A stretch of 45,354 nucleotides of DNA from Patescibacteria group bacterium. Lineage in GTDB: Bacteria; Patescibacteriota; WWE3; JAUXAW01; JAYEID01. Below are positions 1 through 45,354 of the stretch, piece by piece. The notes under the pieces are model-generated. The model searched no databases. It saw nothing but the letters and a program-made list of their open reading frames with translations, and was not told where the DNA came from. Within the stretch, counting starts at the first letter, position 1, and every line of letters begins with the position of its first letter. Where the stretch lies: contig JAYEID010000013.1 in NCBI GenBank assembly GCA_034659915.1, forward strand, positions 138,917 to 184,270, written 5' to 3'. The translations under genes and the position numbers were made by a program.

Positions 1-1511
1 GGCTAGATCCTGATCAAAAGGGGTTAGATTTGATTTATAAAGCATGGAGAGGTTTAAAATCATTGGATTTGCAGTTTGTTCTCTTGGGGATTGGTGATCC
101 AGAGTGGGAGAAAAAGTTTCAGAAGTTGGATAAAAACCATGATAATTTTTCTGCTCAGATCAAATTTGACAAGCAGTTAGCCCGGCGCATTTTTGCTGGT
201 GCAGATGTTATCCTCATGCCTTCTAAATTTGAGCCTTGCGGTTTGCCGCAAATGATGGGAATGCGTTATGGTGCGGTTCCCGTAGTACATGCTGTGGGGG
301 GATTAGCTGATACGGTTCAGGACGGTGAGAACGGCTTTGCTTTCAGTAATTATAGTAAAAAAGGTCTTATTCAAAGCTTAAAAAGAGCTTTGCTAAGTTA
401 TAAAGTTTTTAAGGGGGTTGCGGGTGCTGACCAGAGTAAGTTAGAAGAAGCTGTTCTAGATTGGGGGTCTTTGGTAGAAGCGGGAATGGGGGTTGATTTT
501 TCTTGGAGTACTTCTGCAAAGCAATATTTTAAACTTTATCAAAAAGCATTGGGGTACAGATTTGGTGTAGAGCGTAGCCGTGGTGCATACCGTGAAGATG
601 CTTTTACAGGCGAGTGGCGTATAGTTTCTGAAGATGGCGGTGGTAGGTTACAGGAATCAAGCTTAGATACTCCAGAATCTTGCCCCTTCGGTGAGGGGCG
701 AGAAAATAAAACCCCTCCCGAAGTACTAAGATTGGGTCGGGGAATTCCCAACGGTCCTGGCTGGGAAGTGCGGGTTGTTCCAAACAAATTTCCAGTCTTG
801 TCGGGTCACGAGGTTATAATCCACAGCCCAGATCATTATTCTGATTTAGCACAGCTTCCGCTGGAACACGCGGAAAAAATAATTCAAGCATACTTATTTA
901 GGTGTCGGCACTACGATGATAAAGGGCTACCTTTTGTTTTTAATAACCACGGACCAAATTCAGGTGCATCCCTCTCCCATCCGCACTCGCAATTAGTTGT
1001 GTTTGAGAAAATTCCAGAGTCTATTCAAGAAAAGTTGGAAAAAGCAGAACCATATTTTAGGGAAAATAAGGAGTGTCCTTACTGTGATTTAATAAAACGC
1101 GAACAGGAGGGGAAGAGAAAAGTTTTTGAGAACTCTCATTTTTTGGTTATTGTTCCTTATGCGGCAGAGTGGCCTTACGAGATGTTGGTTTTGCCTAAGG
1201 AACATGAGCCAAACTTTTCAAAAGTTGATTTAAATACAGTTACTGCTCTGGCTGACGTGTTGAAGAAAACTTGCGATGTAATGACTATGAAATTTGGGAA
1301 CAAAGTTTCCTACAATTATTGGATTCATTCTTTGTCTGAGTATTTTTTGAAAAAAGATCGAGATGGTAGTTTTTATTTCCACTGGCACTTGGAGTTTGTT
1401 CCGCGGGAGAAAAAATTGGGCGGTATTGAGCTTGGTGCAGAGATTATGGCTTACGGTCACGGTACTCCCGAGCAAGCAGCCCAAGAGTTAAGAAACCTCT
1501 TTTCCTCTTAG
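1..1511 (+). CDS. Glycogen synthase (GT5) C-terminal part fused to GalT-like nucleotidylyltransferase (5' partial)
   Basis: The gene enters from the left edge: the frame is open from base 3, and the TTG at 30 is internal. Bases 3 to about 560 encode the end of a GT5 glycogen synthase (ADP-glucose to alpha-1,4-glucan): LDPDQKGLDLI at the very edge, then SKFEPCGLPQMMGMRYGAVP and GGLADTV of the GT-B nucleotide site. With no stop, about 575-1511 encode a galactose-1-phosphate uridylyltransferase-like HIT-superfamily domain: DAFTGEW, TPPEV, PNGPGWEVRVVPNKFP, catalytic HPHSQ (978-992), a CPYC pair (1074-1085) and HWH (1380-1388). The first zinc pair, usually CPFC, reads CPFG here, so one ligand is missing. 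GalT relatives include ADP-glucose phosphorylase, so a domain acting on ADP-glucose beside its user is conceivable. That substrate is inference; the two family assignments are firm. Confidence 0.88.
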   Translation, partial: LDPDQKGLDLIYKAWRGLKSLDLQFVLLGIGDPEWEKKFQKLDKNHDNFSAQIKFDKQLARRIFAGADVILMPSKFEPCGLPQMMGMRYGAVPVVHAVGGLADTVQDGENGFAFSNYSKKGLIQSLKRALLSYKVFKGVAGADQSKLEEAVLDWGSLVEAGMGVDFSWSTSAKQYFKLYQKALGYRFGVERSRGAYREDAFTGEWRIVSEDGGGRLQESSLDTPESCPFGEGRENKTPPEVLRLGRGIPNGPGWEVRVVPNKFPVLSGHEVIIHSPDHYSDLAQLPLEHAEKIIQAYLFRCRHYDDKGLPFVFNNHGPNSGASLSHPHSQLVVFEKIPESIQEKLEKAEPYFRENKECPYCDLIKREQEGKRKVFENSHFLVIVPYAAEWPYEMLVLPKEHEPNFSKVDLNTVTALADVLKKTCDVMTMKFGNKVSYNYWIHSLSEYFLKKDRDGSFYFHWHLEFVPREKKLGGIELGAEIMAYGHGTPEQAAQELRNLFSS

Positions 1512-1528
1512 TTTTGATTTGTAAAAGC

Positions 1529-1561
1529 AAAAAAAGGGTCCTCGGTTTTGTCCGAGAACCC
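1529..1561 (-). terminator. Intrinsic terminator of the exonuclease gene
   Basis: A 10-bp stem with one mismatch (1536-1545 with 1552-1561) and a 6-nt loop lies between two convergent genes. Read on the minus strand it is followed by seven T (A-tract at 1529-1535), so it terminates the minus-strand gene. The stem may also slow transcription from the left. Confidence 0.8.
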
Positions 1562-1569
1562 CTTATAGA

Positions 1570-2127
1570 CTACTTCGAAAGAGCTTTTAGAGCTTGAAAG
1601 AGTTTGTGGGTAGCGTGTGCATCGCTTAATGCGTAGTGGGGCTGCTTGTTTTCAATTCCGAAATGTTCACACATTTCAGTTAGTCCCAAACCACTTACCT
1701 CAGGATTACCTTGAAGTTCCCAATAGGCGATAGAAGCCACATCTAAGTAGTGGTAGTCGAACTTGGGTTTTATATTGAGTTTATTGAGGGCAGGGATAAG
1801 AAAACTCATGTCGAACCCAACATTATAAGCTGCTAGCAACTTACTGGCAGCAAAACAGTTAAAAATCCTTAGTCCATGTTCGAGTTCTACAGCAGTTCGC
1901 CACCGCTTTTTGCTGTATTGGTTGATTTCGAGGGCTTGGGGGTCTGCTGTTTCAATGTGGCAGGGTGCGATTTTTATTTCAAATTCCCCAAAAGCTCGGA
2001 AATAGGGTGGTCTCGCAACTACAGCTGCTACCTCAATAATTTCATGGCGTAACGGGTCGAGGCCCGTGGTTTCCAAGTCGAAAAATACCAAGCACCGGTC
2101 AAGTAATCTATGTGTACTTTTTGACAT
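1570..2127 (-). CDS. DnaQ-like DEDDh 3'-5' exonuclease
   Basis: 185 aa. A stand-alone exonuclease of the DnaQ/RNase T superfamily, which removes nucleotides from 3' ends with two metal ions. All motifs are visible: Exo I FFDLETTGLD near residue 16 (D-x-E), Exo II YNVGFDMSFL in the middle, and Exo III HYALSDAHAT near the C-terminus (H-x4-D, the DEDDh subtype). There are no polymerase or helicase domains, and the length fits a single-domain proofreading-type or oligoribonuclease-like enzyme. The start is ATG with AAGGAG 4-5 nt upstream. It is convergent with the galT fusion and divergent from prfB. The substrate (DNA proofreading or RNA trimming) cannot be decided from sequence. Confidence 0.9.
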   Translation of the reverse strand: MSKSTHRLLDRCLVFFDLETTGLDPLRHEIIEVAAVVARPPYFRAFGEFEIKIAPCHIETADPQALEINQYSKKRWRTAVELEHGLRIFNCFAASKLLAAYNVGFDMSFLIPALNKLNIKPKFDYHYLDVASIAYWELQGNPEVSGLGLTEMCEHFGIENKQPHYALSDAHATHKLFQALKALSK

Positions 2128-2208
2128 CTTTCTCCTTTTCCTCTCTCTTTTTCAGATCCTAACTATGCGGGGCTTTAAATTAACAAGTTGTCTTATAATT
2201 GTCAATGA

Positions 2209-2236
2209 TTTAGAATGCTTTGCCTTGTGGTAAAAT
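2209..2236 (+). promoter_or_regulatory. Candidate promoter of prfB, leaderless
   Basis: TTTAGA (2209-2214), a 16-bp spacer and TAAAAT (2231-2236). The -10 box ends 9 nt before the prfB ATG, which would start the transcript within about 3 nt of the codon. An alternative, TTGTCT (2188-2193) with 17 bp to TAGAAT (2211-2216), would give a leader of about 23 nt. No Shine-Dalgarno precedes the ATG. Confidence 0.4.
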
Positions 2237-2245
2237 AATTTTAAG

Positions 2246-3280
2246 ATGGATGCTGATTTTGTAGAACGCTTAGAAGCTATTAAGCAAAAATTAAATATTG
2301 AGGAAAAAAGGCGAGAATTGTCGGAGCTATACGAGAAATCAGAAGACCCTGATCTTTGGGACGACTGGCGAAGAGGACAAGAAGTAATGAAGAAAATTTC
2401 TATCCTGGAGGAAGACCTAGAAGCTTTGGAGGAGGTTGAGGGTTTGCTGGAAGGTTGGAAAAACAATGAAGTAGAGGATGAGGAATTGGAGGAAGCACTT
2501 TCGCACCTGGAGCTTAAAACTTATCTTTCTGGGAATTATGACTCTTATGATGTTTTTCTTTCTATCCATGCTGGTCAGGGTGGTACTGAGGCTATGGATT
2601 GGACAGAGATGTTAGCTAGAATGTATGAGCGTTATGCTGACGCGCAAGGATGGGATATTACTAAGGTTGAGGAATCTCCTGGAGAAGAGGCGGGTCTTAA
2701 ATCTGTAACATATAAAGTTGAAGATTCAAATGTTTACGGATATTTAAAGGGTGAGGCAGGGGTGCACCGATTAGTGCGACAATCGCCTTATAATGCTGAT
2801 AATCTCAGACAAACATCGTTTGCATTGGTAGAAATTATGCCGGTTATAAAAGACGATGTTGAGGTGGATTTGAGTCCTGAGGATATCGAATTTTCATCTT
2901 TTCGTTCTGGGGGTCCTGGGGGTCAAAATGTGAATAAGGTTTCAACTGCAGTGAGGTTAAAGCACAAACCAACTGGAATTAGGGTTGAATGTCAGATGGA
3001 AAGAACCCAACAAAGAAATAGGGAGAGAGCTATGGAAATGCTCCGCGCCCGTCTCTACCAGAAAAAGCTGGAAAAACGGAGAAAAGAGAGGGAAAAGTTA
3101 AAAGGGGATTATGAGGTTCCGGGGTGGGGGCACCAAATTCGTTCTTATGTTTTACACCCTTATAAAATGGTAAAAGATTTACGAACAGGGGTTGAGGTTA
3201 AGCAGCCGGAGGAAGTTTTGGATGGAAACTTGGATGAATTTATTGAAGCCCAATTGCGCCAAGGTATTGGGGTAGTGTAA
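2246..3280 (+). CDS. prfB: Peptide chain release factor 2
   Basis: 344 aa. Terminates translation at UGA and UAA. The N-terminal helical domain is followed by the peptidyl-hydrolysis motif [10 protein letters not shown] (GGQ at 225-227) and an RF2-type C-terminus. The codon-recognition tripeptide position reads SPY (180-182) instead of the usual SPF, a conservative change in an otherwise typical [19 protein letters not shown] context. In many bacteria prfB needs a programmed +1 frameshift near codon 26. Here the region corresponding to that site ([10 protein letters not shown]) is read straight through without an in-frame TGA, so autoregulation by frameshift is absent. Its presence together with TGA stops elsewhere (the hpf homologue, GT2, GT4) shows that UGA is not recoded to glycine as in SR1/Gracilibacteria. 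Confidence 0.95.
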
Positions 3281-3335
3281 GATATAGAAAATTAGTAGTT
3301 AGTCGAGGAGTTTTTAAACCTTTTGTAATTCTTAA

Positions 3336-3776
3336 ATGCCAACTCTGTCCCAAAGTAATTCCCAAAAAATTTTTGTCCTTATTGCTGTTTCCCTCTTTTC
3401 AGCTATTATTGGTTATAGTCTAATAAAAATTATGGAAAGTGGCTTATTATCACGACAGGAGGGTTGGGAGAGTTCTATTGTGGAAGAAGAAGGTAAAGAA
3501 AAACAGGATCAAGCAAGTTTGGACAGTTCTGCTGATTCTGATCTACAGTCAGGCTGGCAGAGCTATTCCGGTACTATTGATATTTCTCAAAGTGCGCCCG
3601 GAGGCGCTACTCATGTTTTGATAGGGTCGGGTGGCGAAGAAATTATTTACTTAGCAGCCGGGGATGATAAACTAATTGTTGCCGAGTCCCTAGAGGCAGA
3701 AGTTCAGGGACCGATACGTGATTTAGAAGATAGCAACAAAAAGCTAATGCAGGTAGAGAGAGTAGTGTTTAAGTAA
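3336..3776 (+). CDS. Small membrane-anchored protein of unknown function
   Basis: 146 aa. One N-terminal membrane segment (about residues 11-32) is followed by an acidic, low-complexity linker (GWESSIVEEEGKEKQDQ) and a compact hydrophilic C-terminal domain rich in beta-prone segments (THVLIGSGGEEIIYLAAGDDKLIV). I do not recognise the domain. It lies between prfB and ftsE on the same strand and may be co-transcribed with ftsE-ftsX. The predicted topology puts the C-terminal part outside the cell. No Shine-Dalgarno is seen before the ATG. Confidence 0.6.
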   Translation: MPTLSQSNSQKIFVLIAVSLFSAIIGYSLIKIMESGLLSRQEGWESSIVEEEGKEKQDQASLDSSADSDLQSGWQSYSGTIDISQSAPGGATHVLIGSGGEEIIYLAAGDDKLIVAESLEAEVQGPIRDLEDSNKKLMQVERVVFK

Positions 3777-3905
3777 CCAAATCCGAGATTCTAAGCACAA
3801 AAACCCGAAGAGTATCTAGCGACTAAGAACTTAAAATTTTTATAGGTTTTAAACTTGGAAATCTGGGTTTGAAATTTATTTTAAGTTTCGAACTTTCTTT
3901 TATTT

Positions 3906-4565
3906 ATGCTTGTTTTTGATTCTGTAACAAAAGAATATCCAGACGGGACTTGTGCTCTTCGTGAAATTACCTTTTCGGTTTCCGAAGGTGATTTTGTTTT
4001 TGTGGTTGGTCCTTCGGGATCGGGAAAAACAACTCTAATAAAAATGATTTTGCGAGAGGAGCTGCCCACAGAGGGAACACTCTATTTTGAGGATTGGGAA
4101 ATACCACGTCTTAGTGATAGTATGGCTACAGAGTTACGTCGGCAGCTGGGAACAGTGTTTCAAGAGTATAAACTAATACCGTCCCGAACTGTTCTGGAAA
4201 ATGTAATTCTTCCCTTGGAAATAATGGGGGAGGAAAATGCAAAGGATCGTGCGCTGGAGACCCTTTCTTTGGTTGGGTTGGAAGACAGAGCGAATCTTTT
4301 CCCTCAGAACTTGTCGGGTGGAGAAAAACAGCGCGTTTCTTTTGCGCGTGCTTTGATTCACAAGCCGCGTTTGTTGTTAGCAGATGAGCCTACAGGTAAT
4401 ATTGATCGAGGGTCCTCGGAAAAGATTTGTGAAATTTTGGAGCGTATAAACAAAAATGGCACTACAGTTTTGGTTTCTACTCATGATATTTGGATAGTTG
4501 ACCAGTTTGATAAACGTACCTTGGAGTTGGAAGATGGTAAATTAGTTGGTGAAACTGATAAATAA
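3906..4565 (+). CDS. ftsE: Cell-division ABC transporter ATPase FtsE
   Basis: 219 aa, the usual FtsE length. Cytoplasmic ATPase that, with FtsX, drives a peptidoglycan hydrolase at the septum. Motifs: Walker A GPSGSGKT (35-42), Q-loop FQEYKL, signature LSGGE (136-140), Walker B LLLADEPT (156-163) and H-loop STHD (191-194). It lies 54 bp upstream of ftsX and is followed by a coiled-coil peptidase, the order expected for an FtsEX-effector module. No Shine-Dalgarno is visible; an AT-rich run precedes the ATG. Confidence 0.93.
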   Translation: MLVFDSVTKEYPDGTCALREITFSVSEGDFVFVVGPSGSGKTTLIKMILREELPTEGTLYFEDWEIPRLSDSMATELRRQLGTVFQEYKLIPSRTVLENVILPLEIMGEENAKDRALETLSLVGLEDRANLFPQNLSGGEKQRVSFARALIHKPRLLLADEPTGNIDRGSSEKICEILERINKNGTTVLVSTHDIWIVDQFDKRTLELEDGKLVGETDK

Positions 4566-4619
4566 AGCTTTTTTGTAGTTTGTTGTTTGCACGATTGTAT
4601 ATTTTTGTGTTTTAATCTT

Positions 4620-5489
4620 ATGAATGTTTTTAAGCAAGCATTGGTAAATATTTGGAGGGACAAAGGTATTAGCTTTGCAGCTCTTCTTGTAACCACCTTA
4701 ACCTTTTTTGTAACTACAGTTTTTGTTTTGGTTGCTTTGAGTTCACATGTTACCTTGGATTATTTGGAAAGTCGTGCTCAACTTACAGCTTTTTTTAAGC
4801 CAGAAACTCTGGAGGAGGATATACTAGAGCTAAAGTCTAGGTTAGAGCAGTCTGCTAGTGTTCTTGAAGTAACCTATACTTCCAAGGAGCAGGCGTTGGA
4901 GATTTATAGGCAAGATTATCAAGACGAGCCTGCCTTATTGGAGTCTATATCTGCTAACATATTTCCGGCTAGCTTGGATATTCGGGCGGAAGACATAGAA
5001 AAATTGGATAGTATAAGTCAGGTGTTAAACAACAATGAGCTGGTAGAAGAGGTGGTTTATTTTCAAGATGTAGCGCAAAACTTTAAGCAAGTTTCTGATG
5101 CTATAAGAAGTGGGGGGTTAGTGTTGGTGGCAGTTTTTGCTGCTATTTCCTTATTTATAATTTTGCTTGCAATTGGGGTGAGTATTCATAGCAAGAAAGA
5201 AGAAATTGAGATTATGCGCCTGCTTGGCGCTGGGAAATGGTATATCCGGGCGCCATTTCTGCTTCAAGGAGCTTTTTATGGGCTGGGGGCTGTTCTTGTT
5301 TCTCTTGCTATTGTTGCTGGCTTAGGTGTTTATTTTTATCCGCAACTAACGTCTTTGCTTCGAGATGTTCCTTTGCCAGAAGTAACCCCAGTATTAGCTT
5401 TAGAAGTTGTGGGCGGCGAGCTTTTGGGCGCTGCTTTTCTGGGTATGTTAGCTGCGTACTTAGCAACTCGTAAATACTTAAAGGCTTAG
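4620..5489 (+). CDS. ftsX: Cell-division permease-like protein FtsX
   Basis: 289 aa from the ATG at 4620. An upstream start at 4587 would add eleven residues that do not fit the family; MNVFKQALVNIWRDKG is the typical FtsX beginning. One N-terminal membrane helix, an extracellular loop (about 50-170, TAFFKPETLEEDI...YTSKEQAL) and three C-terminal helices give the classic four-TM FtsX topology. FtsX carries no substrate: it transmits ATP-driven motion of FtsE to an extracellular hydrolase activator. The downstream coiled-coil C39 protein is the probable partner. Confidence 0.92.
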   Translation: MNVFKQALVNIWRDKGISFAALLVTTLTFFVTTVFVLVALSSHVTLDYLESRAQLTAFFKPETLEEDILELKSRLEQSASVLEVTYTSKEQALEIYRQDYQDEPALLESISANIFPASLDIRAEDIEKLDSISQVLNNNELVEEVVYFQDVAQNFKQVSDAIRSGGLVLVAVFAAISLFIILLAIGVSIHSKKEEIEIMRLLGAGKWYIRAPFLLQGAFYGLGAVLVSLAIVAGLGVYFYPQLTSLLRDVPLPEVTPVLALEVVGGELLGAAFLGMLAAYLATRKYLKA

Positions 5490-5516
5490 CTAGTATAGGT
5501 TTTTTCCATTTCGTGC

Positions 5517-5522
5517 TAAAAT
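5517..5522 (+). promoter_or_regulatory. Candidate -10 box, leaderless start of the C39 coiled-coil gene
   Basis: TAAAAT ends 9 nt before the ATG at 5532, the same spacing as at prfB. No convincing -35 hexamer is seen, so this may be only a secondary promoter inside the ftsEX operon. Confidence 0.3.
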
Positions 5523-5531
5523 ACACTAGTT

Positions 5532-6893
5532 ATGTTTGGGTTGCCTGTCCAAAAGAAATATCTTTTTTCCTTCTTCCTTCTTCTTGCTTCTATTACTATT
5601 TTTGTTTCGCATCCTTATTCTCTTTGGGCTGAAGATACCGACAGTGCAAGCTCAGATGAACAGTCGGAAGAACAGACTGAGGAAGAAGAGGAAGGTATAA
5701 GTGAAGAGGAAATGAAGGATTTAGAAAAGGAAATAGAAGAGCTTGAAGATAAGTTGAGCGAGGCAAGGGGAAGAAAGACTACACTACAAAATGAAATTGC
5801 CTATATGGATAATCAGATTTATCTTACTAATCTGAGAATAAACGAAACCCAGTCAAGATTGTATGCAAAAGCAAAAGAACTAGAGGAGCTAAATACAGAT
5901 ATAGAAAAATTGGAAGAACGCATTCTTACCTTGGATGAACTTTTGGAGGAGCAAAAGAGTGTTCTACAGCAGCGGGCTAGGGAAAGCTACAAATCGTCGC
6001 GCTTTTCAACCTTTGAACTTCTTTTTGGTGCTCGAACTTTATCTCGACTTATTGACCGGGTTAAGTATTTGCGGGTGTTGGAGAAAAAGGATCAGGAACT
6101 TATTGACGAAATGGAGATTACTAAGGGTGACTGTACTGAGCAGAAAAATTTGCTGGAAGTGAAAAAAGTAGAAGTGGAACAAGTAAAGGCGGAGATAGAG
6201 AGTTACAAGCAAACTTTGGAAGCACAAAAAGCCCAGTTGGATGGACAACGGCGAGAGAAAGAAAACTTGCTGGCAGCGACAAAAAATGATGAGCAAAAGT
6301 ACCAAGATCTGCTAAGAGAAGCGCGGGCAGAGCTAGCAGCTATGCGGGCGTTTGTTACTGCTCAGGGAGGAGCAACTCTGCTTTCTGGGCAGACGGAATG
6401 TGATGATTGGGGTTGTTATTATAACCAGCGAGATAGAGAATGGGGAACTTATAATTTGGGCAGTTCTAACTACTCCGTTGCCGGTTATGGCTGTTTGGTA
6501 TCTTCGGTAGCAATGATTGCTACCTATCATGGCTACGATATTACGCCTAAAGATATTGCATTAGTAGATTCTGCTTTTGTCCCAGATTTGGGTTACTTGT
6601 ACGTTTATCTAACAGATAGTGATGGTAATAAGATTCCTATTGAGGTGAACGGGTTCAAGTTCTATAGAGATTTGTCCTGGGGGAATAGTTCTTTGGATTC
6701 TGCTTTAGAAAAAGGACCGGTCATTGTTCGTCTTTCAGCCTTTGGTGGAACCCACTTTGTGGTAATTAAGGAAAAGAAGAACGGAGAATACATTATGAAA
6801 GACCCCTGGTATGAAGGTGCAAACAATGTTCCCCTATCCAAATACTACAGCAAAAGCTCCATTACCCGCGTCGACCGTGTAGTTGTCCGTTAA
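5532..6893 (+). CDS. Secreted coiled-coil protein with C39-type cysteine peptidase domain (PcsB/EnvC-like FtsEX effector)
   Basis: 453 aa. A signal peptide (1-33) and a very acidic linker (DEQSEEQTEEEEEG) are followed by a long coiled coil (about 58-270) with the EnvC/PcsB-like pattern, including ARESYKSSRFSTFELLFGARTLSRLIDR. The C-terminal domain (about 290-453) is a C39-like papain-fold peptidase: candidate catalytic residues are Q299 (YYNQRDREWG), C321 (GYGCLVSSVAMIA), H408 (GGTHFVVI) and D424 (MKDPWYEG). In Firmicutes the FtsEX partner PcsB has the same coiled coil but a CHAP domain; here a C39 fold takes its place. Position right after ftsX supports a septal wall-cleaving or wall-modifying role (inference). 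Confidence 0.85.
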   Translation: MFGLPVQKKYLFSFFLLLASITIFVSHPYSLWAEDTDSASSDEQSEEQTEEEEEGISEEEMKDLEKEIEELEDKLSEARGRKTTLQNEIAYMDNQIYLTNLRINETQSRLYAKAKELEELNTDIEKLEERILTLDELLEEQKSVLQQRARESYKSSRFSTFELLFGARTLSRLIDRVKYLRVLEKKDQELIDEMEITKGDCTEQKNLLEVKKVEVEQVKAEIESYKQTLEAQKAQLDGQRREKENLLAATKNDEQKYQDLLREARAELAAMRAFVTAQGGATLLSGQTECDDWGCYYNQRDREWGTYNLGSSNYSVAGYGCLVSSVAMIATYHGYDITPKDIALVDSAFVPDLGYLYVYLTDSDGNKIPIEVNGFKFYRDLSWGNSSLDSALEKGPVIVRLSAFGGTHFVVIKEKKNGEYIMKDPWYEGANNVPLSKYYSKSSITRVDRVVVR

Positions 6894-6902
6894 CCACTCT
6901 TT

Positions 6903-7018
6903 TAGACCTCCGAGGTCTATTAGCCCTTTTCTTATAATCAAAGGTTAGCAATAAAATTATTCCTGTTTTTTTCGATTCTTAAGGCTTTTGTTATAGCCTT
7001 TTAGACCTTAGAGGTCTA
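6903..7018. repeat. Pair of REP-B palindromes
   Basis: TAGACCTCCGAGGTCTA (6903-6919) is an odd palindrome with one unpaired central base. A second, slightly diverged copy, TAGACCTTAGAGGTCTA, lies at 7002-7018; the centres are 99 bp apart. The same palindrome flanks the RAYT gene at 27.2-27.9 kb, so these are distant members of that family. A short hairpin (AAGGCT...AGCCTT, near 6980-7000) followed by T lies between them. Confidence 0.8.
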
Positions 7019-7088
7019 TGAGCGCTTTGTTGATAGGGGAAATGTTGGGGTTTGGGGTCGGTGGGGGGTTGTGGTATTCTGGCTTCGG

Positions 7089-8630
7089 ATGAGGGTGTCC
7101 GGAAAAGAAAAACCTCTTGTTGTAATTATTTTTCTTGTGGTTGGGTGTATTGCATTGTTTCTATTTTCCTCTTTTTGGAGCTCCCTTTTAGAATATTGCT
7201 TTTTTGGGTCCACAGCAACAGAAAGTTCTGTCAGTGTTGTTTCCACTATCCCTATTCCTGAAGCCTTTGCAAGGACGGGTCTTGCGAGCACTTTATTGGC
7301 GGGTAATTCTAATGACAAGCGAGTTAATGTTGATTGGTCGGTGAGTGCGGTAGCGGGTACGGGAAATATAAAACTTTCCTGGGAATCTTCTTTTTCTAAT
7401 GTTTATTATAGAGTTTATGTTGACGATGGTTCTGGTTTTGATTTGGGAATTGCTGTGGGCAGCCAATTAGTTTACAATTTTGAAGGTTTAGAACAAGGGA
7501 AAGAGTATGTTTTTAAGGTTGCTGCGCTAGACAATGATTTTCAGGAACTTAGTCACGTAACACTTCGTGCGGCTACTGAAGAGCAAGAAGTTTTTCCCGG
7601 AGATGTTGTGATTAACGAGATTGCGTGGATGGGAACACGCGCCTCTTACAACGATGAATGGATAGAGCTTTATAATAATGCGAATAATGATTTGAATTTA
7701 GATGGTTGGTTACTGGTGGCAGAGGATGGATCTCCCGAGATTGAAATAGCAGGCAGAATTGCTGCTGGCGGTTATTTCCTTTTAGAGCGGACAGATGACA
7801 ATACAGTTAGTGATATAGAGGCAGATCTTATTTATACGGGGGCTCTTGGAAATGGTGGTGAGTATTTAAAGTTAGTGGACTCAGGGAGGCAAGTTGTGGA
7901 TGAGGTGGATTGTTCTGAGGGTTGGTTTGCGGGAGACAACGATTTAAAGTTGTCTATGGAAAGGATTTGGCCAGAAAATGCTGGCAGTTCTAAGATTAAT
8001 TGGATGAGTAATAATAGCAAAGTAACTTTTGGTAAAGATGCAGATGGTTCTGATATTTTGGGGACACCTTTACATGAAAATAGCATTTATGGCGCAGAGT
8101 ATGTTGGTGAAGAGGATGAAGAAAGGGAAATAGAGTTTGAATTACCTAGTAGTGTTAGGGTTGACGAGCCCTTTACAACTACGGTGCGAATAAAAAATTT
8201 TGAGTCAGATTCGTTCTATTATGTAAAAATTCTTGCTGCAGAGGATGAAAATTTTTACAATGCGCGAACCCTTTCCGCTGACGAGAAAAAATGGTTAGCT
8301 TGGAATGCAGCGTGGGCTGATTTCCCCCAGCTTGAAACAGATAGTAGCGGTGATGCCAATTTTGAGGTGTTGGCAAGAATCAAAAAAGAGAGTTCACCTG
8401 GAGAGTTTAAGATAAAAGTTCGGTTGCGAAAAGTTACGGATGGTGTAAATATTGATTCGAAGGAAAAGAACATTTTGGTAGAGCCTGGATTGCAGAGTAA
8501 TGTTGTTTTAGCAGCCACCAAGCTCCCAAAAACAGCAATTTCAAAAGAGTTACAAAAGCTAATTGGTAAAGTTTTTATCTGTGTTGGCTTTGCTTTACAC
8601 CTTCTTTTGCAGTCTCTAAAACTTAGATAG
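7089..8630 (+). CDS. Surface protein with fibronectin-III-like and lamin-tail domains and an LPxTA-like C-terminus
   Basis: 513 aa from ATG 7089; the longer frame from GTG 7071 would add six residues before a good signal sequence. An N-terminal membrane or signal segment (about 8-35) is followed by a fibronectin-III-like domain (IKLSWESSFSNVYYRVYVDD to EYVFKVAALD), then a lamin-tail domain (VVINEIAWMGTRASYNDEWI, LDGWLLVAEDG, GGYFLLERTDD), a family common on secreted bacterial proteins, then a further beta-rich region. The end reads LPKTA, a spacer, a hydrophobic stretch and KLR: a sortase-signal-like arrangement with A in place of G. No sortase gene is in the window. Likely cell-surface attached. 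Confidence 0.75.
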   Translation: MRVSGKEKPLVVIIFLVVGCIALFLFSSFWSSLLEYCFFGSTATESSVSVVSTIPIPEAFARTGLASTLLAGNSNDKRVNVDWSVSAVAGTGNIKLSWESSFSNVYYRVYVDDGSGFDLGIAVGSQLVYNFEGLEQGKEYVFKVAALDNDFQELSHVTLRAATEEQEVFPGDVVINEIAWMGTRASYNDEWIELYNNANNDLNLDGWLLVAEDGSPEIEIAGRIAAGGYFLLERTDDNTVSDIEADLIYTGALGNGGEYLKLVDSGRQVVDEVDCSEGWFAGDNDLKLSMERIWPENAGSSKINWMSNNSKVTFGKDADGSDILGTPLHENSIYGAEYVGEEDEEREIEFELPSSVRVDEPFTTTVRIKNFESDSFYYVKILAAEDENFYNARTLSADEKKWLAWNAAWADFPQLETDSSGDANFEVLARIKKESSPGEFKIKVRLRKVTDGVNIDSKEKNILVEPGLQSNVVLAATKLPKTAISKELQKLIGKVFICVGFALHLLLQSLKLR

Positions 8631-8640
8631 TTTTATTTTT

Positions 8641-9108
8641 ATGAAAATTAATTGGGATTATTTTGAAAAGATCAAACCGATTTTGAGAAAGCTCTGCAGA
8701 AAAGTGGAAGGAGACTTTGTGGTTTTTGGATCAGCTCCCCTTTATCTGTTTGGTGCTTTGAAGTTTGAGGGGTTAGGGAATATGCATGATTTAGATATTC
8801 TTTTAGATGGACATGTGAAGAATTCTGCCATTGAAAAAACTGTTTACTTTGAGAATGACAAGAATCAAAAACTTTATAAACTATCTATTGATGGTGTGAA
8901 TATTGATGTGGGAACTCTTTGGCCTGGACATGAGGAGTGGTTTGAAAAGGTTTTTGAAAATTCGCAGGAAATTAATGGTTACAAATTTGCTAGTTTGGAG
9001 ACTGTTCTAGAATGGAAAAAACGAAATATAAAAAAGTACGATCGCAAAAAAGATAAGGAAGCAATTGCTAGAATAAAGAAATTTTTACCAACCTACGGGA
9101 CTGGGTGA
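8641..9108 (+). CDS. Nucleotidyltransferase-fold protein
   Basis: 155 aa. FVVFGSAPLYLFGAL followed by HDLDILLDG gives the G-S ... D-x-D signature of the polymerase-beta-like nucleotidyltransferase superfamily, with a third acidic strand in INGVNIDVG-like sequence (GVNIDVGTLWPG). The C-terminal helix YKFASLETVLEWKKRN resembles small nucleotidyltransferases of the AbiEii/MNT type. It starts 10 bp after the lamin-tail gene. No HEPN partner is adjacent, so a MNT-HEPN toxin-antitoxin reading is not supported. The substrate is unknown. Confidence 0.65.
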   Translation: MKINWDYFEKIKPILRKLCRKVEGDFVVFGSAPLYLFGALKFEGLGNMHDLDILLDGHVKNSAIEKTVYFENDKNQKLYKLSIDGVNIDVGTLWPGHEEWFEKVFENSQEINGYKFASLETVLEWKKRNIKKYDRKKDKEAIARIKKFLPTYGTG

Positions 9109-9157
9109 AAACCCGCTCATATCTTCAGTTGGGCACGAAAAGATACGAGCGGGGTTT
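9108..9157. terminator. Long stem-loop between convergent genes
   Basis: AAACCCGCTC pairs with GAGCGGGGTTT and TATCTT with AAGATA around a 14-nt loop, about 16 bp in total. It separates the plus-strand nucleotidyltransferase gene from the minus-strand gene ending at 9173. There is no clear T-run on either side, so termination activity is likely but unproven. Confidence 0.5.
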
Positions 9158-9172
9158 GGATGAGGTTTGGTC

Positions 9173-9757
9173 CTACCCTTCTTTGTCCTTGTCATAGTTT
9201 TCCGTAAACGTTTGTATAGTCTGGACCCGATCATTTATATAGGCAAGTGCCTTAGAAAGTGCATCTAGATCCTCGAGACTTATTGTTAGGGGTTCCCTGT
9301 ATTGGTCTAAGATAGTAACCTTCTCTTTTTCGGTTTCCCAGCAAATTTGGGAAAGGCTACATTCAGTTGAAGTGGGAACGATTTTGAGCTTCCCGGTTCG
9401 TTCGGTGGTTACTGCTAATTCAGGTTCGGAGTGTTCTCTTATACCGTTTTGCCAAAAAGTTTTTTGGTTGCTGTTGTTTCCGAAGCGTAAACCCACTTGG
9501 GCACGGATGATGCTTGTGCCCTTAAGTACGAGCTTTGCATCCAGGCTTTGTCCCTTCGAAAGGTCTCCTTCCAGTTCTAGAAGTGCTGACTGAGGTACAG
9601 GGACCATTGCTTCTTTGCTTATTCCCCTGTGCCATTGAACTTTAATGTAGAACAGATAGGAAATTCCTTCTTCAGTTTCTACCTCAGTGATGCATTTGGG
9701 TATGGCACGAACTTTTGTAGTGCGCTTCTTGGTTCCTTTTATTTTTATATTTTTCAC
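9173..9757 (-). CDS. Hypothetical protein, strong Shine-Dalgarno
   Basis: 194 aa, start GTG with GGAG 6-7 nt upstream. The N-terminus is basic (MKNIKIKGTKKRTTKVRAIPK); the rest is mixed alpha/beta with no membrane segment or signal peptide. Segments such as MVPVPQSALLELEGDLSKGQSLDAKLVLKG suggest a beta-barrel or sandwich, but I do not recognise a family. It resembles the minus-strand gene at 12774-13364 in style: isolated, good Shine-Dalgarno, GTG start, opposed to its neighbours. Confidence 0.6.
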   Translation of the reverse strand: MKNIKIKGTKKRTTKVRAIPKCITEVETEEGISYLFYIKVQWHRGISKEAMVPVPQSALLELEGDLSKGQSLDAKLVLKGTSIIRAQVGLRFGNNSNQKTFWQNGIREHSEPELAVTTERTGKLKIVPTSTECSLSQICWETEKEKVTILDQYREPLTISLEDLDALSKALAYINDRVQTIQTFTENYDKDKEG

Positions 9758-9782
9758 TTTTCTCTCCTCTCTTGCTTTTTAT

Positions 9783-9810
9783 GTATTATTTAGTTTCAAT
9801 TTTGGTTCAA
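9783..9810 (-). promoter_or_regulatory. Candidate promoter for the 9173-9757 gene
   Basis: Read on the minus strand: TTGAAC (9810-9805), a 16-bp spacer and TAATAC (9788-9783), about 25 bp upstream of the GTG start. The surrounding sequence is very AT-rich. Confidence 0.35.
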
Positions 9811-9970
9811 ATTTTCAATACTTGTTTGAATAATAACACATAGGTTTAGTAGGTTTGGAGTCGGTTTTAGGATTATGTTATTCTCTTTATTGGACATAAC
9901 AGTGTTCTTGCAAAGACTTCTTGGATAAGGTTTAAGTGCAGATAAGCGAAGAAAGGATAGGAGCTGAAAA

Positions 9971-9980
9971 AGGGAGGTGA
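9971..9980 (+). promoter_or_regulatory. Strong ribosome binding site deciding a TTG start
   Basis: AGGGAGGTGA is an extended match to the anti-Shine-Dalgarno, 6 nt before TTG 9987. It fixes an otherwise doubtful start and contrasts with the absence of such sites before core genes in this window. Confidence 0.75.
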
Positions 9981-9986
9981 GTTGGG

Positions 9987-10367
9987 TTGTTTTCGCTACT
10001 TAGAAATACGGGTAAGCAGTTAAAGGAGGCTTGGAACCGGTTTTTTTTACGGTTCCTGAGTAGGGCTCGCATTCTTGTTTTCGCTATTGAAGAGTATCCC
10101 GAGGTTCAGGAGTTGGTTTTCGAGTTGGAAAAGGCAGGTTGTGTAGTTGACTTTTGTAACCGACCTGCCATAGTTTGTGGGAATGTGCAAAAGCACTGTG
10201 ACCTTGTAGTCTTTTTCGCAGATGGGTTGGATGTAGCACCCCTTATTGGCGCCTATGTTGACAGTAATGATGCTCCTCGGGTAGCCGCAGTTACTGCTTA
10301 TGAGAGCAAAATTTCGCGGTTGCAAGCGGCGGGAGCTCATCCTGTGGTGCTGTTAACGAAGGATTAG
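9987..10367 (+). CDS. Pseudo-receiver-like small protein
   Basis: 126 aa, TTG start set by the Shine-Dalgarno at 9971-9980. A basic amphipathic N-terminus (residues 1-27) precedes an alternating beta/alpha domain: ARILVFAIEEYPEVQELVFE, KAGCVVDFCNRP, HCDLVVFFADGLD, APRVAAVTAYESK, AGAHPVVLLTKD. This matches the layout of a response-regulator receiver, but the position of the phosphorylated Asp is hydrophobic (F), so it cannot work as a normal receiver. A second protein of the same kind is encoded at 23592-23987. Function unknown. Confidence 0.55.
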   Translation: MFSLLRNTGKQLKEAWNRFFLRFLSRARILVFAIEEYPEVQELVFELEKAGCVVDFCNRPAIVCGNVQKHCDLVVFFADGLDVAPLIGAYVDSNDAPRVAAVTAYESKISRLQAAGAHPVVLLTKD

Positions 10368-10382
10368 CTACTTTTTTCTGTT

Positions 10383-10428
10383 CCGGAGTAGTAGTACGAA
10401 GCTGCTACTCCGGCTTCTTTTTTACTTT
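10383..10428 (+). terminator. Intrinsic terminator after the pseudo-receiver gene
   Basis: CCGGAGTAGTAG (10383-10394) pairs with CTGCTACTCCGG (10402-10413) around a 7-nt loop, followed by a T-rich run (10415-10428). It isolates the small gene from the downstream baeRF operon. Confidence 0.85.
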
Positions 10429-10450
10429 TCTCAAATATGTTAAAATTCTT

Positions 10451-11638
10451 ATGGAGATGGGTGCTTATACCGATACTATTTCTAGATTAATTTCTTATTC
10501 TGCTTCTCCTGATTCTTCTTTATTTTTTCTTAGCGCATACCTTCCTAAAAAAGGTAGGAACAAAGATGAAGTTAATAAACATGTTAAGTCACATATTTTC
10601 TCTGTTTTTCGTAATCATCAAGAATTGAAGAAGTACAAGGATTTGCGGCATGCGGTTGTTAAAGCTGTTCAAACTCAAGTGGATCTTCTGGATACTTTAC
10701 GGCAGGGCTTAGCCATATTTGTTAAGGTTAATTTGGATAAATTAACTGGTGCAGGTAGTGAAATACCAGAAGAGGACGTATTTGTTTTAGCATTAAACCG
10801 TGCTCCTAGAAAAGAGTTAAGGATTGGGAAAACATTTGATCTAGATCAGCTGGTTTGGATGAATAATGTAGCAGCTACAGCTTTGGTAATGAGCCTTCAA
10901 GGTAAGGAGGCGAAACTATACTGTATTGATTTGGGAGGTATTAAACCGGAGACAAAGCAACAGGTTCCAGTAGAAGTAAAGGAGGAGCCCGAGTATTTGG
11001 AGCAATTTTCTCCCATTGACTTTCGAGGAATGTACCATGGTACAGGATCAGAAAAGGTTAGTCGTCGAAGAGAAATGGAAAGGGAGCAGCTTCTTAGAGA
11101 TGTGAAAGAAGCTATAAAGACAAAAATGGTACCTTCCAATTATAAATTTTTAATAATTTATGCTTCTTCTAACTTTTCGGAATTGGTGCCTTCGCTAGTT
11201 AATGACCCAACAATTGCCCCTGCTAGTACAAGGGTGGTTGTGGAAGAAAAAACTATTGAGGATGAAACTGCGTTGAAAAAGGATGCTCGGGAAAAGGTTG
11301 CTCAAGCTCAGGAAGAACAGAAAGAACAGTTTTTAAACAGAGCCAGAGAAGTCCCGGATCGGTATGTGGAGGGTTGGCAGGATGTTGTTCGGGAAGCGCG
11401 AGAAGGAAGTATTGGTATGCTTTTTGTGAAACCCGATTTGGAAATGCACGGTTCTGTTTTAGATGAGGAGTTCCCCCATTTGCAAAAGTATCCCGGTAGT
11501 CGAGAGGTTACTGATTTGGCACCGTGGGTAGTGAGACGAGTAGTGAGGACCGATGGGGAAGTTGTTGTGTGGCGGGGACCAGTGGCGAGGGATTTACCGG
11601 ACATCGCTGCATTCCTGCGGTATAGGAAGGAAAGTTAA
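10451..11638 (+). CDS. baeRF-like protein (bacterial eRF1/Vms1-fold family)
   Basis: 395 aa. The layout follows the bacterial archaeo-eukaryotic release-factor-like (baeRF) families: an N-terminal domain with FFLSAYLPKK and LRQGLAIFVKVN; a central FRGMYHGTGSEKVSRRREME followed by a long helix and NYKFLIIYASSNFSELVPSL; and a C-terminal L7Ae-like segment (REGSIGMLFVKPDLEMHGSV, then DGEVVVWRGP and AAFLRYRK). These families are thought to act on the ribosome, in peptide release or rescue. The next gene is a ribosome hibernation factor, which supports a ribosome-linked role. The subfamily cannot be named from sequence alone. Confidence 0.6.
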   Translation: MEMGAYTDTISRLISYSASPDSSLFFLSAYLPKKGRNKDEVNKHVKSHIFSVFRNHQELKKYKDLRHAVVKAVQTQVDLLDTLRQGLAIFVKVNLDKLTGAGSEIPEEDVFVLALNRAPRKELRIGKTFDLDQLVWMNNVAATALVMSLQGKEAKLYCIDLGGIKPETKQQVPVEVKEEPEYLEQFSPIDFRGMYHGTGSEKVSRRREMEREQLLRDVKEAIKTKMVPSNYKFLIIYASSNFSELVPSLVNDPTIAPASTRVVVEEKTIEDETALKKDAREKVAQAQEEQKEQFLNRAREVPDRYVEGWQDVVREAREGSIGMLFVKPDLEMHGSVLDEEFPHLQKYPGSREVTDLAPWVVRRVVRTDGEVVVWRGPVARDLPDIAAFLRYRKES

Positions 11639-11646
11639 GGGAATGT

Positions 11647-11702
11647 CCGCTAAGGAAAAACCTTCGAGGTTTTTGGAACCTCGAAGGTTGAGGAATTGGC
11701 GG
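11647..11702 (+). repeat. Composite palindromic element, copy in the hpf leader
   Basis: Outer arms CCGCTAA/TTGGCGG (one T-G wobble), internal loop GGAAAAA / TTGAGGAA, inner inverted pair AACCTTCGAGGTT and AACCTCGAAGGTT. It occupies the space between the baeRF-like stop and the hibernation factor ATG (17 nt downstream), so in the transcript it is a hairpin in the hpf leader. Confidence 0.85.
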
Positions 11703-11719
11703 GATTGAAAGAACGTTTT

Positions 11720-12028
11720 ATGAGAATACAAATAATAGGTGACGGTATGGAAATTAATGACCATATTCGTGACTTAATTGAAGACAAATTAGGTTCGCAG
11801 TTGGATAAACTGCTCAAAGATTTTGATAGGGACATTAAAACAGCAAAAGTACGGATACGTGAACATCCGGAAGGTTATGAAGTTAGCTTTGAAATGCACC
11901 TTCCGGGAAAAAAACACATTTTTGCCGAACGTGTTTCTGACCGCTTAACTTTAGCCTTTACTGAGCTTCGAGAGAGTGTAGAAAGGCAGCTTGAGCGTTA
12001 TCGCGGTGATTTGATGTACGGGCGTTGA
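11720..12028 (+). CDS. hpf: Ribosome hibernation promoting factor, short form (HPF/YfiA)
   Basis: 102 aa from ATG 11720; the longer TTG-started frame (11696) would begin inside the upstream palindrome. MRIQIIGDGMEINDHIRDLIEDKL, AKVRIREHPEGYEVSFEMHLP and FAERVSDRLTLAFTELRESVERQL follow the S30AE/YfiA domain. It binds the 30S decoding centre and silences ribosomes in stationary phase or stress. The C-terminal dimerisation domain of long HPF is absent. It sits between the baeRF-like gene and a flavin-type reductase, and the hairpin at 11647-11702 in its leader could affect its translation (inference). Confidence 0.88.
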   Translation: MRIQIIGDGMEINDHIRDLIEDKLGSQLDKLLKDFDRDIKTAKVRIREHPEGYEVSFEMHLPGKKHIFAERVSDRLTLAFTELRESVERQLERYRGDLMYGR

Positions 12029-12060
12029 ACTTGGCGAGTTTCTACTAACCTTCAATTTTT

Positions 12061-12753
12061 ATGGAAGAAGTTGTAACTATTTTAATGACAGAATTTGTTA
12101 CTCATGATGTTAAGCGGTTTGTTTTAGAGAAACCGAAGAATTACAAATTCACTCCCGGTCAAGCAACTGAAATTTCAATAAATAAACCGGAGTGGAAAGA
12201 TGAACGCCGCCCCTTCACTTTTACTTCTCTCAATAAAGACAAAGTTCTCGAATTTACAATAAAAGGATACCCGGAACATAGTGGGGTTACCGAACAGCTG
12301 CACAAATTGATTCCGGGAGATGAGTTGATTGTGCGTGACCCGTGGGGAACGATTAACTATAAAGGCTCCGGTGTTTTTATTGCGGGTGGTGCAGGGGTTA
12401 CACCTTTTATTGCTATTTTTCGTAGTCTTAGGGAACGCGGTGATTTGTCCGGAAATAAATTATTTTTTTCGAATAAAACCGCCCAGGATGTGATTTTGGA
12501 AAAAGAATTTCGAGAAATGTTTCCGGAGGGTGACTTAGTATTGACGCTGACTGAGGAGGAGTGTTGCGGTTACGACGATCGTTATATTGACAAAGAGTTT
12601 TTAGAAGAAGAAATTGACGATTTCTCGCAAAACTTTTACGTGTGCGGACCGCCGGGGATGGTCAGGGATATGAAAAAATATTTAAATGAGCTGGGTGCGG
12701 AAATGGATTCCGTGGTTTTTGAAGGAAAAAGCACCCGTGGTGCTAACGGTTAG
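12061..12753 (+). CDS. FAD/NAD(P)-binding oxidoreductase of the ferredoxin-reductase family
   Basis: 230 aa. An N-terminal FAD barrel with ERRPFTFTS (the R-x-[YF]-[ST]-x-[ST] flavin motif) and an NAD(P) domain with GSGVFIAGGAGVTPFIAIF and the terminal FYVCGPPGMV. There is no [2Fe-2S] domain, so electrons probably pass to a separate partner. It starts 32 bp after hpf and is probably in the same operon; linkage of a flavin reductase with HPF hints at a redox signal in dormancy, which is inference. Its last codons and stop (12751-12753) lie inside a hairpin that serves as terminator, and the tail STRGANG is probably hairpin-derived. Confidence 0.85.
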   Translation: MEEVVTILMTEFVTHDVKRFVLEKPKNYKFTPGQATEISINKPEWKDERRPFTFTSLNKDKVLEFTIKGYPEHSGVTEQLHKLIPGDELIVRDPWGTINYKGSGVFIAGGAGVTPFIAIFRSLRERGDLSGNKLFFSNKTAQDVILEKEFREMFPEGDLVLTLTEEECCGYDDRYIDKEFLEEEIDDFSQNFYVCGPPGMVRDMKKYLNELGAEMDSVVFEGKSTRGANG

Positions 12754-12771
12754 CGACCACGGGTTGGGTAA
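12724..12771. terminator. Hairpin over the reductase stop codon; terminator and degenerate composite element
   Basis: ACCCGTGGT (12733-12741) pairs with ACCACGGGT (12756-12764); CTAAC/GTTAG pairing is possible within the loop. On the minus strand the stem is followed by GC and five T, so it ends the gene at 12774-13364. It is bounded by GGAAAAA (12724-12730) and TTGGGTAA (12764-12771), the boxes of the composite elements, but no outer arms remain. Confidence 0.6.
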
Positions 12772-12773
12772 CG

Positions 12774-13364
12774 TTACAGCTGAGTTTCTAAGAGTCCCGA
12801 TCCTTTTTCTATATTGATGTAGGCCCTCACGGGAATGGTGCAAAAGAGTGCGTACAGTTCGCCCCAAAGAGTAATAGTTTCCCCACTCTTTCCTGGTTTC
12901 TTGCGCATATTTAACCGGAAGTCAACCAGTCGGGGGAGGCCATTTAGACCCTCCACTTCCAAAGAAACTATGGGAGCAGGGTTCCCATGATTTTCATAAC
13001 CGATTCGTGCGTTGCTCGCTAAGAGATCGAGGTCTTCGGGAAAACCCACTACTCTTAGGGTTACATTTTTCGTTATCAGTGGGGCGATAGGTACGGGAAC
13101 ACTAGGTGTGAATTCAATTGTTCCTTCGTACGGACCGGAAGTATTCTTGGGATTGTAATTCCTGACAATAACTGCTTTGTACGGGTTGTCACTCACGCCG
13201 TAAAAACTTTCCAGGTCTTCTCTATCTTTAGGAATTTCCCAGAGATGGTGAATCCAATACCTTTTACCGTCTTCGCAGGTGAACGCAAGTGCCACGTTCC
13301 TGTCCTCTTTTGCCCGTGTGAAAAGCTTTTCTCCGGGTCCCTTATAGATCCTTCTCGTTTGCAC
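12774..13364 (-). CDS. Hypothetical protein with GTG start
   Basis: 196 aa. GTG start with AGGAG about 8 nt upstream. No signal peptide or membrane segment. The N-terminal half (KLFTRAKEDRNVALAFTCEDGKRYWIHHLWEI) looks alpha/beta; the second half is beta-rich (TIEFTPSVPVPIAPLITKNV; SLEVEGLNGLPRLVDFRLNM). I recognise no family. It is convergent with the reductase gene and isolated on its strand. Confidence 0.6.
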   Translation of the reverse strand: MQTRRIYKGPGEKLFTRAKEDRNVALAFTCEDGKRYWIHHLWEIPKDREDLESFYGVSDNPYKAVIVRNYNPKNTSGPYEGTIEFTPSVPVPIAPLITKNVTLRVVGFPEDLDLLASNARIGYENHGNPAPIVSLEVEGLNGLPRLVDFRLNMRKKPGKSGETITLWGELYALFCTIPVRAYINIEKGSGLLETQL

Positions 13365-13511
13365 AGTCTTTCTCCTTGTTTTCTATAGCTCCCTTATTGG
13401 GGAGCATTTTAGTGGGAATAACGGGAATTTAATGCTACCAGAGATTGGCCTAAATTTCCATATTTTTGCGATTTGTGATAAGAGTTGATCTTCGTCGTTA
13501 CATTAACCGTA

Positions 13512-14354
13512 ATGCCCGTGTTTTATCTCAATGGAGATTTTGTTCCAGAAGAGCAAGCGAAAGTAGGGGTTTTGGATTTGGGGTTACTTCGGGGTTACGG
13601 TGTTTTTGAATTCTTACGAGCTTATTCTGGTAAGTTCTTCCTCTTGGATAAGCATTTGGAAAGGTTTTGGAACTCTGCCCGGACTGTAGATCTTGAGCCA
13701 CCACTGACAAAGAAAAAGGCAAAAGAAATTTTGAACAAACTCTTGGAGAAAAATGAATTTGGAGACGCGGCAGTACGTATGGTTCTTACTGGTGGTACTT
13801 CCCCAGACGGTTTTACAAGACCGGAAAATGGCCCCAATTTTTTTATTATTGCCCAAAAATTGCACCGACTTCCTTCAGATTTTTATCGACAGGGCGTGAA
13901 ACTGGTAACACTCGAACACGAGAGAATATATCCTCGGTCCAAAACCTTGTGTTATACCAAAGCTTTTGCAAATCACTCCCGCAAAGATTGCTCTGGTGCT
14001 TATGAAATTCTTTATATAAAAAACGGCGAGATCTACGAAGTCTCCACCGGCAATTTTTTCTTATTTAAAGGAGATAAACTAATTACGGCTCGAGAAGGTG
14101 TGCTGTTAGGTTTAACACGGGAGGTGGTTTTAGAATTGGCAAGAGATAGCTTTGAGATTGAGATACGTAACCTGCGGGTAGCGGAGTTAGATGATGCGGA
14201 TGAAGCGTTTATTACATCTACTAATAAGGAGGTGCTTCCGGTTGTTCAAATTGATAAAACAATTATTGGAACCGGCGCTCCCGGCCCAAAAACCCAGCAG
14301 GTTATAAAAATGTTTAAGCATTTCATTTCTTTACGTGTAACGTATAACGTTTAA
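13512..14354 (+). CDS. Class IV PLP-dependent aminotransferase (BCAT / D-amino acid aminotransferase / ADC lyase fold)
   Basis: 280 aa from ATG 13512, where MPVFYLNGDFVPEEQAKVGV gives the typical beginning; nine extra codons from 13485 are unlikely. Diagnostic segments: DLGLLRGYGVFEFLRAYSG, the candidate Schiff-base lysine in SKTLCYTKAFANHSRKD, GAYEILYIKNGEIYEVSTGN and GVLLGLTREVVLELA. The usual NYL after KT is replaced by CYT. Branched-chain, D-alanine and aminodeoxychorismate enzymes share this fold, so the substrate is not assigned. The gene ends in a run of 7-bp repeats: the last residues RVTYNV and the stop are encoded by CGTGTAA, CGTATAA and CGTTTAA. Confidence 0.8.
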   Translation: MPVFYLNGDFVPEEQAKVGVLDLGLLRGYGVFEFLRAYSGKFFLLDKHLERFWNSARTVDLEPPLTKKKAKEILNKLLEKNEFGDAAVRMVLTGGTSPDGFTRPENGPNFFIIAQKLHRLPSDFYRQGVKLVTLEHERIYPRSKTLCYTKAFANHSRKDCSGAYEILYIKNGEIYEVSTGNFFLFKGDKLITAREGVLLGLTREVVLELARDSFEIEIRNLRVAELDDADEAFITSTNKEVLPVVQIDKTIIGTGAPGPKTQQVIKMFKHFISLRVTYNV

Positions 14355-14361
14355 CGTCTTC
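14334..14361. repeat. Heptamer tract bridging aminotransferase stop and glmS start
   Basis: Four in-phase 7-mers, CGTGTAA, CGTATAA, CGTTTAA and CGTCTTC. The stop codon is inside the third unit and the glmS ATG follows 2 nt after the tract. Confidence 0.8.
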
Positions 14362-14363
14362 CC

Positions 14364-16337
14364 ATGTGCGGAATTATTGCCTATAACGGAAAAAACCAAG
14401 CCTTACCCATTTTGATGGCAGGATTAAAAAGGCTTGAATACCGTGGTTACGATAGTGCGGGTGTTGGTGTGGTTAGTGAAGAGGGGATAAGCGTAGTAAA
14501 AAGGGAAGGAGAGGTTTCTCTTTTAGAAAAAGAATTGAAAACTTCCGATACTCAGGGTTCGTTGGGTATTGCCCACACCCGGTGGGCAACACACGGTGAA
14601 CCAAACCACGGGAATGCACACCCGCATCTTGGTTGTGAGGGAAAGATTGCTATTGTGCACAACGGGATTGTTGAGAATTATAAAGCACTGAGAAAAATGC
14701 TTATTGATAAAGGTCACGAGTTTAGGTCTAAAACAGATAGCGAAGTATTGGTTCATTTGATTGAGAATTTTTTATATAGAGAAAAGTCCCGTCCTTCCGG
14801 GTACCCAAGGGAAAATCCGCGGGGTTTGCGGATGCAATCCCCGGGGGTTGGGGAATTGGGCAGGGAGAAGTTAGAGCAGGCAGTACGTTCTACTCTAAAA
14901 TGCGTGGAGGGAACATTTGGTTTAGCTGTTATCTTTGCAGAGAGCAATAAAATAATTGCTGCTCGGCGTGGCTCACCGCTGGTGGTTGGCATTGGTGATG
15001 GAGAAATGTTTGTGGCCTCTGATGCTTCTGCACTTATGGAGCATACCAAGAAAGTTGTTTATCTAGACGAAAACGAACTGGCAGTGGTTACAAAAGACAG
15101 TTATCGAGTTAGTGACCTTGAAGGTAATTGTGTTGGAAAAGAGGTTAAGGAGATTCGGTGGTCTTTGGAGCAAATTGAGAAGGGCGGTTACAAGTATTTT
15201 ATGCAGAAAGAGATTTTTGAGCAGCCAGAGGTGGTACGAAATAATCTTCGCGGGCGGTTGAAGAGCCGCGAGATTAAGCTAAGTGTTGATGTTGACACTT
15301 CTAGGCTAAGGAAAATTGTTATTACTGCTTGCGGTACAAGCTGGCATGCGGCTTTAATTGGAAAATATTTGTTGGAGGATCTTTGCAGGGTTCCAGTAGA
15401 AGTAGATTACGCTTCTGAACTTCGTTATCGCGAACCAATTATTTCTAAGGATTCTCTTTTAATTGCGATTTCCCAATCGGGGGAAACTGCAGATACACTG
15501 GCAGCACTTCGTGGGGCAAAAAGGAGGGGCGCGCAGACTTTAGGTATTGTAAACGTTGTTGGCTCTACCATTGCTAGGGAAGTGGATTCGGGTATTTATC
15601 TGCACGCCGGACCGGAAATTGGGGTGGCCAGCACCAAAGCTTTTACTACTGAGCTTTCCAGTCTGATTCTCCTTGCGTTGTATTTGAGGAATAATTACAT
15701 GGGCACACCGCCGCAGGAAAAACCTCCGGAATTGGGTCTGCAGAAACCCCGGAGGTTGGGGAATGCGGCGGCCAGTATTAGGAAGTCGCCAGGTTTTAAG
15801 AAACTGTGCAAAGAGCTCTCCTCCATCCCCTTAAAAATGGAGACTGTATTGGAATACACCAAACCAGTCATGGAAGTAGCTGAACGGTTCGAGGATGCTC
15901 ATGATTTCCTTTACCTCGCACGCGGTATTAATTTTCCAATTGCCTTAGAAGGTGCGCTTAAACTTAAGGAACTTTCTTATGCTCATGCTGAGGGTTATCC
16001 AGCGGGTGAGATGAAACACGGTCCCATTGCTTTGATTGAGGAGGGAACACCGGTTGTTTTTATTGCTACTACTTCAAAAACATTAGACAAAACAATTAGC
16101 AACATGGAAGAGGTTCGCGCGCGTGGAGGAGAATTAATTGCTGTAGTGGATGAGGAGTCGGAGGGAGAAGTGGGTGACCTTGCTCAACATAAATTTATAG
16201 TTCCTAAAACTCCAGAGGTCCTTTCCCCACTCCTGACCGTAATTCCCCTGCAACTTCTCTCCTATTATATTGCGGATCTAAGAGGGTTAAATGTAGATAA
16301 ACCCCGCAACCTTGCTAAATCAGTGACCGTAGAGTAA
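14364..16337 (+). CDS. glmS: Glutamine-fructose-6-phosphate aminotransferase (isomerizing) with two repeat-encoded insertions
   Basis: 657 aa against about 600-610 for the family. Makes glucosamine-6-phosphate for peptidoglycan and surface sugars. Cys2 (MCGIIAYNG) is the glutaminase nucleophile; HTRWATHGEPNHGNAHPH, CGTSWHAALIGKY, SQSGETADTLAALR, EIGVASTKAFTTEL, and a C-terminal SIS domain with EGYPAGEMKHGPIALI ending in NLAKSVTVE complete it. The excess length comes largely from two composite palindromic elements read in frame: residues about 147-166 in the glutaminase domain and about 449-470 in the linker between the SIS domains. Both positions are expected surface loops, so activity is probably kept. 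It starts 9 bp after the aminotransferase. Confidence 0.95.
   Translation: MCGIIAYNGKNQALPILMAGLKRLEYRGYDSAGVGVVSEEGISVVKREGEVSLLEKELKTSDTQGSLGIAHTRWATHGEPNHGNAHPHLGCEGKIAIVHNGIVENYKALRKMLIDKGHEFRSKTDSEVLVHLIENFLYREKSRPSGYPRENPRGLRMQSPGVGELGREKLEQAVRSTLKCVEGTFGLAVIFAESNKIIAARRGSPLVVGIGDGEMFVASDASALMEHTKKVVYLDENELAVVTKDSYRVSDLEGNCVGKEVKEIRWSLEQIEKGGYKYFMQKEIFEQPEVVRNNLRGRLKSREIKLSVDVDTSRLRKIVITACGTSWHAALIGKYLLEDLCRVPVEVDYASELRYREPIISKDSLLIAISQSGETADTLAALRGAKRRGAQTLGIVNVVGSTIAREVDSGIYLHAGPEIGVASTKAFTTELSSLILLALYLRNNYMGTPPQEKPPELGLQKPRRLGNAAASIRKSPGFKKLCKELSSIPLKMETVLEYTKPVMEVAERFEDAHDFLYLARGINFPIALEGALKLKELSYAHAEGYPAGEMKHGPIALIEEGTPVVFIATTSKTLDKTISNMEEVRARGGELIAVVDEESEGEVGDLAQHKFIVPKTPEVLSPLLTVIPLQLLSYYIADLRGLNVDKPRNLAKSVTVE
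14804..14860 (+). repeat. Composite palindromic element inside glmS, copy 1 (degenerate)
   Basis: 57 bp, exactly 19 codons. Arms CCCAA/TTGGG, boxes GGGAAAA and TTGGGGAA, and an imperfect inner stem around a loop containing TTTGCGGATGCAA, which matches the loop TTTCTGCGGATCCAA of the copy at 40169. Encodes a Gly/Pro/Arg-rich loop in GlmS. Confidence 0.75.
15708..15771 (+). repeat. Composite palindromic element inside glmS, copy 2
   Basis: Arms CCGCCGCA (15708-15715) / TGCGGCGG (15764-15771), boxes GGAAAAA (15716-15722) and TTGGGGAA (15756-15763), inner stem CCTCCGG/CCGGAGG. The apical loop is in the opposite orientation to that of the copies at 26904 and 40169. Arms are identical to those at 38017-38080. 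Confidence 0.92.
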
Positions 16338-16418
16338 ATTTTAAGCCCCCGGGGCTTAAAATTGGGTAGAAACCTCTTAATGGTAGTTTGGACCTTTCTA
16401 AGCCCCGGGGGCTTAGAA
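16338..16418. repeat. REP-A doublet (REPIN) downstream of RAYT-1
   Basis: Two odd palindromes with core AAGCCCC-N-GGGGCTT: 16338-16362 (12-bp arms, central C) and 16396-16418 (11-bp arms, central G), centres 57 bp apart and in inverted relation. Two GTAG tetranucleotides (16366 and 16383) lie between them; GTAG next to a hairpin is the site used by the E. coli REP transposase. Confidence 0.9.
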
Positions 16419-16437
16419 GCCTTACTTAGGAGTTTGG

Positions 16438-17136
16438 TTACTCTAGGGTGAGGTTTTCGATGCCTAGTTTGGGGTTACCTCCTAATTTAGCTTCCACGAA
16501 TTCTTTGTATTTTTCTGAACCGCCAAGAAGCTTTAGTCCCCATTTGACTTCTTTGGGATCCAAAATGAAATTACTGGTTTCTAGAAGATAAGGATCGATC
16601 CAATAGCGGTAGGAAGAATAGGGGTAGTCCTCCGGTTTTAGGGTTCCATTTTTGTTGATCTGGTTGGATAAAGGTGCGTTTAAGTGAATATATCTTGTTA
16701 CCTGTAATACAGCCTGTTCGTTTGGAATTTCCTTAGATTTGTAGCGTCCTTGAAATAGACCACCTACCCGGTCGTATTTATTATTGAAGTAATGTGTATA
16801 ACTATTGCATAAATCAGCCATAAAAGTTTGGACTCCTTTTTTCTTGTTTGGTTTTAACGAGAAGTGGAAGTGATTTTTAATCAGCGAATAAGAAAGGAAT
16901 CGGACGCGCTGTGCTTTGGCGTCTCGTGGATTTGCCGAAAGATAAAGCTCTCTCGCTTTTTGGGATAGCCCGTTGAATTGAGCAAATGAAATGTTTTGTT
17001 CGTATCGATAGTAATCAACCGTTTGTAGGAATCTTTGGTAGTCACGGGGGCATGTAAAAATATTTCGTTTCTCCACACCACGATTGTAAATGTGATATGG
17101 AAGATCAACGCTAAATTGGCGGGGCTTTGTGACCAT
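16438..17136 (-). CDS. REP-associated tyrosine transposase RAYT-1 (Y1/HUH, IS200-like fold)
   Basis: 232 aa from ATG 17136; this start gives MVTKPRQFSVDLPYHIYNRG, collinear with RAYT-2 (MATKPRAFDTNQYFHIYNCG) and exactly the same length. An earlier ATG at 17208 would add 24 non-matching residues. The HUH motif is NHFHFSL and the catalytic tyrosine lies in DLCNSYTHYFNNKYDRVGG, followed by LFQGRYKSKEI and YIHLNAP. RAYTs nick single-stranded REP hairpins and are domesticated relatives of IS200/IS605 TnpA. The gene is bracketed by two REP-A doublets with equal spacing, so its cognate site is probably AAGCCCCGGGGGCTT. Confidence 0.9.
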   Translation of the reverse strand: MVTKPRQFSVDLPYHIYNRGVEKRNIFTCPRDYQRFLQTVDYYRYEQNISFAQFNGLSQKARELYLSANPRDAKAQRVRFLSYSLIKNHFHFSLKPNKKKGVQTFMADLCNSYTHYFNNKYDRVGGLFQGRYKSKEIPNEQAVLQVTRYIHLNAPLSNQINKNGTLKPEDYPYSSYRYWIDPYLLETSNFILDPKEVKWGLKLLGGSEKYKEFVEAKLGGNPKLGIENLTLE

Positions 17137-17217
17137 AGTTGTTTTTTGGACCTTGCTTTGAGCTAGCTTACCTGGCTCGATTTTATCTGTTTGGTGTTGT
17201 GGTGTCAACCTACTTTT

Positions 17218-17293
17218 TAAGCCCCGCGGGCTTAGAAGTAGTTGGAATAGCCGTAGTGCAGAGCTTTACAGTTCTAAGCCCCGGGGGCTTAGA
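17218..17293. repeat. REP-A doublet (REPIN) upstream of RAYT-1
   Basis: TAAGCCCCGCGGGCTTA (17218-17234) and a 21-bp copy with core AAGCCCCGGGGGCTT (17273-17293); centres 57 bp apart, the same as in the downstream doublet. GTAG occurs at 17238 and 17253 between them. Confidence 0.88.
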
Positions 17294-17343
17294 GTTCCTT
17301 AGAGTTTTTAGAGTTGGGGGTTAGAATTTGTTGAGTTTTGCTG

Positions 17344-17358
17344 TACCTTAACAAGGTA
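17344..17358. promoter_or_regulatory. Operator-like inverted repeat
   Basis: TACCTT-AAC-AAGGTA is a perfect 15-bp inverted repeat, nine bases upstream of a TATATT box (17368-17373). It could be a repressor site for the gene at 17439. A clear -35 hexamer is lacking. Confidence 0.35.
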
Positions 17359-17438
17359 ATGTGGTAGTATATTTTCTGCTGCGAGTACTGCCCTCTTGTA
17401 ATTTCCAGAGAAAAAAATTGAGAGAAAGGAGAGCTAAA

Positions 17439-18239
17439 ATGTCGTACAAGTCTCGGCGGTTAGGGGCGGTCCCTTATGTTCCGCTACCCTCAGTGGAAAT
17501 GCTGTTGGAAAGCTTACTTTCGTCACGCATTGTGGGTGAGAAGATGGAGGAATTGGAAGAAGAAGTTGCTATTCTTTTACCAGCTTTTGTTGCAGAGAGT
17601 CTGAGCAGTTTTGTATCTGCTACCCACAAATATCTGATTGGGGAGATAATCGACTCCTTGAAGAGTTTGGTGGTTTATTACGAAACACAGGAGGAGGCAA
17701 CTCCTGTTGTTTTTGAAAGCGATTTGAAAAAGCTCCAACATGCGGGAGAAGTTTTGAAGGAAGTTGTTCAGGTGTTGGAAGCAAGTGGGGCGGAAGAAGA
17801 AGTACAGTATGAGCTTTCAATGCTAGCAGAGCTTTTGGAATCTCAAGAACGTGGGAAAGGACTCTTGATGGTTTTGGAGACTCTGGAGGCTTTGCAAAGC
17901 TTGTCGAATGATTTGCAGGATGCTATTTCCTGTTATGAATATATTATGGATAACTGGTGGCAGGAATATGAGGAGTGGCAGGAAAGAATTGAGGCCAGAG
18001 CAGAATCAGAAGTGGAGGAAAGGATCGAAAGCCGGGTGGATTTAGAAGCGACAAAGAAGGCTAAGGAGATTTTACACGAAGATATAGAAAGTATTGTAGA
18101 CGAGGTGATTCGCATCTTTGCAGAAGAGGGCTTGCTGTCGGAAAGTTACAATTCTTTTTCCGACCTCCCACCTCTCTTGAAGGCTACTATTGTACGTGTG
18201 GTAGTAAATCCTGTACAGGAGAAACGCTGGGGTTGGTAA
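17439..18239 (+). CDS. Coiled-coil, Glu-rich cytoplasmic protein of unknown function
   Basis: 266 aa from ATG 17439, chosen because AAAGGAGAG lies 7 nt upstream; the frame is open further up but without a ribosome site. Almost wholly helical and acidic (EEWQERIEARAESEVEERIESR), with predicted coiled coils in the middle and C-terminal thirds and no membrane segment. The N-terminus is basic and Pro-containing (MSYKSRRLGAVPYVPLP). I recognise no family. It precedes the M50 protease gene by 88 bp on the same strand. Confidence 0.7.
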   Translation: MSYKSRRLGAVPYVPLPSVEMLLESLLSSRIVGEKMEELEEEVAILLPAFVAESLSSFVSATHKYLIGEIIDSLKSLVVYYETQEEATPVVFESDLKKLQHAGEVLKEVVQVLEASGAEEEVQYELSMLAELLESQERGKGLLMVLETLEALQSLSNDLQDAISCYEYIMDNWWQEYEEWQERIEARAESEVEERIESRVDLEATKKAKEILHEDIESIVDEVIRIFAEEGLLSESYNSFSDLPPLLKATIVRVVVNPVQEKRWGW

Positions 18240-18327
18240 TAACCTTATTTTGACAAACAGCGGCCCTGCGTGAGTTACTACAGAATTTTGAGGTTAAATC
18301 AAACAGAAATAGAAAGGAGAAAAACAG

Positions 18328-19038
18328 ATGCGCACTTTAATTTGGTATTTGGTTTCCGTTGGTCTGTTGGGAATTGTTTTGGCAATTCACGAGGCAGGTC
18401 ACTTTGCTGTTCATAAATTGGTGGGTATGCCCGTGCGGGGTCTATGGGTTGGGCTACCTTTGGGAGATTTGCGGTTGACTTTCCGGATCAAATCTCTTCC
18501 AGTGCACATTACTCCGCTGTTGTTCGGTGCGGGAATAGATGTTCGGGAGAAGATTTGGTGGAAGAAGCCTTATTGGAAACGGGTGCTAATTCTTTTGTAC
18601 GGACCTGCCTTTAATTTTATTGCTGTGTTTTTGCTTTGCGTGTTGTTTCCGCATCTTGGCGGTTTGAAATTGGGCGCAGCAGCAGTATGGGCAGGGTTAA
18701 CTGCACCGTGGCAAATGGTTTCTATGTTTCGTTCTGGAGATATTGCGTTCTCGGACGTTTCCGGACCGGTAGGAGTAGTTGAACAAGGTGTACGTTGTTT
18801 GCAGACCGATCCTTTACTTGGCGCCTTTCTTTGGTTTGTCCTCCTCTCGGTCTCTTTGGGTGGGGTTAATTTGCTCCCTTTACCTGCCTTGGATGGGGGG
18901 CAGGTGGTAGTATCGGTATTGGAAAAGTGGGGACTGCCTGTGAGGTGGGCAAAGGCTTTGACCAAAATGTTCTTTGTTTTCCTCTTGGCGGTTTTAGTCT
19001 TGCTCACAGTTAAAGACTTTGTGCAGTTAGTTACTTAG
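18328..19038 (+). CDS. Site-2-protease-type (M50) membrane metalloprotease, short form
   Basis: 236 aa. ATG with GGAG 8 nt upstream. Zinc motif HEAGH at 21-25 in the first membrane helix and the second metal-site motif NLLPLPALDGG at 181-191, as in RseP/SpoIVFB. No PDZ domain is present between them, so it is shorter than RseP (about 450 aa). At least four membrane segments. Intramembrane cleavage of an anti-sigma factor or signal peptide remnant is the family role; no anti-sigma gene is adjacent, so the substrate is unknown. Confidence 0.85.
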   Translation: MRTLIWYLVSVGLLGIVLAIHEAGHFAVHKLVGMPVRGLWVGLPLGDLRLTFRIKSLPVHITPLLFGAGIDVREKIWWKKPYWKRVLILLYGPAFNFIAVFLLCVLFPHLGGLKLGAAAVWAGLTAPWQMVSMFRSGDIAFSDVSGPVGVVEQGVRCLQTDPLLGAFLWFVLLSVSLGGVNLLPLPALDGGQVVVSVLEKWGLPVRWAKALTKMFFVFLLAVLVLLTVKDFVQLVT

Positions 19039-19085
19039 ATATTGGAAAACTGGATAGCCGGTTTTCCAATATCCTTCTTTTTTTA
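19038..19085 (+). terminator. Strong intrinsic terminator
   Basis: GATATTGGAAAAC (19038-19050) pairs perfectly with GTTTTCCAATATC (19061-19073), a 13-bp stem with a 10-nt loop, followed by CTTCTTTTTTT. It begins at the last base of the protease stop codon. Confidence 0.92.
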
Positions 19086-19150
19086 AATCCCTTCTTAGTT
19101 ACTTAGAGGCTTGTAATGAAAATAAAAGCTCTCCCGGTTTTCTTGTTATC

Positions 19151-19642
19151 ATGTGGTTCTTTGATATTATTAGGAGGATGAAATTTAAAAGGACTTTGAA
19201 AAACTGGGGACCAGTTCTTTTTTGGGCTCTGCTTATTTTTATTGGTTCTTCTCTGCCCGCTCCTGAGATTTCAAAGGTTGGTTGGGTATCTTTTGCTGTT
19301 ACTTCTTTTGTTCATTTTGTTGAGTTTTCCATCCTTTCTTTTTTAATTTTCCGTGCTTTGTATTTTGCGGAACGTGGTCCTGAAGAAATTTTGGAACAAG
19401 TAAAAAGAACAGTAAAAACTCTTCGCTTTGGGTTAAAGCCATTTTTTTTCCGTTTATTTTGGGAACTTTTTGTGCCCAAGAAGTTGTTAGCGGCTATTTT
19501 GATTACTGTTATTTACGCAGCTGCAGATGAGTTACATCAATGCTTTGTCCCCACCCGTGTTTGTAGTTTTTGGGATTTCTTCTTTGACAGCTTTGGTGCT
19601 GTTGTGGGTGCTGTTCTTGCTAAGTTGATTCTATCTTTTTAA
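19151..19642 (+). CDS. VanZ-like integral membrane protein
   Basis: 163 aa from ATG 19151, or 154 aa from ATG 19178 (MKFKRTLKNWGPVLFWALLI), which looks more natural although AGGAGG directly abuts that codon. Four membrane segments and the VanZ hallmark: DELHQCFVPTRVCSFWDFFFDSFG near the C-terminus; SSLPAPE after the first helix also fits. VanZ-family proteins are linked to low-level teicoplanin resistance and envelope functions; the reaction is unknown. Stand-alone gene after a strong terminator. Confidence 0.85.
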   Translation: MWFFDIIRRMKFKRTLKNWGPVLFWALLIFIGSSLPAPEISKVGWVSFAVTSFVHFVEFSILSFLIFRALYFAERGPEEILEQVKRTVKTLRFGLKPFFFRLFWELFVPKKLLAAILITVIYAAADELHQCFVPTRVCSFWDFFFDSFGAVVGAVLAKLILSF

Positions 19643-19729
19643 TCAAGTTTTTTAAAAGTTTTATTTTTGATCTTTGCTGGTGTCTACGGTGTTCTTCTAA
19701 GTTCTAGGGTTGGGTTTTTATTGAAGAAC

Positions 19730-19786
19730 AAAAAAAAGCCCCCGAAGCTCTTGGGATCAATGATTCGATCCAAAAGCCTCGAGGGC
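19730..19786 (-). terminator. Intrinsic terminator of the large secreted-protein gene
   Basis: An imperfect stem-loop at 19738-19786 (GCCC/GGGC, CGA/TCG, TTGGGATC/GATCCAA) is followed on the minus strand by eight T (A-tract 19730-19737), just downstream of the minus-strand stop at 19824. Confidence 0.8.
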
Positions 19787-19823
19787 GATAGTCTCTCCTT
19801 TCGGAGTTTAAATTGTTACTGAT

Positions 19824-21800
19824 CTACTCCAGTGGGAAATTCTGAATTCCAGCCCACTGGCCGAGCCACCAATAACAGGTTCCAATATCGGTAAGCAAAC
19901 CCGTTCCGTTTAGGTGCTCTGCGTAAGAACGGGTTTCTTTGGCACCGGTTAGCCGAGTTAGGCTGTTGCCCTGGCTTGTAACAGTTACCGTTACCCCTTC
20001 CGCGAGTGTGGCTCCAACTCCCATGCGGTGACCACGGATGTGGCCGTTGTACACAGCCCAACCGTAGGCGGGCAGGTCTAATCTTCCGTCGCCGGTAAAG
20101 TCGCTACCCTCGTACAGAGGGTTGCACCTTCCGGCTACGCAGACCTCACCGATTAGCTCTCCTGGGTAGGGATAAAGGCTTCCCAGACTGGCGTCTGGTT
20201 CCTTTATTTCTTCCTCCTCCAGAACCAAAGTATTTCTCAGCCAGCCGCAGTAGACTCCTTGGCCGCGCTGTACGCGGGGGCAAACCAGACCGGTGTTGTT
20301 TTTCATGGGGGTACCCTCTACCACTTCGACTTCCCAGCTTGCGTTGTAAGTTTCGGCAAGCCAGTCGAAGGGGCTTTGGATAAAATATCCGTTGATGCTC
20401 AAGGGTGGGAATTCTGCGGCCAGCGCACCGAAACTCTTGCCGACGTTGTCATTCCACACAGTGGCTCCAGCTACCCCGTCGTAGCCGTCTGCAGAGAAGT
20501 ACTCGCTCCTATAGATCGCTTCTCCGTCCGGACTGGTCAGGTGAGCTTTAAAGGCGGCCCCTTGGACCCCCACCTCTTCTTCCGGTCCGCCGTAAGCGGC
20601 GCAAGTTTTGTCGAATAGCGCGCCTTCTACGGTGCGGAGGTCGGAGAGGTGATAGATACGTGCGATCCAGCGCATTCTCCAATCGTTGCTTTCTTCGTAG
20701 TGGTTTACTGTGGCAGCGATAGTGCCGCAAGGTGCCACTACAGTCTTCCGAAGGTAGAGGTCACCTCGGATGTGATCCCTCTCCTCCTCTTCTTTTCCAA
20801 AGGAGAATATGCAGCCCGAGCTGCTCCACTCTCCGTCACCAGTCTTGTATTGAATCTGGTATTTGGTGTCAGGGTGGAAGCGTGCGGTGAAGCAGGCTTT
20901 TCCGTCAGTGACCTGAACTTCGTCACCTACGGCTTCGCCTGTTGAGTAGATTACGAGTCGAGCTGTATCTCCCTCGCCGGTGGCGCAAGTTGTTATCTCG
21001 CGTCCCTCGGTAGGAAGCTCAGTTTTCGGAGCATCGACCGCGTAGCATGCTCCCGGCTCATAACCCTTCCATTCGGTCTTCTGCTCTGTATCGCAGAGAT
21101 AATCGGTATCATATGCGTCGTAGCGATACCGTTCGAGTTCCCGGTAGAAGTCACCCTGCACGGGGTCCCAGGTCCAGTCCTGGATAACTTTCCACTCGCT
21201 CCACTCAGTCATTTCTGTACAGAGTTGGTACCCTTGCCATTCCTTCTCTTGCTTCTTGTCGCAAAGGTAATCCTGATCGTACTTGTCATACCTCTCGTAC
21301 TTCAGGATTCGGTAGAAGTCCTGCGCGATGGGGTCCCACTGCCAGTCACCGGTTTCGACCAGTACCCACTCGGTCATCTCTGTGCAGAGTTCGTAAACAC
21401 ACTCCCCACAGATCTCGTACCAGGATATGTCTTTGCATTCTGGTCCTTTGTTGTCGTCTTCCCAGTTTTCTGCGACCCACCATTTACTGCCCTCGTAACC
21501 GATGGTAAAGCAGTCATTGGACTCTTGGTAGGTTTCGGTTCCCGCTTTTACGGTAACACTGGTTACCGCAACCGTTCCTGGGCAATTATCCCAATCCTCG
21601 GCGAGATCTCCGCTTGCTTCCTTGAAGGCGTCGGTGACGTCTACTTTGAAGCATTGCTCAGTATATATTTCGTTGTTTGTCTGCGAAGATACTGGCACCT
21701 TGGCTGGCTCGGCAGTTGCGGTTGCAATAGCAATCCCCGTTACTGTAAGCGTGAAGACTGCTAGAAATGCCACACTTCGGTAAATCCATCTGTTTTTCAC
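19824..21800 (-). CDS. Large secreted Cys/Trp-rich protein with a tandem internal repeat
   Basis: 658 aa. GTG start with GGAG about 7 nt upstream. Signal peptide 1-30 ending ATATAEPA. Residues 138-192 and 193-248 are a tandem duplication: each has LCTEMTEW, W-x-WDP, DFYR, ERY/RYR, D-x-DYLCD and EW-x-GY. About twenty cysteines spread over the chain suggest disulfides. The C-terminal part (GDGRLDLPAYGWAVYNGHIRGHRMG to the end) looks like a separate domain. No family recognised and no membrane anchor seen. The coding sequence is visibly richer in G+C than its neighbours, so recent transfer or expression-selected codon use is possible. It has its own promoter and terminator. Confidence 0.7.
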   Translation of the reverse strand: MKNRWIYRSVAFLAVFTLTVTGIAIATATAEPAKVPVSSQTNNEIYTEQCFKVDVTDAFKEASGDLAEDWDNCPGTVAVTSVTVKAGTETYQESNDCFTIGYEGSKWWVAENWEDDNKGPECKDISWYEICGECVYELCTEMTEWVLVETGDWQWDPIAQDFYRILKYERYDKYDQDYLCDKKQEKEWQGYQLCTEMTEWSEWKVIQDWTWDPVQGDFYRELERYRYDAYDTDYLCDTEQKTEWKGYEPGACYAVDAPKTELPTEGREITTCATGEGDTARLVIYSTGEAVGDEVQVTDGKACFTARFHPDTKYQIQYKTGDGEWSSSGCIFSFGKEEEERDHIRGDLYLRKTVVAPCGTIAATVNHYEESNDWRMRWIARIYHLSDLRTVEGALFDKTCAAYGGPEEEVGVQGAAFKAHLTSPDGEAIYRSEYFSADGYDGVAGATVWNDNVGKSFGALAAEFPPLSINGYFIQSPFDWLAETYNASWEVEVVEGTPMKNNTGLVCPRVQRGQGVYCGWLRNTLVLEEEEIKEPDASLGSLYPYPGELIGEVCVAGRCNPLYEGSDFTGDGRLDLPAYGWAVYNGHIRGHRMGVGATLAEGVTVTVTSQGNSLTRLTGAKETRSYAEHLNGTGLLTDIGTCYWWLGQWAGIQNFPLE

Positions 21801-22358
21801 TTTGCCTCTCCTTTTTCTGTTCTTGCTTTTACTTTACGGAATTATGTTTCAGTCTTAAGCTTCTTTACAGCTCCACCTCCTTTTCTTCTCTCCATTAGAT
21901 CCAGCTTGTTAAAGTGCGAGAGTTGTTGAAACTCTTTTGAAAGCGCGCTTCTATAGTACCTTAAAACGCTGAAGAAGTCAACTTTATAGGGTTAATTTTC
22001 AGATTTAGTATTTGTGTGTTTTAGTGTAGGATACCTGACAACTAAAGAGACTAAATTAAAGAACTAAAATAGAGCAGTTTCTTTTTGCTCTCCTTCCTAT
22101 AAGATGGTAAGATTAAAGCTAGGTTAACTGCACTTTAATTTTTGAATTTAAATAAGGTTAGAACACTGGAGCCATGGGAGGTTGGTAATTTCGGCTATTT
22201 TGGTTGCGCCGGCGAGTGCTAAATGGATGGCTTATTTGGTAGCAGTTGTGGTGGCTTGGAAATATCCGTTGACACGCGATCAGCACCGAGAAGTTCAAAG
22301 GGAAGTGCGCAAGCAAAGACACAAAACAGAGCAGGGTTCAGGAAACAGGAGGTGGGTA
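21801..22358. other. Intergenic region between divergent genes
   Basis: About 560 bp without a convincing gene. It holds the minus-strand promoter at 21953-21981 and, in the transcribed leader of the secreted-protein gene, a small hairpin (AGAGTT/AACTCT near 21919-21935). Another short hairpin, AGAGCA/TGCTCT, lies near 22072-22092. From 22182 an in-frame extension of the acetyltransferase frame would encode a hydrophobic segment (WMAYLVAVVVAW), which could be a tiny membrane ORF but lacks a properly spaced ribosome site. Confidence 0.5.
21953..21981 (-). promoter_or_regulatory. Promoter of the secreted-protein gene
   Basis: On the minus strand TTGACT (21981-21976), a 17-bp spacer and TACTAT (21958-21953). 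It predicts a leader of about 145 nt before the GTG at 21800, unlike the near-leaderless core genes. Confidence 0.65.
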
Positions 22359-23501
22359 ATGAAAGTTCAGAGAGTAGAAACTGAGAAGGATGTTTGGAAG
22401 TTTATTCAAGTCCAATTTGAGATTTACAGGGGAAACCCGTATTGGATTCCTCCCATGATTTCAGATGTGGAGTTTGTGTTGGATCGGGAAAACAATCCGT
22501 TCTATAGTCATTCCCAAGCTGAGTTCTTTATGGCAAAAGAGCAGGGGCAGGTCTTGGGAAGGGTAGCTGTGCTTGACCACAGCCTTTATAACAAATACCA
22601 CCAAAGCAAAACAGCTTTTTTCTACTTATTTGAAGCTGTGGATAATTTGCAGGTGGCAAGGCTACTTTTTGCAGCTGCAATTGATTGGGCTAGGCAGCAT
22701 AGTCTAAGGAAGATGATTGGTCCCTTGGGTATGCATGCTGGGGATGGACACGGAGTTTTAGTAAGAGGGTTCCGCCGCCGACCGGGGATGGGAATTTCCT
22801 GGAACTTTCCTTATTATGAGGGCTTGCTTGAGCAAGCTGGGTTTGAAAAGCTGGTGGATAGCTTTTCTGCTCAGGTTTCAATAAGAGATGCACTTGAGAA
22901 AAACCGAGCACGTATTCAACGCATTCGACAGGTTGCCAAGAAGGTGAAAAAACACCGCGGTTTTAGGATTATGACTTTCGACAGCAAACAGGAAGTTCGA
23001 AAGCAGGCGACTCGCCTGGTGCCGGAGTTGAAGAGAGTCTACAACAAATCCTTTGCCGGTCTCCCTCTCTTTTGGCCCATGGATGAAGAAGGGATGCAAA
23101 GGGTTGTTGACCGCTTTTTAGCTATTGCTGATCCGCGTCTAATTAGGTTGGTGATGAAAGGTGCGGATGTGGTGGGGTTTGTCCTTACCTATCCAAATAT
23201 AGTACCGGGGATCCGGCGAGCCGGGGGTAAGCTGTGGCCGTTGGGTTGGCTGTGGATTATGCTTGAGCGCTACCGCTCTAACTGGATGGATCTTAATGGA
23301 ATTGGAATTCTTCCAAAGTACCAGGGCTTGGGTGCTGCTATTGTGTTGTACGCTGAGCTGGCAAAGATTTTGGAAGAAAGCCGGTTTGAGTGGGCAGTGG
23401 CGAATCAGGTTTCTGAGAAAAATGTCGAGAACTTACGCGAGGTGCAGGCATTTGGTGTAGAGTTTGATCGTGTTCACAGGGTGTACCAGCGCCTGCTCTG
23501 A
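22359..23501 (+). CDS. GNAT-like acyltransferase (YghO-type family)
   Basis: 380 aa from ATG 22359, selected because AGGAGGTG stands 4-5 nt upstream and the protein then begins MKVQRVETEKDVWKFIQVQF, the normal family start. The frame is open to 22182, but that extension is not family-like. Characteristic segments: RGNPYWIPPMISDVEFVLDRENNPFYSHSQAEFFMA, GRVAVLDH, GPLGMHAGDGHGVLVRGFRRRPGMGISWN and a second GNAT-like half with IGILPKYQGLGAAIVLYAELA. Two acetyltransferase-like halves are likely. Family members are mostly uncharacterised; substrate unknown. Confidence 0.75.
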   Translation: MKVQRVETEKDVWKFIQVQFEIYRGNPYWIPPMISDVEFVLDRENNPFYSHSQAEFFMAKEQGQVLGRVAVLDHSLYNKYHQSKTAFFYLFEAVDNLQVARLLFAAAIDWARQHSLRKMIGPLGMHAGDGHGVLVRGFRRRPGMGISWNFPYYEGLLEQAGFEKLVDSFSAQVSIRDALEKNRARIQRIRQVAKKVKKHRGFRIMTFDSKQEVRKQATRLVPELKRVYNKSFAGLPLFWPMDEEGMQRVVDRFLAIADPRLIRLVMKGADVVGFVLTYPNIVPGIRRAGGKLWPLGWLWIMLERYRSNWMDLNGIGILPKYQGLGAAIVLYAELAKILEESRFEWAVANQVSEKNVENLREVQAFGVEFDRVHRVYQRLL

Positions 23502-23591
23502 ATTAGTGAGGGGGATATAGGTGGATCAAAGAACCAAGTTTGATGTTAAAGCACTTGGTGGTCAAGAGTACTAAATTAAGGCGGTGAAAAA

Positions 23592-23987
23592 ATGTTGGAG
23601 CAAGAGAAGCTGGTTTTGGTTCGGGAGCAGGATGTGGGATGTGCTCAGACTTTTAAGTTCTTGTTGCAAAGCGCGGGTTACTCGGTTCGAACTGTTCTGG
23701 ACTCACAGGGGTTTCCTGCTGATTTGGCAGAGACGCCCGTAGCGGTAATCACCTTTTGGGGAACCACTCCTTTAGGGGAGGAGCACCCCTTGTACGGATT
23801 ATCTTCGCGGGCGTTCTGTTCAGCATGCATTTCTAGGGAAATTCCTTTTGTCATTGTTACGCGCTGGCCGCACGCTGTGCCAGAACATTTTGCAGAAAGA
23901 GCGGCTGCTGTATTGGAGAAGGTAGTTGATATCCAGGAGCTTTGCCAAATAATCTCGAATCTTTCTTCGGAAGCAGATTCGGTTTAG
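23592..23987 (+). CDS. Second pseudo-receiver-like small protein
   Basis: 131 aa. GGCGGTGA precedes the ATG. Alternating beta/alpha layout of a receiver domain: EKLVLVREQDVGCAQTFKFL, AGYSVRTVLDSQG, TPVAVITFWGTTP, EIPFVIVTRWP, AAAVLEKVVDIQELCQIISNL. The last segment matches the receiver pattern GA-x-x-x-L-x-KP-x-x-x-x-EL, with K retained and P lost. The Asp phosphorylation site is replaced by hydrophobic or Trp residues. Similar in plan to the gene at 9987-10367. Function unknown. Confidence 0.55.
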   Translation: MLEQEKLVLVREQDVGCAQTFKFLLQSAGYSVRTVLDSQGFPADLAETPVAVITFWGTTPLGEEHPLYGLSSRAFCSACISREIPFVIVTRWPHAVPEHFAERAAAVLEKVVDIQELCQIISNLSSEADSV

Positions 23988-23998
23988 CTTTGTTCATT

Positions 23999-24048
23999 AC
24001 CCTTCGGGTTAGAAGTTTCAGAAGTTTATGTTCTGAAGCCCGAAGGGT
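23999..24048. repeat. REP-like inverted pair
   Basis: CCCTTCGGG (24000-24008) and CCCGAAGGG (24039-24047) bracket an inner TTCAGAA/TTCTGAA stem. Each half is itself nearly palindromic, as in the REP doublets. It directly follows the pseudo-receiver gene and may also terminate it, but no T-run follows. Confidence 0.65.
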
Positions 24049-24050
24049 TT

Positions 24051-24081
24051 ATTCATGATTTATGTTTCATAAATCATGAAT
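24051..24081. repeat. Perfect 14-bp inverted repeat with 3-nt spacer
   Basis: ATTCATGATTTATG (24051-24064), TTT, CATAAATCATGAAT (24068-24081). AT-rich, fully symmetric and without a T-run. It could be a protein-binding site or a hairpin. Confidence 0.8.
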
Positions 24082-24160
24082 CGTATTCTTGCTTCTTCTT
24101 TACCAAAACCTCCAAGGATTAGACAAGCTAAACCTTGCAGGGTTCTCTGGCTCAGTTGCA

Positions 24161-24219
24161 TATCTACCGTATATCTATCGTTTATCCACCGTATTTCTTA
24201 TCTTCTATCCTCTATGCTC
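24161..24219. repeat. Tandem 11-mers followed by 7-mers
   Basis: TATCTACCGTA, TATCTATCGTT and TATCCACCGTA (11-mers, 24161-24193), then TATCTTC, TATCCTC and TATGCTC (7-mers, 24199-24219). Both share the TATCnnC theme. Confidence 0.7.
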
Positions 24220-24319
24220 TTCTTTTCTCTTGTTACGAATTAGGAGTCTCCTGTTCCTTCTTTTTCCCATTTGCATAAATTTGCAGTATTAAATTTGCAT
24301 CTATTCGCTATTACAGGTC

Positions 24320-24447
24320 TTGACAACCTCATATAGTTATTATAAGTTAAAACTAGGTTACAGATAACCTATATGAAAATTTCCTACCAGAAAAATTTAA
24401 AAACATTTCTTGGGCCAGCTCAGTTGAGCTGGCTTTTGCTTTTTTTA
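24320..24447 (+). ncRNA. Candidate small RNA or attenuated leader upstream of the PQQ-propeller gene
   Basis: TTGACA (24320-24325) and TATAAG (24341-24346; 15-bp spacer, short) would start a transcript near 24353. It contains a perfect hairpin AGGTTA-CAGA-TAACCT (24355-24370) and ends at an intrinsic terminator, GCCAGCTCA/TGAGCTGGC (24414-24433) with TTTTGCTTTTTTT. The product is about 95 nt with no ORF. It lies 70 bp before the 24518 gene, so it may be a stand-alone small RNA or a transcription attenuator for that gene. Confidence 0.45.
24414..24447 (+). terminator. Intrinsic terminator without a preceding gene
   Basis: 9-bp perfect stem GCCAGCTCA/TGAGCTGGC followed by 14 nt of nearly pure T. 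No protein gene ends within 400 bp upstream on this strand, which is why a small RNA or attenuator is suspected. Confidence 0.88.
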
Positions 24448-24517
24448 AATTGATTGCTGCTGCACCTTGAAAATCTAAAAAATTAAGCACCGATAGTTAG
24501 ATACAAAAAGGAGGTTT

Positions 24518-25945
24518 GTGGTGAAGAAGGAAAAAGTTGGTTGGGTTGTTTTGGTTGTGGTCACTGTGGTTGGTTTGGCGTGTTTTAGTTGCGCTTCTTT
24601 AGTAGTGTTCCAATTAACAGGGGAGCGCAAAGTTGAAACAGTTTACACTAGCGTACCGGAAGAGACAGCTGTTCGCGTGGTTGGTGGTACTCTTACACCC
24701 ACTGTGGAAGTTACAGGTATCCCCGAGTTTTTGTGGGATGATCCTATGGCGCAGGAACCGTGGGTTGATGGGGAAGCTGCTTACCTGGTTGATGCTGAGG
24801 GTGTTGTTGGTGCCCTACACTTGCCTAGCCGAACACGGATTTGGGCTTGGGAGTACTTTGAGAGAGCAGAAAGAATCTTTGCTCAGAATAGGGATAAGCT
24901 TTTTGTTCTAAGATCAGATAACCGAGTGTATGCTTTGGACAAAAAGACAGGGGAAACAGCTTGGAAGCTTCGTTTTTCCTCGGATGACGTGCTAGAGGAT
25001 TTTGAATTGGATAACGAGAGGTTATACCTCACAGTTACTAGTAAGAACAGAGGGCTCATGGGTGGTTATGATCATTTCCTGAGAGCCTATGATATTGGTA
25101 GTGGAGAGGAACTGTGGCTTGATGTTTTAAGAAGTCCCACATCTTACCTAGTTTCTGATAGTTATGTGTTTGCTACCGATCCTGAAGGAGAAGCTTCTGT
25201 TTTGGATGCAGAAAGAGGTGGGGTTCAAGCAACAGTTCCGGGGGAGGCTAGGTGGTACTGTTTGGGGGTTACTAATGGAGTTGCTTTTTTTGTTCCAGCT
25301 TCTAAGGGAATTGGGGGGTTTGACTACCAAGTAGGCGAGGTTCTTTGGACGCGGGAGCAGTCATATGTGAGAACAGAGGCAATTCCTCAAGAGGGTAAGG
25401 TTTTAATCAGAGATGGACACGGTACCTACGGATTGCTAGAAGCTAGGACTGGCAAGCTTCTCTGGGATACAGATGAGCAAAGAAATGTAGAGTATGTTGG
25501 TTTTTTGGAAGACCTTGTCTTTTTGGTGAAGTCGGATATTGGTGAGACTGGAGCAGTGGATTTGGAAAGCGGGCAAGTGCGGTGGGTCAACGATGAAATG
25601 TTAATTGATTGGCCAATTGCTACTACCCAGCACGGCTTGCTTCTTGCTCGTCAGAGACCGGGTTATCTCTACCTTGTAGATCCGAAAACAGGAAAGTTTG
25701 TGTGGCGGTTTGCACACGATCTTGAGGATAATCAGACGTATATTTCGGATGCGCTTCTTATTGAGGACGAGGTCTTGGTTGCGGCAGGCAGTTACCTTTA
25801 CCTCTTGGACTTGGAAACTGGCGCAACAAAGTGGAAGATGAAGCTGGGGAGATTTTGGGAACTGCGAAGTTTGCATAGGTCTCCCGACTTGATTGTAATG
25901 ACAGCTGACGATTACATGGCTGTTCTTCACTATACTCCAGAGTAA
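24518..25945 (+). CDS. Membrane-anchored PQQ-type beta-propeller repeat protein
   Basis: 475 aa. GTG start with AAGGAGG 6 nt upstream. One N-terminal membrane helix (about 8-32), then a Thr/Val-rich linker and a propeller of repeated blades: VYALDKKTGETAWKLRF, LRAYDIGSGEELWLDV, TYGLLEARTGKLLWDTD, GAVDLESGQVRWVND, LYLVDPKTGKFVWRFAHD and LYLLDLETGATKWKMKL. The A-x-D-x-x-TG-x-x-x-W pattern is that of PQQ/BamB-like repeats; no catalytic residues are evident, so a binding or scaffold role outside the membrane is likelier than a dehydrogenase. It is followed after 1-13 bp by a second membrane-anchored protein, probably its partner. Confidence 0.85.
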   Translation: MVKKEKVGWVVLVVVTVVGLACFSCASLVVFQLTGERKVETVYTSVPEETAVRVVGGTLTPTVEVTGIPEFLWDDPMAQEPWVDGEAAYLVDAEGVVGALHLPSRTRIWAWEYFERAERIFAQNRDKLFVLRSDNRVYALDKKTGETAWKLRFSSDDVLEDFELDNERLYLTVTSKNRGLMGGYDHFLRAYDIGSGEELWLDVLRSPTSYLVSDSYVFATDPEGEASVLDAERGGVQATVPGEARWYCLGVTNGVAFFVPASKGIGGFDYQVGEVLWTREQSYVRTEAIPQEGKVLIRDGHGTYGLLEARTGKLLWDTDEQRNVEYVGFLEDLVFLVKSDIGETGAVDLESGQVRWVNDEMLIDWPIATTQHGLLLARQRPGYLYLVDPKTGKFVWRFAHDLEDNQTYISDALLIEDEVLVAAGSYLYLLDLETGATKWKMKLGRFWELRSLHRSPDLIVMTADDYMAVLHYTPE

Positions 25946-25958
25946 GATGAGGAGGTCT

Positions 25959-26594
25959 ATGAATAAGTATAAGATTTTGCTTGTGGTTTTGGTGGGGATC
26001 CTGCTGGTTGTGTGTGTGCGAGCAGGGTCTCCACCTTCTGCTAGATATTTTCTTAACCCGAAGGAATTGAAATACCTTCGCACGTTAAGAGAGGTGCGCG
26101 CAAATTACGGGTTTTTCAATGCAGCACTACAGCTGAAGTTACACGCAGCAACTACAGACTGGCGGGAGTCAGATTGGCAACAAGAGGTAGAAGCTGCGCT
26201 TCTTGGTTGGGAAGTAACTGGCAAATATTTACGAAGCTTGGATCCACCGGAAAACTACGAAGCACTTCATGCAAGATTGGTGGAGATAAGCTATAACTAC
26301 GAAAAATGCGCTAAGCTTACTAGGCAAGCTTTTGGGCTCGAATCGCTCTATATAGAAAGAGTAGATGTTCAAAAGTTAGGAAAAGCTTCTCAAGTAGCGG
26401 AAGAAATACAAAGCTCTTGGCAAGAGCTAGATCCCTACTTGGAAAGTCTTTTTCGACAATTGCCGGGAAAGCCAAGGCAAGATGATTTTGAAAAGAATAA
26501 GCTTTTAGCGTCTGAAGCAATACCCCTTGGGTTGTTCTTGCCCAGAACCCAAGGGTTTTTTTTATCTTCTAGTTTTTTATTATTTTGTGCTTGA
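25959..26594 (+). CDS. Membrane-anchored or secreted helical protein of unknown function
   Basis: 211 aa if started at ATG 25959, which has AGGAGG only 3 nt before it; ATG 25947 (four residues more) is the alternative. The N-terminal hydrophobic segment MNKYKILLVVLVGILLVVCV is a signal or anchor; the rest is helical (LKYLRTLREVRANYGFFNAA, EEIQSSWQELDPYLESLF). The last 33 or so residues run through a perfect intrinsic terminator (26524-26563) and end at a TGA overlapping the next -35 box. A stop in another frame lies just before the terminator, so the original 3' end may have been shifted by a recent frameshift. Operon partner of the propeller gene. Confidence 0.65.
   Translation: MNKYKILLVVLVGILLVVCVRAGSPPSARYFLNPKELKYLRTLREVRANYGFFNAALQLKLHAATTDWRESDWQQEVEAALLGWEVTGKYLRSLDPPENYEALHARLVEISYNYEKCAKLTRQAFGLESLYIERVDVQKLGKASQVAEEIQSSWQELDPYLESLFRQLPGKPRQDDFEKNKLLASEAIPLGLFLPRTQGFFLSSSFLLFCA
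26524..26563 (+). terminator. Intrinsic terminator inside the annotated 3' end of the upstream ORF
   Basis: CCCTTGGG (26524-26531) pairs with CCCAAGGG (26548-26555), extended by TTCT/AGAA, then eight T. Its position inside the open frame is odd. Confidence 0.85.
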
Positions 26595-26784
26595 CAATCA
26601 GGTTCTATTTTGCTTATATAGATTTACAAAACGGCTTTGTTTTACTTTGTATGAGCCTGCCCCGGAAGGGGCTCTGATTTTTATGTCTAGCCTTTTATGG
26701 CATATAATTAATTTAACTAAATATTATCTTGAGGCTTCTATTGCCGAAAGATGTTCTTTAGCCACGCTATAGCGTGGCTTTTTT
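26591..26784 (+). ncRNA. Candidate small RNA: promoter, internal hairpin, terminator
   Basis: TTGACA (26591-26596), 17 bp, TTATAT (26614-26619; TATATA with 18 bp) is one of the best promoter matches in the window. The transcript, from about 26626, has a hairpin CCCC-GGAA-GGGG flanked by GAG/CTC (26653-26674) and ends at a perfect 20-bp palindrome, AGCCACGCTATAGCGTGGCT (26760-26779), with a T-run. About 155 nt, no credible ORF. I do not recognise it as 6S, SRP or RNase P RNA. Confidence 0.5.
26760..26784 (+). terminator. Intrinsic terminator of the candidate small RNA
   Basis: Perfect palindrome AGCCACGCTATAGCGTGGCT followed by six T. Confidence 0.85.
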
Positions 26785-26903
26785 GATGGGATCTTAGTGA
26801 TTCTCGACTTTAGGTCGGAAGAGCTTAGAAAGCATCAATCCTGAGCGAGCGAAGTGTTTCGAAGGATAAGAGGCCCCAGCCGAGGAATTTCTATTTTTGG
26901 TGT
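26785..26903. other. Gene-free stretch with an inverted repeat
   Basis: Contains ATCCTGAGCGAGCGAAGTG...CGAAGGAT (about 26840-26866), a short inverted repeat of the kind often dispersed in bacterial genomes, followed by GAGGCCCCAGCCGAGG. No gene seen. Confidence 0.4.
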
Positions 26904-26971
26904 GCCTGCGCGATCCCCCAACCTCCGGGGTTGGATCCGCAGAAACCCCGGAGGTTTTTCCTTGCGCAGGC
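26904..26971 (-). repeat. Composite palindromic element, intergenic copy
   Basis: Arms GCCTGCGC (26904-26911) / GCGCAGGC (26964-26971). In element sense (minus strand): GGAAAAA, CCTCCGG, a loop with TTTCTGCGGATCCAA, CCGGAGG, TTGGGGGA. Inner part almost identical to the copy at 40169-40238 although the arms are different. Confidence 0.93.
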
Positions 26972-27085
26972 CGCGTCGAAGGGTAGTTTGCAACCTAAGA
27001 ATCCTTTAGGGTTGATCTGAATTTGCGTTAATTCGCGTGACGCAAAGGATCTTATATCCTTATTGATTTGCGTCAATTAGTTAAT

Positions 27086-27194
27086 TAGACCTCCGAGGTA
27101 TATTAACCCTATCCCCAAAGCGTTTCTAAGTACATCTCGTAAGCACCTTACAAAAAAACCATAACCACGGCGTGGATAGACCTCTGAGGTCTAT
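27086..27194. repeat. REP-B pair downstream of RAYT-2
   Basis: A diverged copy at 27086-27102 and a 19-bp copy ATAGACCTC-T-GAGGTCTAT at 27176-27194, ending 3 bp from the RAYT-2 stop. Centres are 91 bp apart. A small CCACGGCGTGG hairpin lies between. Confidence 0.85.
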
Positions 27195-27197
27195 TCT

Positions 27198-27896
27198 CTA
27201 TTCTATAACTAAGCGTTCAATTCCTAGTTTCGGGTTTTTGTTTAGCTGGGCTTCGACAAATTGTTCATACCCTTTGGGTCCTTGGACCTGGTTCCTGAAA
27301 TTTATAATTTCAGAATAGGCTAAGTCTGGTCCAGAAGTGTCTTGAAATGTTGGAGAGATCCAAACAGGGTAGGAGGAATACAAATAATCTTCTGGGTTAA
27401 GATAAACCTCCGGGTTGGCTTTTTTTGATACGGAAGGGTTGAGGTGAACATATCTAGTTACGTTGAGTATACTCTGTTCGTCAGGTAGCTCCTTGGCTTT
27501 GTAAGTTCCCTGAAAAAGACTTCCTAATCTGTCATATTTTGTGTTGAAGAATCGGGAATGACTGTTAGAAATATCTGAAATAAACCGGGTGATCCCGTCT
27601 TTTTTGGCGGGTTTAAGAACAAAGTGGTAGTGGTTAGGCATTAGACAGTAGGCTATTAGTTTAACTCTGAGGCGTTCAATACTTCTTGGGTTGATTTGTT
27701 CGTAGACCTGTTTTGCTTTGGGTTCGAGGCTTTTATATTGTGCAAAACAAGTTCTCTGCTTGTAAAGATAAAAGTTGATGGCGTCCAAGAAGCGCTGGAA
27801 ATCACTTTCTTCTTCAAAAATATTGCGTTTCTCCACCCCACAGTTATAAATGTGGAAGTATTGGTTGGTGTCAAAGGCTCTTGGTTTTGTAGCCAC
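27198..27896 (-). CDS. REP-associated tyrosine transposase RAYT-2 (Y1/HUH, IS200-like fold)
   Basis: 232 aa, GTG start, no Shine-Dalgarno visible. HUH motif MPNHYHFVLKP, catalytic tyrosine region DISNSHSRFFNTKYDRLGS, then LFQGTYKAKELPDEQSILN and YVHLNPS. The equivalent of RAYT-1's NSYTHYF reads NSHSRFF here, so the tyrosine nearest the active site is the one in NTKYDR; this is worth modelling. The C-terminus (FVEAQLNKNPKLGIERLVIE) matches RAYT-1 (FVEAKLGGNPKLGIENLTLE). Bracketed by REP-B palindromes, not REP-A, so the two RAYTs appear to have separate cognate repeats. Confidence 0.9.
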   Translation of the reverse strand: MATKPRAFDTNQYFHIYNCGVEKRNIFEEESDFQRFLDAINFYLYKQRTCFAQYKSLEPKAKQVYEQINPRSIERLRVKLIAYCLMPNHYHFVLKPAKKDGITRFISDISNSHSRFFNTKYDRLGSLFQGTYKAKELPDEQSILNVTRYVHLNPSVSKKANPEVYLNPEDYLYSSYPVWISPTFQDTSGPDLAYSEIINFRNQVQGPKGYEQFVEAQLNKNPKLGIERLVIE

Positions 27897-27940
27897 ACTT
27901 ATAGTTAATTTAACCTCTTAAGTTTTTAAGGTCAAGGTCC

Positions 27941-27982
27941 TTTTCTTAGACCTCCGAGGTTTTCTTAGACCTCCGAGGTCTA
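27941..27982. repeat. Tandem REP-B copies upstream of RAYT-2
   Basis: The 19-bp unit TTTTCTTAGACCTCCGAGG is directly repeated (27941-27959, 27960-27978); the second copy completes the full palindrome TAGACCTCCGAGGTCTA (27966-27982). It lies 45 bp from the RAYT-2 start. Confidence 0.88.
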
Positions 27983-27995
27983 TAAGAGGGGGGGG

Positions 27996-28024
27996 TTGGT
28001 TTTGAGAGGGGGTTTTGGTACAAT
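27996..28024 (+). promoter_or_regulatory. Promoter of the CAP-domain gene, leaderless
   Basis: TTGGTT (27996-28001), a 17-bp spacer and TACAAT (28019-28024). The -10 ends 10 nt before ATG 28035, so the transcript would begin within a few bases of the start codon. Confidence 0.6.
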
Positions 28025-28034
28025 TTGAAATGTA

Positions 28035-29000
28035 ATGCCGAGAGTATACCCGCCCAGTTTTGTTAAGAAACAAGTCCTGCCCGATTCTGACGGTACCCAT
28101 CGCGCTGGTCTTATCCAAAGACCGGCTCTTATTGCTTATTTTTCCTTCTTTGCGTTGCTTTTTCTTACTTTAGTTGGATTGGATGCTCAATTTCCTGGAG
28201 TTTTGGGTTATGCTACTGATATTTCTTCTAGGGAAGTAATTGAGCTTACTAATCAGGAGAGGGCAAAGCTGGGCCTTTCGCCGCTAGAATCAAATGCTGT
28301 TTTAAAACAAGCTGCAGAGGCTAAGGCCCGGGATATGTTTTTAAAAGATTATTGGGCGCACAACTCTCCTGATGGCTTAGAGCCGTGGGATTTTATTGAT
28401 CAGGCTGGTTATGTATACCTTTCAGCTGGAGAGAATTTGGCAAAAGATTTTGACCACTCTGCTTCTGTGGTTAGAGCTTGGATGAATTCTCCTACTCACC
28501 GCGACAATATTGCAAACTCACAGTTTGAAGAGATAGGTGTGGCTGTGGTAAATGGTGAATTAAATGGTTTTAAGACTACCTTGGTAGTTCAGATGTTTGG
28601 TACGCCCCAGCCTTCGTATTTGGCTAGTGTGGGTGGGGAAGAGAGTGGGGAGGCAGCACAGGTTTCAGTTGCTGGAGAAGAGTTAGATACAAGTCAAGCA
28701 GAGCCACAAGAAACGGAGATTGAGCTTGCTCCTCAGGAGAGCCACCAGCCTTCAATAACTGGTCAAGCTTTTGCTGGTACCCCAATGGCTCAGAGATTTG
28801 AGGATTTTAATTGGCGAGATTTTGCTCTTACTGGTGGGTTTGTTTGTGCTGCTTTTCTTGCAATACTATTTCTCTTAGATGCTGTAGTAGTTTCTAAGCG
28901 GAGAGATCTTCGTCTTACTTTGAGAACATTGGCGCACCTTGCTTTTCTTGGATTTTTGCTTTTTGGTATTTGGTATTCGCAAGTAGGTACTGTACTATAG
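28035..29000 (+). CDS. CAP-domain (SCP/PR1-like) membrane protein
   Basis: 321 aa. A basic N-terminus and one membrane segment (about 33-53) precede the CAP domain (about 65-195): VIELTNQERAKLGLSPL, YWAHNSPDG, AGENLAKDF, VVRAWMNSPTHRDNIANSQF, EIGVAVVNG. The CAP histidines and glutamates are present. A Glu/Gln/Ser-rich linker (about 205-255) leads to two C-terminal membrane helices around a basic loop. Bacterial CAP proteins are secreted or surface bound with poorly known roles. It heads a run of three envelope genes. Confidence 0.88.
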   Translation: MPRVYPPSFVKKQVLPDSDGTHRAGLIQRPALIAYFSFFALLFLTLVGLDAQFPGVLGYATDISSREVIELTNQERAKLGLSPLESNAVLKQAAEAKARDMFLKDYWAHNSPDGLEPWDFIDQAGYVYLSAGENLAKDFDHSASVVRAWMNSPTHRDNIANSQFEEIGVAVVNGELNGFKTTLVVQMFGTPQPSYLASVGGEESGEAAQVSVAGEELDTSQAEPQETEIELAPQESHQPSITGQAFAGTPMAQRFEDFNWRDFALTGGFVCAAFLAILFLLDAVVVSKRRDLRLTLRTLAHLAFLGFLLFGIWYSQVGTVL

Positions 29001-29019
29001 AAAGTAATGCTTAGTTAAG

Positions 29020-29274
29020 ATGGGAAAAACACTTTATGCTTTATTTTACATAGCTTTGTTCGTGGTTTTGTTGCTAGGTGGCTTTTTGCTTTACTTTTTC
29101 CGGGGCCAACCCGCGCTGCAGTTATGGGTAGTAATTGGGGCAGCAATTTTTTATATTGTGTGGGGTGCTGCTCATCATATTTTGGAAGATGAATTTGATT
29201 GGGAGGTGCTCTTAGATTATTTGTTGATTGCTGGGTTAGTTATAGTAATTTTCCTTCTGGCAGTACGTTATTAA
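29020..29274 (+). CDS. Small three-helix membrane protein
   Basis: 84 aa, nearly all hydrophobic: helices about 5-25, 34-52 and 62-82, with the loop AAHHILEDEFDWE carrying two His and acidic residues. It lies 19 bp after the CAP gene and 32 bp before the next secreted protein, so probably shares their operon. No family recognised. Confidence 0.7.
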   Translation: MGKTLYALFYIALFVVLLLGGFLLYFFRGQPALQLWVVIGAAIFYIVWGAAHHILEDEFDWEVLLDYLLIAGLVIVIFLLAVRY

Positions 29275-29306
29275 ATTGTGCGGGTTTGGTTGACAGTTTC
29301 CTAATT

Positions 29307-30035
29307 ATGAATAGGCGTGTTGCTACCTTTTTTCTTTTCCTTTTCTTGAGTCTTGCTAGTTTAGCAGTGTTTCCTCTTTGCGTTTATGCAGAGGAAGAAA
29401 AGGATACTAGTAGTTTTTCTGAAGTAAAAATTGAATTTTCTTTGTCTGAAAAGCCCTTGGTTAGGGTTATTCCCGGCTCCCCGCTGGGTTTGTTGAGATT
29501 AGCATGGGAAAGGACTCGAATTTTTTTCGAAAGTAGCTCGCGGGAAAAAGCTTTGTTAGCAATACAGTTTGCAGGGAAACGGTTGGGGGAAGCAATACAA
29601 GTAGCTACGAGAAGGGAAAATGTGGAGAGAATAGAGAAAATTTACCAAGAGCGAGCCAAGCTTTTGGAGGAGTCGTATAAACATGCCGGGGACGATCCTG
29701 AGGTTAGAAAAGAATTGCTTCAGCAGTTGGTACTGGGGGAAAATGTTTTGGAAAGTTCCAAAGAGAATTATTCTAGCCCGCAGGCTTTGGAAAAGCTGCA
29801 AGATTTGTCAAAGAGGCAAAGAAATTGGGTTCAAAGTTTGGAATATGGCTTAAGCGCAGAGTCGGAGGGATTTTTTGATCTGGAAAAAATAGCTACTCTT
29901 GAAAGCTCTTTGTCGGCAGAAGTTTTGGGGCAGCAAGATTTAGAGGAAAGCTTTATTTTTCGCGTTGTTAAATTTTTATTTGGTACTAGAAACAAGCTTG
30001 TTTCCCCTCTTCAAACTCCTAAAAGAATAGACTAG
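29307..30035 (+). CDS. Secreted helical protein, DUF5667-like
   Basis: 242 aa from ATG 29307; the longer frame from 29199 overlaps the previous gene and lacks a signal peptide. MNRRVATFFLFLFLSLASLA is a signal peptide ending near VYAEEE. The segment IPGSPLGLLRLAWERTRIFFESSSREKALLAIQFAGKRLGEA matches the DUF5667 pattern (a short proline-glycine start, then a helix with KA-x-x-x-x-x-x-A-x-x-RL-x-EA). The rest is helical, acidic and basic mixed. Function unknown. Confidence 0.65.
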   Translation: MNRRVATFFLFLFLSLASLAVFPLCVYAEEEKDTSSFSEVKIEFSLSEKPLVRVIPGSPLGLLRLAWERTRIFFESSSREKALLAIQFAGKRLGEAIQVATRRENVERIEKIYQERAKLLEESYKHAGDDPEVRKELLQQLVLGENVLESSKENYSSPQALEKLQDLSKRQRNWVQSLEYGLSAESEGFFDLEKIATLESSLSAEVLGQQDLEESFIFRVVKFLFGTRNKLVSPLQTPKRID

Positions 30036-30135
30036 ATTTTGGATTTTTGCTGGTTTGTGCTAACCTTTTATTTACAGTTTTGGTTATACCTTATTGGAAA
30101 CCCCTTTCTATTTGTGTGGTTTCTTTTTAATTGAA

Positions 30136-30882
30136 ATGAGTACTACTATTATTATTCCTACCTATAATGAAGCAGATAACATCGGCCCTCTTATTGATTC
30201 TTTGGAGAAAATTCTTACTAATTTTATTGCTGAGCAGGAAGAACTAGAAAGTTTTAATATATTGGTTGTGGATAGTAACTCTCCTGATGGCACAGGTGAC
30301 GTGGTTAGGGAAAAAATTAAAGAGTTTGATAATTTGCGTATAATTTCTGGTCCCAAACAAGGTTTGGGAGCAGATACAATTCGAGGAATTCGTTATGCCC
30401 TTGAGAAATTGGAGGCAGATGTGGTGGTTACTATGGATGCGGATTTTTCTCATAATCCAGAAGATGTTCCTCGGCTTGTTTCTAAAGTTTTAAACGGTGC
30501 AGATTATGTTATTGGTTCTAGGTATGTGGAAGGTGGTTCTATTCCCTCAAACTGGGGATTGCATAGGAAATTTTTGAGTTTTTTTGGAAACTTGCTGGCG
30601 CGGATTCTTGGTGTTTGGGAAGTGCATGATCAGACTCCAGCTTTTCGTGCTATGCGGCGCGAGGTTTTAGAAAAAATTGATTTTGAAGGATTACCAGACG
30701 GTTATGCTTTTCAGATTGGGCTTGTTTGTCGGGCTCATGGTGTGGGCGCGAAATTTGCTGAAGTACCTATCCATTTTACGGATCGGGAACGCGGTCAGTC
30801 AAAAATGCCCGTGTCTACGATTTTGGATACCTTGGGGTTTTTGGTAAACTATAGATTAACGAAGATCTTTGGTGAAGGTTAA
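30136..30882 (+). CDS. GT2 polyprenyl-phosphate sugar transferase (DPM1-like)
   Basis: 248 aa from ATG 30136; upstream codons to 30094 are not family-like. MSTTIIIPTYNEADNIGPLI, VVDSNSPDGTGDVV, GPKQGLGADTIRGIRYA, the DxD-type TMDADFSHNPEDVP, SRYVEGGSIPSNWG and FTDRERGQSKM are those of dolichol/polyprenol-phosphate mannosyltransferases. It would make polyprenyl-P-mannose (or a similar sugar) on the cytoplasmic face. No C-terminal membrane helices. First gene of the surface-glycan block. Confidence 0.88.
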   Translation: MSTTIIIPTYNEADNIGPLIDSLEKILTNFIAEQEELESFNILVVDSNSPDGTGDVVREKIKEFDNLRIISGPKQGLGADTIRGIRYALEKLEADVVVTMDADFSHNPEDVPRLVSKVLNGADYVIGSRYVEGGSIPSNWGLHRKFLSFFGNLLARILGVWEVHDQTPAFRAMRREVLEKIDFEGLPDGYAFQIGLVCRAHGVGAKFAEVPIHFTDRERGQSKMPVSTILDTLGFLVNYRLTKIFGEG

Positions 30883-30894
30883 TTCTAGGGGCTG

Positions 30895-31025
30895 TCATTT
30901 CGACCGAGACGTTCTTACGGCGAGTGGAGAAATCTAGCGGAGCGGTTTTTCCGCTGAGCGGTATGCGGGCCTACGGCCCTAGCTTCCTCGATTCTCCCGA
31001 CAAGAGGCGGGATCACTCGGAATGA
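30895..31025. repeat. Structured intergenic repeat, about 130 bp
   Basis: Outer inverted repeat TCATTTCGACCGAG (30895-30908) against CTCGGAATGA (31016-31025), inner hairpins AGCGGAGCGG/CCGCTGAGCGG and GGGCC/GGCCC, and GAGAAATC against GATTCTC. It resembles the dispersed TCATTTCGA...-type repeats seen in other bacterial genomes. It separates the first two glycosyltransferase genes. Confidence 0.6.
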
Positions 31026-31093
31026 TAGAATATGATTCGCTTTACCCTTTAACTGGTCTCAGACAAACGCAGGCCGCAAAACCTCTTTCTTAT

Positions 31094-31140
31094 TTGGAAT
31101 TTGGATTTTGTGATTTGTAATTTTCCGCCAGCTGGCGGAA
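31094..31140. repeat. Heptamer tract ending in an 18-bp palindrome just before a start codon
   Basis: TTGGAAT, TTGGATT, TTGTGAT and TTGTAAT (31094-31121) followed by the perfect palindrome TTCCGCCAGCTGGCGGAA (31123-31140), four bases before ATG 31145. Confidence 0.85.
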
Positions 31141-31144
31141 CCTT

Positions 31145-31897
31145 ATGTATTTATCTATTGTTATTCCTACTTACAACGAGGAAGAAAATATCCGTAAATC
31201 CTTGGCTAAGGTTTTTGATTATTTGGAAGAGAAGGATTTTGATGGTGAGGTAATAGTTGTTGATGATGGGTCGGATGATGATACTGTTTCTGAAGTGCAA
31301 GAGTTTTTTGGAGATCGAGAAAATTTAAAGCTTTTAGAAAAACCACACCGAGGCAAAGGTTTTGCAGTTCGCGACGGTATGTTGGTAGCAGAAGGTGATT
31401 ATGTTCTTTTTTCTGATGCAGATTTGGCTACACCTATTGAAGATGCGGATAGGTTGCTAATGTGGCTCAGGGATCACGAGTTCTCTGTGGCAATAGCTTC
31501 TCGCCAGGGTTTTGGCGCCAAAAGGGTAGATGAGCCTTGGTACCGGCATTTTGTTGGGCGTGTTTTTAATTTTGTGATTAAACTTATTGCTATTCCTGGT
31601 ATTGAAGATACTCAGTGTGGTTTTAAGATGTTTACTAAGGAAGCAGCAGATAGGATTTTTTCAGCACTTACGGTTTACGGGGGTACAGATAAAGAAATTT
31701 CTCAACCCTTCTTCGGTGCTTTTGATGTGGAGGTACTTTACTTGGCGCGGAAATTTGGGTATAAAATTAAAGAGATGCCGGTGACCTGGAAACATGTGGA
31801 AACTACGCGGTTTAATTTTCTTTACAACGCTTGGCGCATGTTTTGGGACGTTTTACGAGTTCGAATCAATGATTTGCGGGGATTGTACAATTCTTAA
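31145..31897 (+). CDS. GT2 polyprenyl-phosphate glucosyltransferase-like (ALG5-like)
   Basis: 250 aa. MYLSIVIPTYNEEENIRKSL, VVDDGSDDDTVSEV, RGKGFAVRDGMLVAEGDYVLFSDADLATPIED, IASRQG and GIEDTQCGFKMFTKEAADRI match dolichyl-phosphate beta-glucosyltransferase-type GT2 enzymes. No membrane helices. The start is only 4 nt after an 18-bp palindrome, without a Shine-Dalgarno. Confidence 0.88.
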   Translation: MYLSIVIPTYNEEENIRKSLAKVFDYLEEKDFDGEVIVVDDGSDDDTVSEVQEFFGDRENLKLLEKPHRGKGFAVRDGMLVAEGDYVLFSDADLATPIEDADRLLMWLRDHEFSVAIASRQGFGAKRVDEPWYRHFVGRVFNFVIKLIAIPGIEDTQCGFKMFTKEAADRIFSALTVYGGTDKEISQPFFGAFDVEVLYLARKFGYKIKEMPVTWKHVETTRFNFLYNAWRMFWDVLRVRINDLRGLYNS

Positions 31898-31913
31898 CTG
31901 TACTTTTCCACAC

Positions 31914-31971
31914 TTTACTATTCTTTACGAGTGTTAAGTGTAGTAAAGTTTTGTAAAGAAGTAGTAAAGTA
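31914..31971. repeat. Inverted repeat between GT2 and UDP-glucose dehydrogenase
   Basis: CTTTACTATTCTTTAC (about 31914-31929) is approximately complementary to GTAAAGAAGTAGTAAAG (about 31955-31971); GTAAAG recurs three times at 10-11 bp steps. Possible hairpin in the intergenic region. Confidence 0.5.
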
Positions 31972-31988
31972 TTGTTTTACGTTTAACT

Positions 31989-33278
31989 ATGAATTTAACG
32001 TTCTTAGGGGCCGGATATGTCGGCTTGACAAGTGGTGCAGTTTTTGCTGACCTTGGCAACAAGGTTTGGGTAGTGCGCCGCAGCCAAGATAAAGTTGAAA
32101 TGATGAAGAAGGGTAAAGTTCCCTTTTATGAACCTGGTTTGGATGAGGTTTTGGCGAGAAATGTTGAGGCAGGGAGGCTTATTCCTACTACTAGTTACGA
32201 AAAGTCGGTTCCTAATAGCGAAGTTGTGTTTATTTCTGTTGGTACTCCCATAAGTGGCGATGGCGGTGCAGATCTTTCTCAAGTTAAAGCTGCCGCAAAA
32301 GAGCTGGCTCCCTTTCTTCGAAATGAATACACAGTAATAGTTGATAAAAGTACAGTTCCTCCGGGCACGGCCTCTTTAGTTACAAAAATTATTGAAAAGG
32401 AAAATCCCCAAGCTAATTTTGAAGTTGCTTCTTGCCCCGAGTTTTTGCGTGAGGGAACTGCTCTTTCCGATACCCAGGATCCAGACCGGGTTGTTATTGG
32501 GACTCCTAGCGATAAGGCTTATGGGATTTTGGAGGAACTCCACAAACCTTTAGGCGCGCCTATTGTGCGGACTAGTGTAGAAAGTGCCGAGATTATTAAA
32601 TATGCAGCTAATGCTTATCTTGCTCTGCGGATTGGGTTTATTGACCAAATCGCTAATCTCTGTGAAGAGGTGGGAGCAGATGTTCAAGATGTGATTGAAG
32701 GTATTGGGCTAGATTCCCGGATCGGGAGCCATTACTGGTATCCGGGAATTGGTTACGGCGGTTATTGCTTCCCCAAAGATGTTGCTGCTCTTGGAGCTTT
32801 GTTTGAACAATATGTAGATGATGATAACCTCTTTTCTAAGCTAGACCAATACAACCGTGCTCGTCCAGCTAAATATGTAGCCAAAGTTACAGATGCTTTG
32901 GGCGGTTTAGAAAACAAGAAGGTTGCTGTTTTGGGACTGACAGCTAAGCCAGGGACTGACGATATGCGGGGTTCTCAAGCCGTGCCTTTTATTGAAGCAT
33001 TGAAAGAAGGTGGCGCAGAAGTAAGTGTTTATGATCCAATGGGAATGCCCGAAGCAAAAAAGGTATTGTCTGAGGTTAACTATGCAGAAGATCCTTATCA
33101 AGCTGCAGCAGAAGCAGACGTAATCGCAGTTCTTTGCGAATGGGATGAATTTGAAGATTTGGATTGGGGAAAAGTTTGCAAGAAAATGAACGCCAGTCTC
33201 GTTTTCGATGCCAAAAGGATGTTTGATCCCACAGAATTAGAAGATCACGGTTTTGAATATCTCGGCGTCGGCGTGTAA
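31989..33278 (+). CDS. ugd: UDP-glucose 6-dehydrogenase
   Basis: 429 aa. Oxidises UDP-glucose to UDP-glucuronate with two NAD. Rossmann motif FLGAGYVGLTSGAVFADLG, SVGTPISGDGGADLS, DKSTVPPGTA, CPEFLREGTALSD, the dimer helix EIIKYAANAYLALRIGFIDQ and the catalytic-cysteine segment GYGGYCFPKD, then the C-terminal domain with VLGLTAKPGTDDMRGSQA. Full length. Precedes rmlA by 58 bp. Glucuronate or derived sugars are thus expected in the surface glycan. Confidence 0.95.
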   Translation: MNLTFLGAGYVGLTSGAVFADLGNKVWVVRRSQDKVEMMKKGKVPFYEPGLDEVLARNVEAGRLIPTTSYEKSVPNSEVVFISVGTPISGDGGADLSQVKAAAKELAPFLRNEYTVIVDKSTVPPGTASLVTKIIEKENPQANFEVASCPEFLREGTALSDTQDPDRVVIGTPSDKAYGILEELHKPLGAPIVRTSVESAEIIKYAANAYLALRIGFIDQIANLCEEVGADVQDVIEGIGLDSRIGSHYWYPGIGYGGYCFPKDVAALGALFEQYVDDDNLFSKLDQYNRARPAKYVAKVTDALGGLENKKVAVLGLTAKPGTDDMRGSQAVPFIEALKEGGAEVSVYDPMGMPEAKKVLSEVNYAEDPYQAAAEADVIAVLCEWDEFEDLDWGKVCKKMNASLVFDAKRMFDPTELEDHGFEYLGVGV

Positions 33279-33291
33279 TAGGTCTATTTTC

Positions 33292-33329
33292 CGGATTACG
33301 GATAACGAGTTACTCCGCCGGCTGGTGGA
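33292..33329. repeat. Heptamer tract plus palindrome before rmlA
   Basis: CGGATTA, CGGATAA and CGAGTTA (33292-33312) followed by TCCGCCGGCTGGTGGA (33314-33329), seven bases before ATG 33337. Confidence 0.8.
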
Positions 33330-33336
33330 TTAGTCT

Positions 33337-34398
33337 ATGAAGGCTTTAATTACTGCTGGGGGGCGGGGCACTCGCCTCCGACCAATAACTCATACCTCAA
33401 ATAAACATCTTATTCCTATTGCCAATAAACCTATGATTTTCTACGCCTTAGAAGCGGTGCGGGATATAGGTATTTCCGAAGTGGGCATTATTGTTAATGA
33501 GACTCGTTTTGAGGTGGAAGCAGTTTTGGGTAGTGGTGAGGATTTTGATTTGAACATTACTTACATTGAGCAGGAAGAGCCTCTGGGGCTTGCCCATTGT
33601 CTAAAAATATCCCGTGAATTTTTGGAGGACGAACCCTTTTTGTTTTATTTGGGTGATAATATCTTGGCTGGGGGAATAGCTCCTTATGCTAAGAGATTTG
33701 AAAATGAAGATGCGGCAGCCTTGCTCTTGCTTTCGGAGGTACCAGATCCGGGAAGGTTTGGGGTGGCAGAAACAGAAGGTACGCAGATTGTAGGAATTGA
33801 AGAAAAGCCCAAAGAACCTAAAAGTGATTTTGCCGTAACTGGGGTTTATTTTTATACACCTAAGGTTTGGGAAGCTGTGGAACAAATAGAACCTTCGGAA
33901 CGTGGTGAGCTGGAAATTTCTGACGTGCACCAGTATTTAATTGAAAAAAATTACCCAATTATTTATGAAAATGTTAGTGGGTGGTGGAAAGATACCGGTA
34001 AGCCCGAGGATTTGTTAGCAGCAAATCACTTAGTGTTAAGACATTTGGAGGAAAAAATGGAAGGGGATTTGGAGGATGTGGAAGTGAGAGGGTGTGTGGC
34101 AGTGGGGCGCGGTTCCAAAATCAGAAATACTCTTTTACGTGGACCACTAATAATTGGAAAGGATGTGCGGGTGAAAGATTCCTATCTTGGACCCTATACT
34201 GCTGTTTCGGATCGTGCTGTGGTTGTGGAGAGTGAAATTGAAAACTCAATTGTGTTGGAAAATGCCGAGGTTTTGAACCTACCCGCCCGATTGGACGAAT
34301 CTATAATTGGCAAAGAAGCTTTTGTTTCTCGGGGGAAAAGACTTCCCCGAACACTGCGCATGGTAATTGGAGATCAAAGCCAGATCGACCTTGTGTAA
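33337..34398 (+). CDS. rmlA: Glucose-1-phosphate thymidylyltransferase, long form
   Basis: 353 aa. Forms dTDP-glucose. Nucleotide-binding GGRGTRLRPITHTSNKHLIPIANKPM, sugar-site YLGDNILAGG, EKPKEPKSDFAVTGVYFY, then a C-terminal left-handed beta-helix region (VEVRGCVAVGRGSKIRNTLLRG; IIGKDVRVKDSYLGPYT) as in the long RmlA/StrD branch. Short RmlA is about 290 aa. 60 bp upstream of rmlB. No rmlC or rmlD is in the window, so the pathway may stop at or branch from dTDP-4-keto-6-deoxyglucose, or those genes lie elsewhere. Confidence 0.92.
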   Translation: MKALITAGGRGTRLRPITHTSNKHLIPIANKPMIFYALEAVRDIGISEVGIIVNETRFEVEAVLGSGEDFDLNITYIEQEEPLGLAHCLKISREFLEDEPFLFYLGDNILAGGIAPYAKRFENEDAAALLLLSEVPDPGRFGVAETEGTQIVGIEEKPKEPKSDFAVTGVYFYTPKVWEAVEQIEPSERGELEISDVHQYLIEKNYPIIYENVSGWWKDTGKPEDLLAANHLVLRHLEEKMEGDLEDVEVRGCVAVGRGSKIRNTLLRGPLIIGKDVRVKDSYLGPYTAVSDRAVVVESEIENSIVLENAEVLNLPARLDESIIGKEAFVSRGKRLPRTLRMVIGDQSQIDLV

Positions 34399-34458
34399 AC
34401 AGCGTTCGCAAGGACGGGTCTTTCCTAGCCTTTGTTTATAGGGAATGTTATTAGTTAA

Positions 34459-35433
34459 ATGAAACTGCTTGTTACTGGTGGAGCTGGGTTCATCGGCTCC
34501 AACTTTATACATTATTGGTTAGATAAATATTCCCAAGACGAGATAGTTAATTTGGATAAAATCACCTATGCCGGGAATTTGGAAAACTTGCGGGATGTGG
34601 AAGGAAATAATCGTTACGAGTTTGTGGAGGGAGATATTTGTGACAGGGGTTTGGTAAGACAATTGATGGAAGATGTAGATGTGGTGGTCAATTTTGCTGC
34701 CGAAAGTCACGTTGACCGGTCAATTGAAGGCCCTCGGGTTTTTGTGCAGACCAACATTGTTGGTACTCAAGTCCTTTTGGATGCTGCGCTGGAATTAGGT
34801 ATAGAGCGGTTCCACCAAATTAGTACGGATGAGGTGTACGGTTCTTTGGAATTAAGTGACCCCGAAAAGTTTACAGAAGATGCTCCCTACGCCCCACACA
34901 GCCCCTACTCTGCTTCAAAAGCCGCTGCTGATCATTTGGTGCGCGCTTATTACCATACATACGATTTACCCGTTACTATTACCAACTGTTCAAATAATTT
35001 TGGACCTTATCAACATCCAGAAAAGGTAATTTCCCTATTTGTAACCAATTTATTAGAAGATAAAAAGGTGCCTCTTTATGGAGATGGGAAAAATGTGCGG
35101 GATTGGCTTTTTGTTGAGGATCATTGCCGGGCAATTGATTTGGTTTTGAAAAAAGGTGAGGTAGGGGAGACATATCTTGTAGGCGGTGGTAATGAGCTTT
35201 CCAATATTGAGCTAACCAAGAAGATTTTGGAAGTTATGGGTAAAGACGAATCTTATATTGAATACGTTGAAGACAGGCCGGGGCACGACCGGAGATATGC
35301 GATTGATTTTTCTAAAATTAAGTCTGAGCTTGGCTGGGAACCTGAGTATTCTTTTGAACAAGCTTTGAAAAAGACGGTGGAATGGTATAGAACTAATAGA
35401 GAATGGTGGCTTCCGCTAAAGCGGGGAGTCTAA
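34459..35433 (+). CDS. rmlB: dTDP-glucose 4,6-dehydratase
   Basis: 324 aa. Short-chain dehydrogenase fold making dTDP-4-keto-6-deoxyglucose. NAD motif TGGAGFIGSNFIHYWL, KITYAGNLENL, NFAAESHVDRSIEGP, ISTDEVYGSLE with catalytic acid/base residues, YSASKAAADHLVRAYYHTY (Y-x3-K), NNFGPYQHPEKVI and GDGKNVRDWLFVEDHC. Slightly shorter than the usual 330-355 aa. Confidence 0.94.
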   Translation: MKLLVTGGAGFIGSNFIHYWLDKYSQDEIVNLDKITYAGNLENLRDVEGNNRYEFVEGDICDRGLVRQLMEDVDVVVNFAAESHVDRSIEGPRVFVQTNIVGTQVLLDAALELGIERFHQISTDEVYGSLELSDPEKFTEDAPYAPHSPYSASKAAADHLVRAYYHTYDLPVTITNCSNNFGPYQHPEKVISLFVTNLLEDKKVPLYGDGKNVRDWLFVEDHCRAIDLVLKKGEVGETYLVGGGNELSNIELTKKILEVMGKDESYIEYVEDRPGHDRRYAIDFSKIKSELGWEPEYSFEQALKKTVEWYRTNREWWLPLKRGV

Positions 35434-35447
35434 TAACAAAGACTGCC

Positions 35448-35586
35448 GGCACGCGTTTCCGAAAGCCGTTCGCCTGTAATAGTTTATTTTGTTGAAAAGC
35501 TCACTTAGAGAAAAATTTACCTCTAAACTTGAATTAGACCGCTGACGATTGCACGCAAATTTTTCTATACTTTCGGAAACGGTGCC
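35448..35586. mobile_element. MITE-like element with 17-bp terminal inverted repeats
   Basis: GGCACGCGTTTCCGAAAG (35448-35465) and CTTTCGGAAACGGTGCC (35570-35586) are inverted repeats differing by one base insertion. Inside, AGAAAAATTT and AAATTTTTCT form a second inverted pair. 139 bp, no ORF, between rmlB and galE. It could be a non-autonomous transposon or a long-range hairpin; no transposase with such ends is seen here. Confidence 0.5.
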
Positions 35587-35641
35587 CCCTAGCCTTTGCA
35601 GCTCTTGTGTGTTAAAAAGGTTGTATATTTGATTAAATTTT

Positions 35642-36625
35642 ATGAAAATTTTTGTTACCGGTGGAGCCGGTTACGTTGGCTCCTTTGCCACAAAAAAACT
35701 CAAAGAAGAAGGTCACGACGTGGTTATTTTTGACCACTTGGGGCAAGGTCACCCCGAAGTAGCCGAGTTGTTGGGGGTGCCTCTAATTGAGGGAGATCTT
35801 CGTAATAAGGAAGAAGTGGCGCAGGCTTTGGATTCTTCTTTTGATGCGGTGATGCACTTTGCCGCGTTTACGGCTGTTGGTCCCTCAATGAAGGATCCCC
35901 AGGAATACTTTGAAAATAATATTGGTGGTGGGTTGAATCTCCTTTCTGCTACGCTCTCAGTTGATATTGATAAGTTTATTTTTTCTTCCAGCAGTGAGGT
36001 TTACGGAGAAGCGGAAACTCTGCCTTTGACAGAGGGAATGCCTCTTCAAGCTACCAATCCTTACGGTGCAACAAAGGTAATGTTTGAGAAAATTTTACGT
36101 TGGTACGCACGTGCTTACAACTTTCGTTATATAGCCCTCCGTTATTTTAATGCTGCTGGTGCAGCTCTGGACGGTTCTATGGGGGAAGACCACGATCCCG
36201 AAACACATTTGGTTCCGGCGGCAATCCTTGGGGAAATGGGCAAACGAGAATTTAAGCTTACTTGTGCTACAGATCTAGATACTCCCGACGGAACTCCAAT
36301 TCGTGACTATACTCATGTCTTGGATATTGCGGATGCTCATGTACGGGCTTCGGATTATCTAGAGGAGGGCGGTCAGAGTGACGCTTTTAACGTTGGCAAG
36401 GGCAGTGGTTCAACGGTCTTGGAAATTGTGCAGGAAGTGGAAAGAGTAAGTGGTAAAGAACTGCCCCGAGAAAAAGGTGAACAAAGAGAAGGAGAACCTT
36501 CTGCCAAATGGGCATCAACAGAGAAGATTAATGAGGTTTTGGGGTGGCAGGCAAAGTATGGAACCAAAGAAATAGTTGAATCTGCGTGGAAATGGCACTC
36601 CACACACCCCAGCGGTTATAGTTGA
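35642..36625 (+). CDS. galE: UDP-glucose 4-epimerase
   Basis: 327 aa. Interconverts UDP-glucose and UDP-galactose. FVTGGAGYVGSFATKKLKEEGHDVVIFDHLGQGH, GDLRNKEEV, HFAAFTAVGPSMKDP, FSSSSEVYGE, NPYGATKVMFEKILRWY (Y-x3-K), RYFNAAGA, HLVPAAILGEMGK and RDYTHVLDIADAHV are diagnostic. The stop codon TGA (36623-36625) is part of the TTGACA -35 box of the next gene. Together with the GalT-like domain at the left end it suggests galactose handling, but the two are 34 kb apart. Confidence 0.93.
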   Translation: MKIFVTGGAGYVGSFATKKLKEEGHDVVIFDHLGQGHPEVAELLGVPLIEGDLRNKEEVAQALDSSFDAVMHFAAFTAVGPSMKDPQEYFENNIGGGLNLLSATLSVDIDKFIFSSSSEVYGEAETLPLTEGMPLQATNPYGATKVMFEKILRWYARAYNFRYIALRYFNAAGAALDGSMGEDHDPETHLVPAAILGEMGKREFKLTCATDLDTPDGTPIRDYTHVLDIADAHVRASDYLEEGGQSDAFNVGKGSGSTVLEIVQEVERVSGKELPREKGEQREGEPSAKWASTEKINEVLGWQAKYGTKEIVESAWKWHSTHPSGYS

Positions 36626-36651
36626 CAGCATTAAAACTAAAAAGGTATTCT
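36622..36651 (+). promoter_or_regulatory. Promoter overlapping the galE stop
   Basis: TTGACA (36622-36627), 18-bp spacer, TATTCT (36646-36651); predicted leader of about 27 nt to ATG 36685. Confidence 0.5.
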
Positions 36652-36684
36652 GAAGGCAGATTTGTAATCCTTTTGTTTAATAAT

Positions 36685-37011
36685 ATGGAAGAGGGCCCTA
36701 GTTACCCTGAACATCTAACGCTTAGGAATTTAGTTTTTATATTCTTCTTTCTAGTTGTTCCCCTAATTGGCTATTTCTTCCTCCGCTATGTTTACGAAAC
36801 TAATATCCAAGATGAAGCTAAAAGCTGTTTAGCTGTTGAGGAGCGTTGTTTAAGTTTTAAAACAAAAGAAGGGTGCGGGAATAAACTTTATTGTTTTTGG
36901 CATGAGGAAGAAGATATTTGCTGTTTTGTAGGGAATTATGCAATGGAAAGAATTTTGGGTGCTCCCAATTGCTGTCCAAAAGATGAATTTTGTAATGAAA
37001 CGGAAGAGTAG
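36685..37011 (+). CDS. Small membrane protein with Cys-rich outer domain
   Basis: 108 aa from ATG 36685; the longer frame from 36622 overlaps galE and the promoter. One membrane helix (about 17-37), then a short domain with nine cysteines (SCLAVEERC, EGCGNKLYC, ICCFVG, NCCPKDEFC), predicted outside. The spacing suggests a disulfide-rich mini-domain. No family recognised. Confidence 0.65.
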   Translation: MEEGPSYPEHLTLRNLVFIFFFLVVPLIGYFFLRYVYETNIQDEAKSCLAVEERCLSFKTKEGCGNKLYCFWHEEEDICCFVGNYAMERILGAPNCCPKDEFCNETEE

Positions 37012-37023
37012 GGGGAAGTATGA

Positions 37024-37068
37024 GGCGGCGACTCCTATGTATGTTCTGTAGATTACATAGAAGCCGCC
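37024..37068. terminator. Hairpin between convergent genes
   Basis: GGCGGC (37024-37029) with GCCGCC (37063-37068) and CTATGTA (37035-37041) with TACATAG (37054-37060). No T-run; probable bidirectional stop between the Cys-rich gene and the FHA gene. Confidence 0.5.
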
Positions 37069-37084
37069 GCGCGGCGTTGATCCA

Positions 37085-37438
37085 CTAATCAATGATTTCG
37101 GCCCAAACGCTTATGGGGCCGAAGTAGATCAGAGAACCTGTTTCCAGGATACTTGGTTCCTGGATAACGTTTTCCAGGGCGTCGAGCCTCACCTTACCGC
37201 GGTGTGGTTCGATCATGAACCCATTTTCTGGATTCCAGCTGATGCGCGCGTGTTCGCGCGACACACCGAGGATCCCTGCGTTGGGTCCGCATCCGGGAAT
37301 ACTCACAACGTGACTGTATTCCGGATCTATAGTCGGGCGACCAATGGTAACTCCTTCCTCAGCTTCTACGGCCAGGATTCCCTCGTATGAGGGATTACCG
37401 TTTGCCGATCCCGATTCCCACAGTTTCAGAACTGCCAT
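37085..37438 (-). CDS. FHA-domain protein
   Basis: 117 aa. ATG with GGAG 8 nt upstream. One forkhead-associated domain filling the whole protein: GVTIGRPTIDPEY (the G-R motif), VSREHARISWNPENGFMIEP (S-x-x-H) and VRLDALENVIQEP...LETGSLIYFG. FHA domains bind phosphothreonine peptides; no kinase is encoded in the window. Stand-alone on the minus strand inside the glycan locus. Confidence 0.82.
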   Translation of the reverse strand: MAVLKLWESGSANGNPSYEGILAVEAEEGVTIGRPTIDPEYSHVVSIPGCGPNAGILGVSREHARISWNPENGFMIEPHRGKVRLDALENVIQEPSILETGSLIYFGPISVWAEIID

Positions 37439-37595
37439 TTTCCTTTCTCCTTTTTTGCTCTTTACCGCAGCGTTTTCGTTGATTTCACCTATCCATAGTA
37501 CACCATAAATACCCTATAATATCAATCGTGGGCAGGGGATTAAACTTTGCTATTCAATAGTAGTAAATTAGGCTGAGCTAAAGGTTCTTTTGTGC

Positions 37596-37601
37596 TAGTA
37601 T
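37596..37601 (+). promoter_or_regulatory. Candidate -10 box deciding the GT4 start
   Basis: TAGTAT ends 9 nt before ATG 37611 and overlaps the upstream ATG at 37602, which favours 37611 as the (leaderless) start. No good -35 is seen. Confidence 0.3.
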
Positions 37602-37610
37602 ATGGGGGAG

Positions 37611-39212
37611 ATGCGCATAGCTGTTTTTATTAAATCTACTACTTTTAACAAAAATTACGGTGGTTTGGAAACCCAAAACAAGCTCCTTTGTGAGGGTCTC
37701 GTTGAGGCAGGGCACGAGGTAGTAGTTATTGCTCCGGCTCCGGAGAATCACGGCCGAGGAGAACTCCGCCCAATTTCCCAACCTCCCCCGACTGGTCGGG
37801 AGAGGTTTTTCCTTGGGCGGGTTGAGAACCCGGATTTGTCGGAACTTACTTATTATTTTCTTGATGCTCCGGCGGGGAAGTATTCCAAGAAATGGTTTCG
37901 GGTAAGCACGCGGTTGTTTAAAGAACTCCACGAAAAGAATCCTTTTGATGCCGTAATTTTACAAAGTATGGCCGGGCAGAGGGTTATTGGTTATTTAAAG
38001 GCTAGGAAATTCTCAACCGCCGCAGGAGAAGCCCTTGGGGCTTCTGCAGAACCAGCCCCAGGGGCTGGGGAATGCGGCGGAGAAACATTATTGAAAGAAC
38101 TTTCCAAGGAAAAAGCCGGCGATTCCCCAAAGTCCGGCTTTAAGACCGGTCCCAAAGCCGGACTTTTTTCCTCGCCGGCTTGCATTGTAATCCAGCACGG
38201 GACAATTTTAGGGGAACTTAAAACAAGGTGGAAATCCCTCTGTTCAAATTCGAAATACGATTCGCCGGCCGGCGGACGAAGTCCCAAACAAGTCATAAAT
38301 TATAAGTTACAGACACAAAAGCATTTAGGGTTTAGAAATTCGGATTTATTTGGAGCTTCAAATTTAGTATTTCGTGTTTTTAATTTGTTAAAGCAGTTGT
38401 TATTCTTTTTCTTCAGACTGGTTCCTTACGGAATTAAAATTTATATTCAAGACCAGATTCGCTTGCGGCGCGCGGATAAGGTGATTGCGGTTTCGGACTT
38501 GGTTAAAGAATCCTTGGTGAAGGAATACTTCTTGCCGGAGGAAAAGGTGGAGGTTATATATAATGGAATAGAAATTGACAAATTCGAAATACGAAATACG
38601 AAATCCAAAATTAGGAAAGAGCTGGAAGTTGGAGAAGATAACAAGGTGTTATTGTATGTTGGGCGAATTGAAAAAGAAAAAGGACTTGGGAAACTGCTCA
38701 GAGCAGTTTCAAATATCAAATCCCAATCCGCCGGCTGGCAGACAAATTTCAAATTAATAATTGTGGGGGATGGCAAGTATCTAGGTGAATTAAAAAAACT
38801 TGCGGGAGAGCTGGGGATTGCGGACAAAGTAATTTTCACGGGAAAAGTTCCTTATGAGGACGTGCCTAAGTATTACGCGGCGGCGGATGTTTTTGTGTTA
38901 CCATCACTCAGGCAAGAAGGTTTGCCCATGACATTACCCGAAGCAATGGCCAGCGGGTTGCCTGTGGTAGCTTCAAAAATTGGGGGTATTCCCAATGCAG
39001 TGGAAGATGGCAAGACCGGATTTTTGGTCGAACCGGGAAATGTGGAGGAGCTTTCTGAAGAGTTGATTAAAGTTTTAAAGGATGATAAATTGCGGGAACA
39101 TATAGGTGAAGAAGCAAGAGGTTTGGCAAAAGAAAAATTTAGCCAAGAAAGTATGGTAAAGGAAACGATATCCGTTATCAGTAATTCGATATCCGAAAGA
39201 GAGAATGCCTGA
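37611..39212 (+). CDS. GT4 glycosyltransferase carrying three repeat-encoded insertions
   Basis: 533 aa against about 370-400 for the family. Retaining GT-B transferase: N-terminal VFIKSTTFNKNYGGLETQNK, then DKVIAVSDLVKESLV, VIYNGIEIDKF, VLLYVGRIEKEKGLGKLL, and the donor-site QEGLPMTLPEAMASGLPVVASKIGGIPN (E-x7-E). The extra length is repeat DNA read in frame: composite elements at residues about 52-70, 136-157 and 168-191, heptamer/palindrome tracts near 211-222 and 366-381, and heptamers at 251-260, 325-334 and in the tail ETISVISNSISERENA. The core motifs are intact, so it may still be active. Its stop overlaps the next ATG by 8 bp. Confidence 0.85.
   Translation: MRIAVFIKSTTFNKNYGGLETQNKLLCEGLVEAGHEVVVIAPAPENHGRGELRPISQPPPTGRERFFLGRVENPDLSELTYYFLDAPAGKYSKKWFRVSTRLFKELHEKNPFDAVILQSMAGQRVIGYLKARKFSTAAGEALGASAEPAPGAGECGGETLLKELSKEKAGDSPKSGFKTGPKAGLFSSPACIVIQHGTILGELKTRWKSLCSNSKYDSPAGGRSPKQVINYKLQTQKHLGFRNSDLFGASNLVFRVFNLLKQLLFFFFRLVPYGIKIYIQDQIRLRRADKVIAVSDLVKESLVKEYFLPEEKVEVIYNGIEIDKFEIRNTKSKIRKELEVGEDNKVLLYVGRIEKEKGLGKLLRAVSNIKSQSAGWQTNFKLIIVGDGKYLGELKKLAGELGIADKVIFTGKVPYEDVPKYYAAADVFVLPSLRQEGLPMTLPEAMASGLPVVASKIGGIPNAVEDGKTGFLVEPGNVEELSEELIKVLKDDKLREHIGEEARGLAKEKFSQESMVKETISVISNSISERENA
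37766..37820 (-). repeat. Composite palindromic element in GT4-1, copy 1
   Basis: Arms CCGCCCAA (37766-37773) / TTGGGCGG (37813-37820). In element sense (minus): GGAAAAA, inner stem CCTCTCCCGAC around CAG, TTGGGAAA. Simplest copy: one inner hairpin rather than an inverted palindrome pair. Confidence 0.88.
38017..38080 (+). repeat. Composite palindromic element in GT4-1, copy 2
   Basis: Arms CCGCCGCA/TGCGGCGG, identical to the glmS copy 2 arms; boxes GGAGA and GGGGAA; inner pair AGCCCTTGGGGCT and AGCCCCAGGGGCT separated by TCTGCAGAACC. The 13-mers resemble the REP-A core AGCCCCGGGGGCT. Confidence 0.9.
38113..38181 (-). repeat. Composite palindromic element in GT4-1, copy 3
   Basis: Arms AAGCCGGCGA (38113-38122) / TCGCCGGCTT (38172-38181), 10 bp perfect. 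In element sense: GGAAAA, AAAGTCCGGCTTT, loop GGGACCGGTCTT, AAAGCCGGACTTT, TTGGGGAA (boxes share end bases with the 13-mers). The same loop, opposite orientation relative to the boxes, occurs at 44200-44270. Confidence 0.9.
38243..38276. repeat. Heptamer tract plus palindrome inside GT4-1
   Basis: TTCAAAT, TCGAAAT and ACGATTC (38243-38263) run into TTCGCCGGCCGGCGGA (38261-38276), translated in frame (NSKYDSPAGG). Confidence 0.75.
38362..38389. repeat. Heptamer tract inside GT4-1
   Basis: ATTTAGT, ATTTCGT, GTTTTTA and ATTTGTT in phase, translated as NLVFRVFNLL. Confidence 0.65.
38584..38611. repeat. Heptamer tract inside GT4-1
   Basis: TCGAAAT, ACGAAAT, ACGAAAT and CCAAAAT in phase, translated as FEIRNTKSKI next to the conserved NGIEIDKF site. 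Confidence 0.75.
38708..38754. repeat. Heptamer tract with embedded palindrome inside GT4-1
   Basis: TCAAATA, TCAAATC, CCAATCC, then TCCGCCGGCTGGCAGA (38726-38741), then ACAAATT and TCAAATT. Translated as SNIKSQSAGWQTNFKL. Confidence 0.75.
39165..39199. repeat. Heptamer tract at the 3' end of GT4-1
   Basis: ACGATAT, CCGTTAT, CAGTAAT, TCGATAT and CCGAAAG, five in-phase units encoding the last residues of GT4-1 just before the overlapping next start. Confidence 0.75.
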
Positions 39213-39588
39213 GAAAAAGGGTTTTCAAAATTTGGAAGTTTGGCAGGTATGTCATGAACTTATGATAATGGTGTATGATTTTTGTAAGCTATTACCGGCA
39301 GAGGAGAAGTATAATCGTATCTCCCAGCTTAAGAGGTCTAGTTCTTCTGCTCCTGCGAATATCGCTGAGGGTTATGGTAGATATTACTGGCAAGAAGCAA
39401 TCCAGTTTTGTCGTAATGCACGGGGTTCTGTGGAGGAGACCCATAACCATATTATTGCGGCTCAGGATTTAGGCCAATGTTCTCAGGAAGATTGTGAGGA
39501 GCTTATCGAACATTGTGAAAAATCAAAAGCGCTTATTAATGGTTATATACGTTTTTTGCGTAAACAAAAGAAGGGACATTCCGAATAA
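39205..39588 (+). CDS. Four-helix-bundle protein (23S rRNA intervening-sequence protein family)
   Basis: 127 aa. FQNLEVWQVCHELMIMVYDF, SQLKRSSSSAPANIAEGYGR, QFCRNARGSVEETHNHI and a C-terminal helix match the family often found inside 23S rRNA intervening sequences but also free-standing in genomes. It forms a pentameric helical bundle; cellular role unknown. It overlaps the GT4-1 stop by 8 bp. Its own TAA lies in a heptamer unit (CGAATAA). No rRNA is near, so this is the free-standing type, probably arrived as a small mobile gene. Confidence 0.9.
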   Translation: MPEKKGFQNLEVWQVCHELMIMVYDFCKLLPAEEKYNRISQLKRSSSSAPANIAEGYGRYYWQEAIQFCRNARGSVEETHNHIIAAQDLGQCSQEDCEELIEHCEKSKALINGYIRFLRKQKKGHSE

Positions 39589-39623
39589 CGGATATCGGAT
39601 ACCGGATATCGTATAACATTTAA
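39582..39623. repeat. Heptamer tract bridging stop and next start
   Basis: CGAATAA, CGGATAT, CGGATAC, CGGATAT, CGTATAA and CATTTAA. Contains the previous stop codon and a possible -10 (TATAAC, 39612-39617) 10 nt before ATG 39628. Confidence 0.82.
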
Positions 39624-39627
39624 TACA

Positions 39628-41040
39628 ATGCGAATACTACGTCTTGTATATGAGTGGCCGGAACCTTGGGATGGGCTTACTCCCGGACCTTACGAACTTA
39701 CCAAGGCACAGCAAAGGCTGGGTCACGATATAGTTGTGTTTTGTGGTGGTGGTTTTCGGGAATTGGGGACGATAGAAGAAGATGAAGGAAGACTCTATCA
39801 GGCTCATCAGAATGAGCCTTCCAGAGTGACATCTGTTTATAAGAGAGGTCATTCTGGAGCAAGGAGTTCTGACGACGACGCGATAGAATCTTCCTTTGAA
39901 AAGACTAGGGAATCGTTCGGTTCCTTGGAGGTATTCCGTTTCCCCCGTGCACTGCGCAAGCTCAGCCTTTTTCTAACCACAGCACCTTGTGTTCTTCTCG
40001 GTTATCTATGGCTAAAGCTGACCGGGCAGGGACCGGACATAGTTCACGGGCATGGTCATATAACTGCTTGTTTTAATATTTATAAAGTTTTGTTTGGTTG
40101 GTTGGATAAAACTCCTTATATTTTGCATTTGCATATTACTGCTGCGGGGCGAGAGGCTCGTTTAATGGGGCCGGCCCGAGGAAAAACCTCCGGGGTTTCT
40201 GCGGATCCAACCCCGGAGGTTGGGGAATCGGGCCGGCCGAGCCCTGAAAAAAACCTTGATTTCTGGACGCGTTATTGGGAATGGCCAATCCACAAATTTT
40301 CTGATTGGTTAGGAGTTCGAGTTGCGGATAAAGTAATATGTGTAAGTTCACGCGTGCGGGAAGAGGCTGTTCAATATTACGGGGCAGATACGGAGAAGTT
40401 AGAGGTTGTTGAAAACGGCGTCAATGTTGCTGTATTTACCCCCCCGAGTGGGGATTTCGCCGCAGGAGAAGCCCCTGGGGCTTCTTTTCCGCAGCCCCAG
40501 GGGCTAGGGAATGCGGCGAAATCAATTCTCTACGTTGGTGCTTTGCAGCCCCGGAAGAATGTCCATCTTTTGATTGATGCCTTAGCGCACCTTCCCCAAG
40601 AATATTACCTAACTATTGTGGGAAAAGGTGACAAGGGTTACGAAGAGAGCTTGCGGGATATGGTTAAGGAATTGAACTTAGAAGAAAGGGTTGCTTTCAA
40701 AGGTTATATTGAATATCCAAAACTCCCCGAAATTTATCAGATAGCTTCTGTGTTTGTGCTACCCTCTTCTTATGAAGGGCTACCCAAAGTGGTATTGGAA
40801 GCTTTAGCCTCAGGTGTTCCTGTCCTTGCTTCTGGGTTTGAAATTGAGGAAAAGATTAAAGGGCTAGAGTTTTTGGAAAGCTTGGAGCCGGGACTGATTA
40901 GTGACAAGGTGCAAGAAATTGTAGCTAAGGGACAAAAAGTTGCTGTGGAAGAGATTCAAAAAAACTATTCTTGGGATGCACAAGCAGCTCAGATTGAAAA
41001 AATCTACCAGTCTTTGGGTGTTTCGAGCTCCAAAGTTTAA
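39628..41040 (+). CDS. GT4 glycosyltransferase with in-frame repeat insertions
   Basis: 470 aa. MRILRLVYEWPEPWDGLTPG, HGHGHITACFN, ADKVICVSSRVREEAVQYYG, VVENGVNVAVF, ILYVGALQPRKNVHLLIDAL, and the E-x7-E donor segment SSYEGLPKVVLEALASGVPVLAS identify a retaining GT-B enzyme. Three segments are repeat-derived: about 58-90 (an imperfect inverted repeat at 39801-39858 and flanks), about 181-204 and 276-299 (composite elements). Removing these gives a normal family length near 390. All lie outside the recognised catalytic motifs. Confidence 0.87.
   Translation: MRILRLVYEWPEPWDGLTPGPYELTKAQQRLGHDIVVFCGGGFRELGTIEEDEGRLYQAHQNEPSRVTSVYKRGHSGARSSDDDAIESSFEKTRESFGSLEVFRFPRALRKLSLFLTTAPCVLLGYLWLKLTGQGPDIVHGHGHITACFNIYKVLFGWLDKTPYILHLHITAAGREARLMGPARGKTSGVSADPTPEVGESGRPSPEKNLDFWTRYWEWPIHKFSDWLGVRVADKVICVSSRVREEAVQYYGADTEKLEVVENGVNVAVFTPPSGDFAAGEAPGASFPQPQGLGNAAKSILYVGALQPRKNVHLLIDALAHLPQEYYLTIVGKGDKGYEESLRDMVKELNLEERVAFKGYIEYPKLPEIYQIASVFVLPSSYEGLPKVVLEALASGVPVLASGFEIEEKIKGLEFLESLEPGLISDKVQEIVAKGQKVAVEEIQKNYSWDAQAAQIEKIYQSLGVSSSKV
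39801..39858. repeat. Intragenic hairpin repeat in GT4-2
   Basis: GGCTCAT/ATGAGCC (39801-39818), then TTCCAGAGTGAC (39819-39830) against GTCATTCTGGA (39848-39858). Related in style to the GTCATT...-type intergenic repeat at 30895-31025. Read in frame. Confidence 0.6.
40169..40238 (+). repeat. Composite palindromic element in GT4-2, copy 1
   Basis: Arms GGCCGGCCCGA (40169-40179) / TCGGGCCGGCC (40228-40238), 11 bp perfect; GGAAAAA; AACCTCCGGGGTT; TCTGCGGATCC; AACCCCGGAGGTT; TTGGGGAA. Best-preserved example of the consensus design. Confidence 0.95.
40453..40523 (+). repeat. Composite palindromic element in GT4-2, copy 2
   Basis: Arms GATTTCGCCGCA (40453-40464) / TGCGGCGAAATC (40512-40523), 12 bp perfect; boxes GGAGA and AGGGAA; inner pair AGCCCCTGGGGCT and AGCCCCAGGGGCT. 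Lies between the N- and C-terminal Rossmann domains. Confidence 0.93.
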
Positions 41041-41052
41041 ATTTTAAGTTTT

Positions 41053-42339
41053 ATGAGTGTTAAAAACATATTGAATTCAAAAATTAATTTATTATTTTCT
41101 GACCAGCTTTTTCGTGGATCATTTCTTGTTTTTGTGGCTAGTATTGGGAGCGCGGCTATGAACTACCTTTTCCATCTTTTAATGGGAAGGTTTCTTGCTC
41201 CAGCAGAATACGGGGTATTAATGAGCTTGATTTCACTTTCTTATCTTACTAGTGTTCCTGGAAGTACCTTAGTGACCACTGCTACCAAATTTGCTTCTAA
41301 GTATAAGGCTCGCGAAGATTTTGATGCTGTAACACACGCCCTGTACTGGGCTACTAAAGTGGTATCCATATTTGGGCTTTTTATTTTCGGATTGGCTATT
41401 GTTTTTAGGGGAAAGCTAGCTACATTTTTGAAAATTCCTGATTCCATGCTAGTGGTCTTATTTTTCCTATTTATTTTTGTTTCTCTTTTAGGTTCTTCAC
41501 CTCGAGGCTTTTTGCAAGGCCTTCTTAGGTTTAAAGCTTTTTCCTTTGTTTCTCTTTTTACCACTTTTCTTAAATTAGCGTTGGGTGTGGGATTTGTGCT
41601 TATGGGTTGGGGAGTTTTTGGAGCAGTGGGCGGGCTGGTTGGTTCTTCATTATTGGGTTTGTTAGTAGCGATTGTGTTGCTGCGCAAAAACCTGCGCTGG
41701 CCTTTTAAGAAAAATTCCTTTTCTTCTCGCGAAATTTTAGCATATGCTGCCCCCACTGTCTTGGTTTTGCTTTGTTTCCAATCTCTTTACAATACAGATG
41801 TAATTTTGGTTAAGCACTTTTTTACCTCCCACCAAGCAGGGATATACAGTTCTGCTGTAACCTTGGGTAGAATTATTTATTTTGGGTTTAGCTCAGTTGC
41901 CATGGTAATGTTCCCTATGGTTTCAGAAAAACTAGAACAAGGACAAGATTTTAGTGGCGTGTTTAAAAAGTCTTTTGCTTTAGTGTTGGCGGGTGCTTTT
42001 TTAGGGTGGCTTGCCTACACCCTAATACCTTCTTTGCTAGTCCATACCTTTTTTGGAGCTTCTTATGCAGAGGTAACTCCCTATCTTAGTTCCTTTGCCT
42101 TGTTTATGGGGCTTTTTTCTTTAGTTAATTTCCTGATTCAGTTTTTCCTTTCTATTCGAGATTTTCGCTTCTTATTTACTTTGGCAGGAGCAGCTCTTTT
42201 GCAAATTTTCTTAATTTGGCAGTTTCATGCTAATTTGCAGCAAGTGATACATGTTAATATTGGGGTGGCTCTAACAGTTCTTGTTGCCCTACTTTGGATT
42301 TATGCTGCCGGAACCCGGAACCCGAGACCCGTTTCTTAA
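41053..42339 (+). CDS. Polysaccharide flippase (Wzx/MOP family)
   Basis: 428 aa with about 12 membrane helices; LFRGSFLVFVASIGSAAMNYLFHLLMGRFLAPAEYG is the typical N-terminus of polysaccharide-biosynthesis MOP proteins. It would flip undecaprenyl-linked oligosaccharide outward. It lies between glycosyltransferase genes. The C-terminal tail AAGTRNPRPVS is encoded by heptamers (GCCGGAA, CCCGGAA, CCCGAGA, CCCGTTT). Confidence 0.88.
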   Translation: MSVKNILNSKINLLFSDQLFRGSFLVFVASIGSAAMNYLFHLLMGRFLAPAEYGVLMSLISLSYLTSVPGSTLVTTATKFASKYKAREDFDAVTHALYWATKVVSIFGLFIFGLAIVFRGKLATFLKIPDSMLVVLFFLFIFVSLLGSSPRGFLQGLLRFKAFSFVSLFTTFLKLALGVGFVLMGWGVFGAVGGLVGSSLLGLLVAIVLLRKNLRWPFKKNSFSSREILAYAAPTVLVLLCFQSLYNTDVILVKHFFTSHQAGIYSSAVTLGRIIYFGFSSVAMVMFPMVSEKLEQGQDFSGVFKKSFALVLAGAFLGWLAYTLIPSLLVHTFFGASYAEVTPYLSSFALFMGLFSLVNFLIQFFLSIRDFRFLFTLAGAALLQIFLIWQFHANLQQVIHVNIGVALTVLVALLWIYAAGTRNPRPVS

Positions 42340-42341
42340 AA
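42307..42341. repeat. Heptamer tract at the 3' end of the flippase gene
   Basis: GCCGGAA, CCCGGAA, CCCGAGA, CCCGTTT and CTTAAAA. Carries the stop codon; the next ATG (42346) follows 4 nt later. Confidence 0.8.
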
Positions 42342-42345
42342 ATAT

Positions 42346-43170
42346 ATGATTTCGATTATTGTCCCTGCTTATAACGAGAAAAATACAATTGAAGATACTA
42401 TTAAGACACTCCGCGATTATTTTAATAGCCAAGGTGAGCGGTATGAATTAGTAGTAGTTAGCGATGGTTCTGTGGATAGAACATACGATGTAGCTAAAGA
42501 ATTAGAAGATGATTACGTGCGGGTGTTTTCTTACCAAAATAATCAGGGAAAAGGGCATGCGTTAAAATACGGATTTGGTAAAAGTCAGGGCGATCAAATT
42601 GTTTTCTTTGATGCTGGTTTGGATTTTCCTCCTGAGCAAATCACTGACTTTCTTGGCCTTCTAAATAGTAATGGTGCAGATATGATAATTGGCTCTAAGC
42701 GCCACCCAGATTCTACTGTAAGTTACCCCTGGCACCGGCGGTTGGTTAGTTTTGCTGCTCAAACTTTGGTTCGCTTGCTTTTTAATTTGAACGTTACAGA
42801 CACGCAGGTAGGAATCAAAGCTTTCCGGCGGGAAGTGCTGGAAAAAATAATGCCCTTGGTTCTGGTGAAAAGGTATGCTTTTGATATTGAGCTTCTGGCG
42901 CTTGCCCACCATTACGGATATTCGATTATGGAAGCTCCCGTTAAGTTGGATCTTAAGATTTCTACGGCTGTTTCTCCCCGGTCACTAAAAAACTGCCTTT
43001 TGGACACGCTCGCCGTCTTTTACCGGTTGAAAATCCTCGGTTACTACGATTTATCCTACGAAGATCGCCAAGAAATGTTGGATAAGTACCCGGTTACCAC
43101 AGTCGATAAGGTTGCAAGTTTTATTCTGGGTGATCTTTTAACGCGTAAACAATCGGAAGAGACTTCCTAG
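42346..43170 (+). CDS. GT2 glycosyltransferase (polyprenyl-phosphate sugar transferase-like)
   Basis: 274 aa. MISIIVPAYNEKNTIEDTIK, VVVSDGSVDRTYDVAKEL, NQGKGHALKYGFGKSQGDQI, FFDAGLDFPPEQI (D-x-x-x-D in place of the usual DAD), GSKRHPDSTVSYPWHRR and VTDTQVGIKAFRREVLEKI. Related to the DPM1/ALG5-like enzymes at 30136 and 31145. No membrane helices. The altered DxD motif is a point to check. Confidence 0.86.
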   Translation: MISIIVPAYNEKNTIEDTIKTLRDYFNSQGERYELVVVSDGSVDRTYDVAKELEDDYVRVFSYQNNQGKGHALKYGFGKSQGDQIVFFDAGLDFPPEQITDFLGLLNSNGADMIIGSKRHPDSTVSYPWHRRLVSFAAQTLVRLLFNLNVTDTQVGIKAFRREVLEKIMPLVLVKRYAFDIELLALAHHYGYSIMEAPVKLDLKISTAVSPRSLKNCLLDTLAVFYRLKILGYYDLSYEDRQEMLDKYPVTTVDKVASFILGDLLTRKQSEETS

Positions 43171-43194
43171 TATTTTTAATAGAAATTTTAAATT

Positions 43195-44199
43195 ATGAAG
43201 GGTCCTTTTGTCTCAATAATAATTCCGGTTAAAGAGATTAACGACTACATTCGCGAGGCGGTGCCTAAGCATTTGGCTTTGGATTATCCTAATTTTGAAG
43301 TAATTGTTCTGCCGGATAAATACGAGGGTGGGGAAGAGTTTGAGGATGATATTCGGATTATTCCCACCTATCCAAAAACTGGCCCGGCAGATAAACGGGA
43401 CATGGGTGCAGAGGCGGCTAAGGGAGATATTTTAGTATTTATTGATGACGACGCTTACCCCCGCAAGGATTGGCTTAAAAACGCTGTCCCCTATTTTGAA
43501 AATGAAAAGATTGCTGCGGTTTGTGGGCCGGGAGTAACGCCGCCAAACGATAGTGTGTATAAAAAGGTTAGTGGTTGGGTTTCTGCTTCTCTACTCGGCG
43601 GAGGTAATGTTACACACCGCTTTATTCCCCAGGAAAAAAGGGAGGTAGATGATTACCCTTCCATGAATTTATTGGTGCGGAAAAGTGATTACGAAGCAGT
43701 AGGTGGGTATGATTCTCATTATTGGCCTGGCGAAGATACCAAACTTTGTTTGGATTTAACACACGGGCTTGGTAAAAAAATAGTTTATGATCCAGAAGTT
43801 TTGGTATATCACCACCGTCGGGACATTTTTGTGCCGCATCTGCGACAGAATGGGCGTTACGGTCAGCACCGGGGCTACTTTGCCAGAGCTTTACCTGAAA
43901 CATCTTTTCGACTTGCCTATTTTGTGCCTTCAGTTTTTACCCTATTCCTGTTTCTGACCCCTTTTTTAAATTTGGCAATTTCTCCATTTTTCTCAAAAAT
44001 TTCTTCTCTCCTTATTACTAGTTACGGGTTACTAGTTACTATTTACTTTGTCCTTCTTTTGTTGACAGCAGTTTGGGTTTACGAACACGAATGCGATTGG
44101 AGAGTTGCCCTTCTTACTATTCCCGCTATTTTCGTCACCCACATCTGGTACGGAATTAAATTTATCCAAGGTCTTTTATCGAGTGAGCTTGAGCGTTGA
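43195..44199 (+). CDS. GT2 glycosyltransferase with C-terminal membrane helices
   Basis: 334 aa. FVSIIIPVKEINDYIREAVP, GPADKRDMGAEAAKGDILVFIDDDAYPRKDWL (the DDD metal site), CGPGVTPPND, SMNLLVRKSDYEAVGGYD and WPGEDTKLCLDL (ED base region) are GT2 motifs. Three hydrophobic segments follow (about 240-315). The second is encoded by a heptamer tract (44012-44046) translated as LLITSYGLLVTIYF, so part of a membrane helix is made of tandem repeats. The TGA stop is directly followed by a composite palindromic element. Confidence 0.88.
   Translation: MKGPFVSIIIPVKEINDYIREAVPKHLALDYPNFEVIVLPDKYEGGEEFEDDIRIIPTYPKTGPADKRDMGAEAAKGDILVFIDDDAYPRKDWLKNAVPYFENEKIAAVCGPGVTPPNDSVYKKVSGWVSASLLGGGNVTHRFIPQEKREVDDYPSMNLLVRKSDYEAVGGYDSHYWPGEDTKLCLDLTHGLGKKIVYDPEVLVYHHRRDIFVPHLRQNGRYGQHRGYFARALPETSFRLAYFVPSVFTLFLFLTPFLNLAISPFFSKISSLLITSYGLLVTIYFVLLLLTAVWVYEHECDWRVALLTIPAIFVTHIWYGIKFIQGLLSSELER
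44012..44046. repeat. Heptamer tract encoding a membrane segment
   Basis: TTATTAC, TAGTTAC, GGGTTAC, TAGTTAC and TATTTAC: five in-phase nnnTTAC units inside the GT2 coding sequence. Confidence 0.82.
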
Positions 44200-44270
44200 A
44201 ATTTCGGCAAGGAAAAGAACCAGGTTCTAAGACCGGTCCCAGAACCTGGTTCTGGGGAATTGCCGAAATT
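44200..44270 (+). repeat. Composite palindromic element directly after a stop codon
   Basis: Arms AATTTCGGCAA (44200-44210) / TTGCCGAAATT (44260-44270), 11 bp perfect; GGAAA; AGAACCAGGTTCT; AAGACCGGTCCC; AGAACCTGGTTCT; GGGGAA. It begins with the base after TGA (44197-44199). Confidence 0.94.
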
Positions 44271-44275
44271 AGAAA

Positions 44276-44305
44276 GGATTACGGATTACTCTGCCAGCTG
44301 TCGGA
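44276..44305. repeat. Heptamers plus degenerate palindrome before the last gene
   Basis: GGATTAC, GGATTAC (44276-44289) followed by TCTGCCAGCTGTCGGA (44290-44305), eight bases before ATG 44314. Confidence 0.7.
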
Positions 44306-44313
44306 TTTTCTTT

Positions 44314-45060
44314 ATGAACATATTAGGCCATCCTCTAGTGACAACAGAAGTTTGCGGGAGAATGAACCCCGATCTTGTTCTCGGTTCTTACCTTCCCGAT
44401 ATTGTCCCCTTTGTTCCTAATACAGTTTTTGAATTTGAAGAAATTCATGAGGGAGGTTTGAAATTTTTAAAACACTTAGAAAAACATGCCCTCGAGCGGC
44501 GGGATGTAGCTCTTGGTATGCTTTGCCACAGCGCACAGTACGGTGCCGATAAACACAGCCGCGTGCTGGAAGAAAGATTTGAAGAGCACCGGGATTCTTT
44601 GGGCAAGAGAATTGCCCATGCTTCTAATATTCCTTTGGAAGTAGCCAAGAAAGCACGTTTTCACAATTATCTTTGGTGGGGTTTTGATGTACAAATTCTC
44701 CGCCATCACGAGAAATTTTGTAACCAGTTAGATGACACTTTTAAGAACATTGACAGGGAAAGAACAGCACGCTTTTTGGCAAACTGTTTTGGAAAAGAAG
44801 CTCCTTTAGTTCTGCGTGATGTTAATTATTTGCTAAAACCTTTACATGAATACCAGATTTTTTCTGTTGGTGGATTAGTAAGAATTTGGAAAGATATGGC
44901 TGCCGGATTGCCAGAAGGGGATGAGGTAGATGTACCTACCACTATTGGTATTTTTGAAGATTGCGCAATGTTAGTAGAAGATGTATGGGAAGATGTTCTT
45001 TCTACTGTAATTCAAGATGTGAAGGATTCTTTAGAAGAGGTGAATATTTCTTTAAGCTAA
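44314..45060 (+). CDS. Hypothetical His/Asp-rich helical protein, possible metal-dependent hydrolase
   Basis: 248 aa from ATG 44314; the longer frame from 44260 begins inside the repeat. MNILGHPLVTTEVCGRMNPD, GSYLPDIVPFVPN, EIHEGGLKFLKHLE, DVALGMLCHSAQYGADKH and KARFHNYLWWGFD give a pattern of spaced His and Asp in helices, reminiscent of zinc-dependent phospholipase C/ACP phosphodiesterase-like families (G-x-x-x-PD, then ALG-x-x-x-H). The resemblance is weak and the function open. Last gene of the locus. Confidence 0.6.
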   Translation: MNILGHPLVTTEVCGRMNPDLVLGSYLPDIVPFVPNTVFEFEEIHEGGLKFLKHLEKHALERRDVALGMLCHSAQYGADKHSRVLEERFEEHRDSLGKRIAHASNIPLEVAKKARFHNYLWWGFDVQILRHHEKFCNQLDDTFKNIDRERTARFLANCFGKEAPLVLRDVNYLLKPLHEYQIFSVGGLVRIWKDMAAGLPEGDEVDVPTTIGIFEDCAMLVEDVWEDVLSTVIQDVKDSLEEVNISLS

Positions 45061-45223
45061 GCCCCAAAATGAATAGCATGTGTAAGAAATTAAGAAACTT
45101 TACTCTTGGAGATGCTATCCACATTTTTCTGCAAAAGATATGATTGAAATCCTACCCGCCTACTAACTCCTTGTTTTTGTATTCAGACTATAGTTTGTAT
45201 TCGGATTATACCATATAATACAA
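45061..45223. other. Gene-free stretch before the heptamer array
   Basis: No gene, terminator or clear promoter is seen. The last part (from about 45197) already shows degenerate 7-bp periodicity. Confidence 0.4.
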
Positions 45224-45354
45224 TGGATAATACACAATACACAATACACAATACACAATACACAATATACAATATATAGTATATAGTATATAGTATATAG
45301 TATATAGTATATAATACATGGTATACAGTAAACAGTGCATTGTGTACTGTGCAT
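45224..45354. repeat. Heptamer tandem array reaching the window edge
   Basis: At least 18 full in-phase units, all starting with T: TGGATAA, TACACAA (five), TATACAA, TATATAG (five), TATATAA, TACATGG, TATACAG, TAAACAG, TGCATTG, TGTACTG and a partial unit. The sequence drifts along the array. An open frame on the minus strand here is only a by-product of the 7-nt period. Confidence 0.93.

Follow-up and report, generated by a model that had tools for sequence, protein, structure and literature searches.

Two transposase genes, RAYT-1 and RAYT-2, are each bracketed by a palindrome of their own, REP-A and REP-B, respectively, in the window, which is the whole stretch of 45,354 nucleotides that was analysed (positions 138917−184270 of contig C13, in a genome of 806 kb and 26 contigs). 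The genes probably encode RAYT/TnpAREP-like Y1 HUH nucleases that act without a guide sequence and with cognate hairpins, the private protein/hairpin pairs having diverged together and the hairpins having been dispersed. The original prediction that each transposase carries its own palindrome, absent at the other gene, agreed in coordinates and spacing with the features found: REP-A was not present at RAYT-2, nor REP-B at RAYT-1.

Flanking palindromes and their copies

The features of the two loci, together with a further REP-B doublet in the window, are as follows (the palindromes carry no strand).

16339..16361, REP-A palindrome 1, outer palindrome of the downstream doublet, core at 16343
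16396..16418, REP-A palindrome 2, inner palindrome of the downstream doublet, core at 16400
16438..17136, minus strand, RAYT-1, Y1 HUH transposase of 232 aa (PF01797, Y1_Tnp)
17180..17208, minus strand, promoter-like TTGACA-17-TAAAAT of RAYT-1, 6 nt inside the upstream REP-A
17215..17237, REP-A palindrome 3, inner palindrome of the upstream doublet, core at 17219, one mismatch
17272..17294, REP-A palindrome 4, outer palindrome of the upstream doublet, core at 17276
27086..27102, REP-B, downstream of RAYT-2, outer
27177..27193, REP-B, downstream of RAYT-2, inner
27198..27896, minus strand, RAYT-2, Y1 HUH transposase of 232 aa (PF01797, Y1_Tnp)
27907..27935, minus strand, promoter-like TTGACC-17-TAAATT of RAYT-2, 10 nt inside the upstream REP-B
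27947..27963, REP-B, upstream of RAYT-2, inner, two mismatches
27966..27982, REP-B, upstream of RAYT-2, outer
6903..7018, REP-B doublet with no transposase near, 99-bp spacing (6903/7002), some 10 nt beyond the stop codon of the ORF at 5532−6893

The REP-A pattern was TTYTAAGCCCC[C/G]GGGGCTTARAA and that of REP-B was TAGACCTCNGAGGTCTA. As predicted, two REP-A doublets bracket RAYT-1 with a measured centre spacing of 57 bp on each side, and REP-B brackets RAYT-2 at 27086, 27177, 27947 and 27966. The RAYT-2 doublets are unequal, with 19 bp on one flank and 91 bp on the other. By eye, the spacers of the two REP-A doublets are not alike, and neither are those of the REP-B doublets.

Both families lie above chance at these loci: dinucleotide shuffles gave match counts far below those observed (REP-A, 0.18 expected against 9 observed; REP-B, 0.07 expected against 12 observed, both strands counted). 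Copies of each palindrome were also counted by pattern search over the genome, where the two differ in how far they have spread. For REP-B, 7 of the 11 sites are away from RAYT-2, comprising three doublets of 99, 90 and 100 bp (six sites) and one single, and the reversed-pattern control returned 0 sites. The specific REP-A pattern has five sites, four of them at RAYT-1 and the fifth between two genes on contig C18 (position 35406). The original prediction had called both of them REP families; with a single remote copy, REP-A is barely dispersed, so the label fits REP-B better. The doublet at 6903/7002 was missing from that prediction.

A 38-copy REP-A family, obtained with the loose core, was considered and rejected. 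Most of these matches belong to another palindromic element, located mainly within genes, which has an A/T centre and different flanks and includes a few further sites without the A/T centre.

The promoter-like sequences lie inside the upstream palindromes, so that the palindromes enclose the gene together with its apparent promoter, at least in these cases. Of 40 cassettes, 15 had TTGAC on the inner side of the upstream palindrome at a distance of up to 45 nt; the three remaining flanks had it in 2, 3 and 2 cassettes, and the background was 4.8%.

The RAYT proteins and the GTAG guide

The open frame of RAYT-1 reaches an upstream TTG at 17208; judged from the sequence, the start is most likely at 17136, because an end-to-end alignment with RAYT-2 then results. 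The two proteins are 49% identical. In the phylogeny that had been suggested with the original prediction, they came out as sisters with support of 100/100, and their nearest relative was a Microgenomates protein. The HUH motif (H89, H91), the catalytic Tyr149 and Asn153 were invariant among 18 homologues, in all of which Y1_Tnp was found as the sole Pfam domain. The class-2 motif reads YVHLNP in RAYT-2 and YIHLNA in RAYT-1, where the proline has been lost.

The AlphaFold model of RAYT-1 (pLDDT 90.6) gave TnpAREP (4er8) as the best fold match in the PDB with an E-value of 1.9e-5. A search of the PDB with the RAYT-1 sequence alone returned no match, whereas the family profile did, with 4er8 (E. 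coli TnpAREP) first at E 5e-5. The TnpA proteins of ISDra2 and IS608 matched more weakly than 4er8 by both profile and fold. Scores against the NCBIfam model NF047646 (REP_Tyr_transpos) were 30.6 and 41.2 bits, below its cut-off of 80.

In the RAYT/TnpAREP class a 5′ GTAG or GTGG guide lies 0−2 nt from the hairpin foot. In E. coli TnpAREP, the GTAG tetranucleotide is read by residues W94, Q95, E100, H101 and R104 (PMC6006769). In the profile alignment to 4er8, only Q95 of these was kept, E100, H101 and R104 being replaced. The DNA side was in keeping with this: GTRG was present at none of the eight 5′ feet of the REP-A hairpins, GTGG was seen within 7 nt in 1 of 12 REP-B feet, and over all loci GTRG lay within 6 nt in 2 of 102 feet, which is chance level given a background of 1.7% per foot. 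The GTAG tetranucleotides reported between the REP-A palindromes do exist, two per spacer (at least two occur in 0.84% of the 34-mers of the window), but their register differs and none is at a 5′ foot. The parallel drawn with the GTAG guide of gammaproteobacteria thus fails, since the tetranucleotide is not at the REP-A feet and E100, H101 and R104 are absent.

Six pairs in one genome and pairing across the phylum

Two sets had been predicted and both are present, but the genome has six RAYT-like genes, each bracketed by its own, different palindrome. The genes are distantly related overall, the closest pair being about 52% identical. The palindrome of RAYT-3, AAGGACGGGTCTTGCGAGC, is imperfect and forms an inverted pair; those of RAYT-4, RAYT-5 and RAYT-6 are TATCTAGAGGCTGCCTCTAGATA, CAAAGGTATTACCTTTG and CTAGATAAACGCATTGCGTTTATCTAG, respectively. 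With strict patterns, each of the four palindromes had 1−3 sites away from its gene, and the reversed-pattern control had 0.

Homologues were present in 28 of the 115 genomes searched, the genome of the window included, and 62 homologues, nearly all from the same phylum, were examined. A shared flanking word of at least 12 nt bracketed the gene in 41 of the 62, compared with 13 of 600 mismatched flank pairs. These words usually lay within 100 bp and were mostly part of a palindrome. The other 21 had no shared 12-nt word or were set aside, some of them being near contig ends. One-to-one pairing of transposase and palindrome, as originally proposed, is supported by 6 of 6 genes here and by 41 of 62 homologues, and the arrangement, which had been called unusual for a CPR-like genome, is common among the relatives searched. 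A scan of named genomes gave three relatives only, one of them from Microgenomates. A literature search found no paper on RAYT in Patescibacteria in the literature covered.

The palindromes also vary with the proteins. Palindrome similarity tracked protein identity (Mantel rho 0.275, p 0.001), and the closest homologue pairs, with proteins 79% and 76% identical, had nearly the same palindrome. Equal doublet spacing on both sides of the gene recurred at other loci (23/23, 24/24 and 16/16). G048 and G071 are complete genomes from the same genus; the palindrome TGACAAGGTCCGTCCTTGTCA had 23 and 26 forward-strand matches in them, respectively, with up to three mismatches, and its reversed pattern had 0 in either. 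In G048 some of the matches formed inverted doublets with a spacing of 39 bp. When the two genomes were compared, REPs were seen at both orthologous and non-orthologous places, with no clean empty site or insertion boundary. At one shared site the loop was inverted between the genomes, and at another the stem was altered on both sides of its pairs and was still a palindrome.

Most of the remote REP-B sites lie closely after stop codons, as would be expected if REP-A and REP-B were transcription terminators or hairpins at mRNA 3′ ends, unconnected with the transposases. This explanation is highly improbable, since the same palindrome is found on both sides of every RAYT here, the upstream side included, and REP-A has no T-run after the stem. 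Moreover, the six genes have six different sequences and the palindromes co-vary with the protein.

Ordinary elements of the IS200/IS605 type, with the palindromes as element ends and the lone copies as remnants, are also unlikely, although less so. They too have a Y1 transposase and hairpins at both ends, and the palindromes near both gene ends, the internal promoter-like sequence and several loci whose two end palindromes are directly repeated would suit them. The protein class differs, however: the genes described here have the class-2 Y---N(P) signature, and their nearest fold is TnpAREP rather than the TnpA of IS608 or ISDra2. Near-identical copies were not found, the six genes being far apart in sequence unlike a multicopy IS, and the palindromes also occur as doublets away from any such gene and without a transposase.

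Relation to known systems and a possible mechanism

RAYT genes have been described with flanking GTAG REPs or with unrelated terminal repeats (TIRYT), with several repeat-specific pairs in a genome (PMC3733652), and the RAYT family has been sorted into subclasses (PMC6006769). The genes of this study resemble the RAYT/TnpAREP group (REPtrons; PMC3733652, PMC6006769) in the HUH-Y1 core with its Y---N(P) motif and the fold nearest to 4er8, in a gene bracketed by cognate palindromes with dispersed doublets, and in low copy number, low identity between copies and several repeat-specific pairs per genome. They differ in having no GTRG at the foot and no E100, H101 or R104, in palindromes that are often near-perfect with a 1-nt loop and have very few dispersed copies in this genome, and in scoring below the NCBIfam equivalog cut-off.

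The TIRYT genes (TIRtrons; PMC3733652), mostly of subclass 2.1 (PMC6006769), are likewise Y1 genes with inverted or self-complementary flanking repeats other than GTAG REPs; their repeats differ from gene to gene, and some form moderate dispersed families and dimers. The C-terminal HTH domain of TIRYT (Bac_DnaA_C, HTH_23 or HTH_28) is absent here, all 18 homologues having Y1_Tnp only, and the GGGGWSAS consensus, read by eye, is absent from REP-A and REP-B. Likeness to REPINs (PMC3116915) lies in palindrome pairs at short fixed spacing, which are inverted in some families, such as the 39-bp doublets of G048. In contrast to REPINs, the doublet spacers here are not alike and copy numbers are far lower. 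Doublet spacing and orientation had been raised with the original prediction; the spacing was measured as 57 bp for REP-A and 90−100 bp for REP-B, but these palindromes are too symmetric to orient. The pairs are best called a match to the general RAYT kind, but without the GTAG guide, the subclass 2.1 HTH and the NCBIfam score. They are a new branch of the known RAYT/REP system and not a new kind of thing, because the same arrangement of a gene with a private palindrome is common across the phylum.

A mechanism can be proposed on this basis. RAYT-1 and RAYT-2 would derive from one ancestor and have diverged together with REP-A and REP-B, each gene forming with its promoter-like sequence a cassette of about 0.8−1 kb bounded by hairpins. 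The cognate protein most likely binds and cleaves the hairpins on single-stranded DNA such as the lagging-strand template, each protein presumably acting one-to-one on its own palindrome. Palindromes, single or as doublets, may then be moved or copied elsewhere by that protein, which would yield REP/REPIN-like families ranging from very small (REP-A) to modest (REP-B).

Among transposases that spread tiny palindromes instead of themselves, RAYT/REP pairs are the best studied, and the cases described are mostly GTAG-dependent and mostly from proteobacteria. More tentatively, and with the balance somewhat against it, there may be a phylum-wide RAYT-like lineage that has dropped GTAG and reads the stem and loop of the hairpin instead, keeping several orthogonal pairs per genome (six in this one) as self-contained cassettes in the order palindrome, promoter, gene, palindrome. 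If so, it would offer a series of natural answers to the question of how hairpins are recognised by HUH nucleases. In such a guide-less, multi-pair lineage of ultra-small bacteria, the recognition code could be read from co-variation, and the six pairs of this genome would be available for cross-binding.

Palindromic elements within open reading frames

A palindromic element of 55-60 bp, separate from the palindromes REP-A and REP-B that bracket RAYT-1 and RAYT-2, respectively, was observed with the pattern GCCGCAGGAGAAGCCCC[AT]GGGGCTTCT...AGCCCC[AT]GGGGCT.GGGAATGCGGC. At 24 of the 26 site clusters examined, this first element was contained in a long open frame, including one of 778 aa with three copies and another of 1056 aa with two. 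The in-frame copies were translated, almost without exception, as AAGEAPGAS..PAPGAEECG or PHSPAPGAAAKEAPGASPAA. The element resembles the Rickettsia palindromic elements. Its long pattern was found at 18 sites in this genome, with no matches in a pattern search of 114 relatives, and it bracketed none of the six RAYTs of this genome.

A second element of this kind had the palindrome AACCTCCGGGGTT/AACCCCGGAGGTT and outer flanks similar to those of the first. Within the window, a glmS-like ORF and a glycosyltransferase-like ORF each carried it in frame, and one further copy was intergenic, close to RAYT-2.

A third palindrome, ACCTGCCTGCCGGCAAGGCAGGT, lay within the first element, with one of that element's two palindromes on either side. 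This nesting suggests that one palindromic element was inserted into another.

Copies of the three elements (L-numbers label sequence stretches)
38015-38085, first element, window
40455-40515, first element, window
L011:1120-1800, first element, example elsewhere in the genome
L025:10091, first element, example elsewhere in the genome
L025:12173, first element, example elsewhere in the genome
15715-15764, second element, window
26913-26975, second element, window
40176-40235, second element, window
L011:11834-11893, third palindrome, nested in first element
L012:1821-1880, third palindrome, nested in first element
L016:2524-2583, third palindrome, nested in first element

GTAG in the REP-A spacers

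The two REP-A spacers (16362-16395 and 17238-17271) each contained two GTAG, all on the + strand, in a register that differed between the spacers. As only 0.84% of 34-mers in the window carry two or more GTAG, their occurrence in both spacers by chance is unlikely.

Orthologous REP copies and palindromes in RAYT frames

Between two genomes of one genus, the orthologous REP copies L096:4561 and L110:9788 had identical stems and inverted loops (TCCGT versus ACGGA), as if the hairpin had flipped. For the in-gene REP at L102:1503, the orthologous place in a related genome (L113) was occupied by a different palindrome at the same site, with the changes paired across both sides of the stem.

In L037, L054, L056, L062, L063, L067 and L075, the RAYT reading frame itself contained copies of the cognate palindrome, the same arrangement as reported within the RAYT frame for subclass 2.4 (PMC6006769).
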